IMG/VR virus record: IMGVR_UViG_3300046010_008569
Location: 1-64,000 of that record
DNA from: a virus
Length of the DNA stretch: 64,000 nucleotides
Direction: 5' to 3' (one strand)
Below, piece by piece: positions 1 through 64,000 of the stretch (the first letter of the stretch is position 1; each line of letters begins with the position of its first letter). The notes below the pieces were generated by a model. It saw nothing but the letters and a program-made list of their open reading frames with translations, was not told the origin of the DNA and did not search any database. The position numbers and the translations under genes were made by a program.

Positions 1-3000
1 CCCTCTTCATCCACGTAAGCATTGGCGCTTTCCAGCCCCCATTCCCGGCGTAGCTCTCGAGCACGCTCAAACATGGCGCTGGTTCTTGAAGCCATTCTAC
101 CTTCCTCAGCAAGGAAGCTGGCGATAGGAGCGCTGGCTAAGCCACCGAGACCCAGGCCTGTCACTGCCGCGGCGGCTGGGCTGAGCATCTGAGCTCCAAG
201 GCCAGCGGCGCATTCAGCCGCTGTCTTGATGGCTCGCTCCATCTCGTTGATCCATTTCTTGTCCTTGAGTGGCAGGTCTCGAGCGACAATGGCCGGACCT
301 TCCTCTTCAGGTTGGGCCTGATTGAACATCGGCACACCGGTCTCAAGGAATGCTTCACGCATCTCTTGAGTGATGGGCATGATGTAGATTTCAGCCTCCT
401 TGGAAGCTCCGCTTTCTTTGTCGTAGGCTTCTTCCAGAACATCAATGTAACGATTGAGGTATGTTTCCGCGAAGTCAGTAAAGACTTTCTTTACATCCCT
501 CTCGCTTGGCGATGTTTCATCATTGAACAAAGCCTCGTGGTATGAGTCGTTCATCTTGATGAACTCTAGTGCGAGTTTCTTTACTTGGATCAATGCACCT
601 TCGTAGTAAGGCGCGTCAAAACGATTGGGCAGGTCGGAGCCTTCACGCCCTCGCATCTGAAGACCGCGTTCCCAGTCAGGCTGTCTTTCAGCAAGTTCGT
701 AGCTGAATTGGCTCAATGCATCAGTGAGGGCGTCTTCAACTTCAGTTTCCAGCCCGTTCGGGACTAAATCATTGATGATGTCCCTGGATTCATCCATCAT
801 GCCTTCGCTGGTGAACTCCTCGACGCTGCCGAAAGAATCATCTCCGCCTTTATAGGCATAGGGCTGCTTAATGATCTGAGGATTAAACTCGCTCAGCCAG
901 GACTTCGCATACTGCGGGAATCGCTCGTCATAGAACGTGCCTTTGTAGGTCGAGTGACCTGGATACATGCGGACGGTGGCCGCGGTCGGCCACAGCATGG
1001 CTGGATGGCCGGACGATACGGCCATCATAAAGGCGGTGCGGAACATTAGTTCCGGTGCGGTCTCGCGATAGGGGGCGTTGATGTCGCGAGCATCGTAATC
1101 CCGGCGACCAAGCTCTTCTAAGTCTTGGGCCATAGCTACAATATCGCGAGGTAAGCCTCGCCCCCCTACTCCTGGCTGGTCAGGGTTTCCCCATCCGGTT
1201 ATCGAACTCATGCTACCATAAGCATCGCCATCTCCTGGAGGCCTTGAGATAACTATCGTTTTCTCATGTTCGGCCGGATTCTCTATTATGGAGCCGGAAG
1301 CCACAATGGCCATAGGCCTGCCTTCTGGCCACGCAGAACGGATTCGGCTCTGTAGATCAAGTATCTTTGCAATCTTGGTCTTATCATTCATGTCACGATA
1401 CTGCTCAGGCTTCGCGTCATGGTAATCCGTCTGCCCTTGGTGGAAACCAAAGGCCACGATATCCTCACCATTGAGATTGACTGGCACATCGCTTGCGATA
1501 AACGCAGCGATGGTGCCAGCAGGGCCGATGTGGCTGAACGAACCATCAGCGCCCGGCTGCCCGGGCTCGATGACGATACCCACTTCAATGGCGTTATGCT
1601 TTACGATATCTTCCCCGAGAAGGCTGTACTCAACATACTGTGCTTTATTCGAGGAGAACTTTGAATTATCCAGCCAATCGCCGCGCTCTGGTTGGCTGAA
1701 CATTGAGTACATGGCAGCAGCATCACTGCCATCTCCGTAGCCATATGAAACCGTCAGCCGCAGCTTGCGCTTGCTGATGTACTCGATGAGTTCTTCGCGC
1801 GTGGCTTTATCGACCAGCGGGTTGCCGGTCTTGCCGCCATTCACGAACTCACTCATGTCGATGAACTTGAGCTCAGCCTTGCGGACACGCTTCTCCAGAT
1901 AGCGAAGCATGTGCATTCTGGTGCTTGATGCTTCAGGGAACGCTCGCGCCATGCGCTCCGCTCTGGAGAACATCTGAAGCGGATTGAGATCGCCAAAGGC
2001 TTTGCCTTTTGCATAGTCTCGGCCACGCACCTTCGACTTCATGCCACCGTTGACCGCACGCCATGTGCGCTCGATCAAGGCCTCCTGACGAGCCAGGGGC
2101 CAGCGCTTGAACCAGTTCGTGTCATCACGAATACCCATGCGGTCGCGTTCAACCTCAAGGTATTGCTCGACGGCGCGACGCACTGTGTCATAGTTCTTCG
2201 GCTGACCGCGAGACAGGTCTTGAGCCAGCGCTTTGTCAGCAGCTTCGCGTTGAGCTCTAACACGCTCCGGGGATTCCGGACGATCTCGCTTGGTTGGCTC
2301 CGCCTTCTTTTTCTTCGGCTCCGCTTCCTCAGTCTGGCGAGACTTCTTCGCTTTACGCTGCGACGCTAGGGCGTCGTTGAAGGTTTGACGAAGGTTGTCT
2401 AAACCCTTGTCGGTCTTCATCGCTTCCCGAGCGGCTGACGCCTCCTCGGGGGTAAGCTGTATCTTCGATACAGCTTCGTCATAAGCTTCATCCTCAAGAG
2501 CAGCCACTTCTCTCAAGGCGGCTTTGATCTGACTAGGGGAACGCTGCTCTCGGGTAGGCGCGACTTCTGCGATCTCGGGGTCTTCCTGTCGCGCCTGACG
2601 CGACGGACGCTTAGCCGCGAATGCGTCAGTCTCACCCATGACAGAGCGAGGCTTGTCTGTCTTTTCCGGTTTGTTCTCAGGATCAGCTAGCGCCTCGACT
2701 ACAGTAAGAGTGGATTTGCGTGGAGGCTTTGGTTTAGACCCCTCTTCGATCTTTCTCGCAAGCGTCTGAATCTCAGCATCGTCAGGAAACTCAGCTGCCA
2801 GTTTGCGTGCAGAATCAAGATATTGCCCCACGCTGAGTTCGCGCTCAGCTGGATCGGCGTAAGTTCTGTTCGTGCTATCGAGGCCACGCTGAAGGCGTTC
2901 GATTGCTCGATCTCTCGCTGCGTTATTCGCGGATGGCTCAGGCAAGCCGCGCTTGTCAGCGCTCTTCGCCATCTGACGAACGCGCTGCACGACCTTACCC

Positions 3001-5096
3001 TTGGTGGTAGGCAGGTCATCCTGCCTCCCCACCTGTCCGCCAAGGTTCTTCAGCAGGGACTTAGACGCAGTGAGGTTCAGGCCACCAAGGTAGGCTTGGA
3101 GGCCTTGTTCGCCTTTTGTTCTGTACGCATTGAGCGCCTCATTGGCGCCAGGCTTAAGGTTCTTTACGGGCTTCGACGGGACGACATCTGTGCCAGTGAC
3201 TGGCTCACTAACATCATCCCGAACGCCAATATCACCAGTGTTAGCGTTCTCTTCTGGCGTTAGTGTGCTGGCTTCATTGGGAGTTTCCGGTGCAGGACCT
3301 GGCTTGGCTTTCTGGGCTTCCCAGCGCTCCCGTTCAATACCGAACTTGCCGGCGTTCGCTTGCGCTTCCGCTCGGTCTCTGGCGCCAATATCCATGTACG
3401 AGACATTCTCAGTCCCGTCCGGCATGATGTCAGTGACCTTCAGGCCCCAGCCTGCGGCATTAGCCTCGTCAGCTTCTTCGCTGGCGAACATGGCGCTATC
3501 AGCTTCGCTGTAAGCGCGGAAGGTCTCAGTCTCTTTGATATCCCGGCCATCAGCCACAGCGCCGGCATAGATCGCGGCAGCGTCCGGATCGTCCGCTTCC
3601 AGCATGTCTCGGCTGAATCGATACATCGGAACGGGCTCGACAACGCGCTTAGCGCCCTTGACCCGCGGCAATTCTCTCGCAGCCATACCAAGACTGCGGA
3701 ACTCAGTCCTCAGGGCCTCAGCGTACTGCTCGTCATCATTGGCGTCTTGAGGTTCTTCGCCATCAAACCTTGCGGCGTATTCACGAGCTCGCTGAGCGGC
3801 TTGCTCTTCAGCAGCCGCTGTCTGGTCCGGCTCTTCAGTTCGCGCCTCCTGACGCGGCGGAGCGCTGCCTGGCGGGCCTTCAAGCTCACCATCTCCACGC
3901 TCCCGGAAATCAGCGTCTTCAGCATCGCTAGTGTCCGGCGCAGTCCACCCAGGAGGGTTTCCAGTTCCAGGACCGCCAGCAGGGCTGGCCCCAGGTCCAC
4001 CGGGCGGAGGCATAACCGGACCTTGGACGGCCGGAGATGGAGGCGGAGCAGGCGGAGGAGCAGGACGCATCCGCGCCATGACCTGGCTAGCGCCACCCAT
4101 ACCAGCACCCATACCAGCGCCAGCAATACCACCCATAACCGCGGCCGGAAGAACATCGTCCGTGAGCTCCACATTCGGATCGATATTACCTACGCCGTAG
4201 TTCGTGGCAACTTGTTCTTGCGCTGACTGTGCAGTTTCTTCCAGGCCTTCACGCAGAGCACTGCCGACAATCGCTCGAACGAACGACTGCCGCCCAGGGC
4301 GAGCAAACCAGTTCGGGCCGAGACGGCCAATCAGGGCCGTGTTAACACCAGCGATCAGCGGAGCCAGTTCCTTGGCTCTGTTTGCTGCTAGCTCGACAGC
4401 GCGAGCATAGTCGCCCTGCGTATCTCGCAGAGCTTGCCGGCCGATATCGCTGCTGGTGAATGTTTCGGGGTCGAATGCAGCGATGTCTCGGATAGCTTCG
4501 TCAATCGAGGTGGCGACAAGACCGCCACCAAGCGCACCTTCGGTGGCTGACGCTGCACCAGCGGCCACTGTCGGGTTAGCGCCAGCGCCTCGAGCAATAG
4601 CACCGATACCCATGGACGGAGCCATGAGCGGAGCGCTCTGGACTAGCTGACCACCGATGTTGCGATAGTTCGGCGCCTCTAAGGGATTCTCAGCTTCGCT
4701 ATCCCAGACCTGCTCCATGCCCTGACGCGACATGGCCTCCATGGCTTCTGGAGACATTGTGCGATCTGCGTACTGCCGGCGATAGCCGCGGCTGGCGCGC
4801 GCTAGCTGATCGCCAATAGGAACATCGCCACGCTCTCGCGCGTCCGATGCTGTGGGGTCAAGGGCAGTGACGATACCGCCTACGCCTTCGCCAATGCTGG
4901 CGATACCGCTTTGCAGGTATTCATTGATGTCACCCCAGAAGCTTCCGTCACCAACGGATTCCGGGTCATCCATCCGACGCACATACTGTGCTGCCGTTTC
5001 GGGCGTGAGCTCCGAGTCTTCAGGTAGTCCGTTTTGTTCGGCAATCTCCGAGGAATGGATCAAGTCGCCATTGCGGCGACGAATGAAGAAGTCCAT
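1..5096 (-). CDS. Giant virion-associated polyvalent protein, 3' end outside window
   Basis: The frame is open from an ATG at 5096 to the window edge, at least 1,698 residues without a stop. A GAGG Shine-Dalgarno lies 8 nt upstream. The product is a mosaic: Ala/Gly-rich hydrophobic segments near residues 130-190 and 280-340, a Pro/Gly/Ala linker near 340-390, a Lys/Glu/Arg-rich coil near 830-960, then long regions of ordinary globular composition, and another Ala/Gly-rich hydrophobic stretch at about 1640. Phages with P22/T7-like architecture often end the late operon with such a protein, thought to be packaged and ejected with DNA like T7 gp16; some carry extra enzymatic domains. I recognise no catalytic motif. 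It follows two other probable internal virion proteins at tight spacing. Size and position are seen; the role is inferred. Confidence 0.85.
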   Translation of the reverse strand, partial: MDFFIRRRNGDLIHSSEIAEQNGLPEDSELTPETAAQYVRRMDDPESVGDGSFWGDINEYLQSGIASIGEGVGGIVTALDPTASDARERGDVPIGDQLARASRGYRRQYADRTMSPEAMEAMSRQGMEQVWDSEAENPLEAPNYRNIGGQLVQSAPLMAPSMGIGAIARGAGANPTVAAGAASATEGALGGGLVATSIDEAIRDIAAFDPETFTSSDIGRQALRDTQGDYARAVELAANRAKELAPLIAGVNTALIGRLGPNWFARPGRQSFVRAIVGSALREGLEETAQSAQEQVATNYGVGNIDPNVELTDDVLPAAVMGGIAGAGMGAGMGGASQVMARMRPAPPPAPPPSPAVQGPVMPPPGGPGASPAGGPGTGNPPGWTAPDTSDAEDADFRERGDGELEGPPGSAPPRQEARTEEPDQTAAAEEQAAQRAREYAARFDGEEPQDANDDEQYAEALRTEFRSLGMAARELPRVKGAKRVVEPVPMYRFSRDMLEADDPDAAAIYAGAVADGRDIKETETFRAYSEADSAMFASEEADEANAAGWGLKVTDIMPDGTENVSYMDIGARDRAEAQANAGKFGIERERWEAQKAKPGPAPETPNEASTLTPEENANTGDIGVRDDVSEPVTGTDVVPSKPVKNLKPGANEALNAYRTKGEQGLQAYLGGLNLTASKSLLKNLGGQVGRQDDLPTTKGKVVQRVRQMAKSADKRGLPEPSANNAARDRAIERLQRGLDSTNRTYADPAERELSVGQYLDSARKLAAEFPDDAEIQTLARKIEEGSKPKPPRKSTLTVVEALADPENKPEKTDKPRSVMGETDAFAAKRPSRQARQEDPEIAEVAPTREQRSPSQIKAALREVAALEDEAYDEAVSKIQLTPEEASAAREAMKTDKGLDNLRQTFNDALASQRKAKKSRQTEEAEPKKKKAEPTKRDRPESPERVRAQREAADKALAQDLSRGQPKNYDTVRRAVEQYLEVERDRMGIRDDTNWFKRWPLARQEALIERTWRAVNGGMKSKVRGRDYAKGKAFGDLNPLQMFSRAERMARAFPEASSTRMHMLRYLEKRVRKAELKFIDMSEFVNGGKTGNPLVDKATREELIEYISKRKLRLTVSYGYGDGSDAAAMYSMFSQPERGDWLDNSKFSSNKAQYVEYSLLGEDIVKHNAIEVGIVIEPGQPGADGSFSHIGPAGTIAAFIASDVPVNLNGEDIVAFGFHQGQTDYHDAKPEQYRDMNDKTKIAKILDLQSRIRSAWPEGRPMAIVASGSIIENPAEHEKTIVISRPPGDGDAYGSMSSITGWGNPDQPGVGGRGLPRDIVAMAQDLEELGRRDYDARDINAPYRETAPELMFRTAFMMAVSSGHPAMLWPTAATVRMYPGHSTYKGTFYDERFPQYAKSWLSEFNPQIIKQPYAYKGGDDSFGSVEEFTSEGMMDESRDIINDLVPNGLETEVEDALTDALSQFSYELAERQPDWERGLQMRGREGSDLPNRFDAPYYEGALIQVKKLALEFIKMNDSYHEALFNDETSPSERDVKKVFTDFAETYLNRYIDVLEEAYDKESGASKEAEIYIMPITQEMREAFLETGVPMFNQAQPEEEGPAIVARDLPLKDKKWINEMERAIKTAAECAAGLGAQMLSPAAAAVTGLGLGGLASAPIASFLAEEGRMASRTSAMFERARELRREWGLESANAYVDEE

Positions 5097-5111
5097 GCTT
5101 TATCCTCGGGG

Positions 5112-6440
5112 TTATTCGGCCCCAGCGTATGGGTCGTAGATATCCCGGCCGTCTCTTTGCCCGACCACTCCCAAGCCTCGTTCCCGTAATCTCTGCGCGC
5201 GGTACTCTTCTTGGCCTTGCGGGATATAAGAACTCTCTGACGGGGCGCTAGCTCCGGTGGCCGTGTCGCCTCCGCGACCGCCTCGGGTGGTCGTGTTCAC
5301 GTTCCCGATCTCACCACTCATGACGCCTTGGAGGAATTGGTTCGCAGCTTCACGCTGCTCGTCAGAGGCTCCAGAGAACTGATCGGCAATCGCAAGCGCT
5401 GCGCGCGTGCGTTCATTGAGGTCATCTGCTCCGCGGCCAGAGCCACTACCGCCAACCATCATCAATGCATCGCGCATTGCGTCGTTGCGATTATAGGGGC
5501 GACGACGCATCCCGACCTGCGGGCCGTTGTTGGAGTTGAACGTGTATTGCTCTTCGACTACTTCGTCGGCATTCTCTTGCAGAAGCATGTCTGCAATGCG
5601 CTCAAGCTGAGAGCCGCCACTCGAGCGTTGCGCTTCGATCTGAGCGCCAGCTTCTGCAATACCGGCTGATGTTCCGATGAGGTCGCGCTCCGCTGCGGAG
5701 GCGTCGCGTTGGCTGCCAAGCAGGGCCTCAAGGCCCATGCCAGCTTGCTGGTCTGCGCGCTGCCCGCGGGCGATGGTCAGACGGTCTCTGCGACCGCGAG
5801 CATCTCGACGGCCCTCGCGATAGTTGTCGAACGCGCCTCGGGCCTGCTCAAGGCCCATGAGGGCGCCCTGACCGATATTGCCAGTCGATGCCATGCCGAA
5901 GCCGGCTTGCGCCAAGGCAAGCCAGAGATCGCGGTTGCGACTGGTTGTGGCCTCCGCCTCATCCTCTTTGATGCCCGGGATTAGTTCGTCGTAATAGGAG
6001 TTGTCGCCGTAGAACTGACCAACCAGTTCCCTGGCCTCCTCCGGAGTCATTGCATCGACTTGATCACCGTAGAGCGGGCGAAGTTGTTCGATGATGCCGG
6101 TCATGTCGGTCGCAATAGCGCCACCGCGGTTCATGCGCTTCGGCGGGCCACCTTGCCCCCGCTGCGCCATAAGAGCAGCTACGCCTGAAGAGATCGGATC
6201 ACCGGGCGCCGGAGTTTGAGGAGACGGAGTCATGGCCTGTAGGGCCATATTCTCGATCACAGTCGGCTGATTGACCTGACCTTGTGGGGCGGGCTTGGCG
6301 CGGTTGCGCTTCTCGATCTCAGAGATCGCAGCGTACTGGATATTGGGATCGCCACCGCTTGGATTGCGGGCGAGTTGTACCAATTCCGGCACACTCATCG
6401 TGCCGATCATGCGGTCGATGTTACCAGCGGGTCCGAACAT
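5112..6440 (-). CDS. Probable internal or tail virion protein, 442 aa
   Basis: The predicted protein has 442 residues and no recognised enzyme motif. It is rich in Gly, Ala, Gln and Arg, with a central segment (about residues 160-280) dominated by short helices and RGRRDR-type basic patches, and a Gly/Ser-rich tail. Such composition, and its position between the Gly/Ala-rich proteins and the giant virion protein, fit the internal core or ejection proteins of podoviruses. It starts 2 nt after the stop of the gene at 6443 and ends 15 nt before the giant gene, so it is translated in one late operon. Function is inferred from context only. Confidence 0.8.
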   Translation of the reverse strand: MFGPAGNIDRMIGTMSVPELVQLARNPSGGDPNIQYAAISEIEKRNRAKPAPQGQVNQPTVIENMALQAMTPSPQTPAPGDPISSGVAALMAQRGQGGPPKRMNRGGAIATDMTGIIEQLRPLYGDQVDAMTPEEARELVGQFYGDNSYYDELIPGIKEDEAEATTSRNRDLWLALAQAGFGMASTGNIGQGALMGLEQARGAFDNYREGRRDARGRRDRLTIARGQRADQQAGMGLEALLGSQRDASAAERDLIGTSAGIAEAGAQIEAQRSSGGSQLERIADMLLQENADEVVEEQYTFNSNNGPQVGMRRRPYNRNDAMRDALMMVGGSGSGRGADDLNERTRAALAIADQFSGASDEQREAANQFLQGVMSGEIGNVNTTTRGGRGGDTATGASAPSESSYIPQGQEEYRAQRLRERGLGVVGQRDGRDIYDPYAGAE

Positions 6441-6442
6441 GA

Positions 6443-7417
6443 TTAGCCACCGCCTCCGCCGCCACCTTGGCCACCCATGGCGTTAAACAGACCGGCAGCA
6501 CCGATGCCCAAGCCGAGCATCTGCGAATAAGGATTGACCTCGGTCGTGTTCACCACGTTGCTGTTCGCGCCAGTGACGTTGCCGCGGATGATGTTGTTGT
6601 ACCAAGTGATGTTGTTGCGGTTGTAATCGCGCTGGTTGACGAAGTCGTTGTAACCCTGATCGAGCGAGGCTTGCGTCAGGCGCTCTTGCGCCAGGGCGGC
6701 TTCATTCAATGCACCAATGCCGCGAAGCTCTTCCGAGCGGCGCGCTGTGCCTTGGTTGTAGAACTGATTACCGATGCCGGCGAGGCCTTCAGCTTGTTGC
6801 AGGTCTCCTGTAAAATCGAAGCGACGTGAACCATCAAGCCGGTTCTCGTCTTGATTGAACTGACCGTATGCAGTGTCGTAGCCCTTCATCAGGGTGTCTG
6901 CGATAGTCGAGTTCAGGCCAAGCTGGTTCTGGCCGAAGGCCACACCTTCCTCGACGCCTTGGCGGTATCCGCCAAAGGCGCCTGACTGCATCTTGCGCGC
7001 GTCTCGAGCGACGCGCTCCTTGCCGTAGGTGTCCGCAGCGCGAGCCGTCATGGCATCAAGCACTTGCCTCATATACGGGTTCATGTACTGATCCGCCGTC
7101 GCCGCGTCCCAGCGCTGCGTCAACGGATCGTAATTGGCTCCAGCCGCCCCGATGGCGGCTAGGCCGGTAGTGGCGTCACCAGCATTAAACTGGTCTTGAC
7201 CTACATTCTCAAGGTTGCGGGTCTGCTCAAAAGCTTGCAGCCGGTCGTCGCTGAACGGCGCAATACGCGGGCCAGTGTACGCCTCATACGGGCGATACGC
7301 CTCACCTCTAGCCGAGGTGAGCGCTTCATCAACAAACGGATAGAACTCCTCCGGAACACTGAACGTGGTGTTCTGGACTTGTTGTGTACCGCTGTTACCG
7401 CCGCTCTTGCCGCCCAA
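6443..7417 (-). CDS. Virion structural protein, 324 aa, Gly-rich ends
   Basis: The N-terminus (MGGKSGGNSGTQQVQNTTFS) is Gly/Ser/Gln-rich and is followed by a segment with TGPRIAPFS and, later, ARKMQSGAFGGYRQG; the C-terminus is a run of Gly. I associate this architecture with uncharacterised virion proteins of environmental podoviruses, but cannot name a family with certainty. Its start lies 23 nt inside the preceding acetyltransferase-like gene, and the next gene begins 2 nt after its stop, so translation is tightly coupled. Probably an internal core or tail protein. Confidence 0.8.
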   Translation of the reverse strand: MGGKSGGNSGTQQVQNTTFSVPEEFYPFVDEALTSARGEAYRPYEAYTGPRIAPFSDDRLQAFEQTRNLENVGQDQFNAGDATTGLAAIGAAGANYDPLTQRWDAATADQYMNPYMRQVLDAMTARAADTYGKERVARDARKMQSGAFGGYRQGVEEGVAFGQNQLGLNSTIADTLMKGYDTAYGQFNQDENRLDGSRRFDFTGDLQQAEGLAGIGNQFYNQGTARRSEELRGIGALNEAALAQERLTQASLDQGYNDFVNQRDYNRNNITWYNNIIRGNVTGANSNVVNTTEVNPYSQMLGLGIGAAGLFNAMGGQGGGGGGG

Positions 7418-7847
7418 CTGGACACTCCAAGGTCACTAGACCTGTTCGCTTAAAGCCAAACTTAGCTAGATACCTTTCCCATTCCGGTCTGCCGGCCGGC
7501 ACGACCCTGAGGGAGCATCCGTTCTCCTGAGCATAGGCCTCAGTGACCAGATTCATCTTGGCGATCCACTCCTTCATGGAGCCATGCTCGCCAGCCAGCG
7601 CGATCAACTCGAGAGTCTTGCAGCGCCAGAACGAAGTAACCTTAGTGACCAAGACTGCGACCAGAGGGTCTCCGTCTCGATCCGTATCGAATACACCCCA
7701 GAGAACTGCGTGACTTGCAATGCAATCGGACAGGAGGTCCGACACCTTGCCGCGAGGCTCTAAGAGATACTCGACTTCCTTTAGATACTTCGTAGCTGTT
7801 GCCAGATGGTTCACGATATGTTCTGGTGGGATGATAGAGAGAAACAT
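7395..7847 (-). CDS. GNAT-like / T7 gp13-type protein, 150 aa
   Basis: This 150-residue protein has the look of a small GNAT acetyltransferase: a central strand-rich part (LWGVFDTDRDGDPLVAVLV) and a C-terminal segment with PEWERYLAKFGFKRTG, which matches the last helix-strand of the fold. Small proteins of this kind occur beside the internal core genes of T7-like and related phages, where T7 gp13 is an internal virion protein. Catalytic activity cannot be judged from sequence alone, and the canonical acetyl-CoA loop (Q/RxxGxG/A) is not clear. It starts 10 nt before the end of the upstream gene's region and overlaps the next gene by 23 nt. Confidence 0.65.
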   Translation of the reverse strand: MFLSIIPPEHIVNHLATATKYLKEVEYLLEPRGKVSDLLSDCIASHAVLWGVFDTDRDGDPLVAVLVTKVTSFWRCKTLELIALAGEHGSMKEWIAKMNLVTEAYAQENGCSLRVVPAGRPEWERYLAKFGFKRTGLVTLECPVGRQERR

Positions 7848-7856
7848 AAGGTCCTC

Positions 7857-8873
7857 TTAGAGGGTTATTTTACCTGGACGCCTTGCCTGCTTAGCGCTGC
7901 CGTAGGACTGGGTTCTGATCTTGTCCATAGCGCTATGTAAGCGCTTAGCGCCGGCTTCGGTACTGCCGGCCCCCAGGGCCGCTACCACATCGGCGGAGAT
8001 GACAAACTCGCCATCAGATAAGAGGATTGGTTGTTTACCAGGACCTTCAGCCGGGATGTTATCGCTTTGGCCATCGCCAGGGCCTTTGAGCAAACCGCCT
8101 CCAGCGTATGCATCACCCTCTTCCATACCGAAGAGACGGCGCATCAGGCGCTCGCGCGTGCTCCCGCCGCCGCTGCGCCCAGGCCGAGCTTCCGGCAGGT
8201 CTGGAATGCTACCATCAGGATTGCGCTGGAGACCCGGGTTGTCGAAGAACATCTTCTCGCCCTCGTACTGCCCATAACGATACGGATTGTCGGGCGTGAA
8301 TCCATCATTGCGGGTGTACGTGCTAGGACCCGGTGGAGGTTGGCCAGTGAACGGCATGACGTTCCGGTCTATCGTCTCATGGCGATCAGCGAACGGCTCG
8401 CTCTTGCGCTTCTCCTGCTCCTGCATTTCAGGTGGCATGAGAGAGCTCGAAAGAGCAGAGACCATCAGGCCTGAGGTCACTGGCTTGCGGCGAAGGAAGT
8501 CGATACCCGCTTGGACGACGCCACCGCCCGGCTTCGCAGCGGCGGCTAGAGCGGGGTTAGAAGCGCCCTGCATCAGAGCGCCCATGCCATGAGGGACCGC
8601 ACCAGCGACGCCCTGAGCCATGCCTTGGCCCAGTCCTTGCGCCACGCCTGGCGCCGCATTGAGAGCGCTGGCGCCAGCAGAGGCTGCGTTAGAAGCGGCA
8701 GCTGCGTGCGTGCCGACATCTGCAACTGCCTTGGCTCCACCAGCAGCGCCACCGAGGGCGCCTGCGATGCCGCCAATGCCAGCGCCGAGAAGGCCTGACA
8801 TCAGGCCTTTCTTGAAATCACCAGTCGCGGCCCAGGTTCCCAGGCCGCTAATGAGGGGCATCAACCAAAACAT
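7857..8873 (-). CDS. Gly/Ala-rich probable internal virion protein, 338 aa
   Basis: The first 115 residues are very rich in Gly and Ala with hydrophobic stretches that could insert in a membrane. The middle is Pro-rich and polar. The C-terminus carries GPGDGQSDNIPA followed by ILLSDGEFVISADVV, a motif pair I know from structural proteins of many environmental podoviruses (Gly-Pro-Gly, then DGE-hydrophobic). This fits a DNA-ejection or core protein that acts at the host envelope. It overlaps the preceding gene by one base (stop and start share an A), as do many genes in this operon. Function is inferred. Confidence 0.75.
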   Translation of the reverse strand: MFWLMPLISGLGTWAATGDFKKGLMSGLLGAGIGGIAGALGGAAGGAKAVADVGTHAAAASNAASAGASALNAAPGVAQGLGQGMAQGVAGAVPHGMGALMQGASNPALAAAAKPGGGVVQAGIDFLRRKPVTSGLMVSALSSSLMPPEMQEQEKRKSEPFADRHETIDRNVMPFTGQPPPGPSTYTRNDGFTPDNPYRYGQYEGEKMFFDNPGLQRNPDGSIPDLPEARPGRSGGGSTRERLMRRLFGMEEGDAYAGGGLLKGPGDGQSDNIPAEGPGKQPILLSDGEFVISADVVAALGAGSTEAGAKRLHSAMDKIRTQSYGSAKQARRPGKITL

Positions 8874-9097
8874 TAGGTCACTAAACCCTTAAGCCAGGAG
8901 ACAAACATACCGCTAACACCGGCGATGAATGCCGCAATGGCGTAGACGCGGGCCTCCAAGCGGGCCAGCCCAGTCTTCATCTCGACCATATCTCGAGGTG
9001 TTATCACCTCAAGCTGCGACTCTATCCGATTGGTCGCCTCAACGTTAGCCTTGAGGCTTTGCTCAATGGCTAAGAGTCTGTCTTCGATGGTAGTCAT
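8873..9097 (-). CDS. XhlA/holin-like coiled-coil membrane protein, 74 aa
   Basis: The first 48 residues form an amphipathic, probably coiled-coil region (EDRLLAIEQSLKANVEATNR), followed by one hydrophobic helix near residues 51-70 and a short tail. This is the layout of the XhlA/haemolysin-type proteins that accompany holins, and of some single-span holins. No endolysin was recognised next to it, so a lysis role is tentative; a structural membrane anchor used at ejection is the alternative. It sits between two virion genes with 0-1 nt spacing. Confidence 0.6.
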   Translation of the reverse strand: MTTIEDRLLAIEQSLKANVEATNRIESQLEVITPRDMVEMKTGLARLEARVYAIAAFIAGVSGMFVSWLKGLVT

Positions 9098-9322
9098 TTA
9101 GGCCACTTTTACCGTACCGGAGTCGTTCCATAAGCTTCCGCTCGGCAGGCCAGCAGAAGAAGTCGGGAGGTCTGTTATCCGGACTGTCTTCGCGGTGACT
9201 GAGCCTATAGTATTAAGTCTTTGTATGAAATTTTCAAGTTCAGAGACAATAGAGTCCATCCAAACTTGGTTGTATTCTTCCGGCGCGGAAGACAGTATAG
9301 GCTTCTGTGCTGGCAGGCTCAT
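9098..9322 (-). CDS. Small virion-associated protein, 74 aa
   Basis: The 74-residue product starts with a Pro-rich segment, has a helical middle (YNQVWMDSIVSELENFIQRL) and ends with a short beta-rich motif including LPSGSLWNDSGTVKV. The last motif recurs at the C-terminus of many small proteins encoded beside tail genes of environmental phages, so a virion role is likely, though none is established to my knowledge. It overlaps the nozzle-like gene by 4 nt. Confidence 0.7.
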   Translation of the reverse strand: MSLPAQKPILSSAPEEYNQVWMDSIVSELENFIQRLNTIGSVTAKTVRITDLPTSSAGLPSGSLWNDSGTVKVA

Positions 9323-11184
9323 CGGGCGCCATCCTGAATTACTTCAATTTGCGGTACGCCAAGCTGCCAGGCCACATCTTTCTCTGTGCAATCAAGCCTC
9401 AAGGACATGAACCTTGCTCGTTTCTTGACATCAATCTTGTCCGTGAACTCCTCGACCGGGAGAGTCACAGAACGAATGACATCGCCAACTTCGGCCAAAA
9501 CATCGGCCGAGCCTGGTTTGTCTTGAAGGCGGATGGACATCGTGACGCCCGGGCTTGCAGCTGTGGAACCATCGAAGGCCACATCGGGCCAGAAGCCGCG
9601 GATACGGTATTGGTACTTGCCGTTCCCGCCGATGGGGAACAGGCCAGTCTCGATGAAGGAGTTGAGCGGCAGGCTCGGATTCTCCGAGCCGTCATTCAAG
9701 CCAGACTCATGCTCATAGATGTAACCGTTCTCATCAGCGCCGCGGGGCTTGCGCTGAGAGCCGGCCGCTTCCGTCCATGCGGTACGGGACAGCGTACCTG
9801 GCGCCCAAGTGCGATCCTTGACGTTGTAGATGATGACGCTGTCAATCTCATCGGACGAGTTCGAGCAATAGAAGAACTTCAGTTCACCAAACTCAGGGTT
9901 AACGCCAATGTGCGCCTTCGATGCTTGAGAGCGGTTCATCCGGCTATAGATGTACTGCGTCAGAGCAGACGGCAGTTCAGCCACTGAACCGCTGTAGCTG
10001 AAGACGCCTCGCGTCGCCATCCAGTAAAGAGCGCCGTCATAGGCGGCGGCTGCTCTCGGGCCGAGGATGTGTACCTTGTCAGCGATCATACGCTGGCCCC
10101 AGTCGCCATCACCAAGCGGCTGGAGAAGGTACAGGGCTCGATCAGTGAAGGTCGCAATACCCTGCTTGATCTTCACGGCGATCATGTGCTTGGAGCCGAC
10201 AGACAGACGAAGACCGCCCGCTGTTGTTGACGCGGTCGGTTCCCATTCAACCAAGCTCTCTCGATCAGCCCAACGCACCATCAACGGATCGGCGGTAGAT
10301 GAACCGATTGGATTGCACCCGAAGACAAACAGAGTGCGTTCATCAGTTGCGACCAGTATCTGGTCGGCAACAGTCGGAACTTCGTTAGCGCTGCCGAGAC
10401 TAGAGATAAGTACAGCCCTGCCGGCGCCAGCGCTCACATCCTTGTAGTAGAGACCGCCACCCCTCGGATTGAAGACGAGGTCTTCGCCGAAGTTATCCTG
10501 CGACCAGAGGCGAAGTTGCGAGCCTTCTACTAGCGTTGCGTATGCTGAGCCCCAGGTGCCGCGGCCCCAAGGGCCAGCACCCCAACCGCCACCAAGAGCG
10601 GTTGTGTCTAGACCAGTCGATATCTGATAAGCGGCAACAACGCTAGCGCCACCACCAGACGCTGACGAGCTCGCATTCGCGCCGACATCAATCGTGTAAC
10701 TGTTGGCGTCAATAACACTGACGATCTGATGCTCATCATTGAACACATCGGCGGCGATGCCGCCTATAGGACCTGTTGCGCCAGAGAAGGTGACGAAGTC
10801 ATTGATCTCCGCGCCATGCGAAGTGTCAGTGACGGTGACGATTGAGAGGCCGCTCGAGGTGGCGAACGGGTTGTTGTTGATCGTGCTCGATGAGCGGATG
10901 GGCGTGATATCCTCGAAGGACCCGCCTTGCTCAATGTAGTATTTGAGGTGCGTGCCAACCGCCATGAGGTTGTAGCCGCTTAGCGACGACCACGCGAACA
11001 ACGCACGCGGAACGCCAATCACTGCATCGCTGCTGATCTTTTCCCAGCCGCCGATGGAGCGCGGAAAACCATTGACGAAGCGGACATTGTCGCAGTCAAA
11101 ATAGCTGCGGTCGCTAGCCCTGCGGCTAGCGTCCTTCACCACTTGCGGTGAAAACTGGAGCGGGATTGGTTCGCTTGCTGCCAT
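9319..11184 (-). CDS. Tail nozzle/hub-like protein (P22 gp10 type), 621 aa
   Basis: This 621-residue, strand-rich protein has the layout of P22 gp10 and its relatives: an N-terminal segment with CDNVRFVNGFPRSIGGWEKI, then repeated beta-propeller-like blades (IATFTDRALYLL, YWMATRGVFSYSGS, YNVKDRTW). In podoviruses gp10/gp12-type proteins form the hexameric nozzle below the adaptor ring. The nearby adaptor-like proteins (16470-17141 and 15320-15946) support that placement. Gly/Trp-rich motifs near residue 200 could form an extended loop. Assigned by architecture; a database comparison was not possible. Confidence 0.75.
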   Translation of the reverse strand: MAASEPIPLQFSPQVVKDASRRASDRSYFDCDNVRFVNGFPRSIGGWEKISSDAVIGVPRALFAWSSLSGYNLMAVGTHLKYYIEQGGSFEDITPIRSSSTINNNPFATSSGLSIVTVTDTSHGAEINDFVTFSGATGPIGGIAADVFNDEHQIVSVIDANSYTIDVGANASSSASGGGASVVAAYQISTGLDTTALGGGWGAGPWGRGTWGSAYATLVEGSQLRLWSQDNFGEDLVFNPRGGGLYYKDVSAGAGRAVLISSLGSANEVPTVADQILVATDERTLFVFGCNPIGSSTADPLMVRWADRESLVEWEPTASTTAGGLRLSVGSKHMIAVKIKQGIATFTDRALYLLQPLGDGDWGQRMIADKVHILGPRAAAAYDGALYWMATRGVFSYSGSVAELPSALTQYIYSRMNRSQASKAHIGVNPEFGELKFFYCSNSSDEIDSVIIYNVKDRTWAPGTLSRTAWTEAAGSQRKPRGADENGYIYEHESGLNDGSENPSLPLNSFIETGLFPIGGNGKYQYRIRGFWPDVAFDGSTAASPGVTMSIRLQDKPGSADVLAEVGDVIRSVTLPVEEFTDKIDVKKRARFMSLRLDCTEKDVAWQLGVPQIEVIQDGAR

Positions 11185-11648
11185 TAGCGGGTGATAGTAA
11201 CCGATTGAATTAACGTGTTGCTATCTGCGTCATACAAATCAACAGACACAAACTCACCAACAGCTAAGTTGCTGCCTCTTATCTGGATGTCGTCCATGTC
11301 CGAGAAAGTGACGATGCCGCCGTCCAGGACTACAGTTGGTCCAACGCCATCTTTAAAATACGACATCGTTCCCAGAGAGTCTTCCAGGTTCCTGAACTCA
11401 ATATTCCCACTGTTCCCGACTGGAACTTCTACCTGCTGGACTGGGCCGTCTATTGTAACCGTAGTGCCGACTCTGCTGAGCGATCCGGTGATCGTGATCG
11501 GATCAACGCCGCTGCTTGGTTCGTAGAATCGCTTCCAAACACCACTGACTTTAACCCATGCTCCAGACACGGTCTTCCAGGCGCCGCCGACCTTGACGGA
11601 CGGCGTCGCTTCTTTCCAAGCTCCTCCAACTTTTATGTTGAAGGTCAT
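11184..11648 (-). CDS. Small fibre/appendage protein with VGGAWK repeats, 154 aa
   Basis: The N-terminus contains four near-repeats of a short strand motif (VGGAWKEATPS, VGGAWKTVSG, AWVKVSG, VWKRF). The rest is strand-rich (GTTVTIDGPV, GGIVTFSDMDDIQIRG) and looks like an Ig-like or jelly-roll appendage domain. It lies between a fibre gene and the nozzle gene, with a one-base overlap to the latter. Probably a tail appendage or adhesin subunit; no named family is claimed. Confidence 0.7.
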   Translation of the reverse strand: MTFNIKVGGAWKEATPSVKVGGAWKTVSGAWVKVSGVWKRFYEPSSGVDPITITGSLSRVGTTVTIDGPVQQVEVPVGNSGNIEFRNLEDSLGTMSYFKDGVGPTVVLDGGIVTFSDMDDIQIRGSNLAVGEFVSVDLYDADSNTLIQSVTITR

Positions 11649-12538
11649 GCGGTATACTTCAAATGTATGTCGCCGTCAGAGCCACCAGATGGGTCTGAGG
11701 TCGAAACGGTGATCGTGCCGGTAACGCCAGTGTTTGCAGCGAATGCTGTCAACTGCGCATCAAGCGGCTGATACGCCGCGGCGATTGCTGCCGGCGAGAG
11801 GAAGTCAGTGCCGGGCTCGAGATCGAGCAGACCTCGCATCGCGGCATAGTCTGCCGCGGAGACCAATGAAGCACCGTTCGCTGACGGATTGATCGTTGAC
11901 CATTCCTCAAGGTTGGCGCTCAGCTTAACGGTCGTTCCATCGAACGAGATGCCACTGCCGGCGAGTGTGAAGAAGATCACATTGCCAGCACTGTCATCCC
12001 AGCCCATGAGGCCGTCAGCGCCAGGGTCGCTGAGGCTAGTTCCGGTGCCGCCATCAGCAAGGGCAACGTCAGTGCCACCAGCGGAGTAGACAGTGCCGCC
12101 ACCAATGGTCGTTCCGGACGGCAGGTTGTTGATAGCATCGACAACATTCGTGCCATCGCAATAGACCCACTGACGCTTACCGTTCGGGATAGTGATGCCG
12201 GTGCCAGCCGATGTCTTGACACGGATCGATTGACCGCCAGTCGTGTTGTTGTAGACCAAGTAGAACTTGGAGCCATCCGGAACGATGATGTCGCGCGTCG
12301 CGGTCAGCGACACGCCGGAGGTGATTTGCAGGATCGGCGGGCGAGCCTCGTCAGAGGCGCCGTTGCTGGCCGTGAGAGTCACATTGGCGTCTGAGGACAT
12401 GGATATCGAGGAGACGCCAGCGATGGCCTCCTCTATCAAGGTGCCAAGGTTTTTGTTGGTCGTCGTCCCCCACAGGGCATCCTGCTCGCCATTAGTGATG
12501 AGCTCAAGCCGCAATCTGTTGGAATATGTGCTTGCCAT
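11645..12538 (-). CDS. Tail fibre-like protein, 297 aa
   Basis: The N-terminal segment (LRLELITNGEQDALWGTTTN and NLGTLIEEAIAG) is a widespread virion-attachment start of tail fibres in environmental phages. The body is Gly/Ser/Thr-rich beta structure, with a block GGTDVALADGGTGTSLSDPG that also occurs, slightly changed, in the protein at 14304-15320. The C-terminus has SDPSGGSDGDIHLKYTA, typical of fibre tips. Role: attachment to virion and perhaps host binding. It is followed immediately by the appendage gene (4-nt overlap). Confidence 0.75.
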   Translation of the reverse strand: MASTYSNRLRLELITNGEQDALWGTTTNKNLGTLIEEAIAGVSSISMSSDANVTLTASNGASDEARPPILQITSGVSLTATRDIIVPDGSKFYLVYNNTTGGQSIRVKTSAGTGITIPNGKRQWVYCDGTNVVDAINNLPSGTTIGGGTVYSAGGTDVALADGGTGTSLSDPGADGLMGWDDSAGNVIFFTLAGSGISFDGTTVKLSANLEEWSTINPSANGASLVSAADYAAMRGLLDLEPGTDFLSPAAIAAAYQPLDAQLTAFAANTGVTGTITVSTSDPSGGSDGDIHLKYTA

Positions 12539-12541
12539 CGC

Positions 12542-13180
12542 TTAAACTCTCTTTTCTCGCAGAACCCTATTCGCTATGACTAGATTTCTGCGCGCGGAAG
12601 CGCGCCCGGCTGCTCCGCGCCGACCGCCTAGTCCGGCCTTTAGCGGTGGATAGTCTTTGTTAAGATAAGTCCAGCTTACGCCGCACCTTGCTCTATTCAG
12701 TGACGCAAGAGAAATGCAATCAGAAATCCCTAGAACAGCAGCCAACTCGGCGGTTGGTATTTGCGCCGTCTCTGTTGATCTCAGATTTATGACATCTCTC
12801 TCTGATATCCTAGATGCTGGATGATCTTCTCCAGTAGATCGCTCTTCGTGGTCTGGAACGTCTCCGCCCCATGAACAGTTATATCCACCAAGACTTTTGT
12901 GCGTTTTCCGATCTTTGATCAACTCAACCTCGAGGTTCAGCATGTCCTGGTGGGACAGGGCTGAGGCAATTGAGTTTATTGAAATTCTAGACGGACCATA
13001 CTTCCTCATCGCTCTGTATAGGGGCGTGTTCTTTCTAAGGTTTCGGGCTGCATTGCGATGCTGCCCCCACCTCATACAGAGTAGTCTTTGAGAAGTAACC
13101 CCGATATACTTCTCGACCCCATCAAAACTGATTGCATAGATGATCACTTTACCGGCGCATCCTGAAGATCGCGCTGTCAT
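12542..13180 (-). CDS. GIY-YIG homing endonuclease, 212 aa
   Basis: Residues 11-70 resemble a GIY-YIG nuclease domain: a degenerate first motif (IIYAISFDG), KYIGVTSQ as second motif, an Arg-rich helix (MRWGQHRNAARN), and a later Glu (LEVELIKDRK) in the catalytic region. The C-terminal half is a DNA-binding tail with a helix-turn-helix-like segment (SERDVINLRSTETAQIPTAE). The gene lies between two structural genes of the late operon and is clearly AT-richer than both, a sign of insertion. Free-standing homing endonucleases of this type cut related phage DNA lacking the gene. It overlaps the end of the upstream structural gene by 32 nt. Confidence 0.8.
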   Translation of the reverse strand: MTARSSGCAGKVIIYAISFDGVEKYIGVTSQRLLCMRWGQHRNAARNLRKNTPLYRAMRKYGPSRISINSIASALSHQDMLNLEVELIKDRKTHKSLGGYNCSWGGDVPDHEERSTGEDHPASRISERDVINLRSTETAQIPTAELAAVLGISDCISLASLNRARCGVSWTYLNKDYPPLKAGLGGRRGAAGRASARRNLVIANRVLREKRV

Positions 13181-13574
13181 ATCCAGCGACGGGAAACCTG
13201 ACTGTAAATGTTTTATTGGAAGTTAGGCGGGCTAGGCCAAAATTCAGGACCCAGATAGACTTGTTGCCTTTGCTGGAGTTGTAGATAAGCGCTCCAGCGA
13301 TATCTGACAAAGTGGACGCCGGCCAGGCCGCGTCATTGAAGTCTGCGTAAACAGTGCCTTGTGAGACTTGAACCACCCCGCCAGTGAGCGTGGCTCCACC
13401 TGCGGTGTAGCCAGTTCCGCTAACCTCACCCGTTGCTGTATAGGAGGTCGTCTCCGGCCCCAGCGAAGCTGTGGACGTGTAGAGGGCTATCTTCAGGACA
13501 TCGTCCTCAAGATCATGCACTGCTTGCCAGCTTTCCTTCAGAAAGCTATCGGTGGCTCCTTGTATGATCGCCAT
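13149..13574 (-). CDS. Phage structural protein, 141 aa
   Basis: The sequence has a pattern I know from many tail-associated proteins: DDVLKIALYTSTASLGPETT followed by GEVSGTGYTAGGATLTGG. It is strand-rich and ends in basic residues (FRMRR). The family is common in phage structural operons but its exact role is not established; receptor-binding or appendage function is plausible. The stop of the next upstream gene overlaps its ATG by one base. Confidence 0.75.
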   Translation of the reverse strand: MAIIQGATDSFLKESWQAVHDLEDDVLKIALYTSTASLGPETTSYTATGEVSGTGYTAGGATLTGGVVQVSQGTVYADFNDAAWPASTLSDIAGALIYNSSKGNKSIWVLNFGLARLTSNKTFTVRFPVAGYDSAIFRMRR

Positions 13575-13771
13575 CAGTCGTTATCATCCACTTCAGTCCA
13601 GGTCTGGTTCGATCCAGACACTGGCGTCCAAGACTGCCCGCCTCCATCGACAGGAGACCAGGATTGGCTGCCTGCTCCGGGCTCATTGTCCCAACCCACT
13701 TCAAGCAAAAGGAAGCCCGTTCCATTCTCTAGTTGGAACAGGTCTCCATCTTCTTTCCTTAGAAACCTCAC
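13574..13771 (-). CDS. Small protein with tandem Trp repeats, 65 aa
   Basis: After a strand-rich first half (LFQLENGTGFLLLE) there are three near-copies of an 11-residue unit centred on Gln-x-Trp: SQSWSPVDGGG, GQSWTPVSGSN and NQTWTEVDDND. The spacing of the Trp residues is regular. Such repeats suggest a short solenoid or a surface-exposed adhesive strip. Lies between a DUF4376-like gene (4-nt overlap) and a structural gene (one-base overlap), so probably part of the fibre. Confidence 0.65.
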   Translation of the reverse strand: MRFLRKEDGDLFQLENGTGFLLLEVGWDNEPGAGSQSWSPVDGGGQSWTPVSGSNQTWTEVDDND

Positions 13772-14304
13772 GGCCAGCCATCCTCGACGCTCACCGCGTC
13801 GATAGCTTGGATATCATCACCGGCCTGGACGATAAGAGAGGCTATGCTTTCCACGTTAGCGAAGCAGGCTTGGATATGAGCGCCAGCGCTCCGGCCGAGC
13901 GCCTGGAGCGTCGGGAGGTTGAGGGTGGCGAACTGACCACGACTTACCTGCCAGCGCACTGACGGAGCTCCGGAGAGCTCTAGGTACTGGATGGCGCCGG
14001 AGATACGTTGCTGGGTTCCTTCATCCAGGTAGAAGGCGGCTCCGCTGAAACGGAACTCAGTCTCGGCGCGCTTGCGACGCTCCGAGAGTTCTGCGAATTT
14101 CTCAGACCGAGCATCAGCCGAGGTCCTCGTCGGCTGCACTAGTCGCGCGCGTGCGCGAGGGATAAAGCCACCGCCTGCATAGATGGCCCCAACCTCCATG
14201 CCTCGGCCGCACAGAACAAGACCCTCCGCTTCCTCATCATGGATAGAGGCGATGGTTTTAACGGTCACGCCGTCGATCTGTTCTTCTTTGAGTTCAGCGT
14301 ACAT
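13768..14304 (-). CDS. DUF4376-like fibre-associated protein, 178 aa
   Basis: The C-terminal 100 residues (RRKRAETEFRFSGAAFYLDE, then PSVRWQVSRGQFATLNLP, then LGRSAGAHIQACFANVES) match the pattern of the DUF4376 family found in tail-fibre or fibre-assembly proteins: basic helix, 'turn into substrate' strand, helix ending in HI-x-A-CF. The N-terminal 75 residues are unlike that domain. It follows the fibre-like gene at 14304 with a one-base overlap, which fits a chaperone or fibre tip role. Confidence 0.7.
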   Translation of the reverse strand: MYAELKEEQIDGVTVKTIASIHDEEAEGLVLCGRGMEVGAIYAGGGFIPRARARLVQPTRTSADARSEKFAELSERRKRAETEFRFSGAAFYLDEGTQQRISGAIQYLELSGAPSVRWQVSRGQFATLNLPTLQALGRSAGAHIQACFANVESIASLIVQAGDDIQAIDAVSVEDGWP

Positions 14305-15320
14305 TATGCACCATAATAGAGCTTGACCGTGTAGCGCTCGAGCGTTAACGTGTCGGCGGAGTCAGCAAGCTGACCTGTAATCACGATTTCGGTTGCGCTT
14401 GAGGAATCTATCGACATCGTAGTTGGAGCGCTAACTGCGCCAGTGCCACCAGCCTGTCCTGTGGACAGGGATACTTGGGATGAGGCGCTGTTTCTATTGG
14501 AGAACGCTAGCAGGCGTCGTTGGGCGGCAACTGATGTTGGCGTGGCTGTGTCGAAGATAGTCCCGCCAGTCCCCGCGCCTGATGCGCCGAACCTTGTCCT
14601 AACCGTCTTCGTGCTAGCGTCATTAGTGCAGGACCACCCCTCATCAAGCTCAACGAAGCCATTCGGGCCAAGTTCGCCAGCGGCTATGGGAATGGTGGCC
14701 AAAATGGTTTCTGATGTTGAGCCAGTCAGAACCGATGCAACGCCGCTATGACCAATCACACGGAGAAGCTGAAGGTTGGCCGCTGCCGCTCTGGCTGTAC
14801 TACCGCCAGTGCCACCATCTGCAACGGCTACGTCAGTGCCGCCCGCGACATAGTACGAGGCACCATTGAGCGTCGGTGCGATCTTGAAATCGAGGACACC
14901 AGTTGAGCGCGTCACGCGGAAAATAAGATCGTTTAGGTTCCCTGCGTCGTCGTAGGAATAAAGGTCTAGGTTGCTGCCGGAATCGGCGCCAGACTCTGCG
15001 GTCTGGTTACGAAATAGACTCCATCGATGGATTCCATTACGCTCCCAGACAAGTTGGGCAACATTAGACCCATCAAGGTCTCCGATATGAACGCCGTCAT
15101 TGAACGTCTGACGGGCTGGCCAATCCTGGGCGACATCTAGTTTCGCGGTGTCCGGATCGTAGGCTTGAACATCTTCACCGATGACGAGATCGGCCGTGCA
15201 GTAAGCCTTGGTCGCGCTAAGAGTGATCTTGACGTTACCCGCGCTCTGAACTGCGGGGTACACTTCCGAGCCAGTTAGGGTTCCGGCTGGGTCAAGCTGA
15301 CTGATCTTCTGGTCGGCCAT
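14304..15320 (-). CDS. Tail fibre/appendage protein, 338 aa
   Basis: The N-terminus (MADQKISQLDPAGTLTGSEV) is the 'KISQL...GSE' start common to tail-fibre and spike proteins that join a trimerisation domain. A central block AGGTDVAVADGGTGGSTARA is close to a block in the fibre at 11645-12538. The remainder is Thr/Ser/Ala-rich beta structure. Likely one of two fibre-type proteins of the virion. One-base overlaps with both neighbours indicate coupled translation. Confidence 0.75.
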   Translation of the reverse strand: MADQKISQLDPAGTLTGSEVYPAVQSAGNVKITLSATKAYCTADLVIGEDVQAYDPDTAKLDVAQDWPARQTFNDGVHIGDLDGSNVAQLVWERNGIHRWSLFRNQTAESGADSGSNLDLYSYDDAGNLNDLIFRVTRSTGVLDFKIAPTLNGASYYVAGGTDVAVADGGTGGSTARAAAANLQLLRVIGHSGVASVLTGSTSETILATIPIAAGELGPNGFVELDEGWSCTNDASTKTVRTRFGASGAGTGGTIFDTATPTSVAAQRRLLAFSNRNSASSQVSLSTGQAGGTGAVSAPTTMSIDSSSATEIVITGQLADSADTLTLERYTVKLYYGA

Positions 15321-15946
15321 TAAACGGTCGCATCATTCGGGCGCTTGCTGCGCTCTTTGAACTCGTCAGATTTGACACGTAAAGTGCCATAGATGGTCAA
15401 ACCTGACAGGGCATCCTTGTAGCTCTCGTTGTCTGCAAGGATGACGTTGTCATCCTGACGCATGAAGAGATCGGCCTCAATCTTGGCTGCGTAGTACAGA
15501 GCCCGGTGGGCATTATCGCCAAGCCAAGTCGTGCCGGCCGTGACGATACTTTCCGGCTGCCGCGTGTAGCGCAGTTCGCAAGCATAGATGGCGGCTGGCG
15601 TCGGGCCAAGGATGAGGCTATTCTCATCCCACTGAGCGTAGTAGATCGGAGTCCCTGCCGCGGTCCCTGTCGGATAGCATTCTGCGATCCAATCGACCTG
15701 CTTCGGAAGAAGCAGGCGCCCATTAACGATCAGGTAATGGGAGTACAGGTAGCCGTCTGGAACCGACAGGAAACGGCTCGACGGTGAGGTCGAGGCCGAG
15801 TCTGTCTGGTGAAACGCAGGAAGGTCAATGTCACGAAGAATACGCTCCTCAGCTCTCTTGAAGAACTCAGGAATGGCGGCGACGAACGCCGCCTCCTCGT
15901 ATTCGCAGCCCTCTTTGAGGGCGGTGACTAACTCGGTGTAGTTCAC
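15320..15946 (-). CDS. Phage adaptor protein (SU10/P22 gp4-like), 208 aa
   Basis: The protein begins MNYTELVTALKEGCEYEEAA and contains IPEFFKRAEERILRDIDLPA, the typical first helices of the phage adaptor family that attaches the tail nozzle to the portal. A strand-rich domain with PDGYLYSHYLIVNGR follows, and a helical C-terminus (RALYYAAKIEADLFMRQ). It is the second adaptor-like protein in this window; the other is at 16470-17141. Overlaps the next gene by a base and the previous by 4 nt. Confidence 0.8.
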   Translation of the reverse strand: MNYTELVTALKEGCEYEEAAFVAAIPEFFKRAEERILRDIDLPAFHQTDSASTSPSSRFLSVPDGYLYSHYLIVNGRLLLPKQVDWIAECYPTGTAAGTPIYYAQWDENSLILGPTPAAIYACELRYTRQPESIVTAGTTWLGDNAHRALYYAAKIEADLFMRQDDNVILADNESYKDALSGLTIYGTLRVKSDEFKERSKRPNDATV

Positions 15947-16140
15947 ACCTGCGGCTCCTGGCGGCAGATCACGCTATAAGCACGGATGTTCTGATCTTGC
16001 GGTACGGCATTAATGATGGATTGACCGGCCTGCTGGAGGCATTGAGTCGAGCTCTCATAGCGGACCTCTGAGCGGAACACGCGCTCTTCCAGTTGACCTT
16101 CGGGGCTGAGGAAGAGTACGACAATAAACGCAAACCACAT
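15943..16140 (-). CDS. Small membrane or exported protein, 65 aa
   Basis: A hydrophobic N-terminal helix (MWFAFIVVLFL) is followed by a polar region with two Cys (STQCLQQAGQS, SVICRQEP). This suggests a small exported or membrane-anchored protein with a possible disulfide in the periplasm. A GGAG Shine-Dalgarno precedes the ATG. It sits between two adaptor-region genes; a spanin-like or lysis-related role is possible but unsupported. Confidence 0.6.
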   Translation of the reverse strand: MWFAFIVVLFLSPEGQLEERVFRSEVRYESSTQCLQQAGQSIINAVPQDQNIRAYSVICRQEPQV

Positions 16141-16152
16141 GGTCCGTCTCCT

Positions 16153-16470
16153 TTAGGAAATTACAATGGAGACAATCCCAGTTGATACCAGAATAGTACC
16201 GCCAAGAGCCCCAACAGGATCGAAGCCATACAGGCTTCGGTCGTATCTCAAATTGGGTGGAGGACAAGCCCCTTCAACAGATTGCTTGTCTCCGATTGGC
16301 CTTGAACCTACCCAATTCTGCGGATGGTCTTGGTCCCAGCATTCGGAGCAAATGCTGTTCCCTTTATCCCGGCCGCGCTCGATCTCGGATCGAAGCTCGG
16401 ACAGAGGGACCTTCCTGGAGCACCTGTCGCATTCGCCTGGCGTGACGCCTGAGGGCAGATATAGCGCCAT
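16153..16470 (-). CDS. Zinc-ribbon protein with C-terminal hydrophobic tail, 105 aa
   Basis: Two CxxC pairs (CDRCSRKVPLSEL and ICSECWDQDHPQNWVG) form a clear zinc ribbon. The CWDxDHPQ motif recurs in small proteins between portal/capsid and tail genes of many environmental phages. The last 20 residues (GGTILVSTGIVSIVIS) are hydrophobic. Function unknown; a virion assembly role is inferred from position. Starts with a one-base overlap after the gp4-like gene. Confidence 0.75.
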   Translation of the reverse strand: MALYLPSGVTPGECDRCSRKVPLSELRSEIERGRDKGNSICSECWDQDHPQNWVGSRPIGDKQSVEGACPPPNLRYDRSLYGFDPVGALGGTILVSTGIVSIVIS

Positions 16471-17141
16471 TAGCGTACACTCGGATAGATGAAGAACGGC
16501 TCCCTACCGCGATCCTCAGCCATCGCTAGCCCAAGCTGCTCTTCATAAACTGTCTTCAGCATCTGGACCCGGTTGTAGTCCGGAGACCGACGCTTCATGG
16601 AAAGCTTCCAGCTGAGGCCTGCGGCCATAGCTGGGACGAAACGGAACGGGACATCGATGGTCTTATCGGGCGTGCCGGCGTCTTGCAGACGCCTCAAGCG
16701 CCAGTAGACGAGGGAATAGTTTGCATTGTCAGGCACCGGCCAGACATTTACCCGCGGCGCCAGAAGGCGCTCCACGTACACTTGATTCGGACGTTCACCA
16801 GCTTGCGTCTTATTAGAGATGCCTGCCCAAGAGCCTACGCCAATGCGTGAGATGCGATAGTCTTGGCCAGTCGAGTTATTGCGGATGACCTGATCGATCA
16901 TATCGACCGTGTCAGTGGCGAGGTCGTACTGACCATCGCCAGCAACGAGCGGAATGGTTTCCTCGTCCACGGCCCAAAGGTTGAGGCCGAGGTTCGACCA
17001 TTCGGTCATGAGAAAGTTCAGGCTGCGAGCAGCAGTCCTGTACTCATAGCCAGAGCGACCTTCGTAGCCGGCGTTATCAAACGCCTCTTCGATTAGGGTT
17101 GCGACATCCGGATCGAATGTCGTCGTGCCTGATGTCGCCAT
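16470..17141 (-). CDS. Head-tail adaptor, P22 gp4-like, 223 aa
   Basis: The 223-residue protein has the gp4-type layout: N-terminal helices (DVATLIEEAFDNAGYEGRSG, then RSLNFLMTEWSNLGLNLW), a short beta domain (IPLVAGDGQYDLA) and a C-terminal helical part (FVPAMAAGLSWKLSMKR). P22 gp4 family members form the dodecameric ring under the portal. With the second adaptor-like gene at 15320-15946 this defines the connector. Good family-level confidence, from pattern recognition only. Confidence 0.75.
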   Translation of the reverse strand: MATSGTTTFDPDVATLIEEAFDNAGYEGRSGYEYRTAARSLNFLMTEWSNLGLNLWAVDEETIPLVAGDGQYDLATDTVDMIDQVIRNNSTGQDYRISRIGVGSWAGISNKTQAGERPNQVYVERLLAPRVNVWPVPDNANYSLVYWRLRRLQDAGTPDKTIDVPFRFVPAMAAGLSWKLSMKRRSPDYNRVQMLKTVYEEQLGLAMAEDRGREPFFIYPSVR

Positions 17142-17599
17142 TACGACCTCCGGCTTTTACCGCCGCGGCGTGTTAACTCTTCACCGGTCGTTTTGATCGG
17201 ACGGCCGTTCTCGCCATACGTGACCATGGGACCGCGCGGAGGCTTAATCTCCCCGCCAGCTTTGAAGCTACGGCGAACGCTAACGCGCTCATCATCGATC
17301 CCGACTTCTGTCCCGCCGACTGTCGCGCCCAGTCGAGGTGGGCGGCGAGGCTCGTCAGGATTTGAGATGGGGAATTGTTCTTGGAACGAACTGGTGTCGA
17401 GGTTCAGAGTCCGGCGCCGCGTCTCTGCTGCGTTCTGGTTTTGTTCCGGAGCGTTTACAGGATTGGCTGCTCGAGCGTCGCGCTGACGTTCTTCCGCTCG
17501 GCCTGACTGGCCAGCGGCCGCAATTGGAGCGCGCTGCTTCCTGGGACTAGCCCCAGCCTTCCTTGCGGCTCCGCCCTTGTAGCGGGAAATGTCGGCCAT
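17141..17599 (-). CDS. Small basic protein, DISRYKGGA paralogue 1, 152 aa
   Basis: Starts MADISRYKGGAARKAG, nearly identical to the start of the next gene upstream (MGDISRYKGGACKKMA), so the two are tandem paralogues at least in the N-terminus. The protein is basic, disordered-looking, rich in Arg, Ala, Gly and Pro, with repeated GGKSRRS-type ends. One-base overlaps join it to both neighbours. Role unknown; probably a minor virion or DNA-associated head protein. Confidence 0.65.
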   Translation of the reverse strand: MADISRYKGGAARKAGASPRKQRAPIAAAGQSGRAEERQRDARAANPVNAPEQNQNAAETRRRTLNLDTSSFQEQFPISNPDEPRRPPRLGATVGGTEVGIDDERVSVRRSFKAGGEIKPPRGPMVTYGENGRPIKTTGEELTRRGGKSRRS

Positions 17600-17925
17600 T
17601 AGCAGCCACCCTTGACCTTTCCGCCACGCTTCATTTGCTGCATCGGCATCGGCGGACGAGCCATCGGAGCCGGCATTGCAGCGATACCCATCGGCATCGG
17701 CGGACGAGTGTTCGGGGTCTGCACTTGACCGCCAATGGCCATTTTCTTCACAGGGCCGCGGTTCGAGCCCTTGTAATCACGGCCGGATTGGCGAACGCGA
17801 GCATCTCTCGCGCTTGCTTCAAGACGAGACTGTCCAGTACCACGGCGAACGGGGGCGGCTTGCACCGCCCCTCCTGTCGCCATCTTCTTACAAGCTCCGC
17901 CCTTGTAGCGAGAGATATCGCCCAT
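17599..17925 (-). CDS. Small basic protein, DISRYKGGA paralogue 2, 108 aa
   Basis: This 108-residue protein shares the DISRYKGGA start with its downstream neighbour. It carries two KKMA(T/I)GG motifs (residues 13-19 and 60-66) and ends in QMKRGGKVKGGC, as well as Pro/Met-rich repeats (RPPMPMGIAAMPAPMARPPM). Lys-Gly-Gly-rich short proteins are common in environmental podovirus structural operons. No function is known to me. Confidence 0.65.
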   Translation of the reverse strand: MGDISRYKGGACKKMATGGAVQAAPVRRGTGQSRLEASARDARVRQSGRDYKGSNRGPVKKMAIGGQVQTPNTRPPMPMGIAAMPAPMARPPMPMQQMKRGGKVKGGC

Positions 17926-17935
17926 CGTAAACCCC

Positions 17936-18427
17936 TTAGTTCGGGAGCGCCCCAGGGAAAGCCGGGAGCTTCAGGTCTTTCAGAATGTCGGGGAGACGAT
18001 TGCGAATCTTCTTCTCAATCTCTTCCTTGCCGCCAGCGAAGCGGAGAAGCCAGCCCGGGGCGATGCGAACAATGTCTCGAGCCACTGCGGCCACAAAGGC
18101 GTTACCGACATCAACCGAGATACCCCTGCGGGCGAGTTCCGGGTTCCTCTCGATCAGGGCGGAGAGACCGCCCTTGACGTAGCCAGCGATGATGTTATCC
18201 AATCGAGCGAGCTTGGCAGCGAAGCCGAACGGGCCAAGGAACTTCTCGATCAGCGCCAGCACGGCTGCACCAACAGAAGCCGCTACTGCGGCAATGGTGC
18301 CGGCCTGGAACACTTCAGGCGGTACGATCAAGACATCGGTGTCTGCCGCAACTTGCGCGGCAAAGGCAATTGCCGGCACAAAGAGCGCCGCGACAAACGC
18401 GAAAAGCGTAAGCAAAGACTTCTGCAT
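17936..18427 (-). CDS. Exported/membrane protein, possible holin-like, 163 aa
   Basis: The N-terminus (MQKSLLTLFAFVAALFVPAI with AFAAQ next) is a clear signal peptide or signal anchor. A second hydrophobic helix lies near residues 42-64 (AGTIAAVAASVGAAVLALIE). The rest is amphipathic and basic. Two hydrophobic helices and a charged tail fit a holin or other envelope protein, but the length (163) exceeds most holins. No endolysin is adjacent. Function uncertain. Confidence 0.65.
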   Translation of the reverse strand: MQKSLLTLFAFVAALFVPAIAFAAQVAADTDVLIVPPEVFQAGTIAAVAASVGAAVLALIEKFLGPFGFAAKLARLDNIIAGYVKGGLSALIERNPELARRGISVDVGNAFVAAVARDIVRIAPGWLLRFAGGKEEIEKKIRNRLPDILKDLKLPAFPGALPN

Positions 18428-18436
18428 GGTTCCTTC

Positions 18437-18742
18437 TCAGATACTCAATTTAGGAGTGGCTTTTGCATACAGCGCTTCAATGCTGCGCTGGTGCGCTTCA
18501 ACCTTCTCCCTCAAGCCATTGATATAGGCATTGAGGTTTTCCATTGCTCGTTCATGAGAGGCTCGAGCTTCGGTTTCTGCGGCAACTAGAATGGCGAGGT
18601 GCTCTTCAAGGGCCTCGAGCGGGCCGCTGAGAGCGGCTTGATTGACGCCAGGTTGAAGAACCTGCTCAGCAATATCAGCATAAGCCGATGACGGAACTGG
18701 CTTTTCTTTGAGAAAATCGGGAACTAACTGAGCAAGTTTCAT
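18437..18742 (-). CDS. Small helical protein, 101 aa
   Basis: The ATG at 18742 is chosen because GGAGGT lies 4-5 nt upstream; an earlier in-frame ATG at 18784 lacks one. The product begins MKLAQLVPDFLKEKPVPSSA and is mostly helical, with a heptad-like segment (EEHLAILVAAETEARASHER) that could form a coiled coil. It lies between the signal-peptide protein and a tiny Asp/Gly-rich gene. Role unknown. Confidence 0.65.
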   Translation of the reverse strand: MKLAQLVPDFLKEKPVPSSAYADIAEQVLQPGVNQAALSGPLEALEEHLAILVAAETEARASHERAMENLNAYINGLREKVEAHQRSIEALYAKATPKLSI

Positions 18743-18796
18743 TATGACCTCCAATGAGAGCCTTACCCATATAGGATTTAGCATGGCGAATCAACC

Positions 18797-18943
18797 TTAA
18801 TCATTGACCCCATCCTCGACGCCGTCATTGGAGACGCCGTCAGTGATAGTGACGCCGTCTCCTCGCGTTACAGAATCCGACACGGCGACGCCGGTCGGGC
18901 CGCTCGAGTTAGTCTCGCCTGTTAGGATCAGCAGAAGAGACAT
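18797..18943 (-). CDS. Tiny Asp/Gly/Val-rich protein, 48 aa
   Basis: A 48-codon frame runs from ATG 18943 to TAA 18797, starting 3 nt after the stop of the long structural gene at 18947. It encodes a hydrophobic start (MSLLLILTGE) and a strand-prone repeat of the form T-x-x-D-G-V (GVTITDGVSNDGVEDGVND). The regular spacing of Gly-Val pairs and tight placement support a real gene. No function is proposed. Confidence 0.5.
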   Translation of the reverse strand: MSLLLILTGETNSSGPTGVAVSDSVTRGDGVTITDGVSNDGVEDGVND

Positions 18944-18946
18944 GGG

Positions 18947-20404
18947 TTATTCCCAGCCGTAGATCGGCGTCCAGACGAACGTGATGGTCTGCGATGCCGT
19001 GGCCGTGCCGACAAGAAACTTGCCGACGAGCTGAACGAACTCGCCTGGGTTCACGAAGATAGGCGCGTCGCCAAGGTCAACCATGATTGCCCCGCCTTGC
19101 GGGCCTTGGCCGATTGCAGCGGCGACGGGCCAAGTCATATAGCCAAGCGGCAAGCGACGCGGCGCTTTGGCTGCTGCGGCTTCAGCCGTGGCCAGCGACA
19201 CAGCCGTGTGGCCATAAGCCAGCGAGAATTGCAGCGTGGTCGCCGTGGTCGCGACCGCAGCGCCAGTGTTCACCGCATCGATACGAATACCGCGAATAAC
19301 ACAGCGCCGACCTTGGACGTTGGCCGTGCCTGCCGGGATTTGGTAGCTACCCCAGATGCCGTCCGTCGCAGCCGCAGCCGCAGCCGTGACAACACCTTGA
19401 CCGCCCAAGCCTGCCGGCAAGTTGGCCGTCAGCGCCGTGTTCGACGGCGCCGCAGCGGTAGGGTTGGTGCTGTTCGGATAGGTCGCAAGCGAGCCCATCG
19501 TGCCGCCTGAGAGGCCCTGATACGCGCCATAGGCGCGGTTACCAACCACCGAGGCCGTTTGCGAGATGTTCGGGCCACCGATGGTAACGGTGTAGTCGTT
19601 CAGCACGAACGACAGAGCCGATCCAGCAGCGCCGCCCGTAATGACGTGACGCAAGGCCACCGGGAGCGATGCGCTCATGCACGGCTGGCCTTGGCCTACC
19701 GGCGTCTCAATCTCTGCGTAGAGAACGTCATCAATCCAGAACTTAACGCTGTGCTCATGGATCGAGATGATGAACTGGTACTTTTGGTTGTTCGTGTAGT
19801 CGAAGTCAAAGACGCTGCTGGTCGTTTCCGTGCCATTCGAGTTGATGACACCGAACAGGCCAGCGCTGGTCAGACGGAAGTAAATGCCGTCAGTCGGCGC
19901 GTATGGGTTGGAAGTCGCAAGCCGCGCAAAGCCGAAGTCCACGATGGTGTTAGTGGTGGGCTGCGCTGAGAAGCTGCCCGCGAACTCGCCGTAGAGATTA
20001 GACGAGCCAATAAGCGGGAACTCGGCGTAAGTGTTGAACTCAACGCCAGTGGTCGTGGTTGTGATGTTGCCGCTGTTCGTGGTCAGGCCCGCGGCCGTCC
20101 ACGTAATCGCCATCGTCGTGTTGCGGTAAGCGAACTTGCCGGTGTTCTGAGCCGTGTAGTTGAACGTCTCGATGTCAAAGATCGCTTCGCTTGCGATCCG
20201 CAGCTTGGCGTCGTCGTCCGTCTCGGGCGATGCTAGATAGGCCGTGCCCGTCTTTGCGCCGGGGTCGTTCTCTGAGAACAGCCGCACGGCGCCGACTTCT
20301 GCCGGCGTGGCGGCTTGGGCTAGATTGACCTTCAGGCGCGTGTTGGAATCGACGCCCGCAAGGTTGCCGCTGGAGCCGTCTTTGATGTTATTCGCAAAGC
20401 CCAT
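18947..20404 (-). CDS. Head-fibre/decoration-type structural protein, 485 aa
   Basis: A 485-residue Thr/Ala/Gly-rich protein. Residues 110-260 look like a concanavalin/LamG-type jelly roll (YAEFPLIGSSNLYGEFAGSF, then KYQFIISIHEHSVKFWIDDV). The C-terminal third has IPAGTANVQGRRCVIRGIRI and FVNPGEFVQLVGKF, patterns found in head-decoration or fibre proteins that bind glycans. It is encoded between the capsid group and the connector group, so it is likely a capsid appendage. Starts MGFANNIKDGSSGNLAGVDS. Confidence 0.7.
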   Translation of the reverse strand: MGFANNIKDGSSGNLAGVDSNTRLKVNLAQAATPAEVGAVRLFSENDPGAKTGTAYLASPETDDDAKLRIASEAIFDIETFNYTAQNTGKFAYRNTTMAITWTAAGLTTNSGNITTTTTGVEFNTYAEFPLIGSSNLYGEFAGSFSAQPTTNTIVDFGFARLATSNPYAPTDGIYFRLTSAGLFGVINSNGTETTSSVFDFDYTNNQKYQFIISIHEHSVKFWIDDVLYAEIETPVGQGQPCMSASLPVALRHVITGGAAGSALSFVLNDYTVTIGGPNISQTASVVGNRAYGAYQGLSGGTMGSLATYPNSTNPTAAAPSNTALTANLPAGLGGQGVVTAAAAAATDGIWGSYQIPAGTANVQGRRCVIRGIRIDAVNTGAAVATTATTLQFSLAYGHTAVSLATAEAAAAKAPRRLPLGYMTWPVAAAIGQGPQGGAIMVDLGDAPIFVNPGEFVQLVGKFLVGTATASQTITFVWTPIYGWE

Positions 20405-20407
20405 GCT

Positions 20408-20683
20408 TTAAGCCCACACGTAACGGATTTTGAAAGTTCCCCAGAACAGGTCCATCAGGGAGGTAACGTAAAGAGTGAAGTTGCCGGAGCCTGGTTCGCA
20501 CGCTAGCTTCCATGAGGCTGATGCGTGTCGATGATCGCTGGCATCGTTATCGGCTGTTGAATCGATCATCACGAAGGCCTCTACATAGGCAGAGCTTGTG
20601 ACATCGGCATCAGTGATGACGACGCTAGCTTCAGCCAGCGGCGTCGAGCCAAAGTCTACAGTGGCTGTGCCAGTGCCGGCCAT
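20408..20683 (-). CDS. Small beta-rich virion protein, 91 aa
   Basis: The 91-residue protein is strand-rich with TATVDFGSTPLAEASVVITD at its start and a central SSAYVEAFVMIDSTA; its end is hydrophobic and aromatic (LMDLFWGTFKIRYVWA). This pattern is seen in small tail or head-fibre subunits encoded next to fibre genes in many phages. It starts 5 nt after the coiled-coil gene and is 4 nt before the next. Role inferred from place only. Confidence 0.65.
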   Translation of the reverse strand: MAGTGTATVDFGSTPLAEASVVITDADVTSSAYVEAFVMIDSTADNDASDHRHASASWKLACEPGSGNFTLYVTSLMDLFWGTFKIRYVWA

Positions 20684-20687
20684 GGGG

Positions 20688-21260
20688 CTACGAGCCCCAT
20701 GCTTGGATCATCTTTTGCAGGCGCTCTTGGATGCTGGCCCGTTCGGCTGCAACCGCGGCCTTTTCCTTATCGAGCTCAGCCGCTTGAGCAGAGATTGAGG
20801 CTTCCTTTGCCTCAGCTTCGCGCGTCAACGCAGAAGCGTTTGATGCTGCCTCAGCTGCTTTCGCGTTAGCCTCGTCGGTCACTTGCTTTGCCTTGGCCTC
20901 AGCGCTTTTAACAGCAGCCTCGGCCACAGCGACCTTACTCTCACTCAGTGCCACAACAGCAGCAGAGTCAGCAAGAGCCTTGCTTGCTGCCGCTTGAGCG
21001 TCTTCAATGATCTTGGCCGCGAGTGCGTTTGCTTTGTCCAGTTCAGCCTTGGCATTCTCGAGAGCCGCCTTAGCGGCGTCTCTTGCTGACAAGACTTCTT
21101 CTGCCGGGCCGACGAGGTCAACTACAGCCTTGGCTTTCGCCTCAGCCGCGGCGAGCTCTGCGAGCTTCGCCTTGAAAGCCTCTTGATCCGCGAGGAGGTT
21201 CAAGGCGCCCATCAAGTTGTTTGATTGGCTGCCCTCGAACATTGCGCCAGAGACGCTCAT
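20688..21260 (-). CDS. Ala/Lys/Glu coiled-coil protein, 190 aa
   Basis: The start at 21260 is chosen because its A is shared with the upstream stop (TAATG), the usual arrangement here; an earlier in-frame ATG at 21299 would overlap further. After MSVSGAMFEGSQSNNLMGAL the protein is one long Ala/Glu/Lys helix, predicted coiled coil for about 150 residues. It may be a fibre shaft or a scaffold-like helper. The same amino-acid bias appears in the protein at 30663-32321. Confidence 0.65.
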   Translation of the reverse strand: MSVSGAMFEGSQSNNLMGALNLLADQEAFKAKLAELAAAEAKAKAVVDLVGPAEEVLSARDAAKAALENAKAELDKANALAAKIIEDAQAAASKALADSAAVVALSESKVAVAEAAVKSAEAKAKQVTDEANAKAAEAASNASALTREAEAKEASISAQAAELDKEKAAVAAERASIQERLQKMIQAWGS

Positions 21261-21595
21261 TAACCTGTCCTCCCGGCCTGAGCGCCCTTCAAGATGCACG
21301 ATCCAGAACCGGAGTTCTGCCGAAGCCGGATGCCGCGCACTGGATAAGCGTAGTTGCCATCGGCGTTAGCCGTTGCCGCAGCAACCGACGCATGGTTGAA
21401 CCACACGGCGGTTGCTGGGTTGAACGTGGCGGCGAAGACATCGTCAAACGTGTGCTGAACCGTATAGCTTACGGTCCCAGTGACTGCCACTCCAAACCCA
21501 ATATTGAACGGGGTAGAGTGTAAGTCCGGAATGAACACGTCAGAGACGGTCGCCCCGCCAGAAGCGTCTGTCGTTCTAAGCGTAAAGGGCCTCAT
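21260..21595 (-). CDS. Small beta-rich virion protein, 111 aa
   Basis: This 111-residue product is strand-rich, with FNIGFGVAVTGTVSYTVQHT and a C-terminal GIRLRQNSGSGSCILKGAQA. The pattern (a two-sheet fold with a conserved 'R-x-R-x-N-x-G/S' near the end) fits head-decoration or appendage subunits encoded beside major capsid genes. It overlaps the next gene by one base. No name is claimed. Confidence 0.65.
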   Translation of the reverse strand: MRPFTLRTTDASGGATVSDVFIPDLHSTPFNIGFGVAVTGTVSYTVQHTFDDVFAATFNPATAVWFNHASVAAATANADGNYAYPVRGIRLRQNSGSGSCILKGAQAGRTG

Positions 21596-21607
21596 GGTAG
21601 GGCCTCT

Positions 21608-22057
21608 TTACGAAGTCTTGGACGAGTAAGACGGAATGTAACCAATCGTGCCGTTGACGTTGATCTTAACCCATTGCGTAACCGCACCGGGCGTGGTCTT
21701 GGTCGTGCCTGAATCGACTGCCTTGTGAGTGCCAGCAGCCGCGTTGAACCAGAACACAGCAGCGTCAGTGTTTGCAGCTGGGCCGGCGCCGCCGAGAACA
21801 GGAGAGACAAGCTTGATGTAGTTGTGTCGCGTAACCGTCTGCGCGGTGGCGGCGTTGTAAGTCGGGGCCATCGAGATGCCCGCGACCGTGCCGTCTGCAA
21901 CAGTGCCAGTGATCGTGCCAGTTTGAGCCAGGTCAGCTTGACCGGACGTGACGTTACCAACCACGTTGCCAGTGACGTTACCGGTCACGTTGCCAATGAG
22001 ATTACCGACGAAGCCTTCTTCGGCGGTGATCGAACCTTTTGTGGTGCTATTGCCCAT
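21608..22057 (-). CDS. Head-fibre/decoration protein with GNV-T repeats, 149 aa
   Basis: Residues 18-38 contain four to five copies of the tetrad Gly-Asn-Val-Thr/Val (NLIGNVTGNVTGNVVGNVTS), which would form a thin beta-roll or triple-stranded spiral. The C-terminal part is a small globular beta domain (HNYIKLVSPVLGGAG, VTQWVKINVNGTIGYIPSY). The gene lies just downstream of the major capsid gene, beyond a hairpin at 22079-22101, the usual place of head fibres or decoration proteins. Function inferred. Confidence 0.7.
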   Translation of the reverse strand: MGNSTTKGSITAEEGFVGNLIGNVTGNVTGNVVGNVTSGQADLAQTGTITGTVADGTVAGISMAPTYNAATAQTVTRHNYIKLVSPVLGGAGPAANTDAAVFWFNAAAGTHKAVDSGTTKTTPGAVTQWVKINVNGTIGYIPSYSSKTS

Positions 22058-22078
22058 GAGCGTATCCTAAGAGGAAGC

Positions 22079-22101
22079 GGGGGAGGGACTGGCCCTCCCC
22101 C
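22079..22101 (-). terminator. Hairpin after the major capsid gene
   Basis: A perfect 9-bp inverted repeat (GGGGGAGGG / CCCTCCCCC, 5-nt loop) lies 9 nt beyond the capsid stop. On the minus strand it is followed by GCTTCCTCTT, only a weak U-run, so it is probably a partial terminator or mRNA-stabilising 3' hairpin that lets capsid mRNA exceed downstream genes. Confidence 0.6.
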
Positions 22102-22109
22102 TAGGTTTC

Positions 22110-23024
22110 TTACGAGCCGCCCGGCGAACCGTACATGCCGAGAGGATCGGCAATGCCGAAGCTGTAACGCTCGCGGCCTTTGTACTTGACGTTGCCGGTA
22201 TCGAAGTCGCCTTCCATACCCTTCTTCATCGCCACGCGCTGGAACATCTTGTAGCCGTTGGTGATGTCCGTCTTGAGGAACCAAGCGTTGGTGTCGGTCA
22301 GGTAGTTGATGACCGCCCAGCCGCCCGGGATACGACCAGTGCTCTTGATGGCATTGATGTCGTTATCCATCGTGCCAGGACGCTGTTCCGTCTTGAGGAT
22401 GCGTTCGGCTGTGAACTCGAGAGCGGACGGGATGATCAGGCGCGTCGGACGCGCGTTGACCAGCAAGCCGCGGTCGTCAGTCCAGGTGGACATCGCGATA
22501 ATCGCTGCTTCCAGCGAGGTCTCGTTCAGGTCCGCGCCGGCATTCGGACGGTTCGCGTTCACGCCACCGTTGATCAGCGGGTGATCGGTGTCGAAGGCGT
22601 ATTGGGCGTCAGCAGTCGTGTACGAAGTGAAGCCGAGGTTCAACGGAACCATCGCCTTGATCTGCTTCGTTTCCGCGAAGGAGCGAGCCAGAGCTCGCGT
22701 GCCACGCTCAGAAAGCGACTGATAGAGGTTGTCTTCCATCGCCTCTTCCGTCACCTGGAAACCGAGCTTTACGGTTTCGTGGCGCCAGCGGGCAACGTAG
22801 CTTTCCTGCATCGTGTCCATCGGGACACCGCCACCTTCCTCGGTCGTCTGGGCGAGACCGAGGCCCGTCACGCGAAGCTCTTCCTCAAACGAACGGTCTG
22901 AGTTGAACGTATCATAGACGAGTTTGTGTTGCTCTGGGTAGCGCTTGTACTCCAGGCCGAACAGGGCGTTTAGACCCGGCTCAAGCTCGCGGAGCAGTTG
23001 TGCGCGTGAAACAGCACCAGCCAT
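22110..23024 (-). CDS. Major capsid protein, HK97 fold (Mu gpT-like), 304 aa
   Basis: The 304-residue protein matches the pattern of major head subunits of the Mu gpT type: a helical N-terminus (AVSRAQLLRELEPGLNALFG), an E-loop region, FDTDHPLINGG near the middle, and ARPTRLIIPSALEFTAERIL in the A-domain, followed by WFLKTDITNG. Length is normal for the family. It follows the probable decoration gene at 23039 and precedes a strong hairpin. It forms the icosahedral shell, assembled on the scaffold encoded at 24262-25185. Confidence 0.85.
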   Translation of the reverse strand: MAGAVSRAQLLRELEPGLNALFGLEYKRYPEQHKLVYDTFNSDRSFEEELRVTGLGLAQTTEEGGGVPMDTMQESYVARWRHETVKLGFQVTEEAMEDNLYQSLSERGTRALARSFAETKQIKAMVPLNLGFTSYTTADAQYAFDTDHPLINGGVNANRPNAGADLNETSLEAAIIAMSTWTDDRGLLVNARPTRLIIPSALEFTAERILKTEQRPGTMDNDINAIKSTGRIPGGWAVINYLTDTNAWFLKTDITNGYKMFQRVAMKKGMEGDFDTGNVKYKGRERYSFGIADPLGMYGSPGGS

Positions 23025-23038
23025 AGTCAGCTATCTCC

Positions 23039-23659
23039 TTACGACGCCGCCACACCGGTCGCGGTGCGGTGGAAGTGCGTGTTCAATCGCACGTAAACTT
23101 CTGTATAGGTGTCGCCCACAGAGTTGCTCGGATCGTTGACGAAGCCAACGATACGGAGCGGAAGGGTGGACGTGTCGGCAATCGAGGAAGCGTCGAGAGC
23201 AACACCCGAGTTGCCAGTGACGGTGCTGCCGACTTGCGTCTGAATGATCGAGGCGTTGCAGCCAAAGGTCAGAGCGCCAAGCGTATCGTCAGCCTGGCAT
23301 CGGAAAACAACGTCAGGGTCATCAACCACAAACGCACGAATGTCGCTCGCCACGATAGCGCCAGGGTAGTAATGCCGCTGGAGCGGCTTGCTCGACACCG
23401 GATCGGTGTACTCGCAACCGACGAAGACGCCGACATTCGTGCCAGAGGCCGTAACGGTCGTCGCGGCAACGGTCGTGTTGAACCGCTGGATGTGACCGCG
23501 GTTGGTCGAGGACGCAATCAACTTGACCGGGTCGCCGTTGAAAATCGGCGTGGTCTCGTTGCTAGCGATCTTCATCAAGGTGAAGCCGCCGCTGTATGGT
23601 GAGCCGTTGCCCAGGCGATATGCCGGACGCAGGCCATACGGCTTTAGGGTCGTTGCCAT
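23039..23659 (-). CDS. Head decoration/stabilisation-like protein, 206 aa
   Basis: A beta-rich 206-residue protein whose start (MATTLKPYGLRPAYRLGNGS) is shared by structural proteins encoded just ahead of the major capsid gene in several podoviruses. The middle carries strands with alternating Thr/Val, a pattern typical of capsid-surface trimers. Spacing to the capsid gene is 14 nt with an AAGGAGA Shine-Dalgarno there. Capsid cement is the best guess. Confidence 0.65.
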   Translation of the reverse strand: MATTLKPYGLRPAYRLGNGSPYSGGFTLMKIASNETTPIFNGDPVKLIASSTNRGHIQRFNTTVAATTVTASGTNVGVFVGCEYTDPVSSKPLQRHYYPGAIVASDIRAFVVDDPDVVFRCQADDTLGALTFGCNASIIQTQVGSTVTGNSGVALDASSIADTSTLPLRIVGFVNDPSNSVGDTYTEVYVRLNTHFHRTATGVAAS

Positions 23660-23680
23660 TTTGTTCTCCGAACAAACCGC

Positions 23681-24262
23681 CTATCGGGGCGGTCGATTGT
23701 TCACAATGCTCGTGCCTTCGTTAGTGTACTTAACTCGACCGTCTTGTTCCTGGTCTTCCCGCAACCGTGCATTCACGGAATTGATCTGACGCAGGGAAAT
23801 CTCTTCGTAGTATTTCGCGCGTGCCTTTGCTCGTTCCACCGGAAGCCGGCAGAGGATAAGACCACCAAATTCAATCGTGTTGGTCGATTCGCCACGGTTA
23901 TACATCGTGGCCACAATCTCGGGGTAGTCTTCGGCTGCGCAGGGTCTCCACCCTTCTCGCATGGACCTAGCCATGTTCACGCTGTCAATTTCACCGCGGC
24001 TTGAGCCGCGTACCCAGCGGTGGACCCAGCCATCACGTTGCGGCGGGTCAGGTAGCGAGTCTGCCGGGCGCCAAGTTTGTTGGGCCAGATCGGCGTCTCG
24101 AGTTTCTGCCGAGCGCGGAGTGCGTGGAGCACGTTCCGAAGCAGAACGTGAAACACGTAGAGATTCCTCTGCCTGCTTGTCAAGTGATGCAGCAATCTTT
24201 TTCATTTGATCACCAAGGCCTTTGGCCTCGTCATCAGTATTCATGATGTCGTTCCTAGGCAT
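23681..24262 (-). CDS. Conserved head-region protein, 193 aa
   Basis: The N-terminal half is polar and probably disordered (SESLR/SRSASERAPRTPRSAE-type Ser/Arg/Ala sequence). The C-terminal half is compact, with WVHRWVRGSSRGEIDSVNMA, then MREGWRPCAAEDYPEI, EFGGLILCRLPVERAKARA and YYEEISLRQINSVNARL. I recall proteins of this pattern between scaffold and capsid genes in other phages, but no function. It overlaps the scaffold stop by one base. Confidence 0.7.
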   Translation of the reverse strand: MPRNDIMNTDDEAKGLGDQMKKIAASLDKQAEESLRVSRSASERAPRTPRSAETRDADLAQQTWRPADSLPDPPQRDGWVHRWVRGSSRGEIDSVNMARSMREGWRPCAAEDYPEIVATMYNRGESTNTIEFGGLILCRLPVERAKARAKYYEEISLRQINSVNARLREDQEQDGRVKYTNEGTSIVNNRPPR

Positions 24263-25185
24263 TAGTTGCCCTCCATCTTGAGTTTTTCTTCGATGTAGTC
24301 TTTGTGGCTGATGCCAAGTCTTGCGCAGAGAGCGGCCTCACTCTTGGTGATTCGATACACCTTCTTGCCGTTCTTGGTCTTGGCTCCGCCAGACCCGTTC
24401 AGGGCAGTCGTGCGTTGCTCAGCTTTCCGCGGCGCCGGACGTTCCTCCACTTCTTCCTCATCGTCGTCGTTGTCGTTCCCGAAATGTTCCGGGAACATCT
24501 TCTGCATCTTGCTGTCAATCTGCTCGTAGTATTCCTCCGAGTCAGGGGCGACGCCCTTCTTGATCAGCTTTTGATGAAGGCCATAGACATAGCCCGTCAT
24601 CTCTTCGTCTTTGTGGAACCAGTCTTGGTTTTTGGAATACCAGTCCTTGCGAGACTGCGGCCACTTTGACTGGTCGGCAGGATCGCCTTCATCTCGAGGC
24701 GCCGGCTGACTGTCGATTTCTCGTTCAGCCACCTCAACTCGAGAGATTTTGTTCTTAATTTCAGTGACTTTGACGGTGGCGTCCGCCACCTTAGCCCCAT
24801 CACCAAGCTCGATGGCTTCAGTCAGTTCCTTCTTGGCGGCATCAAGCTCAGAGCCGAGAGATGCCTTGTCCTTCGTGACAATGGCCTTAGTTGCGCCAGA
24901 CAGGTAAGTTCGGAGCTTTTGGATTTCGCCAACGGCGACCTGAAGCTCGCGCTCGGTTGCTTCCTTAGCCCGACGCTCGTCATGGCGCTTCTTGGTTAGA
25001 ACCTTGATCCGCTTGGCTGCGCCAGCGGAATAGTTCTTTAGTTCCTCGTCATCCGGCTCACTATCGTCGTCCAGATCGTTGTCTGTAGCCTTCGACCTAC
25101 CGCGGTCCTCTTCCGGCGTATCATCCTCGATGACAAACTCGAAATCGTCCTCGTCTTCGATCTCAACGGTTTCTGCGGCGCTCAT
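24262..25185 (-). CDS. Capsid scaffolding-like protein, 307 aa
   Basis: Highly charged 307-residue protein: an Asp/Glu-rich N-terminus (EIEDEDDFEFVIEDDTPEED), a helical, coiled-coil middle, an acidic block near residues 235-250 (FGNDNDDDEEEVEERPAP) and a basic C-terminal helix (YRITKSEAALCARLGISHKD). This is the usual make-up of internal scaffolds, where the basic tail binds the capsid. Its place between portal and major capsid is the standard location. Function inferred, with good support. Confidence 0.75.
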   Translation of the reverse strand: MSAAETVEIEDEDDFEFVIEDDTPEEDRGRSKATDNDLDDDSEPDDEELKNYSAGAAKRIKVLTKKRHDERRAKEATERELQVAVGEIQKLRTYLSGATKAIVTKDKASLGSELDAAKKELTEAIELGDGAKVADATVKVTEIKNKISRVEVAEREIDSQPAPRDEGDPADQSKWPQSRKDWYSKNQDWFHKDEEMTGYVYGLHQKLIKKGVAPDSEEYYEQIDSKMQKMFPEHFGNDNDDDEEEVEERPAPRKAEQRTTALNGSGGAKTKNGKKVYRITKSEAALCARLGISHKDYIEEKLKMEGN

Positions 25186-25610
25186 TAGGCGATCCTCTTG
25201 ATATTGCTCGGGTCCGTGACGACACCTTCGACGGTGTCATCGTTGATGAAGCGGAACTCTTTCTTAAGGTCAGGATTCTTCTTGTCCTGCCAGACAAGTC
25301 GCGTTCCAGAGTACGGCCGGACGATCACAAGATCGCCGGCCTTGCAATAAGGTCCAGACGGGAAGCGCTTCAGATCGGTGTAACAGGACTCACCCAACGC
25401 TACGACATACGCAACCGGCGAGGCCATTTCCTCTCGGTCCACGTACTCATCAGGGAGCATGATCCCGCTCGCGGTAGCGCGAGCATAGTCAGGCATGGCA
25501 ATCAAAATCTTCCAGCCTGTAGGTTTGATACTGAAATCATCGCGGCCGGTAACTTCCAGCACGGACTTGATAAAGTCTTCCCGGTTGGGAAGCATGTAAT
25601 TAGAGCTCAT
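25185..25610 (-). CDS. GroES/Cpn10-like co-chaperonin, 141 aa
   Basis: Residues 25-130 follow the GroES pattern: GWKILIAMPDYARATASGIM then LPDE, a strand with PVAYVVALGE, GPYCKAGDLVIVRPYSGTRL, and a last strand EFRFINDDTVEGVV. An N-terminal extension of about 25 residues precedes the fold. Phage co-chaperonins (T4 gp31) replace host GroES so that GroEL can enclose the large capsid protein; placement between portal and scaffold genes fits that job. It overlaps the upstream small gene by 11 nt and its last base is shared with the scaffold start. Family-level call by eye. Confidence 0.75.
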   Translation of the reverse strand: MSSNYMLPNREDFIKSVLEVTGRDDFSIKPTGWKILIAMPDYARATASGIMLPDEYVDREEMASPVAYVVALGESCYTDLKRFPSGPYCKAGDLVIVRPYSGTRLVWQDKKNPDLKKEFRFINDDTVEGVVTDPSNIKRIA

Positions 25611-25809
25611 TTTCTTCCTCGTTATCGCGCTCTTCTTTGGCGAGCGATTGAATTGTTAGCTCAACCCAATCTAGGGCGTTGATGTAACCTTGTGAATACT
25701 TAACTTGTTCAATATTAAGACTTTGGTTTGTCAGCAGGTTTTCTGCGTGATTCTCCCTTTGCTCTAGTCTTAGCTCGAGCAGTTTTCTCAGCACTTTCTC
25801 TGCGTTCAC
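25600..25809 (-). CDS. Small helical protein after portal gene, 69 aa
   Basis: The product is helical and charged (LRKLLELRLEQRENHAENLL), with QGYINALDWVELTIQSLAKE, a pattern seen in small proteins next to portal genes of related phages. Its start lies 95 nt inside the portal gene's 3' end, in another frame, and its stop overlaps the co-chaperonin start. Overlap of this size lowers confidence, but the composition of the protein looks real. Confidence 0.65.
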   Translation of the reverse strand: MNAEKVLRKLLELRLEQRENHAENLLTNQSLNIEQVKYSQGYINALDWVELTIQSLAKEERDNEEENEL

Positions 25810-28309
25810 CGCGGTCCTCCGCTTTGTTCATAGTTTCCAACGCCATACGCAGGGCATCTAGTGCCGACTGAGCGTTGGCTTGGCGTTCGCCAAGCTCGTT
25901 GCTGCCTTGGGCCTGCATGGCCTTAATGGCAAGTTCGATGCCCTTAAGCTGCAATTCAGCGAGGGCGATTTGAGCCTCAAGGCGCTCCTTCTCCGAGGTC
26001 ATCTTGACCTTCTCTGCGTCGGAGACGGCCTTCGACTGAGCAGCCATGGCCTTGACCTGGACTTCCATCTCCTTGATCTTGAGCTCCTGCTGACGCAGGA
26101 TGACCATCGGGTCCTGAGCGGCCTGAGCGTTAGCCTGAGCCTTGGCCTCGGCCGTGTTGCGTTGCAGGACTCGGTCGCCAGCCTCAGCCATCAGGCGCGA
26201 CAGCGCGCCTTCAACGGCAGGATCAACCGGTTGGCCTGGCGCCGGAAGAGTGATGCCGGCCTCAACCTCGACACGGCGGCGATAGCCCATCGCTACGTGC
26301 TCTGCGATGTGGGCAGCCATGCCGGCCTGAATGGCGGCAGCGTTCGGGTTCTGACCGATCATCTGCTGCATAAGCGGGTCTTGTGCCGCGGCCATGTGGA
26401 CGCGGATATGCGCTTCGTGGTCCTGCTCGAGGAACGCCTTAACCGGACGCATCATGATGACGTTCATGTTTTCCGTGACCGGGTCCATCGGGACGAACTC
26501 GTCAGGAAGCGGAACGATCTTTTCTGCGTTCGGGATTTCCATGGTCTCCACCAGAGACCGGTGGAGAAGGGCCATGTCGTAGTATTGAGGCTGCTTCGAC
26601 GCGAGCGTCTCAGCCGCGCTAAGGCGCATAATGCGCTGGCTCATGGTCGATCCTGACGGATCGGCCGTTGGGATGATGTTCGTGGCTAGGAAGTCTTCCT
26701 TACGGCTATGGGGGCCGTCATCGGTCGGGTATTCGTAGCCATCGTCCATTTCATTGGCGATGATGTCTTTGAACGCACGGAGCTCTTGCTCCATCGAGAT
26801 GTAATTCCGGACGCCAATCGCAGAGATAACCCGGGTATGCCGCTCAATCAGCGCCAGGGTAGTGCCTACGGGCGCGTTGGCTCCGCCAGCGTCGCCAATC
26901 TTCATGTCCGACAGGGAGCCGATGCGGCGTCCTTCGTCAACGAGGACACCAAGCAGCTGTGCTAGAACCGCGGACGGCTCTTTCGTCGGAACCCACTCGA
27001 TTGACTTCGTCAACATGCCTGGCGGCAGGTCAACGTCACGGAGTTCGCCCGGCCGGAGCGGCTGGTCATCCCCCTTGATGCGAAGATTGCGGGACTTGAA
27101 GCCGCTCGGCACATTGTTCATCGTGCCGGCGTCTACCAACTGGCGCAAAATCGACGTGGCGGCGTCCGAGACGCCACCAAGAATGTGGATCAGACCGATG
27201 CCATACGGGCCAAAGCCCGGGGAAAACTTGTACTGAGAGAAGTGCGTGCGGCGCTTGAGAAATGGCTCGTCTTCATCATAATTCCTATAGATTGCAAGGA
27301 TTTGCTGCGCATCCTTGTCAATTGTGATGATGTACGGAAGCTTGATTCCGGAGACTTCCCCGTCATCTTTCTTGTGCTCAAAGCCAGGAAGATCAACGTC
27401 AACGTACATCTCCAAGAGATCGCACGTCTCGTCCAGGTCATAGGGCTTCGACTGGCCCTGAAGATCATCGACCTTCTCTTGAACATCCGTGGGGGAGGAT
27501 GTCATGGCCTGGGTATCGATGTCGCGATAGAAACCGATGGACGCCAGCTTCAGAATATCGTTCCGCGGCGTCTCAGCCATCCAGTGCGTGTACCGCGGCG
27601 AGGTCTCGAGCGTGGTTGTGCCGTAGGACATGACCAGATAATCGGCCGGCACCATCTTCGCGACAGGGCGCTTGCGGATCGGGTCTCGGTAAAGCTTCCT
27701 GAAGCACGAGCCAGCGAGGGCCTGGCGGAATAGAGTCATCTCAAGATCGTCCCGGTTCTCGGGCATCTTGACTGTCAGCTGGTAATTGAGCTCGTCCTTG
27801 ACGCGCTTGCCGCGCTTGCGGATAGCCGTCTCATGAGACCCCGGTATAAAGACGCTGGCAGGGCCCCTGGCAGGGAAAAGCTCAATAGCAGCTTCTGCCA
27901 CATAGCGCATCAGCGCCTCGGCCAGGACCGGATGGAAGACGCCGCAGGCGTCCTTCCAGGGGAGGGTTCGCTCTTCGATCTTGAGGCCTACGAGATCAAG
28001 GCCTTTCTTGTAGACATCGTACCATTCAGAGCGGGCCTGAAGGTCAACGTCGAAATCATGCAGCAGTTGGTTGCAGAGATTGGCTAAGTCTTGCTCTTCC
28101 ATGTGGACGGCAAGGTTGGCGTTCCATTCGGGCTCCTCACCGAGGGTGTCTTCCTCGTCAAGGTCGATCTCGACGGCTTCGCCATCGACAATAATGAACG
28201 CCGGGCCTTCTTCGTCGTCGTCTACCTCGACCTCAATATCAGCAATGCCGTCATCAAGCGGCATGGGGATATCCCCTGCGCCACGATCTGTGCGTTGGAA
28301 TTGAGACAT
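25715..28309 (-). CDS. Portal protein, P22-type, 864 aa
   Basis: At 864 residues this has the size of P22-like portals. The first 55 residues are very acidic. The core includes DVDLQARSEWYDVYKKGLDL, PWKDACGVFHPVLAEALMRY and PVGTTLALIERHTRVISAIG, typical of the wing and stem of the P22-portal family. The last 170 residues (Ala/Gln/Lys-rich) form a long coiled coil, as expected for a barrel. The portal is the dodecameric gate for DNA packaging and the docking site for adaptors. It begins one base after the terminase stop and is followed by the small gene and the co-chaperonin. Confidence 0.9.
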   Translation of the reverse strand: MSQFQRTDRGAGDIPMPLDDGIADIEVEVDDDEEGPAFIIVDGEAVEIDLDEEDTLGEEPEWNANLAVHMEEQDLANLCNQLLHDFDVDLQARSEWYDVYKKGLDLVGLKIEERTLPWKDACGVFHPVLAEALMRYVAEAAIELFPARGPASVFIPGSHETAIRKRGKRVKDELNYQLTVKMPENRDDLEMTLFRQALAGSCFRKLYRDPIRKRPVAKMVPADYLVMSYGTTTLETSPRYTHWMAETPRNDILKLASIGFYRDIDTQAMTSSPTDVQEKVDDLQGQSKPYDLDETCDLLEMYVDVDLPGFEHKKDDGEVSGIKLPYIITIDKDAQQILAIYRNYDEDEPFLKRRTHFSQYKFSPGFGPYGIGLIHILGGVSDAATSILRQLVDAGTMNNVPSGFKSRNLRIKGDDQPLRPGELRDVDLPPGMLTKSIEWVPTKEPSAVLAQLLGVLVDEGRRIGSLSDMKIGDAGGANAPVGTTLALIERHTRVISAIGVRNYISMEQELRAFKDIIANEMDDGYEYPTDDGPHSRKEDFLATNIIPTADPSGSTMSQRIMRLSAAETLASKQPQYYDMALLHRSLVETMEIPNAEKIVPLPDEFVPMDPVTENMNVIMMRPVKAFLEQDHEAHIRVHMAAAQDPLMQQMIGQNPNAAAIQAGMAAHIAEHVAMGYRRRVEVEAGITLPAPGQPVDPAVEGALSRLMAEAGDRVLQRNTAEAKAQANAQAAQDPMVILRQQELKIKEMEVQVKAMAAQSKAVSDAEKVKMTSEKERLEAQIALAELQLKGIELAIKAMQAQGSNELGERQANAQSALDALRMALETMNKAEDRGERRESAEKTARAKTRAKGESRRKPADKPKS

Positions 28310-29875
28310 TTAGTAAACCCGTCCTGACGGCCGGACGCTGCCGATCTCGTCGTCTTCAAACAACTGGTGCGTATCGTAATCTGAGCCGATAAAGGACCGA
28401 TCTCGCAAATATTGCACGGCCTGCGTTACAGTATCTGCCAAGTCGTCATTCTCCCCGCGAGGAAGATCGGCGCATTCCTCGATAGTTACATCATTTAAGG
28501 GGCAATCTGTATTGTACCAGACCACCCCAGATGCAAAGATGTCCGCGACATTATTTGCCCGGGCCACTTTATCGTTGCTCGCCCCGCCCGCTTTACGGGC
28601 AGGGACGTAAGATTCGACTGGGAAGCCGGCGTAGTGGAGTTCATCGATTAACGATATACCGCTACCGCGGCCTTCGACCAGGATCACGTCCACAAAATCG
28701 CCGGTTCCGTAGTCTTGCTTGACCTGATACTTGAGCGCCGGGAACTCGAGACGATCCCGATAGCTGTCAATCAGCATGATGTTGGCCTTGTTCCGGCCAT
28801 CGGCGTCTGGATGGTAGAACACACCCCAGCGCGTGCGCGCTGAGAAGTTGTTGGCGGTCTTTGAGGTGAAGGCCGTGTCCCAGCTGTCGAGGACGTAGGA
28901 GAAAGCCGGCAGCTGGCTCTTCTGCCATGGGCGCCAGTGATCGCGCTTGATGATCGCGCCGCCTTCGGTCGTCGGATTCTGGAGGTACTGAGCGTTCCAC
29001 CGGGCTGGCGGAATTTCCGCCCTGATTTTCATGAGCTCTTCGTAGGACCAGAACTCGGGCCACAGTGGGTTCTTTGTTTCTTCAAAGACGGCCGGGAAGC
29101 TGAAGTCTTTCCAGTCTTCGATGTTGCCCTGATCCAGGGCCTTGGCCATGATCTGGCCTGACATATCGCGCTTCGACCAGCGCGTCATACACAGGACGAT
29201 AACGCCGCCAGGCTGAAGGCGCTGGCGAGCCAACCCGTACCACTCAAATGCATCATCGAAGATTTTGGGGTTGTATTGACCCAGCAGCGCATCCGTTTCG
29301 GAATGGGGGTCATCGATGTTGAGGATGTGAGCACCGCGGCCCGCGAGGGCGCCGCCAACACCGGTGGCGTAGTAATCGCCACCCCTGCTAGTGTTCCAGC
29401 GGCCGGCAGAGCGGCTGTCTGCTTTGATCGTGACGCCACCGAAGAGGTCCTTGTATGGTTGAGATTCCATGGTGTCGCGAACGCGACGACCGAAGCCGGA
29501 CGCAAGTTCGGCTGTGTTGGAAACCTGAATGATCTTGTTGCTAGGATGGTGTCCGAAGTAGAAGCTGGGGTTCAGCCATGAGCAGAACTCAGACTTCGTG
29601 TGTCGAGGCGGGAGGTGGATGAGGACCCGCTTTAGTTCGCCGCGGTTAATCCCATCGAAGATTTTAGCCATCTCTCGATGGTGCCGGCCTTCAACGAACT
29701 TTCCGACATACTGCGGGAACATATATCGGGCATACCCGATGAAGGTGTTTCGAGCGTCCTCGAGCTCACGCTTATTCCGATAGTCCTCCAGCATTCGGAG
29801 GATTTCACGCTGATCGGAAATGGGTAGCTTAGCGATCTCATCGAGATCGAGATCAGGTAGGGGTGGCGTACCCAT
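28310..29875 (-). CDS. terL: Terminase large subunit, 521 aa
   Basis: The ATPase half shows a variant Walker A (LPPRHTKSE, residues 88-96), Walker B (LNIDDPHSE, about 185-192) and coupling motif (CMTRWS, 229-234). The nuclease half has DSWDTAF (Asp330), VEGRGSG (Glu401) and GENDDLADTV (Asp477/478/481), the acidic triad of the RNase-H-like fold. Length is normal. TerL cuts concatemers and pumps DNA into the prohead through the portal. It is followed directly by portal and preceded, with a 23-nt overlap, by a winged-helix-like gene. A possible small subunit is encoded 6 kb upstream (35544-36191). Confidence 0.95.
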   Translation of the reverse strand: MGTPPLPDLDLDEIAKLPISDQREILRMLEDYRNKRELEDARNTFIGYARYMFPQYVGKFVEGRHHREMAKIFDGINRGELKRVLIHLPPRHTKSEFCSWLNPSFYFGHHPSNKIIQVSNTAELASGFGRRVRDTMESQPYKDLFGGVTIKADSRSAGRWNTSRGGDYYATGVGGALAGRGAHILNIDDPHSETDALLGQYNPKIFDDAFEWYGLARQRLQPGGVIVLCMTRWSKRDMSGQIMAKALDQGNIEDWKDFSFPAVFEETKNPLWPEFWSYEELMKIRAEIPPARWNAQYLQNPTTEGGAIIKRDHWRPWQKSQLPAFSYVLDSWDTAFTSKTANNFSARTRWGVFYHPDADGRNKANIMLIDSYRDRLEFPALKYQVKQDYGTGDFVDVILVEGRGSGISLIDELHYAGFPVESYVPARKAGGASNDKVARANNVADIFASGVVWYNTDCPLNDVTIEECADLPRGENDDLADTVTQAVQYLRDRSFIGSDYDTHQLFEDDEIGSVRPSGRVY

Positions 29876-30245
29876 TATCGGAAAGCGCCTTCATATATTG
29901 ACGATACTCTTTCCTAGATAAATCCGAGTAGACGATCCCATCGGGAAGATGATCTCGCTTCACGCATAGATATTGGCCATCGGCCATGTAGACTTTATCG
30001 ACGCCGTCGAGGACGGCAGTGAAAGCTTCGGCGCCCTTGTCGGTCAGAACACACCAGTCCTTGCCGACAGGCAAATAACCAGGGTCCACAATGTATCCTA
30101 GAGCAATGCACCGGTTCTTCCTTTGAAGGCCGGTGCAGTTGTCGATCTCAAGCAGCTTGCAGAGTTCCGTATTGCTCGGTGGCTTGCCCAGCTTCCCCAT
30201 AAGGTAGAGGTAGCTGTAGATGAACTCGAATAGCGTGGCGGGCAT
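29853..30245 (-). CDS. Winged-helix-like protein before terL, 130 aa
   Basis: The protein starts MPATLFEFIYSYLYLMGKLG followed by PPSNTELCKLLEIDN and IALGYIVDPG, which resembles a winged helix (helix, recognition helix, wing). The C-terminal half is unlike known folds. It overlaps terL by 23 nt and the preceding gene by one base. It could be a DNA-recognition partner of terminase, an alternative to the TerS-like protein at 35544-36191, but no direct support exists. Confidence 0.65.
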   Translation of the reverse strand: MPATLFEFIYSYLYLMGKLGKPPSNTELCKLLEIDNCTGLQRKNRCIALGYIVDPGYLPVGKDWCVLTDKGAEAFTAVLDGVDKVYMADGQYLCVKRDHLPDGIVYSDLSRKEYRQYMKALSDNGYATPT

Positions 30246-30574
30246 TAGTGGGCCTTTGGCTGGGGCTCCAGCACGATCCGGACATTCGAGTCACTGAGCT
30301 TCGGGCAGCGAAGCTCCTCGCAATCCGTCACGGCAGATTCAAAGGCTTCAGCGAACTTCTTATTGACGATCACCCAGACATAGGGCTCGAGGATCGAGCG
30401 CTCCTTCTCGCTCCAGTCCGACATGACAAGCTCACCAATGGACTCACGGCTAAGCATGTCGAAGGCAATGGTGGCAGCTGTCAGGCTGGGCTCCATGCCG
30501 GCCACAAACTTTCGCGTCTCGTCATAGACGAGGTTCGCGTTTTGTTCCACTTCGTTCTGGAGCTCTTCGTTCAT
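30245..30574 (-). CDS. Small helical acidic protein, 109 aa
   Basis: A 109-residue mainly helical protein (ELQNEVEQNANLVYDETRKF, SDWSEKERSILEPYVWVIVN) without recognised motif. It is the first gene after the terminator at 30591-30631 and shares a base with the next gene. Its own promoter was not identified, so read-through or an unrecognised promoter must drive the terminase group. Confidence 0.65.
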   Translation of the reverse strand: MNEELQNEVEQNANLVYDETRKFVAGMEPSLTAATIAFDMLSRESIGELVMSDWSEKERSILEPYVWVIVNKKFAEAFESAVTDCEELRCPKLSDSNVRIVLEPQPKAH

Positions 30575-30590
30575 GATATCCCCTGTCGAT

Positions 30591-30631
30591 AAAATATAGG
30601 CCGGGCTGGCCTCCCCGCCAAACCCGGCCTA
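30591..30631 (-). terminator. Rho-independent terminator after Ala-rich gene
   Basis: On the minus strand the inverted repeat TAGGCCGGG / CCCGGCCTA (9 bp, with a further TGGC/GCCA pair inside) is followed by TATTTTATC. It lies 31 nt past the stop of the 552-aa Ala-rich gene and before the terminase group, so it should terminate or attenuate transcription between them. Confidence 0.75.
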
Positions 30632-30662
30632 CACTCTTCCCCCGTTTGCCCCCAGGGACTTA

Positions 30663-32321
30663 TTACGAGGCCGAAGGACCTTCAACAACGATCACCGGTT
30701 CAGCGGCCGGCTCTTCAGCTGGCTTTGCTTCTCCGGCAACCGGCTCAGCAGCTTTGGCTTCCTCGACGGCCACGTTCACTGCTTCGTTGAATACTTCAGC
30801 TGCGACAGCCTCGGCAGCAGCCGGGTCCTCGGCGGCGATAGCAGCCGCCTCAACCACGATGGCTTGAGCGCCATCGACTTGAACATCTACCGCTTCGACA
30901 ACTTCCGTTGCCTCAAGAGCGGACTGCTCGGCGGCTACGTCGCGGGCTTCTTCCAGTTCAAGCTGGGCTTGATCAAAGGCGACATCTTCCGTCGCTTGTT
31001 CGACAACCGCAACTGCTTCAGCCGTGTTCAGGACTTCGTCCGGAACTTGCTCGGCAATGGCGACCACGTCGCTGGCAGCTTCCACCAGACCAGTGTCAAC
31101 GATCAGGGCTTCTACCGTCGCTTCAGTGCGTTCGGCTTCGGCTTCCACATTGGCAGCGGCTGATGTTTCAGCAGCAGCGGCGGCGATCAGGGCATCGGCA
31201 GCAGCCTTGGCTGCTTCCTCAGCAGCTAGACGGTCACGCTCTTGCTCAGCAGCCAGGGCCTCGGCAGCAGCCTTCGCAGCGGCTTCAGCGGCAGCCAGTT
31301 CTTCAGCCGCGATGCGATCACGTTCCTGCTCGGCGGCAAGCGCCTCAGCGGCAAGACGTTCTGCCTCTGCCTTGGCGGCAGCTTCGGCCTCAGCGGCGAC
31401 ACGAGCAGCTTCCGCTGCTGCGGCCTCTTCAGCCAAGCGAGCAGCTTCAGCTTCGGCAGCGGCCTTAGCGGCAGCTTCGGCTTCAGCAGCTGCCCTAGCA
31501 GCGGCTTCGTCGGCAAGGCGTTGCGCTTCCGCAGCAGCGGCAGCTTCAGCAGCGGCTGCTTCTTCTGCGGCTACACGAGCCGCTTCAGCGGCGGCAGCTT
31601 CTTCAGCAGCTAGGCGCGTACGCTCAGCTTCCTCAGCTGCAACACGCTCGGCATCGAGACGGGCAGCTTCAGCAGCAGCGGCCTCTTCGGCGGCGATGCG
31701 GGTACGCTCTGCTTCCGCGGCGGCAATAGCAGCCGCTTCCTCAAGGGCCTTGGCGGCAGCTTCGGCAGCCAGTCGATCAAGCTCAGCTTGAGCAGCAGCG
31801 GCTTCCTGTGCGGCGATGGCGGCAAGGCGCTCTTCCTCAGCTTTGGCGGCTGCGGCGGCGGCCTCCTCACGAGCCTTCAGGGCTGCGTCGATTTCCTCTT
31901 GAGTTGGAGCAGCCGGGGGAGCTTCTTCGCTCAACCCCGGCTGCAAGCCGTCACCCACCGGGTCTGGAGCGGGGGCGGCATCTTGTTCCACTACAATAAC
32001 AGGACTCGGGATAATGTCAACCGGATTGTCAGTGACGACAACAACCGGGCCTTGGGCCATCTCGTCTTGGATTTCCTGGTCGGCATCGCCGGACAGGATC
32101 AGGTTGCGGAAGTTGGAGACGTTCGAGAACGCCTTAGATTCAAAGGACTTGGCTTCTTCGGCCGCGCGCAGGGCGTCGGCCTCTCGCTTTTCCGCGGCAA
32201 CGCGGATAGCCGCGTTCTCCTCGATTACAGACTCGAAAGCTGCAACGGCGCGCTGCGTGACAGAGGCGCTGTCCAGCCATTCCTTAACTACTGCTGCGAA
32301 ACGCTTATCAAACGAAGACAT
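30663..32321 (-). CDS. TolA-like Ala/Glu-rich coiled-coil protein, 552 aa
   Basis: Residues 1-75 are helical and polar (MSSFDKRFAAVVKEWLDSAS), 90-135 Pro/Val-rich, and about 140-400 form an almost pure Ala/Glu/Arg/Lys helix like the TolA stalk. Inside it are internal repeats: ERTR(I/L)AAEEAAAAEAAR twice, and EALAAEQERDR(I/L)AAEE twice. The end is acidic, rich in Glu, Ala, Val. No signal peptide or membrane segment is seen, so it is probably cytoplasmic or virion-internal. A private terminator downstream suggests separate, strong expression. Function unknown; candidates are an internal head protein or a decoy of envelope proteins. Confidence 0.75.
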   Translation of the reverse strand: MSSFDKRFAAVVKEWLDSASVTQRAVAAFESVIEENAAIRVAAEKREADALRAAEEAKSFESKAFSNVSNFRNLILSGDADQEIQDEMAQGPVVVVTDNPVDIIPSPVIVVEQDAAPAPDPVGDGLQPGLSEEAPPAAPTQEEIDAALKAREEAAAAAAKAEEERLAAIAAQEAAAAQAELDRLAAEAAAKALEEAAAIAAAEAERTRIAAEEAAAAEAARLDAERVAAEEAERTRLAAEEAAAAEAARVAAEEAAAAEAAAAAEAQRLADEAAARAAAEAEAAAKAAAEAEAARLAEEAAAAEAARVAAEAEAAAKAEAERLAAEALAAEQERDRIAAEELAAAEAAAKAAAEALAAEQERDRLAAEEAAKAAADALIAAAAAETSAAANVEAEAERTEATVEALIVDTGLVEAASDVVAIAEQVPDEVLNTAEAVAVVEQATEDVAFDQAQLELEEARDVAAEQSALEATEVVEAVDVQVDGAQAIVVEAAAIAAEDPAAAEAVAAEVFNEAVNVAVEEAKAAEPVAGEAKPAEEPAAEPVIVVEGPSAS

Positions 32322-32393
32322 GGAAACGACCCTTCCTTAGGACCCTGAAAGTTGAGATAGCTTCGGGTTATGTACCCTACCCGGCGTGGTAAT

Positions 32394-32549
32394 TCAATCC
32401 CAGCCGGCGTACTGAAGATGGCCTTTCATGGAATTGTAAAACCACTCAAGGGCATAGATCAGCGCCAGGCAAGAAGCCATGAAGAGAATCGCTTTGACGT
32501 TGATCGTCAAGCTGAAGATCAGCGCCACAAGAAAGACGAGACCCTTCAT
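32394..32549 (-). CDS. Small two-helix membrane protein, 51 aa
   Basis: The ATG at 32549 overlaps the stop of the preceding gene (ATGA) and is preferred to an in-frame ATG at 32582. The product has two hydrophobic helices (GLVFLVALIFSLTI and AILFMASCLALIYALEWF) and a short polar tail. This is holin-like topology, but no lysis genes are nearby. Confidence 0.6.
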   Translation of the reverse strand: MKGLVFLVALIFSLTINVKAILFMASCLALIYALEWFYNSMKGHLQYAGWD

Positions 32550-32806
32550 CGGTAGAGCGAAGCTCCTGGCTGAGACTTGCATTCAGCGATGTGCTGCTCG
32601 AGGATGGTTACGATCCTCTCGAGGCGCTGGATGTATTCCTTACTTGGCCGCGGCGCTGAGGAGCAGATATGCATCCCGTTATGGTCGGGCAGCCAGCCGA
32701 TCATGACATGGTGGGCGCCGTAGTTAGCGAGGTCGAAGCTGATGGGATCGAGCTTCTGCTTGAAATAGCTTTCGGGCGTGATCGGCTGTTCGTTGATGAA
32801 TGTCAT
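32546..32806 (-). CDS. Small unknown protein, 86 aa
   Basis: The 86-residue product (MTFINEQPITPESYFKQKLD; ANYGAHHVMIGWLPDHNGMH) has no family I recognise. It ends in a helix (YIQRLERIVTILEQHIAECK). Overlaps of 4 nt on both sides (ATGA type) place it in a three-gene translational unit 33015-32394. Confidence 0.6.
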   Translation of the reverse strand: MTFINEQPITPESYFKQKLDPISFDLANYGAHHVMIGWLPDHNGMHICSSAPRPSKEYIQRLERIVTILEQHIAECKSQPGASLYR

Positions 32807-33015
32807 CGGCCCATTAACTCCTGAGTTATCCGCGCTGCCTCAGCCTTGAGCTCCGCCATCTGCTGGCGAAGCTTGAACTCTTTCTGAACCGCGGTGTCAA
32901 TCGTGCGTGATGCGGCCTTCCACGGGCCACCCCGCTCCGGCTCCCCGGCCGCAATGGACGCCTGCTCAAAGGCGTCCTTGAGGACGCACAGGATGTTTAG
33001 AGTTTCAGTGTTCAT
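32803..33015 (-). CDS. Small helical protein, 70 aa
   Basis: A short helical, charged protein (MNTETLNILCVLKDAFEQAS; FKLRQQMAELKAEAARITQE) of unknown function. It is the first gene of the small unit that ends at 32394. An AAGGG motif lies 9-13 nt before the ATG (TAGAAGGGTTTATTAATG), similar to the AAGGGTCT of the early operon but without its hairpins. Confidence 0.6.
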   Translation of the reverse strand: MNTETLNILCVLKDAFEQASIAAGEPERGGPWKAASRTIDTAVQKEFKLRQQMAELKAEAARITQELMGR

Positions 33016-33735
33016 TAATAAACCCTTCTAAACTAATCTAGCCGCCACACCCCTGTGCGGTTAATCGGCCTCTGCCGAACGGCTAGGATAGCGGTCAGTG
33101 AGGCTGCAACTAACCTTACGGCTGCTCCATGGAGCGTTGCAGTGGTCTCACCGAGCGCACTGGAGCGAGGGCTGGGCGGAACTCCAACTGTACCAGCTGT
33201 TAATGCAGCCTGGCTTCCCTTACGCCCTAGCTTTGCGTCTCCGCGCCACCGGGTCCTCGCAAACTTAATCTGCACCCCGGAACCACTAAGCGTTCTCCGG
33301 GTCATCACGCTATCACAAGACCCTTCCCATGGGTGATCTTGTGCATCCCTGTTTTACGGTTGTCTCCCTTCTGGGAGAGCCGCGTGCAGAACTTACAGTG
33401 GGCTTGGGTCGAAGCGATGAGTACACCCAATTCAACCCGACCGAGCGCGCCGGAACCCACATTAAATAAATGACAGCCAACCGCTAGTATCACGGCCCAG
33501 TCGCAAGTCTGACCCAGACGCCCATCGGCTTGCGATTCTCCAGGGCGAAGGTAGGCTGTCATTGTCTCTCGGGGAGCGGCCACGCTCCCCTTCCCCGCCA
33601 GGATAAATGGCCTTGCCTTGGCGGGAGTACCTTTGATCGGAGGCTCAGTGTCGAACTGAGGTGGCGCACACCAAGCACTCGCACGAATGCTCCCGGGAGA
33701 GTTCAACTCCCACACGTACCGCTACCCTCCGAGAC
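33016..33735. other. 720-bp stretch without convincing gene; many inverted repeats
   Basis: Open frames here on both strands overlap each other and lack start signals or plausible composition. Instead I see inverted repeats: CTGCAAC/GTTGCAG (33104-33110 with 33136-33142) around the 12-bp palindrome GCTCCATGGAGC; CACAAGACCC/GGG-TCTTGTG (33314-33343); TCTCCC-TTCT-GGGAGA near 33363-33378; GTGGG/CCCAC about 60 nt apart, starting near 33398; and a tRNA-like fold at 33637-33732. A 136-codon minus frame (33305-33715) contains HCKFC and cannot be fully excluded as a gene. Confidence 0.5.
33637..33732 (-). tRNA. tRNA-like cloverleaf with long variable arm, possibly degenerate
   Basis: On the minus strand a 7-bp acceptor stem (TCGGAGG / CCTCCGA) encloses a D-loop-like AGCGGTA, an anticodon-like arm GGGAG-TTGAACT-CTCCC (anticodon GAA if the loop is read as drawn; TGA if shifted by one), a 34-nt variable region with its own hairpin, and a canonical T-arm CTCAG-TTCGACA-CTGAG directly abutting the acceptor. 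The 5' half of the D-stem is missing and the base after the anticodon is a pyrimidine, so it may be a decayed or unusual tRNA. Confidence 0.35.
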
Positions 33736-34137
33736 TCATAACTCCTTCTTCTTGTCCTTATGCCAGGGCAGCTTAATCAACAAGCCCCCATCGATCTCAA
33801 ACTCTGCCGCGGAGCGGCGTAATTTTGTTTTACCATCATGCGGTATCAAGACCGATTCGGCAAGTAAATCATTTTTAACAGGCGACGCCTTGCGGAGCTT
33901 AAGGACGCCATCCTCCGCTGGAACCAGCTTGATCCATCCAGCATGATCGCCAGAGCCGATCTCCAGCGCCAGAAGAAAGCCATCACCTCCTCCAAACAGC
34001 GCCTGAGAAGCTTCGGCAGTGAGCATGACATACGGCGTCAATCTTCCCTTAGAGCCTCTCCTGCGGGCTCCTATGCTGATTGCGGGGGTATTCTGAACGA
34101 CCCCTTTAGTGGGTCGTTCGACGGGAGCGAATGTCAC
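33736..34137 (-). CDS. Unknown protein, 133 aa
   Basis: A 133-residue basic protein with a strand-rich centre (DGFLLALEIGSGDHAGWIKL) and Lys-rich end (KLPWHKDKKKEL). No family recognised. Its start overlaps the upstream stop (4 nt), making it the last gene of the three-gene unit 34582-33736 that reads away from the control region. Confidence 0.65.
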   Translation of the reverse strand: MTFAPVERPTKGVVQNTPAISIGARRRGSKGRLTPYVMLTAEASQALFGGGDGFLLALEIGSGDHAGWIKLVPAEDGVLKLRKASPVKNDLLAESVLIPHDGKTKLRRSAAEFEIDGGLLIKLPWHKDKKKEL

Positions 34138-34349
34138 TCAGAACCACCTTCTCGCTCATCCTCGGAGAGGGAGTAGTCCCAGCGACGGAAGGCGCTCGGG
34201 ACCTCGCTCCCAGCATCTTTCCATTCCTTAACGATGTCAGCCATGATGTCATCATTGGCTGGACCGCAGCATTCGTAGAGGCTGTCCACAGTGTAAAGGA
34301 GAAACTCTCGTTCGTTCTTTGCCGCGGCGGTTTCCGATTCAATACTCAT
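34134..34349 (-). CDS. Small acidic protein, 71 aa
   Basis: The 71-residue product is acidic and helical (YTVDSLYECCGPANDDIMAD; EWKDAGSEVPSAFRRWDY) with no recognised motif. ATGA overlaps join it to both neighbours. Its compact size and charge resemble early phage proteins that bind host factors, but that is only an analogy. Confidence 0.65.
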   Translation of the reverse strand: MSIESETAAAKNEREFLLYTVDSLYECCGPANDDIMADIVKEWKDAGSEVPSAFRRWDYSLSEDEREGGSE

Positions 34350-34582
34350 CCTAGATCATCCTGCTGTGCTTCCGGTCGGTTGACCAGGTCTGGCCACTTG
34401 CCATCGTTGTACTCGCTGTACGCTCGTCGCCAGCCCTCGTAGAACTCCGGGCTGTCGTGCTCCCTGGGGAACCTACCTTCGACAAAGGCATTCCAGCCGG
34501 CAGCGAACTCAGTGTCGCCACCCTCATCGGAAAGCTTAAACACCGCCACTCGGTCGTTTAGTCTGGCTACGGCATTGGTCAT
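34346..34582 (-). CDS. Small acidic protein, 78 aa
   Basis: The ATG at 34582 is preferred over upstream in-frame starts because the 20 bases before it (beginning CGTATGTGAGC) are 19/20 identical to the bases before the ATG at 50848. The product (MTNAVARLNDRVAVFKLSDE; GWNAFVEGRFPREHDSPEFY) contains a helix of the type 'GWxxFxEGxxxxxDS.EFYEGWR', which I recall from small phage or ribosome-modulation-like proteins, and ends acidic. First gene of the leftward early unit. Confidence 0.55.
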   Translation of the reverse strand: MTNAVARLNDRVAVFKLSDEGGDTEFAAGWNAFVEGRFPREHDSPEFYEGWRRAYSEYNDGKWPDLVNRPEAQQDDLG

Positions 34583-34710
34583 GTTCGCTACGCTCACATA
34601 CGCAGCCATGGCTGCTTCTTGCATCAACAGATATGTGACTTGGATTTGCATTGCAACTAACGTGATGGAGTTTTGTATAAAATTTTTGTAATGGGTATAT
34701 GGGACCCAGT

Positions 34711-34752
34711 GATGTGATTTGGAAAATGTAATTTGGGAAATGTGATTTGTGT
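34711..34752 (+). repeat. Three tandem 14-bp iterons
   Basis: Three direct repeats without spacer: GATGTGATTTGGAA, AATGTAATTTGGGA and AATGTGATTTGTGT. Consensus AATGTRATTTGGGA. They follow an AT-rich tract and precede further T/G-rich near-repeats (GGAGTTTGGATTGGAA). Tandem short repeats of this kind bind an initiator or regulator. Confidence 0.6.
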
Positions 34753-34889
34753 GGAGTTTGGATTGGAAATTTTTCTGGACTTGGGTCTGGATTGTTAATT
34801 GAATAGCGGGAGTGGGGCGCGCGTGCATAAGCGGGGGTGCGGGTGGGTGGGGTTTCGCGCGGAGGATAGCTCGGGCGTACGCGCGTGCT

Positions 34890-34908
34890 GTTGCCCCGAA
34901 GGGGCAAC
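34890..34908. other. Perfect 8-bp hairpin, GAA loop
   Basis: GTTGCCCC-GAA-GGGGCAAC, ending two bases before the P1 operator. It lies upstream of the P1 start, so it is not in the P1 transcript; it could act in a leftward transcript's leader or as a protein-binding palindrome. Confidence 0.5.
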
Positions 34909-34909
34909 A

Positions 34910-34953
34910 TTACCGATTTGTAACTTGAGTTCCGGTTGGGTTCATGGGATGAT
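34910..34953 (+). promoter_or_regulatory. Promoter P1 with operator-like palindrome
   Basis: TTAC-CGATTT-GTAA (34910-34923) stands one base before a -35-like TTGAGT (34925-34930); 17 bp further is GATGAT (34948-34953), a weak -10. The operator and -35 are arranged exactly as in P2 at 36289. P1 would drive the gene at 35010. Confidence 0.55.
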
Positions 34954-34969
34954 GTAAGGGTCGAAAGCA

Positions 34970-35009
34970 GGCCCAGCGATGGGCTGGGTCATTCGATAGG
35001 GTCTTTGAC
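34970..35009 (+). promoter_or_regulatory. Early leader element, short form (copy 0)
   Basis: Hairpin CCCAGC-GATGG-GCTGGG (34972-34988) is followed by ATAGGGTCTTTGAC and the ATG at 35010. It corresponds to the second hairpin plus the AGGGTCT box of the 16 full elements downstream; the first hairpin is absent. Confidence 0.6.
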
Positions 35010-35420
35010 ATGACGGATACGAACAAGCCGAAGCTCACGGAAGCCGAGCGCTTGGCCAAGATGAAGGCAGGCAGAAATGCGGCCGGCGCCAAGGTGCGAG
35101 CAGCGCGGAGTGATGTCCTCACTAACACTGATGACTTCATTAACTCCGCTGAGTTTCGAGCACGTCACAAGACTAACTCAGTGATTAAACGGGTCTTTGA
35201 TGACCAGTTTGCACTGCGGGAGAAATACAAGATCAACCCTGACGGCTCAGCGATGAGCATTGAGGATGAGATCGCAGCCCGCAATGCGGCAGGTAAGCCG
35301 CTCTCTGACCGCCAGCGTAAGCATCTCGGGATGCTCACGAAGAAGGAAGAGAAAGAGCTTGCCGCCCTCGCTGAGGCAGACGACGACCAGGACGACGACT
35401 CGCAAGAGGAAGCGGCCTAG
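35010..35420 (+). CDS. Charged early protein, 136 aa
   Basis: The 136-residue protein has a basic N-terminus (NKPKLTEAERLAKMKAGRNA), a helical middle (SVIKRVFDDQFALREKYKIN) and a Glu/Asp-rich tail (ADDDQDDDSQEEAA). No family recognised. It is transcribed alone, from P1 to a strong terminator 12 nt past its stop, and has the early AGGGTCT box as ribosome site. A DNA- or RNA-binding regulator would fit but is unproven. Confidence 0.75.
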   Translation: MTDTNKPKLTEAERLAKMKAGRNAAGAKVRAARSDVLTNTDDFINSAEFRARHKTNSVIKRVFDDQFALREKYKINPDGSAMSIEDEIAARNAAGKPLSDRQRKHLGMLTKKEEKELAALAEADDDQDDDSQEEAA

Positions 35421-35431
35421 CCTGCAAGGAG

Positions 35432-35466
35432 AAGCCCAGAGCCGAAAGGTTCTGGGCTTTTTCTTT
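35432..35466 (+). terminator. Rho-independent terminator
   Basis: AAGCCCAGAGCC-GAAA-GGTTCTGGGCTT forms a 12-bp stem (one G-T pair) with a GNRA loop, followed by TTTCTTT. It closes the P1 transcript. Confidence 0.9.
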
Positions 35467-35506
35467 GTCCTGGCGCCAGCGAACACCAAGCCGAAGGCGG
35501 GTGTGA

Positions 35507-35542
35507 GGGGCTGAAAGCCCCGAACCCTTTTACCAAAAGGGT
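35507..35542 (-). terminator. Double hairpin after TerS-like gene
   Basis: Read on the minus strand, ACCCTTTT-GGT-AAAAGGGT is followed by GGGGCTTTCAGCCCC. The first begins 2 nt beyond the stop of the 215-aa gene. Neither has a long U-run, but the A/T-rich first stem could provide one (TTTT on either side). Probable terminator or 3' stabiliser. Confidence 0.55.
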
Positions 35543-35543
35543 G

Positions 35544-36191
35544 TTAAAGGCTGTTCTTTCCGCCGCTTAGCTGGCTCACTCGCTCTTTAATCTGCTCCAT
35601 GACCTCTTCTGAGGTGGCTGCGGCTCGCTCTGCGGCCTTGCCTTCAGCGACAGCCACGGCCCTATGTTCGCTCAGCGCTTTGAGCGCGGCGATCCTAGCG
35701 GCGGCTGAATTGTTGGGGTCGGCGGCTTCTGCTTCTAATCGTTTAACGATAAAGTTGTCCAGCCGGGAGGCGGTGTGTGACACATCACCCTCCTCCTGAT
35801 CAAGCCTCGTGATAATGCTGCTACGTACATCTGGCTTCTTCGCCAGGGCGTTAGCCCTGGAATACATACGCTCATAAGACATCACCTCAACGACCTGTTC
35901 CCGGTCATCAATGATCTGGACCGCATAGCAGAGCTCAGGGAAGCTCTGCTTGTATGCCTCCACTAGGCTGGCCCCTGATGCGACTAGCTCAGCGAAGCTA
36001 TTCTCCTGTTCTGTCAGCCTATCACTGGCGCCTTCAGCGATGGCCTCTTTGGCCATTCGCTTGAACATGGCGATCTTATTCTGGTTGGTTGGAGTGGTGG
36101 AGCCTTTCTTCTTTCCTCCCTTACCCTGAGACTCAAGCTCTCTCTTACGAGAGAGCAGGTCTATGATCTTGTCTTTGTCTGGGGTGTCCAT
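35544..36191 (-). CDS. Terminase small subunit-like protein, 215 aa
   Basis: The middle of the protein follows the Terminase_2/TerS pattern: LTEQENSFAELVASGASLVE-AYKQSF (helix-turn-helix entry), then SRANALAKKPDVRSSIITRL, the usual 'a.kLlkkpdV...i' segment, and ARIAALKALSEHRAVAVAEG near the end. A basic linker (GKGGKKKGSTTP) lies at residues 23-34. TerS recognises packaging sites and regulates TerL. It lies 5.7 kb upstream of terL on the same strand rather than beside it, and its promoter would have to lie in the gap 36192-36300. Family call is by pattern only. Confidence 0.6.
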   Translation of the reverse strand: MDTPDKDKIIDLLSRKRELESQGKGGKKKGSTTPTNQNKIAMFKRMAKEAIAEGASDRLTEQENSFAELVASGASLVEAYKQSFPELCYAVQIIDDREQVVEVMSYERMYSRANALAKKPDVRSSIITRLDQEEGDVSHTASRLDNFIVKRLEAEAADPNNSAAARIAALKALSEHRAVAVAEGKAAERAAATSEEVMEQIKERVSQLSGGKNSL

Positions 36192-36288
36192 GTGTATTGT
36201 CTTTTGTGGCGCCGGGGAGGTCTCCCGGCTTGGGAAGGGTTCGGGCGGTTAGGTTGATGACATTGCTATTTGTCACTGGAAAACATCA

Positions 36289-36333
36289 TTACGAATTTGT
36301 AATTTGACTTTTGCATCATACCCATGCTATAAT
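36289..36333 (+). promoter_or_regulatory. Strong sigma70-type promoter P2 with operator
   Basis: -35 TTGACT (36304-36309), 18-bp spacer, perfect -10 TATAAT (36328-36333). The palindrome TTAC-GAATTT-GTAA (36289-36302) ends one base before the -35, as in P1, so the same protein may bind both. P2 drives the 8.4-kb early operon. Confidence 0.85.
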
Positions 36334-36339
36334 GCCTGC

Positions 36340-36613
36340 ATAGTCTAAATGCGTCTGGACAGCCCGCTCTATTCTGGGCCACCACTAGAGGCATATAGTC
36401 TATCTGGGCATGGGGTTAAACCCAGCCCATGGTCAATGAGAAACCAGCGCTAGCTGGTGTATCAAAGACCGAAGGTCTTTGACATCGTGATCCCCTAGCT
36501 GCCCGGCCTTGACCCCGCGAGTTGACGCGTTGGCTATAGGGCAGCATTGCTGCGACGGGAGGGAGCTTAGGTCATCAAGCCTAACCCCTCCCGGCGCCTT
36601 TCTGTGTGCCATG
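36340..36613 (+). ncRNA. Long structured 5' leader of the early operon
   Basis: No gene is visible between P2 and the first element. Hairpins follow one another: GCCC-GCTCTATTCT-GGGC; ACCAGC-GCTA-GCTGGT; the perfect CAAAGACC-GAA-GGTCTTTG; CTGCCC/GGGCAG enclosing CGCG-AGTTGA-CGCG; and CGGGAGGG-AGC-TTAGG / CCTAA-C-CCCTCCCG just before the first copy of the repeated element. The direct repeat ATAGTCTA occurs near the 5' end and 40 nt later. Such folding may protect mRNA or sense a ligand or protein; none is identified. Confidence 0.5.
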
Positions 36614-36664
36614 CTAAGCCCTCGCTGAGGGTTTAGCGGGGCATACAGCCCCAAAGGGTCTAAC
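36614..36664 (+). promoter_or_regulatory. Early leader element copy 1
   Basis: Hairpin A CTAAGCCCTC-GCT-GAGGGTTTAG (36614-36636), hairpin B GGGGC-ATACA-GCCCC (36638-36652), then AAAGGGTCTAAC and ATG. Confidence 0.75.
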
Positions 36665-36892
36665 ATGACATACGAATACCCAAAGCCACAACACGTCCGT
36701 ATGGGTTGCAAGGTTCACTGGAACTACTATCAAACCAGTGAAGACGCCCAAAAGGCTGCCGAGATGGCAGCTATAGAGGCGGCTGATCTGGAGAAGCAAG
36801 GATTCGATTGGGGCTATCAAAGCCCTGGCCATATCCGCCTGCCGACAGAGCAAGACTTCCACCCAGGCTTTTATGAGGTCTGTATCCCCTAA
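36665..36892 (+). CDS. Small early protein, 75 aa
   Basis: First gene of the P2 operon. The 75-residue protein (MTYEYPKPQHVRMGCKVHWN; EMAAIEAADLEKQGFDWGYQ) has a helix flanked by aromatic strands and resembles no family I can name. Its ATG sits 3 nt after the AAAGGGTCT box. As an immediate-early product it may act on host functions. Confidence 0.75.
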   Translation: MTYEYPKPQHVRMGCKVHWNYYQTSEDAQKAAEMAAIEAADLEKQGFDWGYQSPGHIRLPTEQDFHPGFYEVCIP

Positions 36893-36895
36893 GCA

Positions 36896-36967
36896 TTGCC
36901 TTGAGGGGCCGGAGCGATCCGGCCCTGATAGCCAGCGCTTAGAAGCTGGATAAAGAAAGGGTCTAAC
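36896..36967 (+). promoter_or_regulatory. Early leader element copy 2
   Basis: Hairpin A GGGCCGG-AGCGAT-CCGGCCC (36906-36925), hairpin B CCAGC-GCTTAGAA-GCTGG (36932-36949), then AAAGGGTCTAAC, ATG. The loop GCTTAG is complementary to CTAAGC at the upstream stop codon. Confidence 0.8.
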
Positions 36968-37354
36968 ATGCAAAACCTTGAACAACTGATTGCAGCCGGC
37001 ATCACCCTCCCTGTCCGCCTTTCCAAGGCGGAACATGGGCCTTTGATTAAGAAGGCCTTTGAAGAGGGTAGCCTGATGCGGCAGGTTCAAATGCGAGACA
37101 AGCCGAACCAAGTTCACGGTCCTGGATTGTATCGCGGCCCTGATGGTCCCTGTGCTATTGGGGCTGTCATTCCTGAGGCTCTCGGCCGATGGATTGATGC
37201 AGGGAATGCTGACAGAAACTACTCCGTTGGGAATCTTGAGGGTGTGATTGATTGCGGTGCAGACCGTGATTGGTTCAACCAAGTTCAGTCAGCCCATGAC
37301 GGAGGGACTGAAATCTCTATGAGAAGGCTTGAGAATCTTCTCTCTGAGGTATAA
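36968..37354 (+). CDS. Early protein, YRGP-GPC family member 1, 128 aa
   Basis: The protein shares with the next gene the motif Y-R-G-P-x-G-P-C-x-I-G (here LYRGPDGPCAIGAVI) and a later WFNQVQSAHDG (next gene: WFVALQEAHDG), so the two are diverged paralogues. The paired Cys, Trp and His-Asp residues look functional, perhaps a small enzyme or binding fold, but no family is recognised. Confidence 0.75.
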   Translation: MQNLEQLIAAGITLPVRLSKAEHGPLIKKAFEEGSLMRQVQMRDKPNQVHGPGLYRGPDGPCAIGAVIPEALGRWIDAGNADRNYSVGNLEGVIDCGADRDWFNQVQSAHDGGTEISMRRLENLLSEV

Positions 37355-37368
37355 GCGATAGTCTCATT

Positions 37369-37464
37369 TATGGCCTTGGTGCGTAGCGCCAGGGCCATAG
37401 GTCGGGCGATTGTGAATGCAATTACTCGCTGCATTTTTCAGATGCAGAACTAAAGGGTCTAACT
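37369..37464 (+). promoter_or_regulatory. Early leader element copy 3 (extended)
   Basis: Hairpin A TATGGCCTTGG-TGCGTAGCG-CCAGGGCCATA (37369-37399), a middle stem CGGGCGATTG-TGAATG-CAATTACTCG, then CTGCAT-TTTTCAG-ATGCAG (37429-37447), AAAGGGTCTAACT, ATG. One stem more than usual. Confidence 0.7.
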
Positions 37465-37869
37465 ATGATTAAGCATTGGACTAAAGCTGAAGCTCTCCCG
37501 ATCCTCCAAGAGGCGTTTCGGAACAATTCTTTAGCTGCCCAGCAAGGGGCTCATACTTGCCAGTACCGAGGCCCCTACGGGCCGTGCATCATCGGTGTCC
37601 TGATTGATGACGAAACAGCCGCTAAATGGGACGTTTGGACTGAGTTTGGTGACAGCTTCTCTATTGCCCCAGTGTTCAACGACAAGAGGCATCACGCCTC
37701 CGCTAAGATGATTGAGGAGGTCGAGGCCGCTTTTGGTGGTCCTGACGCTCAATGGTTTGTGGCGCTACAAGAAGCTCATGACGGCTGGGCTACCAGTAAC
37801 GAATACCATCGGGAATGGGATGGCGGAACATACCGTCAGACCATCACCAAGCTACTAGAACTAAGCTGA
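37465..37869 (+). CDS. Early protein, YRGP-GPC family member 2, 134 aa
   Basis: Diverged paralogue of the preceding protein: QYRGPYGPCIIGVLI and WFVALQEAHDGWATS align with its motifs. It is acidic overall. Tandem duplication within the early operon, each copy with its own leader element, is the simplest history. Function unknown. Confidence 0.75.
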   Translation: MIKHWTKAEALPILQEAFRNNSLAAQQGAHTCQYRGPYGPCIIGVLIDDETAAKWDVWTEFGDSFSIAPVFNDKRHHASAKMIEEVEAAFGGPDAQWFVALQEAHDGWATSNEYHREWDGGTYRQTITKLLELS

Positions 37870-37877
37870 GCTCAGCT

Positions 37878-37943
37878 AGAGCATCCGGCCTTCGGGTCGG
37901 GTGCTTCATGGTGCGCTTAGTACCGATAAGAAAGGGTCTGACT
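37878..37943 (+). promoter_or_regulatory. Early leader element copy 4
   Basis: Hairpin A AGCATCCGGCC-TTCG-GGTCGGGTGCT (37880-37905, two G-T pairs), hairpin B GGTGC-GCTTA-GTACC (37910-37924), AAAGGGTCTGACT, ATG. Loop GCTTA is complementary to TAAGC just before the upstream stop. Confidence 0.8.
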
Positions 37944-38156
37944 ATGAAAATATTCCACCACCTACGTTTCGGCTTAAAAGGCTGTCTCGCTAGTGGCGAG
38001 GCGTTCACTGTGAAGGCAACTTCGACAACCGGCGAGGTTGTTGAGGGCGGTCTAGCGACCGTGGACGATTACGGCATCGTGGTAGGCAGTATCGGCCAGC
38101 AAGCACAAATGCAATGGCACGATATGATACGGCTCGAAATCGAAGAGCAATTCTGA
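37944..38156 (+). CDS. Small early protein, 70 aa
   Basis: The ATG at 37944 follows the AAAGGGTCT box; an earlier in-frame ATG at 37815 would lie inside the previous gene. The 70-residue product is beta-rich (FTVKATSTTGEVVEGGLATV, YGIVVGSIGQQAQMQWHDM) and could be an SH3- or OB-like barrel. No family recognised. Confidence 0.75.
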   Translation: MKIFHHLRFGLKGCLASGEAFTVKATSTTGEVVEGGLATVDDYGIVVGSIGQQAQMQWHDMIRLEIEEQF

Positions 38157-38164
38157 GTCCAGCT

Positions 38165-38229
38165 AGAGCGTCCAGGCCTGTCCTGGGCGCTTCATGGTGC
38201 ATTCAGCGCCTGAAAGAGAAGGGTCTACT
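38165..38229 (+). promoter_or_regulatory. Early leader element copy 5
   Basis: Hairpin A AGCGTCCAGG-CCTGT-CCTGGGCGCT (38167-38191), hairpin B GGTGC-ATTCA-GCGCC (38196-38210), AGAAGGGTCTACT, ATG. Loop ATTCA pairs (one G-U) with TGAGT at the upstream stop. Confidence 0.8.
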
Positions 38230-38349
38230 ATGAAAATCAAAATCCATAAGGGATGGACTGTCGATCTCGACTACTTGCTGGCAACCAGCGATGGTTGCTA
38301 TCGATGCTACGACATCGGCCCATTCCAATTCATGTTTGAGGTTCTGTGA
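38230..38349 (+). CDS. Tiny early protein, 39 aa
   Basis: A 39-codon frame (MKIKIHKGWTVDLDYLLATS, then Cys-rich GCYRCYDIG) follows a full leader element, which is the main reason to accept it. The CYRC motif suggests metal binding or a disulfide. Its TGA overlaps the next ATG. Confidence 0.65.
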   Translation: MKIKIHKGWTVDLDYLLATSDGCYRCYDIGPFQFMFEVL

Positions 38350-38468
38350 TGGAATACTTCACCAACCTCAATGTCACTGACAGGTTCCTGCTTGTCATTG
38401 GTGTCTGCTTTCTTGTTCTGGCTGTGTATATGGTCTTGGACTTGATAGGAGATACACTGAGAGAGTGA
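38349..38468 (+). CDS. Tiny membrane protein, 39 aa
   Basis: A 39-residue protein with one clear transmembrane helix (FLLVIGVCFLVLAVYMVLDL), coupled to the previous gene by an ATGA overlap. Inner-membrane location is expected. Function unknown; small early membrane proteins of phages can block superinfection or depolarise the membrane. Confidence 0.6.
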   Translation: MEYFTNLNVTDRFLLVIGVCFLVLAVYMVLDLIGDTLRE

Positions 38469-38469
38469 G

Positions 38470-38541
38470 AGTCTCAGGGTCAGCACATCCGGTGGGTGTG
38501 CTGATTCTCGGGCGCTCAGCCCGATTTGGAAAGGGTCTAAA
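38470..38541 (+). promoter_or_regulatory. Early leader element copy 6
   Basis: Hairpin A TCAGCACA/TGTGCTGA (38480-38504), hairpin B TCGGGC-GCTCA-GCCCGA (38508-38524), AAAGGGTCTAAA, ATG. Third sub-type, with GTCTCAG upstream and TCTCGGGC in stem B, shared with copies 7 and 8. Confidence 0.8.
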
Positions 38542-38964
38542 ATGAAACATGACGCAATGGCAGAAGTGCCTCATGCGGTCGTTAACGCTCAGGGTTGGCT
38601 CACGTCAATCTTGGAGATGGTCGAGGCGCTGGAACGCTCGGAAGAGCAGGCAGTGCATGGGCCAGACGAAACGGATGCAGTGCGGTCCAGGATTGAAGAA
38701 TCAGTCCTGTCTGTGCTTGTCCGCGATGGCTGGCGGCTACCAGGAGTAATAATCACTCCTGGCGCTGAAGAGTACGAAATCCTCCTGACTACCGGAGGGC
38801 CAGCGCTTCGCATCACTGGCAAGCTCAACGAGCACAACGAGCCCGATGACTTCCCGCGGCTTGAGTATCAGGACTGGTACCAACCATGGACTGAGTACAC
38901 TGACGCGAGAGAGCATCGGGAGGCTTTGCAGCGCTTTGCTTCCTGCTTCTACTATGGAGATTGA
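38542..38964 (+). CDS. Early acidic protein, 140 aa
   Basis: An acidic 140-residue protein. The N-terminal half is helical (EVPHAVVNAQGWLTSILEMV), and the middle has VRDGWRLPGVIITPGAEEYE-ILLTTGGPALRITG, a beta hairpin region, with an aromatic end (YQDWYQPWTEYTDAREHREA). I have seen related sequences in phage early regions but know no function. Confidence 0.75.
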   Translation: MKHDAMAEVPHAVVNAQGWLTSILEMVEALERSEEQAVHGPDETDAVRSRIEESVLSVLVRDGWRLPGVIITPGAEEYEILLTTGGPALRITGKLNEHNEPDDFPRLEYQDWYQPWTEYTDAREHREALQRFASCFYYGD

Positions 38965-38965
38965 T

Positions 38966-39055
38966 ATGATAAAAAAACCAACGCTTCTGGAGATAAGCTT
39001 ACTTGCAGCAACGATCATAGTGTTTCTTATCACTGTGGTTGCTCTGTTTGGTTGA
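38966..39055 (+). CDS. Tiny membrane protein, 29 aa
   Basis: ATG 38966 follows the upstream stop by one base, with GGAG six bases before it. The 29-residue product is one transmembrane helix (LLEISLLAATIIVFLITVVA). Another single-helix protein, like that at 38349-38468. Confidence 0.5.
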   Translation: MIKKPTLLEISLLAATIIVFLITVVALFG

Positions 39056-39060
39056 TAGTC

Positions 39061-39157
39061 TCAGTGAGGCGCCATCCAGGTTGTCGCTGCGCTCCATGCG
39101 CTGCGCTTCTCGGGTGGCGCTGATCTCGGGCGATCATGCTCGGCAAAGGGTCTAACA
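39061..39157 (+). promoter_or_regulatory. Early leader element copy 7
   Basis: A long first stem GCGCCATCC/GGGTGGCGC (39069-39120, with a GC-rich inner hairpin), hairpin B CGGGC-GATCAT-GCTCG (39127-39142), CAAAGGGTCTAACA, ATG. Confidence 0.75.
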
Positions 39158-39337
39158 ATGAAACGGTACTTGTTATTCACCTACCAGATTTATTACCCGT
39201 CAGGTGGGTGGAACGATTTCAAAGGCAGCTTCGATGATATCGAAGAAGCTAGAGGAGTCTGGACTAACGATCCATACAGAGATGATCGCTGTCAAGTGAT
39301 TGACCGCGATACTGGACAGATAGTCTGGAAGGACTGA
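39158..39337 (+). CDS. Small early protein, 59 aa
   Basis: A 59-codon frame accepted because a leader element precedes it. The product (MKRYLLFTYQIYYPSGGWND; FDDIEEARGVW; CQVIDRDTGQIVWKD) has the strand-helix-strand pattern of small beta-alpha proteins that phages encode in early regions ('Y..y.p.gG..D..g.f...eeA'). Function unknown. Confidence 0.7.
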   Translation: MKRYLLFTYQIYYPSGGWNDFKGSFDDIEEARGVWTNDPYRDDRCQVIDRDTGQIVWKD

Positions 39338-39339
39338 GC

Positions 39340-39411
39340 GTCTCAGTTGCTAGCGTCCGGTCTGGCGCTAGCTTCTCGGGCGATCACCGCTCGATTACGA
39401 AGGGTCTGACT
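39340..39411 (+). promoter_or_regulatory. Early leader element copy 8
   Basis: Hairpin A GCTAGCG/CGCTAGC (39349-39372), hairpin B CGGGC-GATCACC-GCTCG (39377-39393), GAAGGGTCTGACT, ATG. Confidence 0.8.
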
Positions 39412-39642
39412 ATGAGCATGAACGAAAAGAGAGCCATGTGGGCTCATGACGCCGTGGAGCGCTTCCGTGAAGTGTGCCCTGGTAGCAAGAACAAAGATGG
39501 CTCAATCGAAATGAGCGAGGCCATCGGAGACTTGCTGGTTAATCTATTTCACCTCTGCGATCTAGAGGATATTGACGCAGCCGGAGCCGCTAAGCGCGCG
39601 CTTGCAATGTATCGAGATGAGGTGGAAAACCCCGACTTCTGA
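39412..39642 (+). CDS. Small early protein, 76 aa
   Basis: A 76-residue helical protein (NEKRAMWAHDAVERFREVCP; IGDLLVNLFHLCDLEDIDAA; AKRALAMYRDEVENPDF). The pattern 'DLLvdL.H..d...idfd.al..A...Y..E' is one I recall from small phage or plasmid proteins, without known role. The following stop overlaps sequence complementary to the next loop B. Confidence 0.75.
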   Translation: MSMNEKRAMWAHDAVERFREVCPGSKNKDGSIEMSEAIGDLLVNLFHLCDLEDIDAAGAAKRALAMYRDEVENPDF

Positions 39643-39647
39643 GAACT

Positions 39648-39723
39648 GCCCTGAGAGCCCGGCCTAACAGCCGGGCTTGATGGCCAGCGCTTAGCTGGAT
39701 GATATTAAAGAAAGGGTCTAAGA
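39648..39723 (+). promoter_or_regulatory. Early leader element copy 9
   Basis: Hairpin A AGCCCGGC-CTAACA-GCCGGGCT (39656-39677), hairpin B CCAGC-GCTTA-GCTGG (39684-39698), GAAAGGGTCTAAGA, ATG. Represents the commonest sub-type (TTGAT-GG-CCAGC). Confidence 0.85.
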
Positions 39724-39921
39724 ATGAAAACCAAGTATCTTGCGGAGCGAAAGCTCGCAATAGCGGAAGATGCGTTGTTCCAATTACTCCTAGCATACGC
39801 AAAGGGTGAGCGGAATGGCGGCTCAATTGATTGGGAAGATGTGGATATCGCGTTTGAAACCGCGAAAGAAGCCATGCCCGATGCATACGCTGACATCGTA
39901 AAAGAACTGGAGACAGAATGA
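39724..39921 (+). CDS. Small early protein, paralogue of 40464 product, 65 aa
   Basis: The segment ALFQLLLAYAKGERNGGSID-WEDVDIAFETAKEAMPDAYA aligns with ALIQLLLTYAKAEETRDVEW-SDVDLAVEYAKEALPGEY in the gene at 40464, so the two are paralogues; this copy lacks the other's C-terminal extension. Acidic and helical. Function unknown. Confidence 0.75.
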   Translation: MKTKYLAERKLAIAEDALFQLLLAYAKGERNGGSIDWEDVDIAFETAKEAMPDAYADIVKELETE

Positions 39922-40172
39922 GTAGTTTTTCACCGCATATCTGGGACCACTGCCTGGCGCAAATGCCGGCCACGTTCCGCGCTCGGGAGCTTCTACAGAG
40001 CTACCGTGATCTTGAAGATTTGTACTGGCATCGCGCTGGCGCTTGGGTGGCTTCGCTCTTCTCAAAGAAGGCTAAGCTACACTGGCGCCAGACATGCTTG
40101 CGGATCATCGAGAAACGAACCGAGATTCGTCAACTGGGAGGCATCGTGCCTCCGTTTTGGAGTATCGCATAA
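39918..40172 (+). CDS. Small early basic protein, 84 aa
   Basis: An 84-residue basic, helical protein (ARELLQSYRDLEDLYWHRAG; WRQTCLRIIEKRTEIRQLGG), coupled to its upstream gene by an ATGA overlap and to the next by TAATG. No family recognised. Its basic charge contrasts with the acidic neighbours, so a complex between them is conceivable. Confidence 0.7.
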   Translation: MSSFSPHIWDHCLAQMPATFRARELLQSYRDLEDLYWHRAGAWVASLFSKKAKLHWRQTCLRIIEKRTEIRQLGGIVPPFWSIA

Positions 40173-40384
40173 TGGCAACATTTCAAGATCGATTTCACAA
40201 GATCATCAAACAAGCTAAGCGAGAAGCGGAGCGTGACGGCTCCGCTGTGGCGATCCTAAACCTCAACCAGATCGGATCGCCAATGCTCGTCATTCGTCCG
40301 CGCGAATGGAGTGACAGTCATGATTGTGTGGCGCAAGTCCATGCTGACGGGACAGTCACCGAAACAGGAAGGATGAGAAACTAA
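40172..40384 (+). CDS. Small early protein, 70 aa
   Basis: The ATG at 40172 shares its A with the upstream TAA; an earlier in-frame ATG at 40094 lies inside the previous gene. The 70-residue product has a basic helix (FHKIIKQAKREAERDGSAVA) then strands (NLNQIGSPMLVIRPREW). Unknown function. Confidence 0.7.
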   Translation: MATFQDRFHKIIKQAKREAERDGSAVAILNLNQIGSPMLVIRPREWSDSHDCVAQVHADGTVTETGRMRN

Positions 40385-40391
40385 CATAGCA

Positions 40392-40463
40392 TTGCACTGA
40401 GAGCATCGGCCTATGGCCGGTGCTCGATGTCCAGCGCTATGCTGGGAACTGAAAGGGTCTACC
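40392..40463 (+). promoter_or_regulatory. Early leader element copy 10
   Basis: Hairpin A GAGCATCGGCC-TAT-GGCCGGTGCTC (40401-40425), hairpin B CCAGC-GCTAT-GCTGG (40431-40445), GAAAGGGTCTACC, then GTG as start. Loop GCTAT is complementary to ATAGC after the upstream stop. Confidence 0.85.
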
Positions 40464-40814
40464 GTGAATACAGAACTTGCAAAACAAGCGCTCATTCAAC
40501 TCTTACTGACTTATGCCAAGGCAGAAGAGACGCGAGACGTTGAATGGTCTGACGTGGACTTGGCGGTCGAATACGCCAAGGAAGCGTTGCCGGGTGAATA
40601 CGAGCGCATCCTGGATGAACTCCAGTTTGACGACACTCAGGAACGTATCCGCGCGCAATTCAAGACAGATATCGAGCCGCTGGTTATTGAGCAGTACGGG
40701 GCTGACGACGAAGTCGCCCTGAACGAAGAGTTCAACAACTGGACAGACTCGCTCTGCAAAGACGGCATAATCTCCGATTATGTCTACAACAACATCACTC
40801 GAACTGACGACTGA
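40464..40814 (+). CDS. Acidic early protein, 116 aa, GTG start
   Basis: The GTG at 40464 stands exactly where the other elements place ATG, so it is taken as start rather than an in-frame ATG at 40413. Residues 1-55 are paralogous to the product of 39724. The C-terminal extension (VIEQYGADDEVALNEEFNNW) is strongly acidic, which gives a DNA-mimic-like charge. Function unknown. Confidence 0.75.
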   Translation: MNTELAKQALIQLLLTYAKAEETRDVEWSDVDLAVEYAKEALPGEYERILDELQFDDTQERIRAQFKTDIEPLVIEQYGADDEVALNEEFNNWTDSLCKDGIISDYVYNNITRTDD

Positions 40815-40816
40815 GA

Positions 40817-40890
40817 ACTGCCATGAGAGCCCAGGCGCAAGCTTGGGCTCGATTGCCAGTGCTTAGCGCTGGAATACGAAAGGGTCTACT
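40817..40890 (+). promoter_or_regulatory. Early leader element copy 11
   Basis: Hairpin A GAGCCCAGGC-GCAA-GCTTGGGCTC (40827-40850), hairpin B CCAGTGC-TTA-GCGCTGG (40856-40872), GAAAGGGTCTACT, ATG. Confidence 0.85.
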
Positions 40891-41502
40891 ATGCATGAAG
40901 TTTACAAAGTCGAGTACCGCGGATGCGTGATCAAAGCTTACTATGATCAAGACGCATCACACACTAACCCAATCGATAAGATGAAGTACGACGACACCTT
41001 CATCTGGGCCGTGTGGGAACGTAACTCGATCTTCAGCGACCGGGATTATCGACCGGTTGATGATCCGTCAGAGATGCCGGACTGGGCAGAAGAGAACGGG
41101 TACGAGTTATTCCCGCTCTTCAAGTACGAGCACAGTGGCGTTGCTTACAGCATCGCCCCTTTCTCGTGCCGATGGGACTCAGGTCAAGTCGGTTATCTGG
41201 CCATCAAAAAATCGGCATTCACTTCACCAGAGGCGAAGCCATTGCAAGAATATGCCGAACAGTTCGTTAAGACTGCCGGTGCTTGGTGTAATGGTGAAGT
41301 CTACGGATACACTGCATACACCGAAGACGGAGAAGATATCGACTCTTGCTGGGGCTTCATCGGAGACGATGGCTACTCATGGCGCAATGAAGACTGCTAC
41401 ATGATCCAGCAAGCCAAGGAGAATATCGACTACTACCTGAAAGAACAGGCAGAGATTCCGTACAAGTACCAAGAAGACGCTGACGCGGCCATGAACGGCT
41501 AG
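40891..41502 (+). CDS. Conserved-type early phage protein, 203 aa
   Basis: A 203-residue acidic protein. The start (MHEVYKVEYRGCVIKAYYDQ), the middle (CRWDSGQVGYLAIKK) and CNGEVYGYTAYTEDGEDIDS-CWGF are patterns I recall from uncharacterised proteins of many phages and plasmids ('D.g.vGyi', 'nGevyGy.....dgeeidScwGf'). No enzymatic motif is clear. It is the largest product of the early operon. Confidence 0.8.
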   Translation: MHEVYKVEYRGCVIKAYYDQDASHTNPIDKMKYDDTFIWAVWERNSIFSDRDYRPVDDPSEMPDWAEENGYELFPLFKYEHSGVAYSIAPFSCRWDSGQVGYLAIKKSAFTSPEAKPLQEYAEQFVKTAGAWCNGEVYGYTAYTEDGEDIDSCWGFIGDDGYSWRNEDCYMIQQAKENIDYYLKEQAEIPYKYQEDADAAMNG

Positions 41503-41511
41503 AATGCAACT

Positions 41512-41579
41512 AGAGCCCATCGGCACAAGCCGGTGGGCTTCATGATGCAGTCAAAGCATCACACTGAAAGGGTCTAACT
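41512..41579 (+). promoter_or_regulatory. Early leader element copy 12
   Basis: Hairpin A AGCCCATCGGC-ACAA-GCCGGTGGGCT (41514-41539), hairpin B TGATGC-AGTCAAA-GCATCA (41543-41561), GAAAGGGTCTAACT, ATG. Confidence 0.85.
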
Positions 41580-41741
41580 ATGAAAGCCTTCAAAACAAAA
41601 CACTTCGCTGCTTCATGGCAGCGCGGTGTTCTTTTGTTTGCGCTTGGCCAGCTGTCTCCGGATGATCTACCCGCTGAAAAGCGGGAGCTTATCCGAGGAA
41701 TAGCTAACTGGGCGTTAAGTCATGGAAGGAATATCAAATGA
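41580..41741 (+). CDS. Small early protein, 53 aa
   Basis: A 53-codon frame directly after a leader element: MKAFKTKHFAASWQRGVLLF followed by a polar helix (DDLPAEKRELIRGIANWALS). One amphipathic or hydrophobic stretch near residue 15-25. Its stop overlaps the next ATG. Confidence 0.65.
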   Translation: MKAFKTKHFAASWQRGVLLFALGQLSPDDLPAEKRELIRGIANWALSHGRNIK

Positions 41742-41899
41742 AAGAATACGTCATCACGCTTCGGCGTGACCGGGGCGGTAAGATCAGCGTCCTGACAACA
41801 GCATCTTCTTTGGCGCAAGCCATTAAGCAGGTGTGCGATTTCGAGTTTGCACCTGAGAGTGCAGTTATTGAAACCAAGTTGATCAGGGAGCTTTTCTAA
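41738..41899 (+). CDS. Small early protein, 53 aa
   Basis: A 53-codon frame with ATGA overlap to its upstream gene and TAATG to the next. Pattern strand-strand-helix-strand (MKEYVITLRRDRGGKISVLT; SLAQAIKQVCDFE), typical of small beta-alpha proteins. Unknown function. Confidence 0.65.
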   Translation: MKEYVITLRRDRGGKISVLTTASSLAQAIKQVCDFEFAPESAVIETKLIRELF

Positions 41900-42459
41900 T
41901 GGCTAAGCTAAACATTTGGGAAACGCCAGATTCTTACGCTGGCTTCAACCCTGTCGGACACATCCTAGTTGCGGCTAAACACCGTGACTCGGATTGTTTG
42001 ACACGCTCCAACTGGATCATTTCCTGCCAGCGAATCGCTAAAGTTGCTGGCGTCGAGGCGCTTCCAGACCTGGCCGACCTCTATGAAGGCGGCTGGCCAT
42101 CAGGGAGGCGTCTTAATCCGGAGGAAATGCCGGCCGCATACACGTTCTCAGCATCACACTGCTTAGTGGGCTGGGTAGAATACATGCTTGTTCGCAATGA
42201 CGCTCCAGAGGTTGTTATCGCTGAAGCGCAAGCTATTGCGGATGAAATTAGCAACTACCCGGCCCTCAACGAGGACCACTGGAGCGAAATGGAGTGGGAA
42301 GAGGCCCAAGAATACTGGGCCGGAATGTCTCTCCGAGATAGACTCGATATCATTACTGATAGTCGTGGTGAGCGCGCTTGCTCAATCTTCGCTATCAGGC
42401 GGGATTACATTCCGCAAGATGATAACGGCTTCATCTTTGAAAGACTGACACGACCATAA
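41899..42459 (+). CDS. Conserved-type acidic early protein, 186 aa
   Basis: The protein starts MAKLNIWETPDSYAGFNPVG and has a segment ISNYPALNEDHWSEMEWEEA-QEYW followed by MSLRDRLDII. The pattern 'dYPvLdEedyse.E.E...ywa..sl..R' is widespread in uncharacterised phage proteins. Strongly acidic with many Trp. It is third in a coupled trio behind element 12. Confidence 0.8.
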   Translation: MAKLNIWETPDSYAGFNPVGHILVAAKHRDSDCLTRSNWIISCQRIAKVAGVEALPDLADLYEGGWPSGRRLNPEEMPAAYTFSASHCLVGWVEYMLVRNDAPEVVIAEAQAIADEISNYPALNEDHWSEMEWEEAQEYWAGMSLRDRLDIITDSRGERACSIFAIRRDYIPQDDNGFIFERLTRP

Positions 42460-42465
42460 TGAGTG

Positions 42466-42537
42466 TTGCCTTGATAGGGCGGGAGAAATCCCGCCCTTGA
42501 TAGCCAGCAATCAAGCTGGATCACTAGGGTCTAAACT
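42466..42537 (+). promoter_or_regulatory. Early leader element copy 13
   Basis: Hairpin A GGGCGGGA-GAAA-TCCCGCCC (42477-42496), hairpin B CCAGC-AATCAA-GCTGG (42504-42519), CTAGGGTCTAAACT, ATG. Here GCAA at loop B can pair with TTGC after the upstream stop. Confidence 0.85.
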
Positions 42538-42948
42538 ATGAAATACATTGCAATCTATCTGGACTGCTGCTTGTCCAGCTATTTCCAAGGTTTTAATGGG
42601 CCGGTACTTAATGTGCCGGTTGATAGTGAAACCACCTACGGCGAGCTTTGCGGCGCGCTGACGGCGGAATTGCAAGTCTACGACAGCACTTACTACGAAG
42701 CGACGCTGAACATCGACACGTTCGACTGGGAGGAGGCTGAGAAGGCTATCATCCAGTTGTTCTCCGGCGTTGGTGTTGACGAGAAGGTTGCTGAAGCTCG
42801 CTACGCAGAACGGTATCGGCCGGTTGAGGACTGGATTCAGGCTGTTGCCTCCAGAATGACAACCATGAGCTACGACGATTGGAAGGAAGCCTGCGCGGAA
42901 GATGCAGAGTCCTGCTACTTCTACATCGGCTTCCGTAAAGCTGAGTGA
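42538..42948 (+). CDS. Acidic early protein, 136 aa
   Basis: A 136-residue acidic protein, strand-rich at the start (MKYIAIYLDCCLSSYFQGFN) and helical later (DWEEAEKAIIQLFSGVGVDE; DDWKEACAEDAESCYFYIGF). No recognised family. Preceded by a full leader element and followed by the most complex one. Confidence 0.75.
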   Translation: MKYIAIYLDCCLSSYFQGFNGPVLNVPVDSETTYGELCGALTAELQVYDSTYYEATLNIDTFDWEEAEKAIIQLFSGVGVDEKVAEARYAERYRPVEDWIQAVASRMTTMSYDDWKEACAEDAESCYFYIGFRKAE

Positions 42949-42950
42949 CA

Positions 42951-43063
42951 ATTGCGGTGAGAGCTAGGGCTTCGGCCCTAGCTTGATCCCCAGCGGTCAC
43001 GCTGGAATAGAAGCCGCGAGAGCGGCGTATGTGAGCCGAAAGGCGAGCATGAAAGGGTCTACT
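42951..43063 (+). promoter_or_regulatory. Early leader element copy 14 (with two extra hairpins)
   Basis: Hairpin A AGCTAGGGC-TTCG-GCCCTAGCT (42962-42983), hairpin B CCAGC-GGTCAC-GCTGG (42990-43005), then GCCGC-GAGA-GCGGC (43013-43026) and GCC-GAAA-GGC (43035-43044) before GAAAGGGTCTACT. Loop GTCAC is complementary to GTGAC at the upstream stop. The insert includes CGTATGTGAGC, also found before 34582 and 50848. Confidence 0.8.
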
Positions 43064-43411
43064 ATGCACGAGAGTTTAGAAGAGGCGTCTAAAGCTGCCG
43101 CTGTATGTGAGGATATAGATGACGCCCTGCGCATCATCTATGATTACACAGGCATCGATGATGGCGCCTTTGGCTATGACTTTGTTGAGGGTCTTCGCGT
43201 TAGCGGTGATACGACATGGTCCGAGCTATCGCAAACAGAGCGCGATTTTGAAATCAACCATGCTGCTGCAATCGAAGTGGAAGCTATGGTAGCGTACAAG
43301 TTTCCTGTTATCGGTGACTTGAATGCTATTCGCATAGCTGCTCGCTCCGGCTACCAAGTTCCTGTTGCGTACCGATTAGCGACAGAGATGCAGCAAAGAA
43401 TGGGAAAATGA
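43064..43411 (+). CDS. Small early protein, 115 aa
   Basis: The ATG at 43064 follows the AAAGGGTCT box, and is preferred to an in-frame ATG at 42983. The 115-residue product is acidic and helical (SKAAAVCEDIDDALRIIYDY; IEVEAMVAYKFPVIGDLNAI). No family recognised. Confidence 0.7.
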   Translation: MHESLEEASKAAAVCEDIDDALRIIYDYTGIDDGAFGYDFVEGLRVSGDTTWSELSQTERDFEINHAAAIEVEAMVAYKFPVIGDLNAIRIAARSGYQVPVAYRLATEMQQRMGK

Positions 43412-43414
43412 GTG

Positions 43415-43488
43415 TTGCCCTGAGAGCCCGGTGAAAGCCGGGCTTGATGGCCAGCAATCAAACGCTGGAAATAGAGAAAGGGTCTATT
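43415..43488 (+). promoter_or_regulatory. Early leader element copy 15
   Basis: Hairpin A GCCCGGT-GAAA-GCCGGGC (43426-43443), hairpin B CCAGC-AATCAAAC-GCTGG (43451-43468), GAAAGGGTCTATT, ATG. Upstream GTGTTGCC is shared with copy 13. Confidence 0.85.
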
Positions 43489-43713
43489 ATGGACAATCAC
43501 ACAATTATTGGTGAGCAGACCGACATTCAAGAAGCGGTCGATCTCATCGCCGCACTGCACAAGCTTGTCGAGGTTGCAAAAGAGGCTACAGGTGAGGACT
43601 TTCCGGTACTCTACGTCGAAACGGAAGAAGGCATCGTCACGGGTGCGAAGCTTATCAAAAAAGAGCTTAGCGACGGCTCGTTCAGCTACGATATCGAACT
43701 CACCTACGACTAG
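43489..43713 (+). CDS. Small early protein, paralogue of 44500 product, 74 aa
   Basis: ATG 43489 follows the leader box. The segment HKLVEVAKEATGEDFPVLYV ... KLIKKELSDGSFSYDIEL aligns with LKLIETAKAASEDDPFPVIY ... KLVKRELSDGSHVFDIIL in the protein at 44500, so they are paralogues about half identical. Strand-helix architecture, acidic. Function unknown. Confidence 0.75.
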   Translation: MDNHTIIGEQTDIQEAVDLIAALHKLVEVAKEATGEDFPVLYVETEEGIVTGAKLIKKELSDGSFSYDIELTYD

Positions 43714-43825
43714 TAGTCATCCGCTTTGCCGTATATGCGGCTTTGCAAAAGGCGGCATCGGTTCGTGGAATGGGCAGCAATGCAAGTGCGGCCACTATGA
43801 GCCGCCAATCCAAATGATTGACTGA
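43712..43825 (+). other. Zinc-ribbon-like reading frame without own start
   Basis: Just past the stop of the 74-aa gene, the +1-shifted frame encodes LCRICGFAKGGIGSWNGQQC-KCGHYEPP and a stop at 43825. Cys spacing fits a zinc ribbon, yet no ATG/GTG/TTG starts this frame nearby. It may be reached by frameshift, be a decayed gene, or be chance. Confidence 0.25.
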
Positions 43826-43843
43826 ATTTCCACTGCCTTTGAG

Positions 43844-43916
43844 CGTTGCGGTGAGAGCTAGGCTTCGGCCTAGCTCAATCCCCAGCGGTCACGCTGGGCT
43901 ATGAAAGGGTCTCTAA
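43844..43916 (+). promoter_or_regulatory. Early leader element copy 16
   Basis: Hairpin A GAGCTAGGC-TTCG-GCCTAGCTC (43855-43876), hairpin B CCCAGC-GGTCAC-GCTGGG (43881-43898), GAAAGGGTCTCTAA, ATG. Near twin of copy 14 without its insert. Confidence 0.85.
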
Positions 43917-44171
43917 ATGATTAAACGACCAAGAATGTATGAGGGTTTGCCTATCGACGCGAGAGCGTCGATTGACGCGGCCTTTGAAGACCTTACCAAA
44001 GGTTTGCGAGGAATGAATTACGGCACAGACAACTGCGACCACGCTGAACACCTGATCGACGCTATGACGGAGTATTTCCTGTATTCCAACCCGGCGTTTC
44101 GATCTGTAGTCTACGCAGCCGCTTGCCACTACGAGGCAACCGGCGAATACGCGGAGGGCTGCGGAGGATGA
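43917..44171 (+). CDS. Small early protein, 84 aa
   Basis: An 84-residue helical protein (DARASIDAAFEDLTKGLRGM; HAEHLIDAMTEYFLYSNPAF) with a Cys at NCDHAE and CHYEA and a GCGG tail. No recognised family. First of a coupled trio; ATGA overlap with the next gene. Confidence 0.7.
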   Translation: MIKRPRMYEGLPIDARASIDAAFEDLTKGLRGMNYGTDNCDHAEHLIDAMTEYFLYSNPAFRSVVYAAACHYEATGEYAEGCGG

Positions 44172-44503
44172 GGATCGGCGTTGACACTGTACGCATCAAA
44201 GCGGTGCTGGCTCCGGAGGGGCCAGCGTCGCTATCCATAGGCCGCGGTCGCGTGGCAGAGCGAGGCCCTCAAGGCCTCACCCTCAAGCTGCATGACAAGC
44301 CGATCTTCAGGTACGATGGTAAAAGCATCGTGCTCGATCTGTGCGGCATGTGGACCCCCTCGACCACCAAAGCTATGCGCGAGTATGGTGATGCTGTCGG
44401 GGTGGCGATCAAACCATCGCTGGCCAAGGGGCGGTTTACCGCAAGCTACCGCGGCACTGTCCACGAGGCTAACTTCAACAACACAATAAGGATTGAAATA
44501 TGA
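44168..44503 (+). CDS. Basic early protein, 111 aa
   Basis: The start at 44168 overlaps the upstream stop and has GGAGG immediately before; an in-frame ATG at 44123 is inside the previous gene. The 111-residue product is basic and beta-rich (MRIGVDTVRIKAVLAPEGPA; FRYDGKSIVLDLCGMWTPST). Pattern suggests a small barrel. Unknown. Confidence 0.7.
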   Translation: MRIGVDTVRIKAVLAPEGPASLSIGRGRVAERGPQGLTLKLHDKPIFRYDGKSIVLDLCGMWTPSTTKAMREYGDAVGVAIKPSLAKGRFTASYRGTVHEANFNNTIRIEI

Positions 44504-44724
44504 CTCAAGTCATAGAAGAAATCGGAGACAATCACGAAGCCACTGACCTCTCCGCCACGCTGCTTAAGTTGATTGAAACAGCGAAGGCGGCGAGCGAGGA
44601 CGATCCATTCCCGGTCATTTACGTCGAGGATAGAGATGGAACGCGCTTCACAACGGCTAAACTCGTGAAGCGAGAACTTTCAGACGGCTCTCACGTATTC
44701 GATATCATACTGAGCGACGAATAG
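44500..44724 (+). CDS. Small early protein, paralogue of 43489 product, 74 aa
   Basis: Last gene of the early operon. Paralogue of the product at 43489 (see there): both have FPV(I/L)YVE and KRELSDGS or KKELSDGS. It lacks a leader element of its own and is coupled to its upstream gene by ATGA. Followed after 22 nt by the operon terminator. Confidence 0.75.
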   Translation: MTQVIEEIGDNHEATDLSATLLKLIETAKAASEDDPFPVIYVEDRDGTRFTTAKLVKRELSDGSHVFDIILSDE

Positions 44725-44746
44725 GGGATCACGCCACGCTAAGATT

Positions 44747-44784
44747 AAGGGCGGTCAGGAGAAATCCTGCCGCCCTTTTTCTTT
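44747..44784 (+). terminator. Rho-independent terminator of the early operon
   Basis: AAGGGCGGTCAGGA-GAAA-TCCTGCCGCCCTT: 14-bp stem with one mismatch and a GNRA loop, then TTTCTTT. It ends the plus-strand early operon; the minus-strand genes end just beyond it, at 44787, so it may also slow leftward transcripts. Confidence 0.9.
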
Positions 44785-44786
44785 GC

Positions 44787-44984
44787 CTATTCTTTTTGTT
44801 GCCTGTTGTCGAAATAACCGAAACCCCAGGGTGGAAGAGGTTCTTCCTTCAGGAACTCTTCTTCATAGACCTCGATGGGGATCAATTCAAACTCAGGGGG
44901 ATCGCCACGAAGCCTTGCGGCTTTCTCTTCCTCCAGGCGCTTAAGGCCGGCGTTGATGGCTTCTGCGTCGTCTGCTAGTTTCAT
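44787..44984 (-). CDS. Small acidic protein, 65 aa
   Basis: Last gene of the leftward middle unit. Acidic and helical (ADDAEAINAGLKRLEEEKAA; ELIPIEVYEEEFLKEEPLPP). Its start shares a base with the upstream stop. Unknown function. Confidence 0.6.
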   Translation of the reverse strand: MKLADDAEAINAGLKRLEEEKAARLRGDPPEFELIPIEVYEEEFLKEEPLPPWGFGYFDNRQQKE

Positions 44985-45226
44985 TAGATTAACTCTCGTT
45001 TTGGCGCCGGCAGGGCTAGCCTTGCGGCTGCCGCTGGCGGCTGGGGGTCGGGCTCTTTCTGGACAACTCCGAACTTCAAAAGCCTCAGTTCTGTGAAAGC
45101 TGTCAACAGGGTGTTGATCTGCTCATTCGGCTCCTGGCCTTTGTACCAGGTGTAGCCGCATTCCTTAGCGATCCGCTCAATCGAATCCACTATTTCGCGC
45201 TGGCTTGTGCTGTCGATCTTCTTCAC
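44984..45226 (-). CDS. Small unknown protein, 80 aa
   Basis: An 80-residue product with a helical N-terminal half (TSQREIVDSIERIAKECGYT-WYKG) and a Pro/Ala-rich end. The 'ECGYTWY' piece could be a surface loop. 4-nt overlap with the preceding gene. Confidence 0.6.
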   Translation of the reverse strand: MKKIDSTSQREIVDSIERIAKECGYTWYKGQEPNEQINTLLTAFTELRLLKFGVVQKEPDPQPPAAAARLALPAPKRELI

Positions 45227-45408
45227 TTAGTCACCCCGATCTTGTCTGGGATATCAGCTGGCGCCCTCGCCTCGATATCCCTTGCCCAGCCTCTAAGCCA
45301 TTCCACTAGCTCATGCCTGTTGGCCTCTTTGAGGCCAGTGACATTGAACTTAATCCGAAGGCCAGAGTCCGGAGGCTCTGGATGGAACATCTGATAACCA
45401 TAGGGCAT
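45223..45408 (-). CDS. Small unknown protein, 61 aa
   Basis: The ATG at 45408 overlaps the stop of the HNH gene (TGATG), so it is preferred to the in-frame ATG at 45498 that lies 90 nt inside that gene. The product (MPYGYQMFHPEPPDSGLRIK) has a strand then a helix (RHELVEWLRGWARDIEA). Unknown. Confidence 0.6.
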   Translation of the reverse strand: MPYGYQMFHPEPPDSGLRIKFNVTGLKEANRHELVEWLRGWARDIEARAPADIPDKIGVTK

Positions 45409-46172
45409 CAGAGAAACCTCTGGATGGCTGTGATGAAAGCGCCGCGTAATCGCGCTAGGGCGCGCGTAGAAGAAGCCTTTGGCTTCGTATAGAGCCAAGC
45501 GCGCAAACGGACCAGTGTGGCTCCCCAGGCGTACTTGATGTCCTGGGCTATTGACGTGTCCAATTTCGATGGCTGCACCAGCGGCGCAACCACGTCACCC
45601 TGAGGGGTTGGATATGTGATTGTCCAGACTCCGTATGGGTCTGAGCCTCGTGGCTCGACCTCAATGGGATACAACACCTCAGGAAACTCGATGTCTCCGT
45701 GGTTGTAGTCCAGCTGAGGTGTGCATGGCTGCTCCTCTAGCCTATACCCTGTTGTGGTGAAAGGAAACTCACCCTCTCCCGTCTCACTAAACGGAACGAA
45801 ACGCTTCACTCGACCGCGGGCAAGTTCTTTGACGCGGTTGCCTTCAGCATCCATCAGAACGAGATTACTCGGCCTATCATTCAAGGAGTCATCATCCTCA
45901 TGATCAATCTGGTAGCCATCGGGGATGGCTTTCTGGTTGTGCAGGACCCAAGCCGCTCGATTTGCATATACACGCCGGCCCTTAACCCAGAGGCGCTTCC
46001 TGGTGGAGGACTTCTTGCTGGGTGAAAGGAACGTGGCTGAGCGCCAGACAGGAGGCTCTGTCGGGCGACCTCGACGGTCTCGGCTGGTCTCTATGTCTCC
46101 AGTATCGTAGTTGATCCGGAATAGACCGGACTCAAGAACGAACTGGAGAGCCTCACTGTCTCGTGTTTTCAT
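45408..46172 (-). CDS. HNH endonuclease with C-terminal extension, 254 aa
   Basis: Residues 60-115 form an HNH domain: VYANRAAWVLHNQKAIPDGY then QIDHEDDDSLNDRPSNL(V), where DH and N are catalytic/metal residues (second His as in HNH_3 types). A basic N-terminal part may bind DNA. The C-terminal 130 residues, with YPIEVEPRGSDPYGVWTITY, are not part of the usual domain. Free-standing homing nucleases of this type are common in phages. It overlaps the methyltransferase gene by 20 nt. Confidence 0.8.
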   Translation of the reverse strand: MKTRDSEALQFVLESGLFRINYDTGDIETSRDRRGRPTEPPVWRSATFLSPSKKSSTRKRLWVKGRRVYANRAAWVLHNQKAIPDGYQIDHEDDDSLNDRPSNLVLMDAEGNRVKELARGRVKRFVPFSETGEGEFPFTTTGYRLEEQPCTPQLDYNHGDIEFPEVLYPIEVEPRGSDPYGVWTITYPTPQGDVVAPLVQPSKLDTSIAQDIKYAWGATLVRLRAWLYTKPKASSTRALARLRGAFITAIQRFL

Positions 46173-46866
46173 AAAAGTCCCTCAAAATGTACTCAGAATA
46201 AGCTGGAGGTATGCCTTGCGACATCTCGGCTAGAGAGAGGCCTTCCCCATAGACGCCCATTGCCAAGGCTGCGGCATAGGACTGCGTCTCTACACAGGGC
46301 CATTTAGTACCACGGCCACCTACAGATGCCGACCTAATCCTGGCATGTGAGCCGTAAACTCCAATCACTGGATGATTCAAGTTGCCGGACTCTGGCTGTT
46401 TCATCTCCCAGGAGGTCTCAAAAAAGCGACGACGCTCAAGTCTAAACCACTGACTCGATCCGCCTATCGTGAGACTGACACCAAGGTCGAACATTGAGCC
46501 GTCGAGAGCGATGGGATTTATCAAATGCTCACTGGCGCCTTCGACATTTTCAATCGTGTACGGTAGCCCAATTAGTTGCAGTAATTCCCTGGTTTGTGGG
46601 ATGAGGTTCTCGTGCTGTTTTGCATTCGGGGCGTGCTTCAACTCAGTGCCGAATTGGCATGGAGGCGAAGCCCAAACGAAGTTGAAAGAACTGCGAGCCC
46701 AAGCGATGAACTTACTATCGTCTCGCAGCGCTGGAACGTCCGCATTCAAGCAGATGCCCGGGAATCTTTTCTGCGGCCGGTTGTCAACGCCAATGATCTT
46801 AGCTCCAGCGCGGATCATTCCGCGCGTGGCCAAGCCGGCTCCGCAGTAAAACTCCAGGACGTTCAT
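46153..46866 (-). CDS. DNA (cytosine-5) methyltransferase, 237 aa
   Basis: A compact C5 methyltransferase: AdoMet motif MNVLEFYCGAGLATRGMIRA, motif IV WASPPCQFG with catalytic Cys70, motif VI IENVEGA (106-110), and later RRRFFETSWEM. Size is below that of bacterial Dcm enzymes, as in many phages. It probably protects phage DNA from host restriction or silences host enzymes. Downstream gene overlaps by 20 nt; upstream start shares one base. Confidence 0.85.
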   Translation of the reverse strand: MNVLEFYCGAGLATRGMIRAGAKIIGVDNRPQKRFPGICLNADVPALRDDSKFIAWARSSFNFVWASPPCQFGTELKHAPNAKQHENLIPQTRELLQLIGLPYTIENVEGASEHLINPIALDGSMFDLGVSLTIGGSSQWFRLERRRFFETSWEMKQPESGNLNHPVIGVYGSHARIRSASVGGRGTKWPCVETQSYAAALAMGVYGEGLSLAEMSQGIPPAYSEYILRDFYENTRQ

Positions 46867-47138
46867 TACTCGCCATCGACCTCTTCGCCGGTTTCTTCCT
46901 TAATGCTGGCGTAACCAATCACGTCGCAAATCTGCTCGATGAAGTCATAGGCGTTGCCGATGACATGATCCATCTGGTAGATCGTTTCTGGGCTCGAGAT
47001 TTGATTATCCAAGATGAACTGCTCACACACTGCGAATAGTTGCTTTCTGGTTTGAGCATTGCTCATGTCAGTTGCTCGCGCTAATACTCCGCGCCGCGAA
47101 TAGAGTTCGCGGAAGAGGTCTTCATTGGTCTTTTGCAT
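46866..47138 (-). CDS. Small helical protein, 90 aa
   Basis: ATG 47138 is favoured over a TTG at 47153. Helical acidic product (TNEDLFRELYSRRGVLARAT; YDFIEQICDVIGYASIKEET). It overlaps the end of the SLOG-like gene by 58 nt. No family recognised. Confidence 0.6.
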   Translation of the reverse strand: MQKTNEDLFRELYSRRGVLARATDMSNAQTRKQLFAVCEQFILDNQISSPETIYQMDHVIGNAYDFIEQICDVIGYASIKEETGEEVDGE

Positions 47139-47551
47139 TGATAGGATTTCCAATCCGGAATGAAGACAGGAATGTTAGCTGCTTCGCAGCGAGAAACGCA
47201 ATCTTTTGTTCCTGCGCCACCCGGGAAAGCAATCGCGAAGTTGGGACCGAAATCCACCATCTCTTGATTGCGCCGCGGGCCGGCGCTCTTACCATAACGA
47301 TCCCAGTCAGCCTTGAACTTCTTCACGATCATCATGTTGCGTTTAGCCCAAGCATCGGCAACCTTATCGGCGCCGGTCGGGCAGTCTCCATGAATGATCT
47401 TGATCGGCATGGGTTCTCCGCTAGCGTCGAACCCGGCAATGCCGGTGAGGATGTCGCAAATGAAATTCCGCTCCGGCTTGACCACAACGAGCTTTCCGTC
47501 GCGCATGTAGCATCCAAAGTCTCTACCGCCAGTGACCAGGCACCACGTCAT
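47081..47551 (-). CDS. SLOG-family (DUF2493-like) protein, 156 aa
   Basis: ATG 47551 lies one base after the upstream stop and is preferred to an in-frame ATG at 47617. The protein has VTGGRDF at the start, IIHGDCPTGADKVADAWAKR, and FAIAFPGGAGTKDCVSRCE, the Rossmann-like signature of SLOG/YpsA-related proteins. Such proteins are thought to bind nucleotides or nucleotide-derived ligands. In phages they are frequent but their role is unknown. Confidence 0.8.
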   Translation of the reverse strand: MTWCLVTGGRDFGCYMRDGKLVVVKPERNFICDILTGIAGFDASGEPMPIKIIHGDCPTGADKVADAWAKRNMMIVKKFKADWDRYGKSAGPRRNQEMVDFGPNFAIAFPGGAGTKDCVSRCEAANIPVFIPDWKSYQCKRPMKTSSANSIRGAEY

Positions 47552-47552
47552 T

Positions 47553-47732
47553 TCACTGACACAGCCGATCAACCCAATGACGCAAACGCGGGATGAAATC
47601 GTCGGCCATCTCGACAATAGAATGGCCAGCCTTGGCTATGCGCAAGGCCTCCTCGATGTTGTCGAGATCGACAGCGAGGTCTAGTTGCTCTTCATAAGCC
47701 AGCGGGCTGTACTGAAGCTTATCATCATACAT
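47553..47732 (-). CDS. Small acidic protein, 59 aa
   Basis: A 59-codon frame between the DnaA-like HTH gene and the SLOG gene (starts 2 nt after the stop of the former). Product MYDDKLQYSPLAYEEQLDLA with a helical remainder (IEEALRIAKAGHSIVEMADD). Tight packing supports it. Confidence 0.6.
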   Translation of the reverse strand: MYDDKLQYSPLAYEEQLDLAVDLDNIEEALRIAKAGHSIVEMADDFIPRLRHWVDRLCQ

Positions 47733-47733
47733 C

Positions 47734-48111
47734 TTAAATCCCCAATCCTAGTCTATTCATTCTTGCCAGGATGATCGCCCGAGCCGAAGCCCGGGCGTCA
47801 TCGCCATCGCAATCTGCGATACCTTTTTGCACGGTCGTCCTGGAGGTCTCAAAGAACTTGGCGATGTCCCGCTGGGACATGCCATAGCGATCATTGAGCA
47901 GCTTCCACAGCGCATCCCTGTAGGGGCGAGCCCTATCGGTACTCGCGCCATTCCGGAGGCGGTGTGGAGGCACTCCAGCAAACATTGCTATGCTCTCAAC
48001 GACCGCGTCAAGTTCGTCGTCCGTCAAGAGGGGCAGGCGCTCTGGTAATTCTGTCGTGGTGCGCTGCCTCCGATACGGTTCTAAGATCGAGCTCAGCCCA
48101 TTCTCCGTCAT
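47734..48111 (-). CDS. HTH protein (DnaA-domain-IV-like), 125 aa
   Basis: Residues 72-100 read YGMSQRDIAKFFETSRTTVQ-KGI, a helix-turn-helix reminiscent of the DnaA C-terminal DNA-binding domain or a phage regulator ('s..dIa..f..s.tTV.kgi'). The N-terminal half is polar. It could bind one of the operator or iteron sites described here. Its 5' end overlaps the HslV-like gene by 104 nt, so the true start may be later (for example the Met at residue 43). Confidence 0.7.
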   Translation of the reverse strand: MTENGLSSILEPYRRQRTTTELPERLPLLTDDELDAVVESIAMFAGVPPHRLRNGASTDRARPYRDALWKLLNDRYGMSQRDIAKFFETSRTTVQKGIADCDGDDARASARAIILARMNRLGLGI

Positions 48112-48550
48112 GATTCACTCCAACAAGGAATGCTGGCCAACCGAAAGATTTGCAGGCAATAGCAACCCCCTCCATAGCCGAGGCTCCAGCCATCATGGCG
48201 CCGATAGCGATATCAGCAGCGCCCCCCACTGCGTAGTGGTCCGCTTTGATGCGGGAGGGTTCAGGTCCTGAATAGTCACAGATCGTCCCGTCGCGCTCAA
48301 TCACGATGGCTCCTTCGACTTTATCCTCGCCAGTGAAAACTTCCGGTGCTTTGCCGCGGCGTCCTTTCTCTGCCCATTTCAAGAATAACGAACATGCACT
48401 TGCGTCGCCGGCTGCGCCTGCGATGGTCCCGTTCTTTGCTCGGACGATCTTAGCCTCTCGACCTACAATCATCCGGCCGACAAAGATGAGGTCATCTGCC
48501 CAGCACCAGCCGTCTTTGTACGCAATGATCGTCACTCGGTATTCCTCCAA
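48008..48550 (-). CDS. HslV/proteasome-like Ntn-fold protein, 180 aa
   Basis: The protein follows HslV's layout: TIIAYKDG at the start, GREAKIVRAKNGTIAGAAGD, LKWAEKG, IVIERDGTI, and ADHYAVGGAADIAIGAMMAG-ASAMEGV, where GG-x-A-D-I-A-x-GA fits the conserved helix of Ntn hydrolases. By eye, Val6 occupies the place of the catalytic Thr1, with Thr7 next, so peptidase activity is doubtful. Related phage proteins exist without known role. Spaced 2 nt from the upstream gene. Confidence 0.75.
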   Translation of the reverse strand: MEEYRVTIIAYKDGWCWADDLIFVGRMIVGREAKIVRAKNGTIAGAAGDASACSLFLKWAEKGRRGKAPEVFTGEDKVEGAIVIERDGTICDYSGPEPSRIKADHYAVGGAADIAIGAMMAGASAMEGVAIACKSFGWPAFLVGVNHDGEWAELDLRTVSEAAHHDRITRAPAPLDGRRT

Positions 48551-48552
48551 CC

Positions 48553-48816
48553 TTACAGGTCTCTGGAGCCGCGCTTTGGCTTGGTGTCGGCAGCCTTAGC
48601 CACCGCAACACCAAGGCTGGTTAGGAAACCAGCCGAAACCAAATCTCCCCATTTCCAGTACCTGCCTCCATGGTGGAGAATGATGCTCTTGGCATCGAAG
48701 ATTCCAGAGCAGCGGTATCCCCACCGATCACCGTTATCTAGGGCTGCCTTCAGGTGTCTACGAGCGTCCTCGGAGAGGTTTTCGTAGAGGGCGGCAACTG
48801 GAGGAGCTTCAGCCAC
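48553..48816 (-). CDS. Small unknown protein, 87 aa
   Basis: An 87-residue product, helical at the start (LYENLSEDARRHLKAALDNG) with a middle GIFDAKSIILHHGGRYWKWG-DLVSAG, and a basic end. Not recognised. Short spacing to both neighbours. Confidence 0.6.
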   Translation of the reverse strand: MAEAPPVAALYENLSEDARRHLKAALDNGDRWGYRCSGIFDAKSIILHHGGRYWKWGDLVSAGFLTSLGVAVAKAADTKPKRGSRDL

Positions 48817-48819
48817 GAA

Positions 48820-49056
48820 TCATTCCTTAAGGTCATACTTGACATGGGCTTGAACCGACTTGGCGCCCTGTGATATCAGGTTTGTAACCTGGATTACGTC
48901 CAGCGGTATCCGCTGGTGTTGCTCTACCCCATCGACCTTGTAGCTGATCGCCATGAAGAACCCGTCCGCGTAGGACAAGCTGGGGGAGAAGTCAGTGTCA
49001 AACGTCACCTCAGGTAGTCGAGGTGATGTAGTCTTCGATTGTAATCTGGAGACCAT
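48820..49056 (-). CDS. Small unknown protein, 78 aa
   Basis: ATG at 49056 gives a 47-nt overlap with the previous gene; an in-frame ATG at 49113 would overlap 104 nt. The product is strand-rich (VTFDTDFSPSLSYADGFFMA; YKVDGVEQHQRIPLDVIQVT) and ends in Lys/Asp/Glu. Unknown function; start uncertain. Confidence 0.5.
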   Translation of the reverse strand: MVSRLQSKTTSPRLPEVTFDTDFSPSLSYADGFFMAISYKVDGVEQHQRIPLDVIQVTNLISQGAKSVQAHVKYDLKE

Positions 49057-49213
49057 GTCCTCTCTGACCGAGGAGACGCGCGGCGATAGCAAGTATTCGT
49101 TCTTCTGGTTCATTCTCGATTAACTTTCCCCAACTTGCGTACTTCTTGCCCAGGCTGATGTTAAGCTGCGAAAGCTTCAGCTTCTCCTTCCGAAGTCTTC
49201 TTTTGATTTCCAT
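49010..49213 (-). CDS. Small basic protein, 67 aa
   Basis: ATG 49213 is preferred to 49357, which lies inside the GcrA-like gene. The product is basic at the start (MEIKRRLRKEKLKLSQLNIS) then helical (GKLIENEPEERILAIAARLL). It overlaps the GcrA-like gene by 53 nt. Unknown. Confidence 0.5.
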   Translation of the reverse strand: MEIKRRLRKEKLKLSQLNISLGKKYASWGKLIENEPEERILAIAARLLGQRGHGLQITIEDYITSTT

Positions 49214-49910
49214 GCGGAGGTCTCCGGATGATATTTTCCAGGCAGTCTTTGCACCAAGGAATGCTGGTATGAAGACCTCCAGTAACTGCTTCGCCGCAAA
49301 AAAAGAAGGGGGCATCTTCGCTGGGTGTGTAGCGACACATGCTTGGTGTGAGGTCATCGAACGCCACCCGCCCCTTGGCCAATAGCTCGGGCGTGCGTGG
49401 GGGAAGACCCTCTGGCTCTCCTGGTCCGATGCGGTTGCTACCCATGAAGCCGTAGCTCACCTTGCCGCGGCCGGAGGCGCCTCTTGGGCCATAGTTCTTG
49501 CCGGACTTGAGGGCGTCGAACTCCCTCGATATCAAACCAGACTCTCGAGCCCGGTCGATGACGCCATTGACGACCTTGCGATTGGATGGCCAGCCGGCTT
49601 TCGTGACCTCATCAGCGAGCTCTTGCTGGTTGATCTCCTGACCAGCTGCGATCTTCGCATTGATCCGGTCGATGATGAATTGATTACGCTCAGCGTTCTT
49701 TGTGTTGACGTAGCGAAAGTCCTCAAGGCCGAAACCTTCAAGCCGCATGATGCGTCGAAGCGCTTTATCAGATAAACCGACCTCAACTTCAATGTCCCAC
49801 CAGGACATCTTCTCCACATTTCTTCGGTTATTCAAGTGCACAGCAAGCTCTCGTCTTGTCATGTGCTTGAACTTGCCTTTGAGATACTGGCCCCTTACCT
49901 CACTTACCAT
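49161..49910 (-). CDS. Regulator with GcrA-like C-terminal domain, 249 aa
   Basis: The C-terminus (Leu187 to Pro231) has CRYTPSEDAPFFFCGEAVTG-G followed by IPWCKDC: Cys192, Cys205, Cys220 and Cys223 in the spacing of the GcrA family, whose members end 'CRWP.gD...F.FCG....g..PYC..H'. The first 140 residues hold two possible HTH parts (MTRRELAVHLNNRRNVEKMS; SDKALRRIMRLEGFGLED). GcrA of Alphaproteobacteria binds RNA polymerase sigma70 domain 2 and methylated GANTC promoters. A phage version could redirect host cell-cycle transcription or act on phage promoters. The long N-terminal half differs from host GcrA. Confidence 0.65.
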   Translation of the reverse strand: MVSEVRGQYLKGKFKHMTRRELAVHLNNRRNVEKMSWWDIEVEVGLSDKALRRIMRLEGFGLEDFRYVNTKNAERNQFIIDRINAKIAAGQEINQQELADEVTKAGWPSNRKVVNGVIDRARESGLISREFDALKSGKNYGPRGASGRGKVSYGFMGSNRIGPGEPEGLPPRTPELLAKGRVAFDDLTPSMCRYTPSEDAPFFFCGEAVTGGLHTSIPWCKDCLENIIRRPPHGNQKKTSEGEAEAFAA

Positions 49911-49937
49911 CCTGTAATCCTTTCGTAGGTAATAAAC

Positions 49938-50321
49938 ATGCTTATCCCAATCTCAGGCAAGCCCGGCGATCTCGACACGTCGAATATCAAGTCTGCCTCG
50001 GACGCTGATCGCGTCCTCATGTGGCTCGCTGCGGTGCTCAAAGACATGAACACCCAGGTCGAGGAGCGCGGTGGCTCCGACCAGGACTGGCTCCGTAAGA
50101 TCAGGGCAGCCCAGCGGGCAACCACAAACCTCCGTCATCGCGTCCTGGAGCTCCGTGATGGGTTCTTCGACAAGATGACTATCCATGAGGCCCTCGTCAC
50201 GGCGATGGTCTCAGTGCTCGAGCCAGAGGACCTGGCTCAGGTGTCTATCTGGATTGAAAAGAACTCCCCCCATCTGTCCGGTATCGACTTCACTTGCTTG
50301 GCCACAGATCGCCAAGGGTAG
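49938..50321 (+). CDS. Lone plus-strand gene, helical protein, 127 aa
   Basis: The only plus-strand gene I accept between 44.8 and 53.8 kb. Its product has natural composition (SASDADRVLMWLAAVLKDMN; WLRKIRAAQRATTNLRHRVL) unlike the antisense frames. It starts 27 nt from the divergent GcrA-like gene and its 3' end overlaps the HNH gene by 32 nt. No family recognised. Orientation suggests separate regulation. Confidence 0.6.
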   Translation: MLIPISGKPGDLDTSNIKSASDADRVLMWLAAVLKDMNTQVEERGGSDQDWLRKIRAAQRATTNLRHRVLELRDGFFDKMTIHEALVTAMVSVLEPEDLAQVSIWIEKNSPHLSGIDFTCLATDRQG

Positions 50322-50634
50322 GTGGTTGCCAGTGGTTTTCTTTTCGATTGACTGGCTGGCTTTCCTGCGGCTCTTCTGGGACAGAACCATCGTCCCAAAT
50401 CTCATCACCCTTCAGGCCGTTGCAGGTAAAACAGGACGGCCGAAGGTTTCTTAGTTCGTTTGATCCGCCCTTGGCTATCGGGATGTAGTGATCGACGGTG
50501 AACATATTTGCTGGCGGATTTGAGTTCATCTCGCCATTGCTGATCACTGTCTCGCACCCACACCACCAGCAGTTCTGGCCGTACCAAGTGATGACGGAGT
50601 CTCGCTGCTTCGCTCCGGTCTTACGTTTCGCCAT
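50290..50634 (-). CDS. HNH endonuclease, 114 aa
   Basis: ATG 50634 overlaps the preceding gene's end and is preferred to 50658. The product is a small HNH nuclease: CWWCGCETV (first CxxC), FTVDHYIPIAKGGSN with catalytic DH, NLRPSCFTCNGLKGD with N and second CxxC. Short phage HNH proteins of this type may be homing nucleases or may assist packaging. A GGWE-like end is absent. Confidence 0.8.
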   Translation of the reverse strand: MAKRKTGAKQRDSVITWYGQNCWWCGCETVISNGEMNSNPPANMFTVDHYIPIAKGGSNELRNLRPSCFTCNGLKGDEIWDDGSVPEEPQESQPVNRKENHWQPPTLGDLWPSK

Positions 50635-50848
50635 TTTCGTCAGCGAAGTAAGGGCCATCCTTGGCGCCGATGAATGTCATGCGCCAGCCTGCATCGACAG
50701 CGCCGTTGGCGATGTCTTGGATTAGATCGGCGGTCAGCTTCAACCAATACTCTTGATTGCGATCTTCTTCCCACTGAAGGGTCGCCTTGTGGTCTCGAAA
50801 GTGAATCCGCTTAGCCGCGGCAAGGATCACATCATCACGCCAACTCAT
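50621..50848 (-). CDS. Small acidic protein, 75 aa
   Basis: Start at 50848 because the 20 bases before it match (19/20) those before 34582. Product MSWRDDVILAAAKRIHFRDH, then YWLKLTADLIQDIANGAVDA and FIGAKDGPYFADENGET. Lies between primase-helicase and the HNH gene. Unknown. Confidence 0.65.
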   Translation of the reverse strand: MSWRDDVILAAAKRIHFRDHKATLQWEEDRNQEYWLKLTADLIQDIANGAVDAGWRMTFIGAKDGPYFADENGET

Positions 50849-50886
50849 GTTCGCTCCGCTCACATACGAAAGCCTTCGGCTTTCTT

Positions 50887-52710
50887 CTATAAATCCCGGT
50901 CATCGCTGAAGTCGTCGTCGCGATAGCGCGAACGACCGCCATTAACAACCTCAAACTCCACGACCTCAGCGCCCCTCATGTTCTTGCTGCCTGTGGCCCA
51001 AGCATCCTCATCGGGAGCGTCAAGATCATAGAAGGTTGAGCGGTCGATGTTGTAGCCTAGCTCTGCTCGGCCAATGCGCCCCAGCCAGCTGTGGCGCGTC
51101 TTCCAGTTATGGAAGGTCGAGACATTAACCTCCTTGTCCGGCCGATGCACGGTCAAGCCGAAGTCAGTCTTGGCATTGAAGGTCCCGCCGCCAGAGATGC
51201 TGGCGCCAGTGGGAACTTTATCCTCATCCATTGTCTTCGGGTGCGCCACAAAGAAGACATGGCATTCATGGTTCTTAGCCCAGTCAGTGCCGAGGGTCAG
51301 CATCTCGCTGATCTGAAGGTCCTCGCGGGCGACTTCGGCATTCTTCTGGATGTAATTGTAGGGGTCGATGACGCAGGACTTGATACCATCTCGCATGACC
51401 GCGCCGGTCATGCGCTCCAAGATGGTCTCCATTGTGTCTGGCCCGCCATCTGAAGTGATGAATGTTGCGTGCTTCTCGACAAGCTCGAACCCTTCTTCGA
51501 TCTCTCTTTCCGACATGACATTGTTCACGTCAGGATGGAAGCGTTTTTTCTGGAACTTCTCGATTAATTTTGCGACATGGACGAAGCCGGCATTCTCGCG
51601 AGACCAGATACCGAAGTTCCAGCCCTCCCGCATCGCCATGTTGATGTGGATTTGGTCGACCAGGTCCGACTTGCCATGGCCAGGGTGGCCAGTGATTGTG
51701 GTGAAGACGCCGGGAGTGATCCGGAATAGGGGATCAAGGCACATCAGCCCGGTGGAGAAGCCCTGGAGGACATCGCCGCGGCGGAAGCGCATCATGTCTT
51801 CACGGAAAGCCGAGGGCTTGGTGAGACCCGGGATTGATTCTGGTGTGGCGCCAGCAATGATGGTGCGGAGGCGGGCTTCGCCGCCGTCCATGAGGACATC
51901 GTTGGCGTCCTTGCAATCCTCCGGCCAGTGGACAGCGTAGGCTCTCCACAGGCCTACACGGCGCTTAATCTCGGACCCTACAGCCCGGCCGGGACCGTCA
52001 TTGTCAGTGGCGATGACGATTTTCTTCATCGGCTTCAGCTGCGCTGAAGCGCGAGACAGACAGGCTAGCTTAGAATCATCCGGATTGGAGCCACCAGTGC
52101 TTCCGTGCGGAAGCGATACAACATTCTTCAGGCCTGCCTGGAGGCAGGACAAGGCGTCCATCTCACCTTCTGTGATGATCATGGATGGCTCGGCCGGATC
52201 GATCATGTGGCCGAGAAAGAATGTGCCGGCGTTACCTACCCAGCTGAAGGCCTTGGTCTCAATCGACCGCAGTTTGTAGCCTGTGATCTCGCCTTTCTCG
52301 TTCTGGTAGGGAAAGCCAATGGCATCGGCGCCGCGGACGGTTCCGCGTCGCAGTCCGGCTAGATCGGCAGTCTCTCGAGAGATGCGGCGGTCTTCAAGCC
52401 AGTCATAGCAATCGCGATTCAGGGGATCGAGCGAGATGGACAATGCTGGAATCTCTTTCGGTGGAGGGGGAGGAGAGTTAATTGCTTTGGGCTTCGGTGA
52501 GAAGCCCTTGAATCCTTCTTTTCTGATGGCCCCTTTTTCATCGCAGTGCCAGCAATGGTAGGTGATTCTATCCCCGAGATCGCGAACGTTGAGCGTTCGC
52601 TCGTGCCTGTTATGGGCTTTTCTTTGAGGAGAGCAGACTAAACACTTCAGTCGATTCTCGCCGCTTCGGAGCGGCTCGTTTAGCAAGTACTGGAAATCAG
52701 CTTGAGGCAA
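50887..52710 (-). CDS. Primase-helicase, T7 gp4/Twinkle-like, 607 aa
   Basis: A complete primase-helicase: zinc-binding Cys23, Cys26, Cys53, Cys56 in the first 60 residues; TOPRIM motifs EGEMDA (181-186) and ATDNDGPG (234-241); a helicase with Walker A GHPGHGKSD (341-349), Walker B SCVIDPYNY (445-453) and FFVAHPKT (486-493). It primes and unwinds at the fork and implies a T7-like or host polymerase partner; none is seen in the window. The 5' flank is the 0.67-kb gap with hairpins and tRNA-like sequence. Confidence 0.92.
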   Translation of the reverse strand: MPQADFQYLLNEPLRSGENRLKCLVCSPQRKAHNRHERTLNVRDLGDRITYHCWHCDEKGAIRKEGFKGFSPKPKAINSPPPPPKEIPALSISLDPLNRDCYDWLEDRRISRETADLAGLRRGTVRGADAIGFPYQNEKGEITGYKLRSIETKAFSWVGNAGTFFLGHMIDPAEPSMIITEGEMDALSCLQAGLKNVVSLPHGSTGGSNPDDSKLACLSRASAQLKPMKKIVIATDNDGPGRAVGSEIKRRVGLWRAYAVHWPEDCKDANDVLMDGGEARLRTIIAGATPESIPGLTKPSAFREDMMRFRRGDVLQGFSTGLMCLDPLFRITPGVFTTITGHPGHGKSDLVDQIHINMAMREGWNFGIWSRENAGFVHVAKLIEKFQKKRFHPDVNNVMSEREIEEGFELVEKHATFITSDGGPDTMETILERMTGAVMRDGIKSCVIDPYNYIQKNAEVAREDLQISEMLTLGTDWAKNHECHVFFVAHPKTMDEDKVPTGASISGGGTFNAKTDFGLTVHRPDKEVNVSTFHNWKTRHSWLGRIGRAELGYNIDRSTFYDLDAPDEDAWATGSKNMRGAEVVEFEVVNGGRSRYRDDDFSDDRDL

Positions 52711-53146
52711 GTTTGTGACCCCGGATGTTTTGGACGCAGAGGCCCCTCCGACAGGAATATGGTCCTATCGGAGTGGCCTATTCGTTTCGTGACCCCTGGA
52801 GAGGCTATCGAGACGCTTTCACCAGCGCAGATGGGCAGGCTTGCCCATCCCAGGTAGGTCGCCCTGTACCTGCTTTGAAGCGCTGAGGCTAGCCCTTGCG
52901 GGCTCGGCGGGACATACCGGCTGTGAATACACCGACATGCTCAGTCTTATGAATTAGCGTTTGCTTTGTCGAAGATGGTTAAGGGACATTAGACCCAACC
53001 ATCACCGCCAGCCTGGATCGACGCTTCCGGCCCGGCCCTAACGGGCTCGTACCTCAAGCTCCCCAATTAGGGGCTGGTATGTTGATGCTGGGGTTGACTG
53101 ATTCCGGTGACGAGGCTATGTTGTGCCAGTTCGTCGGCCAAGAACC

Positions 53147-53183
53147 GAGGGTCGTCGCTGAGCATCAGGCAGCGGCGACCCTC
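53147..53183. other. 14-bp hairpin
   Basis: GAGGGTCGTCGCTG / CAGCGGCGACCCTC (one G-T pair), 9-nt loop. On the plus strand it is followed by AATCATTTTGG, a weak terminator tail. Could end leftward RusA transcripts or rightward antisense ones. Confidence 0.5.
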
Positions 53184-53236
53184 AATCATTTTGGGGCTTG
53201 ATGATCCCCTTACAACCCGGTACATGAAATTCAGTC

Positions 53237-53309
53237 GCGGCTAGTACTCAGCGGTAGAGCCATGGATTGTGTCCTTGAGGACGCCGGTTCGAGTCCGGCC
53301 GTCTTATCG
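53237..53309 (+). tRNA. tRNA-like sequence (His-type arms), probably degenerate or att remnant
   Basis: The D-arm (CTC-AGCGGTA-GAG) and T-arm (GCCGG-TTCGAGT-CCGGC) are canonical and stand at exact tRNA spacing. Between them GGATTGTGTCC resembles a tRNA-His (GTG) anticodon arm that has lost two loop bases. The acceptor halves (GCGGCTA and CGTCTTA) do not pair. So it is a decayed tRNA or a recombined attachment sequence, not a normal tRNA gene. Confidence 0.35.
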
Positions 53310-53315
53310 AGAAAC

Positions 53316-53367
53316 AACGGGTCATAAATGGCTCATTAAGCCACTTAACGGGTCAAATAGGTCTATT
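53316..53367 (+). repeat. Two direct repeats, 31-bp period
   Basis: AACGGGTCATAAATGGCTC at 53316 and AACGGGTCA-AATAGGTCT at 53347. The second overlaps the palindrome AAATAG-GT-CTATTT; the first precedes TGGCT-CATTA-AGCCA. Spacing is near three helical turns. Candidate protein-binding (arm-type or operator) sites. Confidence 0.5.
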
Positions 53368-53376
53368 TATGGAACG

Positions 53377-53799
53377 TTAAAAAAGTGCGCGGGATTTCTT
53401 TCTTGTCGGTGGATCAAGATCAGCATTCTCCACCAGCTTAATCTCGCACCGCGGATTATCCGGGTCTAGCCGCCAGTAGATGTGCTTCTCGCGCACCTGG
53501 CGGTCATTGAGGATGACCCCTTTGGTATCCCCATATTTCTTCTCATCGACCTGAAGCAGGTCGAGGATCAAGCTCTCGTCCAGGTCTGGCCGGCGAGAGG
53601 CGTACCAGATGATAATCTCCGCTACACAGGGTAGCTCGAGCGGCTTCTCCACAATGGGTAGCTGCTGCCTGAACACTTTCGAGTAGGAAAGCGCCTTAGC
53701 TGACTTGATTAATCGAGACGAGCCAGCTATCCGGACAGCCCTTCGGCTATTGGCCTTGCTTGCTGGTTCCCCGTAGATTGTGAAAGATACCTCACCCAT
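53377..53799 (-). CDS. rusA: RusA-like Holliday junction resolvase, 140 aa
   Basis: The pattern of RusA is clear: SFTIYGEPASKANSRRAVRI at the start, then RPDLDESLILDLLQ with the acidic active-site residues, KGVILNDRQV, and DNPRCEIKLVE at the end. Length is typical. RusA cuts four-way junctions formed by the ERF/exonuclease recombination system encoded from 55219. Its ATG overlaps that of the divergent gene at 53798 (CATG). Confidence 0.9.
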   Translation of the reverse strand: MGEVSFTIYGEPASKANSRRAVRIAGSSRLIKSAKALSYSKVFRQQLPIVEKPLELPCVAEIIIWYASRRPDLDESLILDLLQVDEKKYGDTKGVILNDRQVREKHIYWRLDPDNPRCEIKLVENADLDPPTRKKSRALF

Positions 53800-54016
53800 G
53801 CGGAATAAGTTTAAGCGCGGTGAGGAGCATTACAAGGCGCGGTTCACGGTCGAGCAGGTACTGGAGATGCGGCGCCGCAGAAAAGCCGGGGAGCGATTGA
53901 AGTCCATAGCCTATGACTTCGACACCTCTCCGCAGACAATCCAGGATATCGCGACTGGGAAGTCCTGGAAGCATGTTGGTGAGATTGTAGGGTTGAGCTA
54001 TGCATACAGGGATTAA
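53798..54016 (+). CDS. HTH DNA-binding protein of homing-nuclease type, 72 aa
   Basis: The ATG at 53798 forms CATG with the divergent rusA start; an in-frame ATG at 53780 lies inside rusA. The domain KARFTVEQVLEMRRRRKAGE-RLKSIAYDFDTSPQTIQDIA-TGKSWKHV is the HTH found behind HNH domains of homing nucleases; here it stands alone. Possibly a nuclease remnant or a regulator. Opens the rightward replication unit. Confidence 0.65.
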   Translation: MRNKFKRGEEHYKARFTVEQVLEMRRRRKAGERLKSIAYDFDTSPQTIQDIATGKSWKHVGEIVGLSYAYRD

Positions 54017-54019
54017 GCA

Positions 54020-54523
54020 ATGAGTGAAGATGATATCTTGGAATCGAACTTCCATGCCTACTGGCCTGGCATTCATGCCTCTCTGGAGCGCGAGGTTCAG
54101 CAACTAACCACCCTCATCAACAATCAGTTCGATCAGGTCCGCTATGCCGGCATTTCTGATCTTGAGCTCAGCGATGAGACCCCGTTCTCAATCGATCTCC
54201 GCGGCGTCCAGGATCGCATCCCCTACACGATCACTCTGAACCCAGGGAAGCAGTGGAACGCGATCAACGATCAGTTCTGGAACGAATCGCAGCGTCTTGT
54301 GGCTGGCATGACCAGCATTGCAGGCCGCTACCGGCTCCTGGCCGGAGCGGTTAGGCTTGACTGGGTTCGGCCGATTAAGACAACGCTTGTCCTCCCGCCG
54401 ACAACCGAGGAACTGATCAAGTTCTCAGGTCTCTCTGCCGGCTTCTACACTGGCGACATCATTGAGCATCCAGTTGCTTGGATCGGTGGTAGAGTGATCG
54501 TTGGGAAGGTACTGGTGTCCTGA
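54020..54523 (+). CDS. Unknown protein, 167 aa
   Basis: A 167-residue protein, helical at the start (IHASLEREVQQLTTLINNQF) and beta-rich later (FSIDLRGVQDRIPYTITLNP; PVAWIGGRVIVGKVLVS). Not recognised. Shares its last base with the next start. Confidence 0.65.
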   Translation: MSEDDILESNFHAYWPGIHASLEREVQQLTTLINNQFDQVRYAGISDLELSDETPFSIDLRGVQDRIPYTITLNPGKQWNAINDQFWNESQRLVAGMTSIAGRYRLLAGAVRLDWVRPIKTTLVLPPTTEELIKFSGLSAGFYTGDIIEHPVAWIGGRVIVGKVLVS

Positions 54524-54711
54524 TGTACTTCTACCCAAAGCATCCGACCTACAGCGAAACCTTCCTTGTTGACCGCGCGCAATACGCTCTGGCGTATGCG
54601 ATCTTCTGCTCGCATGGTGACAGCGGGGCTGAGTGGGGTAATGATGTGAGGATCATGTACGGCGATGTCGTTCACACATTCCGGTTAAGTGAAGAGGGAG
54701 AAGGTAGTTGA
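54523..54711 (+). CDS. Small acidic protein, 62 aa
   Basis: The product is MYFYPKHPTYSETFLVDRAQ, AYAIFCSHGDSGAEWGNDVR, ending in EEGEGS. Strand-helix pattern with Cys/His in the middle. Unknown. Its stop overlaps the TTG start of the HNH gene. Confidence 0.6.
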   Translation: MYFYPKHPTYSETFLVDRAQYALAYAIFCSHGDSGAEWGNDVRIMYGDVVHTFRLSEEGEGS

Positions 54712-55232
54712 GCGCCGGGACGTTAACTGACCCGTCGCGCGGCTTTGGCGATAAGGCTTGGCATTGGAGATATGTGCCACCAGAGGATAGATTCTGGGCG
54801 TGTCTTGAATATGAGCAGAACTCAGGGTGTTGGTTATGGAATGCTTCGCTGAGAAAAGGAGGGTACGGGCAATTCTACGTCGAAGGTAAAGCGACTCTGG
54901 CCCACCGCTTCTCCTGGATTATTCATAACGGCCCTATACCAAGTGGGATGATTCTACGGCATAAGTGCGATACGCCAGCGTGCAGTAATCCAAACCATCT
55001 AGAGCTTGGAACGCATCAAGATAACGCCGATGATATGGTTGTAAGAGGAAGATCGCTGCACCTCCCGGGCGAGCTTGGTCCTAATGCAAAATTAACTGCA
55101 CGAGATGTAGCTGCCATACGCAGCATGATTGCTGCTAAGATTCCGCAAAAGAGAATAGCCGAGAAGTTTGGGGTCAAGCAATCGACCATATCTCACATAA
55201 ACACTGGCAAGACATGGTATGAAACTAACTAA
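54708..55232 (+). CDS. HNH homing endonuclease with C-terminal HTH, 174 aa
   Basis: Start is a TTG overlapping the upstream TGA. Domain order: FWACLEYEQNSGCWLWNASL then GYGQFYVEGKATLAHRFSWI, RHKCDTPACSNPNHLELGTH (Cys pairs and catalytic His/Asn of an HNH_3-type nuclease), and a C-terminal HTH (GPNAKLTARDVAAIRSMIAA; RIAEKFGVKQSTISHINTGK). Same HTH type as the protein at 53798, so they may be related. AT-richer than its neighbours. Confidence 0.85.
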   Translation: MSAGTLTDPSRGFGDKAWHWRYVPPEDRFWACLEYEQNSGCWLWNASLRKGGYGQFYVEGKATLAHRFSWIIHNGPIPSGMILRHKCDTPACSNPNHLELGTHQDNADDMVVRGRSLHLPGELGPNAKLTARDVAAIRSMIAAKIPQKRIAEKFGVKQSTISHINTGKTWYETN

Positions 55233-56172
55233 TAAGTTCAATCTCCCAAATCCTATCGTAAGGGCGATAGCAAGAGACCCCTATGATAGGGGTCCTGCTC
55301 AATTTTCTGTCTCGAACTTAATCGATGCCCCCCGTGTGCAAGTGCTTCAATGGAAGCATGACAACGAGATCATCGAGGACGTGGCCGATAAGGTGTTCAG
55401 CCTGCTAGGCAGGGCTGTCCACCAAATCCTTGAATGGGGCGCTACAGGAGATCAGGAGACACCAGAAGAACGACTCTTCATGGAGGTCGAGATCAACGGC
55501 GCTAAGGTCATGATCTCTGGCGCCATGGACTTGCAAGACGATGACGGCGACGGTGTCGTTGACATCAGTGACTACAAGGTGACATCGGTCTACGGCTTCC
55601 TGGCCGATAAGGCTGCTTGGCACAATCAGCTTAACTGCTACGCACATCTTGTGCGCTATGCACAGTATCGAGGTATCTATGAACGAGGTAACTGGTCTCT
55701 TATACCACGCGACGGTCGCGACGTTAGCAGCCTTTCTATTGTTGCTATTCTTCGAGATTGGTCCTCGGGCAAGGCGAACTCGCCCGATTACCCTCCGGCG
55801 CCGATTCAAACTCTGGAGATACCTCTGTGGTCAGCCGAAGCAGCTGCTGAATATTTTGACCAGCGCGTTCGGCTTCACATTAAGTCAAGATCGCTGGACT
55901 TTGCTGGTCGAGAGCTTCCTCTCTGCTCTAAGGAAGAGCGCTGGGAAGATGATCCCAAGTTCGCGGTAATGAAGGAAGGCAATAAGCGAGCCACAGCGGT
56001 CTTTGAAGACCGCGATAATGCGCTTGAATTTATCCGGCAAAGCAGCGAGAAGAATCGAGCAAAGCTGTCAGTGCAAGAGCGAGAAGGCGATCCTCGCAGG
56101 TGTGCTGGAGATTGGTGCCGCGTGTCGCGGTGGTGTAGTCAGAATCAAAAGCGCTTGGAGGCGATGGAATGA
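55219..56172 (+). CDS. PD-(D/E)XK nuclease, Cas4/RecB-like, 317 aa
   Basis: GRAVHQILEWGA (His68), a strand with GAMD (Asp104) and VVDISDYKV (Asp118, Lys120) form the PD-(D/E)XK core. Cys236, Cys295, Cys300 and Cys306 are spaced as in Cas4/AddB nucleases that hold an Fe-S cluster. It directly precedes the ERF gene, so it is likely the 5'-3' exonuclease of a Red-like recombination pair. Overlaps the HNH gene by 14 nt. Confidence 0.8.
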   Translation: MKLTNKFNLPNPIVRAIARDPYDRGPAQFSVSNLIDAPRVQVLQWKHDNEIIEDVADKVFSLLGRAVHQILEWGATGDQETPEERLFMEVEINGAKVMISGAMDLQDDDGDGVVDISDYKVTSVYGFLADKAAWHNQLNCYAHLVRYAQYRGIYERGNWSLIPRDGRDVSSLSIVAILRDWSSGKANSPDYPPAPIQTLEIPLWSAEAAAEYFDQRVRLHIKSRSLDFAGRELPLCSKEERWEDDPKFAVMKEGNKRATAVFEDRDNALEFIRQSSEKNRAKLSVQEREGDPRRCAGDWCRVSRWCSQNQKRLEAME

Positions 56173-56348
56173 CAACGAAAGTTAAGTTGTTGAACGAAGG
56201 TCCGGAGACGGTCAAGATCGAAGTGCAAGGTCGCGACCAGGGTCGCTTCATCCAGGTCGATGAGAAGACCCTCGAGCCAGGCAAGTTTGCCGATGTCTAC
56301 GTGACCAAGGGTCAGAGCGTTCAAATCCTCGAGGTCGAAGCTGAATGA
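56169..56348 (+). CDS. Small beta-rich protein, 59 aa
   Basis: A 59-codon frame joined to its neighbours by ATGA overlaps on both sides. Product MTTKVKLLNEGPETVKIEVQ, then DVYVTKGQSVQILEVEAE: a compact beta barrel is likely. It could be a partner of the nuclease or ERF protein. Confidence 0.65.
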   Translation: MTTKVKLLNEGPETVKIEVQGRDQGRFIQVDEKTLEPGKFADVYVTKGQSVQILEVEAE

Positions 56349-57196
56349 TCCCTCAGTCAATCCAAAAGAAAATGGTGGCCGCGGCATTAGCCGCTCCATC
56401 CCTCAAGAAAGAAGAACGCAACGAACGGGCGGAGTTCAATTTCGTTGGCATCGACAAGTTCTACAGCGATGTAGCCATCGTCATGCATGAGCTTGGGTTA
56501 GGCTGGGCCACGGTTGAAGAGGGGATCGAACTGATCCCGCTTTCGGATCAGGTTATCGTCCTACAGAAGTTCCGCTTCGATGTCTTCGACAGCGAGAGCG
56601 GTGATGTGGCCGAAGGGTATTCTCATCTGACTATACCGGCGCCGTTCGCTGACGCGCAGACGGCCGGCATCAGCTTGAGCTATGCGGATAAGGCATTCCT
56701 CCGCTCGGCCCTGAAGATCGTGACTGGTGAGAAGGATGCTGATCATTTTGCTAAGAAGCGGGACAAGCCTGCTGCAAAGCCTTCGCCAGAGAAGGCAGCG
56801 GCTGATCTTGATCCAGGCCCTCCGGAGAAGGCAGAAAAGCCTAAGGCGGAAAAGAAGAATGCTGAAAAGCCTAAGGCAAAGGGTGAAGACAAACCCGATG
56901 CAGTAGAGGAGAAGAAGCCGGAGAAGGCTGTCAGTGAGCAGTCCGAGATCGAGGCGATCTCTGATCGCCTAACTGAGCTTCTGACTGACATCGGCAGAGA
57001 GAAGGCCGGCGCTGCTGGTATCGACGCTCTGGACAAGTTCCGGAACGATGAAGCGTCTGACATCAGTAAGCTCAAAGCAGCTTCCTCTAAGGAAGATGCG
57101 GACGAAGATGTGAAGCTTTGGGCGTCTAAGGTGACGGACAAGTTCCGTAAACTCTACGACAAGTTCGAGGCTCAAGTTGAAGAGGAGGGTGATTAA
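56345..57196 (+). CDS. erf: ERF-family single-strand annealing protein, 283 aa
   Basis: Residues 1-135 show the ERF pattern: helical start, NFVGIDKFYSDVAIVMHELG-LGW, later ISLSYADKAFLRSALKIVTG-EKDAD (conserved Tyr-Ala and Asp near the end). The middle is a Lys/Glu/Ala/Pro linker (about 135-205), and the C-terminus is helical. ERF proteins anneal complementary ssDNA during phage recombination or circularisation. Neighbour of an exonuclease-like gene and a possible SSB. Confidence 0.85.
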   Translation: MIPQSIQKKMVAAALAAPSLKKEERNERAEFNFVGIDKFYSDVAIVMHELGLGWATVEEGIELIPLSDQVIVLQKFRFDVFDSESGDVAEGYSHLTIPAPFADAQTAGISLSYADKAFLRSALKIVTGEKDADHFAKKRDKPAAKPSPEKAAADLDPGPPEKAEKPKAEKKNAEKPKAKGEDKPDAVEEKKPEKAVSEQSEIEAISDRLTELLTDIGREKAGAAGIDALDKFRNDEASDISKLKAASSKEDADEDVKLWASKVTDKFRKLYDKFEAQVEEEGD

Positions 57197-57199
57197 CCC

Positions 57200-57676
57200 A
57201 TGGGAAAGTTTGATGACTCGGGCATCTTCAGCCCGAACAAATACAAGAAGAAGGATAGCCATCCTTCGCATACTGGTGTGATCAACATCAGCTATGACAC
57301 GCTGAAGGCTCTGAACCTTCAAATGAAAGACACTGGCGAGGCAAAGCTCGAGGTTGCCGGCTGGCGCAAGCGCGATAAGCCGGATATGATCTCACTGAAG
57401 ATCAGCCTGCCGAAGGAGCGCGAAGACAGCGGCGGCAGAAGCCGTGATCGGGATGATGACCGCGGTGAGCGTAGCCGTGGTAGCGTGCGTCGCGATGACG
57501 ATGATCGGGGTGAGCGTCGCTCTGCGCGCCGGGACGATGACGATTACGACCGCGGCGAGCGGCGATCTTCGCGCCGGGACGATGACGACGAAATCCCTTT
57601 TGATGATCGTCGCTCCTCGCGACGTGAAACCAGAGGGCGGGACCGTGATGATGAAGGCGATGAGCGTGATCTCTGA
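57200..57676 (+). CDS. ssDNA-binding-like protein with Arg/Asp repeats, 158 aa
   Basis: The N-terminal 75 residues are strand-rich (GVINISYDTLKALNLQMKDT; AKLEVAGWRKRDKPDMISLK) and could be a small OB-like fold. From residue 75 to the end it is a run of Arg/Asp/Ser repeats (GERRSARRDDDD, GERRSSRRDDDD), with an internal DDDDEIPFDD close to the DDDIPF tip of bacterial SSB, though not at the end. It follows ERF by 3 nt. Likely an SSB-like partner or a disordered scaffold for replication proteins. Confidence 0.65.
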   Translation: MGKFDDSGIFSPNKYKKKDSHPSHTGVINISYDTLKALNLQMKDTGEAKLEVAGWRKRDKPDMISLKISLPKEREDSGGRSRDRDDDRGERSRGSVRRDDDDRGERRSARRDDDDYDRGERRSSRRDDDDEIPFDDRRSSRRETRGRDRDDEGDERDL

Positions 57677-57921
57677 TGCCAACGCCCAGGCGCTTATGTG
57701 ACGACCGCAACTGTCTGTCCTCCTCCGAGTGCTTATGGCACCCGGAGGCTGGGGCTCACAGCTGGAAGCCTTGTCATGAAGCGCTAATCACTGACAGACG
57801 GGCTGGGGATAAGTCTTGCTCTAAATTTATTAGAGCTTCCGAGAATCGGCATCTGTGGTACAACGGCTCTGCAATGCCGCCAAACATGGATGAATGGTTT
57901 GAAGAAGACTACTACTCTTGA
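57676..57921 (+). CDS. Small Cys-rich protein, 81 aa
   Basis: Cys-rich product (CDDRNCLSSSECLWHP; SWKPCHEALI; KSCSKFIR) that looks metal-binding. A Trp/acidic tail ends in FEEDYYS. Its start overlaps the preceding stop; overlap of 32 nt with the next gene. Unknown. Confidence 0.65.
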   Translation: MPTPRRLCDDRNCLSSSECLWHPEAGAHSWKPCHEALITDRRAGDKSCSKFIRASENRHLWYNGSAMPPNMDEWFEEDYYS

Positions 57922-58075
57922 TCTCGTCCAGCTGATTGTCGTGATGGCTGGGTTTATCGTCGCCGGTTTCTTTGGTTTCTTTGTCGGGCCGAAGATAATC
58001 GATCATTTGATGTTAACCATAGGCATGATGTTCGTGATGTTCTGCCTAGGTCTAGTCTTTGGAATGGATGAATGA
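57890..58075 (+). CDS. Two-helix membrane protein, 61 aa
   Basis: Two hydrophobic helices (LVQLIVVMAGFIVAGFFGFF and HLMLTIGMMFVMFCLGLVFG) with short ends. Holin-like size and topology, but within the replication unit. Overlaps its neighbours by 32 and 4 nt. Confidence 0.6.
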   Translation: MNGLKKTTTLDLVQLIVVMAGFIVAGFFGFFVGPKIIDHLMLTIGMMFVMFCLGLVFGMDE

Positions 58076-58449
58076 ATAACATTACAGTCGGCCCGTCTTA
58101 TGTCATCAACTCGCTTTGCAAAGAGGTGCATAAAGCCAACCAACAATGGTGGCACGATCTTGAAACTGGAGAGAAACTCGACCGAAATGTGGGCGAGATG
58201 CTTTGTCTGGTTCACTCGGAGATTTCCGAAGCCCTTGAGGGCTATCGGAAGAACCAGATGGACAGTCACCTCCCGCATCGCAAAGCGATTGAGGTGGAGC
58301 TTGCTGACGCGCTAATCCGTATCTTCGACCTCGGCGCTGGCCTCGGTCTCGATCTCGGCGGCGCCTATGAAGAGAAGATGGCGTACAACGCAGTGCGCGC
58401 GGACCACAAGCGAGAAGCTCGCTTGGCTGATGGCGGGAAGAAGTTCTAA
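58072..58449 (+). CDS. MazG-like nucleotide pyrophosphohydrolase, 125 aa
   Basis: The protein has the four-helix MazG/NTP-PPase pattern: LCLVHSEISEALEGYRKNQM (metal-binding Glu pairs) and AIEVELADALIRIFDLGAGL (Glu-x-x-Asp). Phage MazG homologues may lower (p)ppGpp or dispose of nonstandard NTPs to favour phage growth. Its 3' stop shares a base with the next start. Confidence 0.85.
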   Translation: MNNITVGPSYVINSLCKEVHKANQQWWHDLETGEKLDRNVGEMLCLVHSEISEALEGYRKNQMDSHLPHRKAIEVELADALIRIFDLGAGLGLDLGGAYEEKMAYNAVRADHKREARLADGGKKF

Positions 58450-58772
58450 TGACATCTGGGGGCGATGAGATTCGCGATACCGTCGAACAGCGTGCTAACA
58501 TCTACGGAGACTTTACTCACGAATCTATTATCGCTATGGGCCTGAAGAACGTGCTTCGGTACGAATGGTCAGATGACCTGACGGAACTGAAGATACGGGA
58601 TGGCTGGGCTCGTCTCGAGCCCTACCAGCAGCATGGCCTGGAGTTAATTTGCCTGAAGCTCGCGCGGACAGTAAATGGCGATGGCGGCTATCTCGATTCA
58701 TATCGAGATATCGCCGGCTACTGCACGCTGATCATGGATCGCTTGGTCAAAGAAGGAAATGGACATGGGTAA
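58449..58772 (+). CDS. DUF6378-like protein, 107 aa
   Basis: The pattern ANIYGDFTHES, LEPYQQHGLELICLKLARTV-NGDGGYLDSYRDIAGYCTLI fits a small family (R..iYGdf..., KlaRi.nGd....D...DiaGY) found in phages and prophages next to MazG- or thymidylate-related genes. Role unknown. Confidence 0.75.
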   Translation: MTSGGDEIRDTVEQRANIYGDFTHESIIAMGLKNVLRYEWSDDLTELKIRDGWARLEPYQQHGLELICLKLARTVNGDGGYLDSYRDIAGYCTLIMDRLVKEGNGHG

Positions 58773-59013
58773 AATTGCTTTTGTCGCTGCGGCGCTGTTG
58801 ACGCTGGCTGCGTGTACGCAGCCTGATGATGCCCGCCGCACGCTTGAAGCGGCCGGTTATTCCGACATCGAGATCACCGGCTACAAGGCGTTCGGCTGTT
58901 CTGAGGATGACTATTTCCACACTGGCTTCCGAGCCACTGGAGTCAATGGTCAGCCAGTCGAGGGTGTCGTATGTGGTGGTTGGCTTAAGGGCAGCACGAT
59001 CCGCACGCAATGA
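58765..59013 (+). CDS. Small lipoprotein, 82 aa
   Basis: ATG 58765 is preferred to 58759 because AAGGA lies 8 nt upstream. N-terminus GKIAFVAAALLTLAACTQP is a lipoprotein signal with lipobox LAAC. The mature part (SDIEITGYKAFGCSEDDYFH; GVVCGGWLKGS) has two Cys and is common in prophage and bacterial small lipoproteins. Could block superinfection at the envelope. Confidence 0.75.
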   Translation: MGKIAFVAAALLTLAACTQPDDARRTLEAAGYSDIEITGYKAFGCSEDDYFHTGFRATGVNGQPVEGVVCGGWLKGSTIRTQ

Positions 59014-59426
59014 CAAAGCCTTTCCATTTTGAAGCCAAGGTCGAGTCCGTATCCAAGAACAGCAAGGGCATCTTCTTGCGCTTGCTGATCTCGGAGGCTC
59101 CGCCTGAGCTCATGACTATGGCGGTCAGCCAGAGGCTGATGGTGGCTGCTTCGCCGCTGGGTGACTTCGATGAAGATGTTGGCGAGGGCGACCGGGCAGT
59201 GCAGCTGGCCGGCATCCTTTGCCGGTCCAAAGACTTCTGGAGGTTCATTGAAACAAGATCGCGCACTGAGATTTCTATCTCTTCAGAGGATGAAGCCGCG
59301 GATTGGCTCCGCGGCAAGTTGGGAATTGACTCCCGGGCTGACCTCCGCCAGGATGCCGCTGCCCGAGAGCAGCTGAGGTTATACAATGAGCGCTTCCAAG
59401 AATGGTCAGACAAAGCATCTCTATGA
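59010..59426 (+). CDS. Unknown protein, 138 aa
   Basis: Strand-rich start (FEAKVESVSKNSKGIFLRLL), then SQRLMVAASPLGDFDEDVGE and a helical end. Small phage genes with this start are known from alphaproteobacterial phages, without role. It overlaps the integrase by 41 nt. Confidence 0.65.
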   Translation: MTKPFHFEAKVESVSKNSKGIFLRLLISEAPPELMTMAVSQRLMVAASPLGDFDEDVGEGDRAVQLAGILCRSKDFWRFIETRSRTEISISSEDEAADWLRGKLGIDSRADLRQDAAAREQLRLYNERFQEWSDKASL

Positions 59427-60210
59427 TGCTTGGCTAGCCTTCCAAGAACAGCGGTTGCCATACCTTGCGCCAAAGACGCAAGCCAATTACACCCAGGCCG
59501 CCCGCCTAATACCCCAGAGCCGCAAGGCGATGCGGGATTACCAACCAGCTGACATCACCAAGCTCATCAAGCATCTCAAGCCAGGCGCCTACATGGTAGC
59601 CAGAGGCTTCTTCTCCAGCCTGTTTGCCTTCGGCATCAAGCAGGGCTGGGCGAGCGCCAACCCTATCCAGGGTGTCGAGACGAGGAAGTTGGGAAAGATC
59701 GTCCGGTGGCCTCGTGAGCGCGTTTATGAAGACATATCGAAAATCGATAACCCTGAAGCTCGTCTCGTTCTCGAGACGATGTATGCTTCTGGCCAACGTA
59801 TCTCCGATGTCATTAGGGCTAGGCCTAAGGACCTTCGCGATGGAACGCTCAGGCTCTTCCAGAAGAAGACAGGTAACTATGTTGCCGCGGCGCTGGGGCC
59901 GGAGATTACGGATCGTTTAGTTGCCCTGGAACAGAATCCTGATAAACCCTTTTTTAAGATCAAAGCAAGCACGGTCTGGAGGCTCGTCAGGCAGATGAGA
60001 GGCGACACTAAATACAGCCCACATTCGCTTAGGAAGGCAGCCTCTTGCGAGGCTGCTGAGGGCGGCGCCAGTGAGGCCGAGCTTCAGGCCTTGCTTGGAC
60101 ACCGGACGCCGCGAGCGGCATCCATCTATAGGCTGGAAGCAAACGCCGGCATCCTAGCGGCCTCTGCTTCTGCGAAGCGAGCCATGTCAGTCCAAGGAGG
60201 CGTTGAATGA
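59386..60210 (+). CDS. int: Tyrosine recombinase (integrase), 274 aa
   Basis: A SAM-like core-binding domain (HLYDAWLAFQEQRLPYLAPK; QGWASANPIQGVE) precedes the catalytic domain: Arg138 (SGQRISDVI), Lys160/161 (LFQKKTGN), His213-x-x-Arg216 (SPHSLRKAA), His239 (LGHRTP) and Tyr248 (ASIYRLE). All residues needed for strand exchange are present. It may mediate lysogeny or dimer resolution. No repressor or excisionase was recognised; a candidate att region lies 6 kb upstream at 53.2-53.4 kb. Confidence 0.9.
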   Translation: MSASKNGQTKHLYDAWLAFQEQRLPYLAPKTQANYTQAARLIPQSRKAMRDYQPADITKLIKHLKPGAYMVARGFFSSLFAFGIKQGWASANPIQGVETRKLGKIVRWPRERVYEDISKIDNPEARLVLETMYASGQRISDVIRARPKDLRDGTLRLFQKKTGNYVAAALGPEITDRLVALEQNPDKPFFKIKASTVWRLVRQMRGDTKYSPHSLRKAASCEAAEGGASEAELQALLGHRTPRAASIYRLEANAGILAASASAKRAMSVQGGVE

Positions 60211-60812
60211 AAGACGTGATCGACCCGGTTGAGGTGATGGCGCGCGGGATTGATCCTGAGGCGTTTGAGGGACGCGACATGACCTACCACGAAGCGCAGG
60301 AGCGCATTTATGCTGCCCGCTTTTGCGCTCGCGGAATCTACACCGCCGTATTGGAGGCGGGATGGACGCTCGCTCCAAGTAAGTCGCCGCAATTTGCGCC
60401 TGGGTACGTCGCGCGCTTGCTCGCTTGCCAGAGCAAACTTGTCGAAGCGCTGAACACGGCGATCAATACGCTGGGATTGTCCAGCAATGAGTTCTCGGCG
60501 CAGAACGCGCGACAGGCGCGCGATGAAGCGCTCGCGCTCGCGTACCCAGACACCGCAGCATCCGAAGCGGGATGGGTGCTTGTGAAGCGAGGACAGGTCG
60601 AAGCCGATGAACGCGCGCACATGCGCACTTTGGAGGAGCGCGACGCGGTTCAAGAATTGTTTGATGAACTCTATGTGGCATTTTTTGGAGACGCCCCGGA
60701 GTACTCTAATCTCTTCAACGCCACGGATGCGTTCAATGAAATGGACGCCCGGCTTTCGCAGCTAAAGGCCGCCATGATCGCCGCCGCTTCCGAAGCGGGC
60801 AAAGGAGAGTGA
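60207..60812 (+). CDS. Unknown protein, 201 aa
   Basis: An Ala-rich, mainly helical 201-residue protein (EAQERIYAARFCARGIYTAV; YVARLLACQSKLVEALNTAI; AMIAAASEAGKGE). Codon use is rich in GCG/CGC, unlike the genes before it. It overlaps the integrase by 4 nt. Unknown. Confidence 0.7.
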   Translation: MKDVIDPVEVMARGIDPEAFEGRDMTYHEAQERIYAARFCARGIYTAVLEAGWTLAPSKSPQFAPGYVARLLACQSKLVEALNTAINTLGLSSNEFSAQNARQARDEALALAYPDTAASEAGWVLVKRGQVEADERAHMRTLEERDAVQELFDELYVAFFGDAPEYSNLFNATDAFNEMDARLSQLKAAMIAAASEAGKGE

Positions 60813-60813
60813 G

Positions 60814-61125
60814 ATGAGCGTGTTTGCTGACATTATCGAAGAGCGTTCGCGCCAGATTCTTGTTGAGGGCTGGACGCCGGAGCATGACGACACGCACGCA
60901 GATAACTCGCTATCAAAAGCGGCTGCTTGTTACGCCGTAGGCTCTCTTATTCCCGGCGTGTGGCCCTGGGGCCTGCGCTTTTGGAAGCCCAAGAATCGCC
61001 GCCGCGATTTGATCCGCGCCGCTGCGCTCATCGTCGCCGAGATCGAGCGACTAGACCGAGCCTCTGGCAAAGAGGCCGCGCGCGATGAACCAAAAGACAC
61101 GACAAAGGAGCGAGCCGATGGGTGA
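60814..61125 (+). CDS. Conserved phage/prophage protein, 103 aa
   Basis: The pattern IIEERSRQILVEGWTPEHDD, then LSKAAACYAVGS and WPWGLRFWKPKNRRRDLIRA-AALIVAEIERLDRA is well known from many phages and prophages ('eR.rQi..EGwt.ehDd.h...L..AA..Y', 'nLvkAgALi.AEIeRldR'). Function unknown. Preceded 2 nt after the upstream stop by GGAG. Confidence 0.8.
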   Translation: MSVFADIIEERSRQILVEGWTPEHDDTHADNSLSKAAACYAVGSLIPGVWPWGLRFWKPKNRRRDLIRAAALIVAEIERLDRASGKEAARDEPKDTTKERADG

Positions 61126-61303
61126 AGCAGCCGACGATCTGTGGAGCAACGAGTTTGATCGCGCGTGCGAGCGCCAAGCGTTCGTTGAGGCAGTTGAGCG
61201 CAACTGCCTAAAGCGCCGTCCATCCTGCGACTACGATCTGCACCCCGACGATGACGGGCTTCTGACATGCCGCGTGTGCGGCGAGCAGTTTGATTACCCA
61301 TGA
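61118..61303 (+). CDS. Small zinc-ribbon protein, 61 aa
   Basis: ATG 61118 overlaps the upstream stop; an in-frame ATG at 61085 lies inside that gene. Two Cys-containing parts (PSCDYDLHPDDDGLLTCRVC-GEQFDYP) form a short zinc-ribbon-like end. Helical N-terminus. Unknown. Confidence 0.65.
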   Translation: MGEAADDLWSNEFDRACERQAFVEAVERNCLKRRPSCDYDLHPDDDGLLTCRVCGEQFDYP

Positions 61304-61352
61304 GCACGCAACCCAATGTTTTCGTCACAAGCAGATGCTGCGGAGAACACCA

Positions 61353-61745
61353 ATGGCTGAGAGCGCCGCCGTGAAGTATGCTGATCTGGAAAAGAGGCTG
61401 CGGCAATACAGCCAAGAGGTAAGCCTTCAAGGCTTGATCGTCGGGCGCTTTGTGCCGGGCCTTCCGACGCTGCGCTTCATTGACGAATTGCTTGCCGCCG
61501 CCGACGCCATCGCAGCGCTCACAAAGCAGGTGGCGGAGCGCGGCGCGCTCGAAATGGAGCGTGATCTGCTGGCGGAGAAGCTTCAGCAGATCGCCAACTT
61601 CGCGCCGCCAACACTGCCGAGATACGAGAACGCAGTGAACATCATCCGCGACATTCAATGGATCGCACGGACCACCGTTGAAGCCCTCGCACGCGGACGG
61701 GACATATCGACGGCCAGCGATGCGGAGAACAACCATGAAACCTGA
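61353..61745 (+). CDS. Helical protein, 130 aa
   Basis: ATG 61353 has GGAG 8 nt upstream and is preferred to a TTG at 61290. Helical product (AVKYADLEKRLRQYSQEVSL; LAAADAIAALTKQVAERGAL; MERDLLAEKLQQIANFAPPT) with a coiled-coil segment like those in many small phage proteins. Unknown. Confidence 0.65.
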   Translation: MAESAAVKYADLEKRLRQYSQEVSLQGLIVGRFVPGLPTLRFIDELLAAADAIAALTKQVAERGALEMERDLLAEKLQQIANFAPPTLPRYENAVNIIRDIQWIARTTVEALARGRDISTASDAENNHET

Positions 61746-62025
61746 AATTAAACTAATTGAAGTGAAGCCCGGCGTGTACGTCATTGGCGTACAGGCCAAT
61801 GGACCGGCTGTTGCTGTGTACTGGAAGCATAGCGACGGAACTTCCAGCCTTATGAAGGCTGGAAAGCGACGGGTTGACATGGAAAAAAAGCTAGGCGACA
61901 ATAAGGAATTGTCGATTCACGACGCCAAAGCGCGCAGAGCTCAGTTCGAGCTCATCCGCGGGGGAAGATATGAAGAAGGACCTAACCAAGCTAGCTCTGC
62001 TAACGGCAGCGATCATCGCGGCTGA
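61735..62025 (+). CDS. Small basic protein, 96 aa
   Basis: ATG 61735 overlaps the upstream gene by 11 nt and is preferred to 61678. Strand-rich start (MKPEIKLIEVKPGVYVIGVQ; GPAVAVYWKHSDGTSSLMKA) then helical basic part. Unknown. Confidence 0.65.
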   Translation: MKPEIKLIEVKPGVYVIGVQANGPAVAVYWKHSDGTSSLMKAGKRRVDMEKKLGDNKELSIHDAKARRAQFELIRGGRYEEGPNQASSANGSDHRG

Positions 62026-62062
62026 GGTAGCATGGGCGGTAGGATTCTTTTCCCTAAGGTAG
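61970..62062 (+). CDS. Tiny membrane peptide, 30 aa
   Basis: A 30-codon frame (MKKDLTKLALLTAAIIAAEV, then AWAVGFFSLR) with GGGGAAG upstream and one transmembrane helix. It overlaps both neighbours in other frames, so it may be chance. Confidence 0.35.
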   Translation: MKKDLTKLALLTAAIIAAEVAWAVGFFSLR

Positions 62063-62418
62063 AGCACAAGCGCATTGGGTTCACACCCAAGCAGCGCGCT
62101 GATGCTATGGCTAAGACTGGAGGCATGTGCGCCAAAGAAGGCTGCAACAAGCCAGCTGAAGAGATTAATCACATAGACCCGGTCGCTATGGGCGGCGCCC
62201 ATGAGCTCAATAACTGGGAGCCATTGTGCTCGGTCCACCACAAGATCGAGACAGCCTGGCAAGTGAAGATGATCCGCAAAGCGGATCGAATGGCGGGACG
62301 CCGCGGCAGTCAAAGCGGCCGGCGCAAGAAGAACGGTCCTCAGCTTAAATCTGCGAAGAAGCCATGGCCAAAGCGTTCGTTTCCGTCAAAAAAGAAATCT
62401 ACTCTTCAGCCAACATAG
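62032..62418 (+). CDS. HNH endonuclease, 128 aa
   Basis: HNH domain: AKTGGMCAKEGCNKPAEEIN-HIDPVAMGGAHELNNWEPLC-SVHHKIET, with catalytic His in NHIDP, Asn in NNWEP and HH in the last helix, and a zinc CxxxxC. The Lys/Arg-rich tail (GRRKKNGPQLKSAKKPWPKR) binds DNA. Last rightward gene; its 3' end overlaps the convergent phosphoesterase gene by 20 nt. Confidence 0.85.
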   Translation: MGGRILFPKVEHKRIGFTPKQRADAMAKTGGMCAKEGCNKPAEEINHIDPVAMGGAHELNNWEPLCSVHHKIETAWQVKMIRKADRMAGRRGSQSGRRKKNGPQLKSAKKPWPKRSFPSKKKSTLQPT

Positions 62419-63670
62419 CTGGCTTAACGGAGTGACGGGCGATCTCGCCGTGGGTGCGGTCCATGATGATGCACTTCATGTCTCGGCTCGAGCGATAGCC
62501 CTTCTGATCTGAGTACGCATCCGGCGATGCCAGGATGCGGAAGCTTTCGACTTCAGCCCCAGGGAAGTCCTTCAGCTTGTTCGTGTGGTGAACGTGTCCC
62601 ATCCAGATATAGCGGTGCTTGGTGTTGCCCCACATCTCAGGAACATCCGTAGCCACGATCAGCGGTAGCTGCTCGGGCTTGGCGCCGTGACCATGGTGCG
62701 TCGAGATCAGCACATTGCCGAACTGGTAGTAGTGGTAGTGCCGCGGCGAGTTATCGATTGTGATTCTCGGTTCGTTTTCGTAGACGTTCTTCAGGCATTC
62801 CATGAGGAAGATCGAGGACGACAGGTCGTGGTTGCCGATCTCCACGATGACGTGGACCTTGCCATGCCGGCGCAGCGCTTGCTCGATCATGTAGCGCATA
62901 CACCGGATCGCAGTTCTGACCATCTTCGGGAAACGGCTGTCGGCATCCAGGTGGTGGCCCGATGTCGGCGTCACCGCCACGAACGAGTCGTAGTGCATGA
63001 AGTCACCGAGGAAGACCAGCAGGGCCTGTTCGCAACGGACGGTCGAACTGAAGAGGTAATCCGAGGCCTTCTTCAGAAGGCTCTCTCCGATCTCCAGGTC
63101 GTAGCTGGAGCCGGTCTCGTCCTTCCAGGCCAGCATCCCGAGGTGGTGGTCTCCAACCGGGTAGCACGCAAGCAGGTCCTCCATCGCCCTGGAAGGCGCT
63201 GGAGAGGGCTTTGCTCTCGGCAGGTCCTTGGACAGTTCGTCCGCTAAAGCTCTCCAGGCCTCTTCCCTGGCGATCTGCGCAGGCTTTTCAGCAACCCATT
63301 GCTGGGTGACCCTGCCCTCCTGGTCATAGAGGGTAGAAACCTTGGTGATTGTCTTGGGATCGGGCAGGTAGACCCGCTCATCCGGGTCCATGCTAGGCAT
63401 GGCCAGCTTATCCCACCGGCCGCGCTCTTGACCATCCTGGTCATACAGGATGGATTGCTTGCGGACCTCAAGCACCGGTGTCGCTAGGAGACCTAGCTTT
63501 CGAGCCTTCTTGAGACGATCCTTAATGCATGAGGCACTAAGGCCAGTCTTCTCAGCAACGCGCTGAGCGTTGCTTCCTGACGCTAGGTAAAGCTCTACTG
63601 TATTCTTTAGCTCTTCTTCAGGGGTTTCCGGGATACGACCATTCGCTTCGCGCTTTGCCAGTGCTGGCAT
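62399..63670 (-). CDS. Metallophosphoesterase with N-terminal HTH, 423 aa
   Basis: Metal ligands of the calcineurin-like fold are all visible: GDHHLG (173-178), GDFMHYD (222-228), GNHD (279-282), a His in THHGHG and GHVHH near 355. An HTH-like N-terminus (ASGSNAQRVAEKTGLSASCI-KDRL) precedes it. Phage enzymes of this sort are annotated as DNA exonuclease-like or phosphatase-like. It directly follows the right-edge gene (stop and start adjoin), so it belongs to the end of the late operon if the genome is circular. Confidence 0.85.
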   Translation of the reverse strand: MPALAKREANGRIPETPEEELKNTVELYLASGSNAQRVAEKTGLSASCIKDRLKKARKLGLLATPVLEVRKQSILYDQDGQERGRWDKLAMPSMDPDERVYLPDPKTITKVSTLYDQEGRVTQQWVAEKPAQIAREEAWRALADELSKDLPRAKPSPAPSRAMEDLLACYPVGDHHLGMLAWKDETGSSYDLEIGESLLKKASDYLFSSTVRCEQALLVFLGDFMHYDSFVAVTPTSGHHLDADSRFPKMVRTAIRCMRYMIEQALRRHGKVHVIVEIGNHDLSSSIFLMECLKNVYENEPRITIDNSPRHYHYYQFGNVLISTHHGHGAKPEQLPLIVATDVPEMWGNTKHRYIWMGHVHHTNKLKDFPGAEVESFRILASPDAYSDQKGYRSSRDMKCIIMDRTHGEIARHSVKPAMLAEE

Positions 63671-64000
63671 TAGTCCCGCTCACGTTGACGCCGAGATTCG
63701 GCTTCCACAGCTTCTGCCGTTCGATTAACGTACTCGTTGTAATCTGTCATCACCCTATCCATCCGGCCGGTCAAATATTCTATGCGACGGTCGCGGGCTG
63801 CATCGGTGAGGCTATTATCGGCATAGGTCCGGCGCAGGTCCTGCTCCAGCTGGCGATAGGACCACATATACTGGCGGATACGATTCAGCTGACCATAAGG
63901 CACATCGTTCGGATAGACGTTAACGCCCAGCGCCCGAGCGATGAGTTGACCTCTCGTCTGCGTCGGTTCGCCATAGCGATCCTCGCCAGTTCCCACGAGA
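63670..64000 (-). CDS. C-terminal part of a large virion gene, 5' end outside window
   Basis: The frame is open from the right edge to a stop at 63670; a GTG at 63996 is possible but no ribosome site is visible. The product (GEPTQTRGQLIARALGVNVY, LNRIRQYMWSYRQLEQDLRR, RIEYLTGRMDRVMTDYNEYV) has the helical, Arg/Glu-rich end I associate with giant polyvalent phage proteins. It is probably the 3' end of the gene at 1-5096 of a circular genome, with or without missing sequence between them. Confidence 0.7.
   Translation of the reverse strand, partial: LVGTGEDRYGEPTQTRGQLIARALGVNVYPNDVPYGQLNRIRQYMWSYRQLEQDLRRTYADNSLTDAARDRRIEYLTGRMDRVMTDYNEYVNRTAEAVEAESRRQRERD

Follow-up and report, generated by a model that had tools for sequence, protein, structure and literature searches.

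Two-hairpin RNA leaders before sixteen translation starts of a phage operon: a putative translation-start cassette

Organisation of the operon and its leaders

The window analysed here comprises 64,000 nucleotides (positions 1 to 64,000) of the 70,142-base phage record IMGVR_UViG_3300046010_008569, and contains an operon of small genes at approximately 36304–44780. A sigma70-like promoter on the + strand (36304–36333; TTGACT-18-TATAAT with TG before the −10, matching 11 of 12 consensus positions) reads into the operon through a highly structured operon leader (36336–36590, + strand; z of −7.5 for the fold of 36336–36664), inside which a degenerate element-like stretch can be read in the sequence around 36443–36490 (+ strand). 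At the operon end lies an intrinsic-terminator-like hairpin with a T run (44747–44782, + strand), likewise found by reading the sequence and absent from the output of the terminator scan. Gene type and the single strong sigma70-like promoter suggest that these may be early genes. Three paralogous gene pairs lie inside the operon, and nearly all of its genes were orphans in protein searches, so that the "anti-host genes" of a preliminary description of this DNA are not borne out.

Box matches, folding and covariation confirm 16 repeated intergenic leaders in the operon, all on the + strand and one per separately started gene. Eight, identified by folding, covariation and a covariance model (R1) trained on these type 1 copies only, belong to type 1: E2 (36893–36967, before gene 36968), E9 (39643–39723, gene 39724), E10 (40385–40463, gene 40464, with a GTG start), E11 (40815–40890, gene 40891), E13 (42460–42537, gene 42538, with the box variant TAGGGTCT), E14 (42949–43063, gene 43064, where two further hairpins precede the box), E15 (43412–43488, gene 43489) and E16 (43836–43916, gene 43917). 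By folding and R1, E4 (37870–37943, gene 37944), E5 (38157–38229, gene 38230) and E12 (41503–41579, gene 41580) form type 2, while E6 (38469–38541, gene 38542), E7 (39056–39157, gene 39158) and E8 (39338–39411, gene 39412) form type 3. The last two were placed by folding, with R1 matches only at E 0.19 and 0.17, respectively: E1 (36591–36664, gene 36665) has its own, fourth form, and E3 (37355–37464, gene 37465) is type 3-like with an inserted hairpin. The three sub-types first distinguished by hairpin B hold, but they leave out E1 and the insertion in E3, and they are also set apart by their 5′ flank and by the spacer between hairpins A and B (TTGCNNTGA...GATNNCCAGC; CTAGAGC...GCTTCATG; GTCTCA...TCGGGC). 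Neighbouring leaders tend to be of shared type. Outside the operon, a short form with one hairpin and TAGGGTCT precedes gene 35010 (34935–35009, + strand), with a folding z of −0.9 and a non-significant R1 score of 13.2 bits (E 0.13).

The intergenic gaps measure 73–81 nt in 11 of 15 cases, and all eight operon genes that have no intergenic gap also have no leader. The leader tracks the downstream start: the copy at 36665 lacks a nearby upstream gene on the + strand, and the eight gapless genes go without. The constant spacing claimed earlier applies to this total gap; the distance from hairpin B to the box varies, at about 1–14 nt in most copies and 48 nt before 43064, where the extra hairpins lie inside it.

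Conserved structure of the leaders

Folding of the 17 leaders, the short form included, gives a mean z of −3.4, compared to −1.1 for coding stretches taken from this operon. In hairpin A 126 of 128 cells are paired, a count reached by none of 20,000 sets of shuffled arms (mean 71.6, maximum 100). The type 1 structure has 99.2% of its cells paired and seven pairs changed on both sides, with a covariation score of 0.574 compared to 0.021–0.136 in slid registers. The eight type 1 copies also share a previously unnoticed 2-bp helix, paired in 8/8 through five sequence combinations, and in them stem-loop A is seated on this lower helix across a conserved symmetric 3x3 internal loop, UGA/GAU, which types 2 and 3 lack. 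A kink-turn was considered for this loop and dropped, because it is symmetric and without a 3-nt bulge. Distinct hairpins B are paired in 39 of 39 cells, matched by 9 of 20,000 shuffles; hairpin B hardly varies within type 1, so this covariation comes only from the comparison between types. R1 recovers the other eight copies at ranks 9–18, with E below 0.1 in six, the list being interrupted near its end by the short form and a single unrelated site. The paired changes noted in the stems at first sight are thus borne out by the covariation check proposed with them, in stem A, in type 1 and across hairpins B, and covariation and placement together support a modular, selected RNA structure, one per translation start. 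As judged from sequence comparison, selection for starting each gene seems to act on the fold itself.

The stems accept G-U pairs, and of the 12 four-base loops nine are of the GNRA or UUCG type; both observations favour RNA over a site in duplex DNA. Sites acting as DNA, as promoters or as inverted repeats that bind protein, have models in ESAS and in the hairpin promoters of N4 type. The leaders do sit where ESAS sit (PMC3203893), and work on Adephagia proposes SigA-like promoters for the latter (PMC11373665). However, Adephagia ESAS are near-identical repeats with TTGACA, unlike the leaders, whose stems differ in nearly all copies and tolerate G-U. A simple scan found no promoter-like site within the leaders, and six in the whole region against 6.3 expected from shuffling; none of the proteins searched could be recognised as a single-subunit RNA polymerase, the additional family search having been run without a positive control. 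We consider a DNA-level role very improbable. A simple scan for terminator-like matches (GC-rich hairpin plus U run) on the + strand also found none within the leaders, and promoters and terminators were both rejected on these scans.

Still less credible is that the leaders mainly mark boundaries of recombination or gene-shuffling cassettes with no regulatory role. Adjacent leaders share types and the operon holds paralogous pairs, as such shuffling would predict, but homology would favour identical sequence, whereas here pairing is kept while the stems differ.

Adjacent hairpin pairs in nascent RNA also characterise the HK022 put sites, which act processively from one or two copies near the promoter. 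Antitermination signals of this kind, repeated to keep polymerase reading, would account for the paired hairpins, but not for the box nor for 16 copies tied to start codons. No Rfam family, self-cleaving ribozymes included, reached its gathering score in the window, all permissive matches being sub-threshold, and a put-like role is in our view highly improbable.

In most copies stem A starts about 7–19 nt past the upstream stop codon, and a purine-rich or A-rich single-stranded stretch leads into the box. An alternative role is RNA processing as in the early region of T7, which has RNase III sites in structured hairpins between early genes: the stems could be cut by RNase III, or the A-rich stretch by RNase E, leaving separately stable gene units. 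The A-rich stretch and hairpins conserved in shape but not in sequence, between small genes under one promoter, would suit such a role, and four copies (36665, 37465, 38542 and 39158) are able to form stems of about 19–22 pairs. Most stems A, however, have just 8–13 pairs, which is short for RNase III. Some leaders precede starts with no upstream gene, a pure processing site has no need of a near-invariant 9-nt box, and no RNase III gene is found in the phage record, though the host could supply one. Processing as the main role is unlikely, though it deserves more weight than the preceding alternatives.

The box at the start codon

The box described earlier as near-invariant is indeed so: AAGGGTCT occurs in 15 of the 16 leaders (+ strand, 36654–43905), each time followed by the start codon, and TAGGGTCT in the other (42524), as in the short form (34998). 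Counting both strands, AAGGGTCT has 17 matches in the window against 1.8 expected, and none of 100 shuffles gave as many. AGGGTCT ends all 16 leaders, 3–5 nt from the start codon. The view that the box can act as a Shine-Dalgarno (SD) sequence is supported, with pairing to the anti-SD possible in every copy (mean −7.7 kcal/mol for an alpha-type tail); an E. coli-type anti-SD pairs with it more weakly than with the average phage gene (−4.8 against −6.3).

The TCT that follows AAGGG is invariant, beyond the reach of anti-SD pairing, and pairwise identity is 95% for the box against 41% for the arms of stem A. Conservation past the needs of SD pairing, the scarcity of the box before other genes of this phage and the conserved internal loop of type 1 would all fit an operator of a post-transcriptional regulon, in which a phage or host protein or RNA recognises box and hairpins and switches all 16 genes jointly. 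T4 RegB, which cuts GGAG in the initiation regions of early genes, offers a precedent (PMC3014915). Yet conservation does not extend to the hairpin loops or to most of the stem sequence, and types 2 and 3 have no type 1 internal loop. Among the proteins searched, none was recognised as RNA-binding or as a nuclease-type regulator. Box complements on the operon transcript do not exceed chance, and an antisense RNA directed at the box was rejected, the leader–box duplex (−11.4) being no better than the shuffled mean (−11.6). A joint switch of this sort is, on balance, slightly more doubtful than processing.

Relatives and comparison with known systems

Pattern scans of viral and genome contigs gave no matches or isolated single ones, at about the estimated chance level, and those inspected had no leader array. 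Protein scans and phage tblastn found no phage sharing the operon. One contig (L125/L219) is 100% identical but covers only 23992–36277 of the window, and another (L126), at ~73% nucleotide identity, covers only other regions. A TerL search of 385 genomes from the Alphaproteobacteria, the class to which G008 (Sphingomonas) belongs, gave no match at E 1e-60. Five phages with early-gene homologues have repeated start modules with promoter-like sequence, not hairpins. With no leader-bearing relative found, the case rests on one genome.

The initial statement that no description of such an element was known is too strong for the general arrangement, published as SAS/ESAS: a near-invariant ribosome-binding-site (RBS) box with an upstream extended element, in wide gaps of non-structural genes (PMC3203893; PMC7302621). 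Cluster K mycobacteriophages carry 11–19 near-identical SAS boxes per genome a few nucleotides before starts, conserved beyond SD pairing and with an extended upstream element in about half (PMC3203893; PMC11373665). The present leaders likewise place a near-invariant box, conserved past SD pairing, a few nucleotides before many starts, and are confined to an operon of small genes with wide gaps. ESAS is a sequence-conserved inverted repeat; its authors decided against an mRNA hairpin, and later work proposed that it contains a SigA promoter (PMC3203893; PMC11373665). Here, in contrast, the upstream part is present in all 16 copies, varies in sequence with compensation and shows no promoter-like site, and the sequence upstream of the box folds with a mean z of −3.5, compared to −2.0 in Adephagia. 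Microbacterium phages of cluster EF carry GGGAAAGGACCCC at the RBS ten times, the weakly conserved sequence upstream of each copy being centred on a conserved GTAGAG, and the available part of that source reports no RNA structure (PMC7302621). The box itself, AAAGGGTCT here, is neither the GGGATAGGAGCCC of cluster K nor the GGGAAAGGACCCC of cluster EF. What differs from published SAS/ESAS is RNA structure as the unit, whereas in cluster K the ESAS are DNA sites of almost constant sequence that contain a putative promoter.

T4 RegB sites resemble the leaders in that an SD-type sequence recurs over early genes and could be controlled jointly after transcription, but the GGAG cleavage site has no double-hairpin leader (PMC3014915), and no RegB-like gene was recognised in this phage. 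The 5′ leader of E. coli ompA places a single-stranded RBS after two hairpins and stabilises its mRNA. Neither ompA nor the T7 sites are known to have a common near-invariant box, the T7 stems are longer, and ompA is a single leader.

A proposed translation-start cassette

We favour, at a probability of roughly 0.55, the reading that the leaders are a cis-acting RNA translation-start cassette, an SD-type box behind insulating or stabilising hairpins. The whole operon would be read from its one strong promoter, with one leader serving each independently initiated cistron. In each, the long stem-loop A and the second hairpin B precede the box (A)AAGGGTCT before the start, its AAAGGG acting as the putative SD sequence. 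The local hairpins would keep the box from pairing with neighbouring coding sequence, uncoupling every gene from its neighbours, and would probably stabilise the message as well. Because shape matters and stem sequence does not, leaders could spread when their genes are duplicated, the copies drifting apart afterwards.

Native leaders need 0.9 kcal/mol less than shuffled ones to open the box (3.44 against 4.34, p 0.009), a small effect that is absent from the copies before 36665, 39158 and 43064; compared to leaders replaced by coding sequence, the difference is not significant (p 0.09). A riboswitch-like SD hidden by the hairpins was rejected, the box being mostly no more buried than with shuffled leaders. 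The insulator reading leaves unexplained the conserved 3x3 internal loop of type 1 and the invariant TCT, which a plain insulator cannot account for since TCT cannot pair with the anti-SD. More tentatively, the leaders may form a new, shape-selected class of modular RNA leader in phages: a standard 75-nt double-hairpin cassette for translation start ahead of every independent operon gene, whose box and internal loop would let a dedicated trans-acting factor or the ribosome treat these genes as a regulon, while the stems could diverge freely.

How individual small phage genes, many of them of unknown function, are dosed from one transcript is poorly understood, and start-associated repeats have been known from some phages since 2011 with their role unexplained. 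The 16 natural variants described here, with free stems, a conserved shape and a near-fixed box, allow the contributions of structure and sequence to expression to be tested against each other, and provide a ready natural set of candidate RBS insulators.

Results and discussion

The sequence AAGGGTCT, the box that closes the leaders, occurs 15 times on the + strand between 36654 and 43905, every copy before a start codon, against a chance expectation of 1.8 for the entire window and both strands. In the sixteenth leader the box reads TAGGGTCT (42524), and gene 35010 is preceded by a short form, one hairpin plus box. The window spans bases 1–64,000 of a 70,142-base virus record that encodes a tailed-phage terminase, and no second array of box or leader was found elsewhere in this record. 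A covariance model trained on eight type-1 copies recovers the other eight, 38542 with an E of 2.7e-9, four more with 0.00015 to 0.011, 37944 with 0.054, and 37465 and 36665 with 0.17 and 0.19; since these two score beside an unrelated − strand site (E 0.15) and the short form (E 0.13), they are assigned mainly via box and position. The searches turned up no second contig that spans the operon, and relatives may have escaped the pattern scans, which required exact matches.

A sigma70-like promoter (36304–36333, 11/12 consensus positions) opens the operon, whose end seems to lie at a terminator-like hairpin around 44747–44782. Leaders occupy 15 of its intergenic gaps, 11 of them 73–81 nt long, and are absent from all eight genes that overlap, touch or almost touch the preceding gene. 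As neither the copy before 36665 nor the short form before 35010 has a close upstream + strand gene, the leader belongs to the downstream start and not the upstream stop. Three paralogous gene pairs (36968/37465, 39724/40464 and 43489/44500; 29–54% identity) suggest that the operon grew by gene-plus-leader duplication.

The 5′ operon leader (36336–36664) is itself strongly structured (z −7.5, 0/100 shuffles), and includes a degenerate element-like stretch at ∼36443–36490 (ACCAGC..GCTGGT then AAGGTCTTTGACATC), which has ATC at the position expected for a start codon and GGTCTTTGACAT in common with the short form. Between gene 43489–43713 and the leader of 43917, another frame (43715–43825) encodes the zinc-ribbon-like tail HPLCRICGFAKGGIGSWNGQQCKCGHYEPPIQMID, possibly a frameshift product or a frame that has lost its start. 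Elsewhere, a Phage_integrase family protein (59386–60210) raises the possibility of a temperate lifestyle or of recombinase use, and a 1,972-aa protein (record 63670–69588, − strand; 8671–14589 in the L205 coordinates of this record) contains Zeta_toxin-type kinase and LPD23 (large polyvalent protein) domains.

Folding z averages −3.4 over the 17 leaders, against −1.1 in the operon's coding stretches. The preliminary description held that stems vary by paired changes, and hairpin A bears this out: 126/128 cells are paired across 16 copies versus a mean of 71.6 (maximum 100) in 20,000 trials with shuffled arms. These pairings were chosen by eye, and their register, which had been fitted to the structure, was retained in the shuffles. 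In hairpin B, compensatory changes are seen between types only, the hairpin being all but invariant within type 1. In the type-1 alignment (eight copies, MAFFT, built without the structure-fitted register) 99.2% of cells are paired, both sides change in 7/15 pairs, and the covariation score is 0.574 (≤0.136 in slid registers). The alignment also reveals a helix that the preliminary description lacked: beneath an internal loop, UGA/GAU and symmetric, lie two pairs that form in 8/8 copies with five sequence combinations; random shuffling matches this in 37/200,000 trials under the same by-eye, fitted register, and because the five distinct combinations alone can reach only 1/120 fully paired permutations, the test's smallest attainable value, independent evidence for this helix is modest. 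All comparative evidence comes from copies inside one genome, several of them near duplicates (e.g. 43064 and 43917, 39724 and 43489) and therefore not independent observations.

G-U pairs in the stems, the loop types and the absence of any promoter-like or + strand terminator-like site inside the leaders point to RNA function; 9/12 four-base loops are GNRA or UUCG (chance ∼1.6e-11 by a simple binomial ignoring the folding program's loop preference and the copies' shared descent). The AAAGGG of the box can pair with the anti-SD. The phage's remaining genes have ordinary, varied RBSs. The TCT 3′ of AAGGG does not pair and is unaccounted for by an SD role. The pairing calculation used the alphaproteobacterial anti-SD tail with an extra CU. 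The box pairs more strongly with this type of tail, which may not be that of the host. A survey gives the Alphaproteobacteria anti-SD as CCUCCUUU (PMC10783764). Homologues of one operon protein occur in phages of alphaproteobacteria and others, and those of a second come from phages whose hosts include Brevundimonas, Erythrobacter and Prochlorococcus; the nearest named terminases are from one gammaproteobacterial phage and Pelagibacter phages.

Opening the box costs 3.44 kcal/mol in native leaders versus 4.34 in shuffled leaders (p 0.009) and 4.24 with coding sequence in place of the leader (p 0.09 versus native), energies weakly consistent with insulation. We favour the leader as a cis-acting translation-start cassette (probability about 0.55); that the structured leaders are processing sites is our second choice, though an improbable one, and sites of a trans-acting regulon, ranked after it, seem unlikely.

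The leaders share their layout with the start-associated sequences (SAS/ESAS) of cluster K mycobacteriophages (PMC3203893) and the SAS/ESAS-like motifs of Microbacterium cluster EF phages (PMC7302621). ESAS sequence changes fail to support RNA pairing according to their authors (PMC3203893), and later work proposed SigA-like promoters in ESAS (PMC11373665). In Adephagia, a cluster K phage, the clearest copies are near-identical TTGACATGCATACAG repeats, with a mean fold z of −2.0 versus −3.5 for this phage (p 0.02). Searches of mainly open-access papers yielded no description of an RNA-structured version of SAS/ESAS. Phages of Erythrobacter, Sphingobium, Brevundimonas, Mesorhizobium and Ruegeria (L214, L215, L216, L217 and L218), compared for their early-gene homologues, carry a repeated start module at many early-region genes, which in several cases combines a TTGAC-type promoter-like sequence with a near-invariant RBS (in L214, TTGACCGAATC 21 times and GGAGAC before ATG 21 times); these modules resemble SAS/ESAS. 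The present leader has the layout features but lacks the ESAS sequence and DNA-site features, and is therefore SAS-module-like in working at the start codon, yet not a member of the ESAS.

Follow-up and report, generated by a model that had tools for sequence, protein, structure and literature searches.

Short repeats at the heads of small phage genes are known from cluster K, where the SAS and ESAS elements carry a Shine–Dalgarno core, lie directly 5′ of many small non-structural genes, mostly in a single orientation, and show letters conserved beyond rRNA pairing as well as extra structure upstream. In the excerpted account of these elements, SAS is a 13-bp sequence (GGGATAGGAGCCC) located no more than a few bases from a start codon and is suggested as a possible binding site for an unidentified product; ESAS are 17-bp inverted repeats with little support as RNA hairpins and are likelier to be sites of DNA–protein binding (PMC3203893). 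The early and terminal regions of alphaproteobacterial phages also contain many small-gene cassettes headed by a start-associated repeat, in that case a promoter-like sequence (e.g., CTTGACGAATC) with a ribosome site. The early operon of T7 carries RNase III sites between its genes, structured RNAs with an internal loop, and T7 also has such a site ahead of its first early gene. We know of no competing downstream hairpin at the T7 sites. One site of the T7 early region, R1.1, is an RNA of 60 nt that contains an internal loop, and the excerpted study of Sinorhizobium RNase III reports that this enzyme needs a longer duplex than its E. coli counterpart does and that its cutting of R1.1 is atypical (PMC6121014).

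We analyzed a 64,000-nt window of viral DNA (IMG/VR record IMGVR_UViG_3300046010_008569, positions 1 to 64,000). Its + strand contains 25 small ORFs of 29–203 aa between 36665 and 44724 (Table 1), one of which (43715–43825) is doubtful because it has no start codon. A sequence-only reading had described this locus as about 25 small, mostly acidic proteins, hardly any from a known family, under one promoter and one terminator, and this description stands. The computed pI is below 7 for 18 of the 25 ORFs. No product (0/25) reaches the curated Pfam cut-off, and the six with PHROGs matches at E ≤ 0.01 all fall in families of unknown function; structure models of two products were poor (pLDDT 55 and 43). 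The sequence-only reading had also inferred a host-takeover locus, with several products as candidate anti-defence or host-inhibition proteins; these searches assigned none of them a function. Only one promoter match is strong. Five further promoter-like matches score 9/12, and since the total of six matches the shuffled expectation of 5.8, internal promoters were dropped as candidates. The terminator was recognized from sequence and fold, as a simple scan that disallowed bulges had missed its hairpin. The family of the 40891 product has many relatives in alphaproteobacterial phages. These sit near genome ends, and the Lacusarx relative is close to an end of its record at which the excerpted description places a terminal repeat region of ~10.5 kb (PMC5648845); we take this location as a weak hint that the operon is expressed early.

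Table 1. Coordinates of the promoter, leaders (E), genes, and terminator of the small-gene operon
Feature	Position	Strand	Remarks
Promoter, sigma70-like	36304–36333	+	TTGACT-18-TATAAT, extended −10; 11/12 matches; sole strong match in 36000–45200
E1, before gene 1	36602–36664	+	P1 11/12 pairs, P3 5 bp; sequence-free scan
E1 X1	36602–36613	+	CTGTGTGCCATG
E1 X3	36637–36648	+	CGGGGCATACAG, then P3 GGGGC/GCCCC, then AAAGGGTCTAAC
Gene 1	36665–36892	+	75 aa, no known function
E2	36890–36967	+	One-class model and sequence-free scan
E2 X1	36890–36901	+	From gene 1 stop codon
E2 X3	36930–36941	+	
E2 X4	36945–36949	+	
Gene 36968	36968–37354	+	128 aa, paralogue of 37465
E3	37352–37464	+	Long variant; X1 37356, X3 37401, X4 37424; partial model match, missed by sequence-free scan
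Gene 37465	37465–37869	+	134 aa, phrog_38685, paralogue of 36968
E4	37867–37943	+	Sequence-free scan
Gene 37944	37944–38156	+	70 aa, no known function
E5	38154–38229	+	One-class model (E 0.003) and sequence-free scan
ORFs 38230, 38349	38230–38468	+	39 aa each, abutting, single leader
E7	38466–38541	+	One-class model (E 3.5e-9) and sequence-free scan
ORFs 38542, 38966	38542–39055	+	140 and 29 aa, single leader
E9	39053–39157	+	Long P2; one-class model (E 1.5e-8), missed by sequence-free scan
Gene 39158	39158–39337	+	59 aa, phrog_1411
E10	39335–39411	+	One-class model (E 2.7e-5) and sequence-free scan
Gene 39412	39412–39642	+	76 aa, phrog_3963
E11	39640–39723	+	One-class model and sequence-free scan
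ORFs 39724, 39918, 40172	39724–40384	+	65, 84, and 70 aa, overlapping, single leader
E14	40386–40463	+	e′/e = ATAG/CTAT, changed on both sides; one-class model and sequence-free scan
Gene 40464	40464–40814	+	116 aa, GTG start
E15	40812–40890	+	One-class model and sequence-free scan
Gene 40891	40891–41502	+	203 aa, phrog_6186 family
E16	41500–41579	+	Most divergent, helix e 2/4; one-class model (E 0.23), missed by sequence-free scan
ORFs 41580, 41738, 41899	41580–42459	+	53, 53, and 186 aa, single leader
E19	42460–42537	+	TAGGGTCT variant; one-class model and sequence-free scan
Gene 42538	42538–42948	+	136 aa, no known function
E20	42946–43063	+	One-class model and sequence-free scan
Gene 43064	43064–43411	+	115 aa, no known function
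E21	43409–43488	+	One-class model and sequence-free scan
Gene 43489	43489–43713	+	74 aa, paralogue of 44500
E23	43840–43916	+	X1 17 nt past nearest stop; one-class model and sequence-free scan
ORFs 43917, 44168, 44500	43917–44724	+	84, 111, and 74 aa, overlapping, single leader
Terminator, intrinsic	about 44747–44784	+	Bulged hairpin and T-run; sequence and fold

A leader precedes 16 gene starts and is absent from the eight sure starts that touch or overlap the preceding gene, so that the operon falls into 16 cassettes, each with one to three genes. In each leader, a strong hairpin (P2) is flanked by strands X1, at the upstream stop codon, and X3, which can pair as helix P1; the resulting P1–P2 duplex spans about 20–25 positions with internal loops. 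Strand X3 can also pair with X4, further downstream, as P3, a short hairpin that usually ends about 19 nt 5′ of the start codon. P1 and P3 are mutually exclusive because they use the same X3 letters. X4 lies directly 5′ of a start site common to the leaders, AAAGGGTCTAAC-ATG, in which GAAAGG is the Shine–Dalgarno sequence and whose letters occur as AAGGGTCT at 15 of the 16 starts. In E20, about 40 additional bases with two hairpins lie 5′ of the start site.

The leaders resemble the cluster K elements in position, orientation, conserved letters, and upstream structure, as far as the excerpted account describes these, but they differ from SAS in carrying AAAGGGTCTAAC, from ESAS in covarying as RNA (P1 and P3), and from both in that a single strand, X3, has two partners. 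The long intercistronic duplex with an internal loop that marks T7-type sites is found in P1–P2; here, however, 16 copies are joined to a common start site, and cutting is something we infer. The alphaproteobacterial phage repeats are promoter-like, whereas this operon has one promoter and RNA leaders; if both folds are real, the leaders can be regarded as an RNA-level counterpart of the DNA repeats (SAS/ESAS and promoter repeats) of small-gene regions.

The leader element, which the earlier reading had mentioned in passing, is real and lies far beyond chance in both covariation and structure scans; P1, P2, P3, and the common start site are established at the level of sequence and covariation. 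Across 15 leaders, all copies within one genome whose kinship inflates the shuffle test, 88.9% of P1 cells are paired (64.7% in shuffles), with 32 both-side changes (11.1) and a covariation score of 0.663 (0.235; 0/500 shuffles as high). The corresponding values for P3 are 98.7% (74.7%), 14 (4.4), and 0.648 (0.191; 0/500). Sliding the registers reduces pairing to 25–48% for P1 and 13–43% for P3. E1 was left out of the covariation, folding, masking, G-U/A-C, and leader-likeness counts because its register was identified later, by the sequence-free scan. The registers of E3, E14, and E16 were picked by eye, and in the ten leaders that involved no choice of register, P1 forms 82 of 90 pairs, a value reached in none of 5000 shuffles. 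Most leaders contain P1 mismatches, and E4, E5, and E16 form only 2/3 pairs in helix c and 0/2 in helix a.

A scan for the structure that ignores sequence recovers 13 of the 16 leaders and yields seven other hits on both strands of the 64 kb (4 +, 3 −). On 20 block shuffles of the operon it returned no hit 19 times and a single hit once, and it offers a simple way to find such operons. A model built from one sequence class also detects the TCT/GGG class (E7, E9, and E10).

Outside the operon, searches of other phages turned up no such two-fold leader. Rfam returned no match at the gathering score, with two weak hits (20.1 vs 35 and 18.9 vs 39 bits), and a search of 754 bacterial genomes (385 + 369, with stricter filters) found no copies; its positive control, the leader's own genome, gave 11 matches. 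Scans with the start-site pattern (41 stretches, one match each) and the P3 pattern (8 stretches) gave no convincing leader by covariance model or, for P3, fold. The best covariance-model scores outside the operon, E 0.0046 and 0.016, are weak and reflect start-site letters or a lone hairpin. The operon itself had no megablast match among phages, a 1.7 kb piece had none in a distant search of plasmids, the products of 37465 and 43489 had no tblastn hit among phages, and IMG/VR searches with the paralogue-pair alignments found no relative. Two terminase relatives (L053, 100%, and L054, 82% identity) end before reaching the operon. Covariation was assessed among same-genome copies because no related phage was found.

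We propose, with confidence just short of even, that the leaders form a new class of RNA element in phages, able to take two states because one strand serves both an upstream helix around a hairpin and a hairpin adjacent to the ribosome site; its 16 copies would be the standard heads of cassettes under one promoter. Slightly more tentatively, they may separate cistrons post-transcriptionally, perhaps through RNase III-type cutting. The single host-type promoter would give one long transcript divided by the 16 leaders. P1–P2 would form first because X1, P2, and X3 are transcribed ahead of X4, and could be the site recognized or cut by a double-strand nuclease of the RNase III type, or the target of another RNA binder. 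Once X1 was cut away or covered, X3 would be freed and P3 could fold, leaving each downstream message with a small hairpin at its beginning, followed by an open start site; the upstream message would retain a hairpin close to its end. Cassettes could then be expressed independently, and be gained or lost without a new promoter. If true, this would show a route by which a phage gains small early-operon genes without added promoters; if both folds exist as proposed, a single genome offers 16 natural versions of the same RNA switch for probing and swap tests.

Computed folding places the P1 and P3 states within 2 kcal/mol of each other in 12 of 15 leaders. Free folding favors P3 (probability above 0.9 in 10/15, with P1 above 0.75 in 4/15), so P1 may be short-lived unless cut. 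The duplex length required by the Sinorhizobium enzyme would count against RNase III-type cutting of the leaders. Computed start-site openness is the same whether X1 is free or masked (mean 0.61 and 0.62), which speaks for an action other than occlusion; the models do not support a blocked ribosome site. Some folds show X1 paired with the start site; this pairing was rejected, as by eye the letters permit it in only about 4–5 of 15 leaders.

The same openness values bear on a translation-coupled switch, in which a ribosome that terminates on the upstream gene would occupy X1, letting P1 open and P3 form and thereby signaling upstream translation. This reading, which we consider unlikely, draws on the position of X1: in 10 of 15 leaders X1 begins right with the upstream stop codon, and in four more it begins 1–4 nt away; a terminating ribosome covers roughly 12 nt downstream, the length of X1. 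With X1 masked, the computed probability of P3 rises on average from 0.70 to 0.94, but start-site openness does not change with it and AUG openness falls from 0.66 to 0.58. Moreover, P1 and P3 are kept in E23 and in E1, which has no upstream cistron, so the module is independent of an upstream stop codon.

Somewhat less probable again is a protein-binding site for a translational repressor or activator or an antitermination complex, reading one fold or the common AAAGGGTCT letters. GGGTCT is present in all 16 leaders, beyond the need of Shine–Dalgarno pairing, and the CAG class has a recurrent UGA/GAU internal loop; the cluster K SAS repeats are likewise proposed as possible binding sites in the excerpted account (PMC3203893). 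The P2 sequence, however, differs among leaders, and no candidate binder was identified.

All-against-all BLASTP within the 25 ORFs confirmed the three paralogue pairs of the earlier reading and supports growth by duplication for them: 43489/44500 (54% identity, E 2e-18), 39724/40464 (51% over 51 aa, E 3e-14), and 36968/37465 (30%, E 4e-10), compared with E 0.08 for the next best pair. That reading also had every cassette carry its leader along when it moves. Sixteen cassette heads do carry a leader, but joint movement is unsupported: 44500 has none, leader likeness is 13/29 letters for the 36968/37465 pair and 21/29 for 39724/40464 (below and somewhat above the all-pair mean of 16.6, respectively), and phage searches found no related operon showing moved cassettes. 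The duplications, together with the location of the leaders at cassette borders, would fit DNA-level repeats, either recombination sites that shuffle cassettes or ESAS-like DNA–protein sites. We regard this as very improbable, since the leaders have a single orientation and lie at a fairly constant distance from the start codon, the sequence of P2 is not conserved, paralogous genes do not have clearly more similar leaders, and P1 and P3 together contain 26 G-U but one A-C; this last asymmetry indicates that the + strand RNA is the relevant molecule. That ordinary intergenic hairpins were simply copied from one leader, with no selected switch, would suit related classes confined to one genome but is scarcely credible given the both-side changes in helices e, c, a, and P3 and the CAG class alone, in which helices a and e form 45 of 48 pairs (1/5000 shuffles as high). 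Adjacent leaders are slightly more alike than in random order (P about 0.07). The 40464 product consists of a 39724-like domain and an added C-terminal one, which matches phrog_336 and phrog_28306.

The sequence-only reading described this locus as a single transcription unit of small, mostly acidic proteins, hardly any with a known family, and our analysis confirmed that observation. Its proposal of a host-takeover or anti-defence locus is a hypothesis for these genes. The operon comprises 25 ORFs of 29-203 aa, with one near-consensus promoter upstream and one hairpin followed by a T-run downstream (table). The pI is below 7 in 18/25 ORFs, no product reaches the Pfam cut-off, and the six with PHROGs matches all belong to function-unknown families. 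The three proposed paralogue pairs (36968/37465, 39724/40464, and 43489/44500, named by gene start) are all sound; 40464 is longer than its partner by a second domain. The window covers the first 64000 bases of an IMG/VR virus record 70142 bases long and also encodes a phage terminase, major head protein, primase/helicase, exonuclease, Erf-like protein, and integrase. The closest named phage among the terminase matches listed is DSL-LC04 (44.5% identity).

Coordinates of the operon and of individual features within and around it
Feature	Coordinates	Strand	Description
Operon	36665-44724	+	small-protein genes
Promoter	36304-36333		near-consensus
Non-coding stretch	36334-36601	+	~270 bases between promoter and leader E1; several inverted repeats
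40891 family member	40891-41502	+	conserved motifs WDSGQVG and DSCWG
E20 insertion	43006-43050	+	~40 bases, two extra hairpins, between P3 and start site
Doubtful ORF	43715-43825	+	36 residues, frame +1, directly after 43489 stop; four Cys, zinc-ribbon look, no usable start codon
Terminator	~44747-44784		hairpin and T-run

The window contains 17 copies of AAGGGTCT versus 1.7 expected, of which 15 lie on the + strand within the operon, each directly 5' of a start codon. Start 42538 carries a variant, TAGGGTCT, as the sixteenth leader start. The 16 starts with a leader (numbered E1 to E23, with gaps) are exactly those clear of the preceding gene. All eight sure starts without a leader (38349, 38966, 39918, 40172, 41738, 41899, 44168, and 44500) overlap the preceding gene or adjoin it directly; the operon is therefore divided into 16 cassettes of 1-3 genes each. 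ORF 43715, possibly a frameshift product, a gene with a non-standard start, or a decayed gene, also has no leader.

From 5' to 3', the leader consists of X1, the P2 hairpin (at least 8 pairs), X3, a loop, X4, a spacer (mostly ~7 nt), and the start site. X1 (12 nt, read e' d' c' b' a') pairs with X3 (12 nt, read a b c d e) through segments e, c, and a, forming helix P1 around P2. X4 (5 nt) pairs with the b-c-d portion of X3 to form P3; segment c is common to both helices. X1 starts right at the stop codon of the preceding gene in 10/15 leaders; the two are 1, 3, 4, and 4 nt apart in four others and 17 nt apart in E23. E1, which precedes the first gene and has no upstream cistron, contains both P1 (CTGTGTGCCATG with CGGGGCATACAG) and P3 (GGGGC with GCCCC).

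Covariation was assessed in the 15 leaders E2-E23 against 500 shuffles. Paired cells reached 88.9% for P1 (64.7% shuffled) and 98.7% for P3 (74.7% shuffled), with 32 versus 11.1 and 14 versus 4.4 cells, respectively, changed on both sides. Neither helix's covariation score was equalled by any of the 500 shuffles, and sliding the partner strands out of register destroyed the signal. Both-side changes occur in e'/e (UGAG/CUCA, UGAC/GUCA, UGAU/AUCA, AUAG/CUAU, CGAU/AUUG), a'/a (CC/GG, GG/CC, CU/AG, AG/CU, AC/GU, CA/UG), and the P3 core (CAG/CUG, GGG/CCC, GUG/CGC, AUG/CAU). Because the registers were set by hand, we retested P1 on the 10 leaders whose register is fixed by the stop codon: 82/90 positions pair, a count reached by 0/5000 shuffles, and helix e alone gives a weaker result (78/5000). 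Within the CAG sequence class alone (n = 8), segments a and e form 45/48 pairs, matched by 1/5000 shuffles. The imbalance between G-U (26) and A-C (1) pairs fits + strand RNA, not DNA or the opposite strand. The leader family is almost certainly a real RNA structure, and two mutually exclusive folds are probably a selected feature of it.

A scan requiring P2, P1, and an overlapping P3, with no sequence letters specified, returned 13 matches on the operon's + strand, every one a leader, and none on its other strand. Outside the operon it gave four matches on the + strand and three on the other. Block-shuffled operons (n = 20) yielded none in 19 cases and one in the remaining case; 185 other loci gave 71 matches in 3.72 Mb of strand, with at least three within 8.1 kb in none. 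A covariance model trained only on the CAG class recovered the TCT/GGG-class leaders E7, E9, and E10 (E = 3.5e-9, 1.5e-8, and 2.7e-5) and E5 (0.003); it matched E4 (0.11) and E16 (0.23) weakly and E3 partially (1.4), and missed E1. An Rfam search gave no match at gathering score. No convincing leader was found in the phage and virus loci searched or, with a positive control run, in 385 and 369 bacterial genomes, sampled from the taxonomic classes to which two MAGs (titled Rhodobacteraceae and Gammaproteobacteria) belong. The phage's near relatives are two contig fragments, both ending short of the operon, and the missing copies may reflect sparse sampling. Literature searches, with subscription papers mostly outside reach, found no repeated switching RNA leader in phages among the entries listed.

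We rank processing or insulation of cassettes first among the roles that the leaders would play, because a leader lies ahead of gene 1 as well as at the inter-cassette borders, because the P1-P2 duplex resembles RNA sites in the early operon of T7 that are known targets of a double-strand nuclease (for RNase III, see PMC6121014), and because a reserved P3 makes sense after X1 removal. A processing mechanism is proposed tentatively. The leader may instead act as a translation-coupled switch. When P1 or P3 is forced, the computed energies of the two states differ by no more than 2 kcal/mol in 12/15 leaders; folded with flanking sequence (~30 nt upstream, ~45 nt downstream), the computed P3 probability exceeds 0.9 in 10/15, P1 exceeds 0.75 in four, and E9 is mixed. 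Masking X1, which mimics a ribosome at the stop codon, raises mean computed P3 from 0.70 to 0.94. Computed openness of the ribosome site is unaffected (0.61 free versus 0.62 masked) and that of the AUG falls from 0.66 to 0.58, which speaks against the usual coupling through an occluded start site. Alternatively, the leader may be a protein binding site.

Relatives of the 40891 product, a family located near the genome ends of several alphaproteobacterial phages, occur in Mesorhizobium Cp1R7A-A1, Ruegeria RpAliso, Sphingobium Lacusarx (PMC5648845), and Erythrobacter L02. In that region these four phages mark many small-gene cassettes with repeats that appear to combine a promoter-like element, e.g. 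CTTGACGAATC, and a ribosome site. Among the annotated starts examined, a 10-mer within 150 bases upstream is shared by 10/26, 12/23, 8/25, and 10/14, respectively. Repeated cassette heads are thus a wider habit, and what is unusual here is that they are made of structured RNA (for SAS/ESAS repeats, see PMC3203893 and PMC12699233). No such cassette repeat was found in RcSalem, a Rhodobacter phage with a 40464 relative. IMGVR_UViG_2974763294_000001, another record in which the 40891 product has a relative, carries ACTTGACATCGAACG-type repeats at 13 places, several directly 5' of ORFs.
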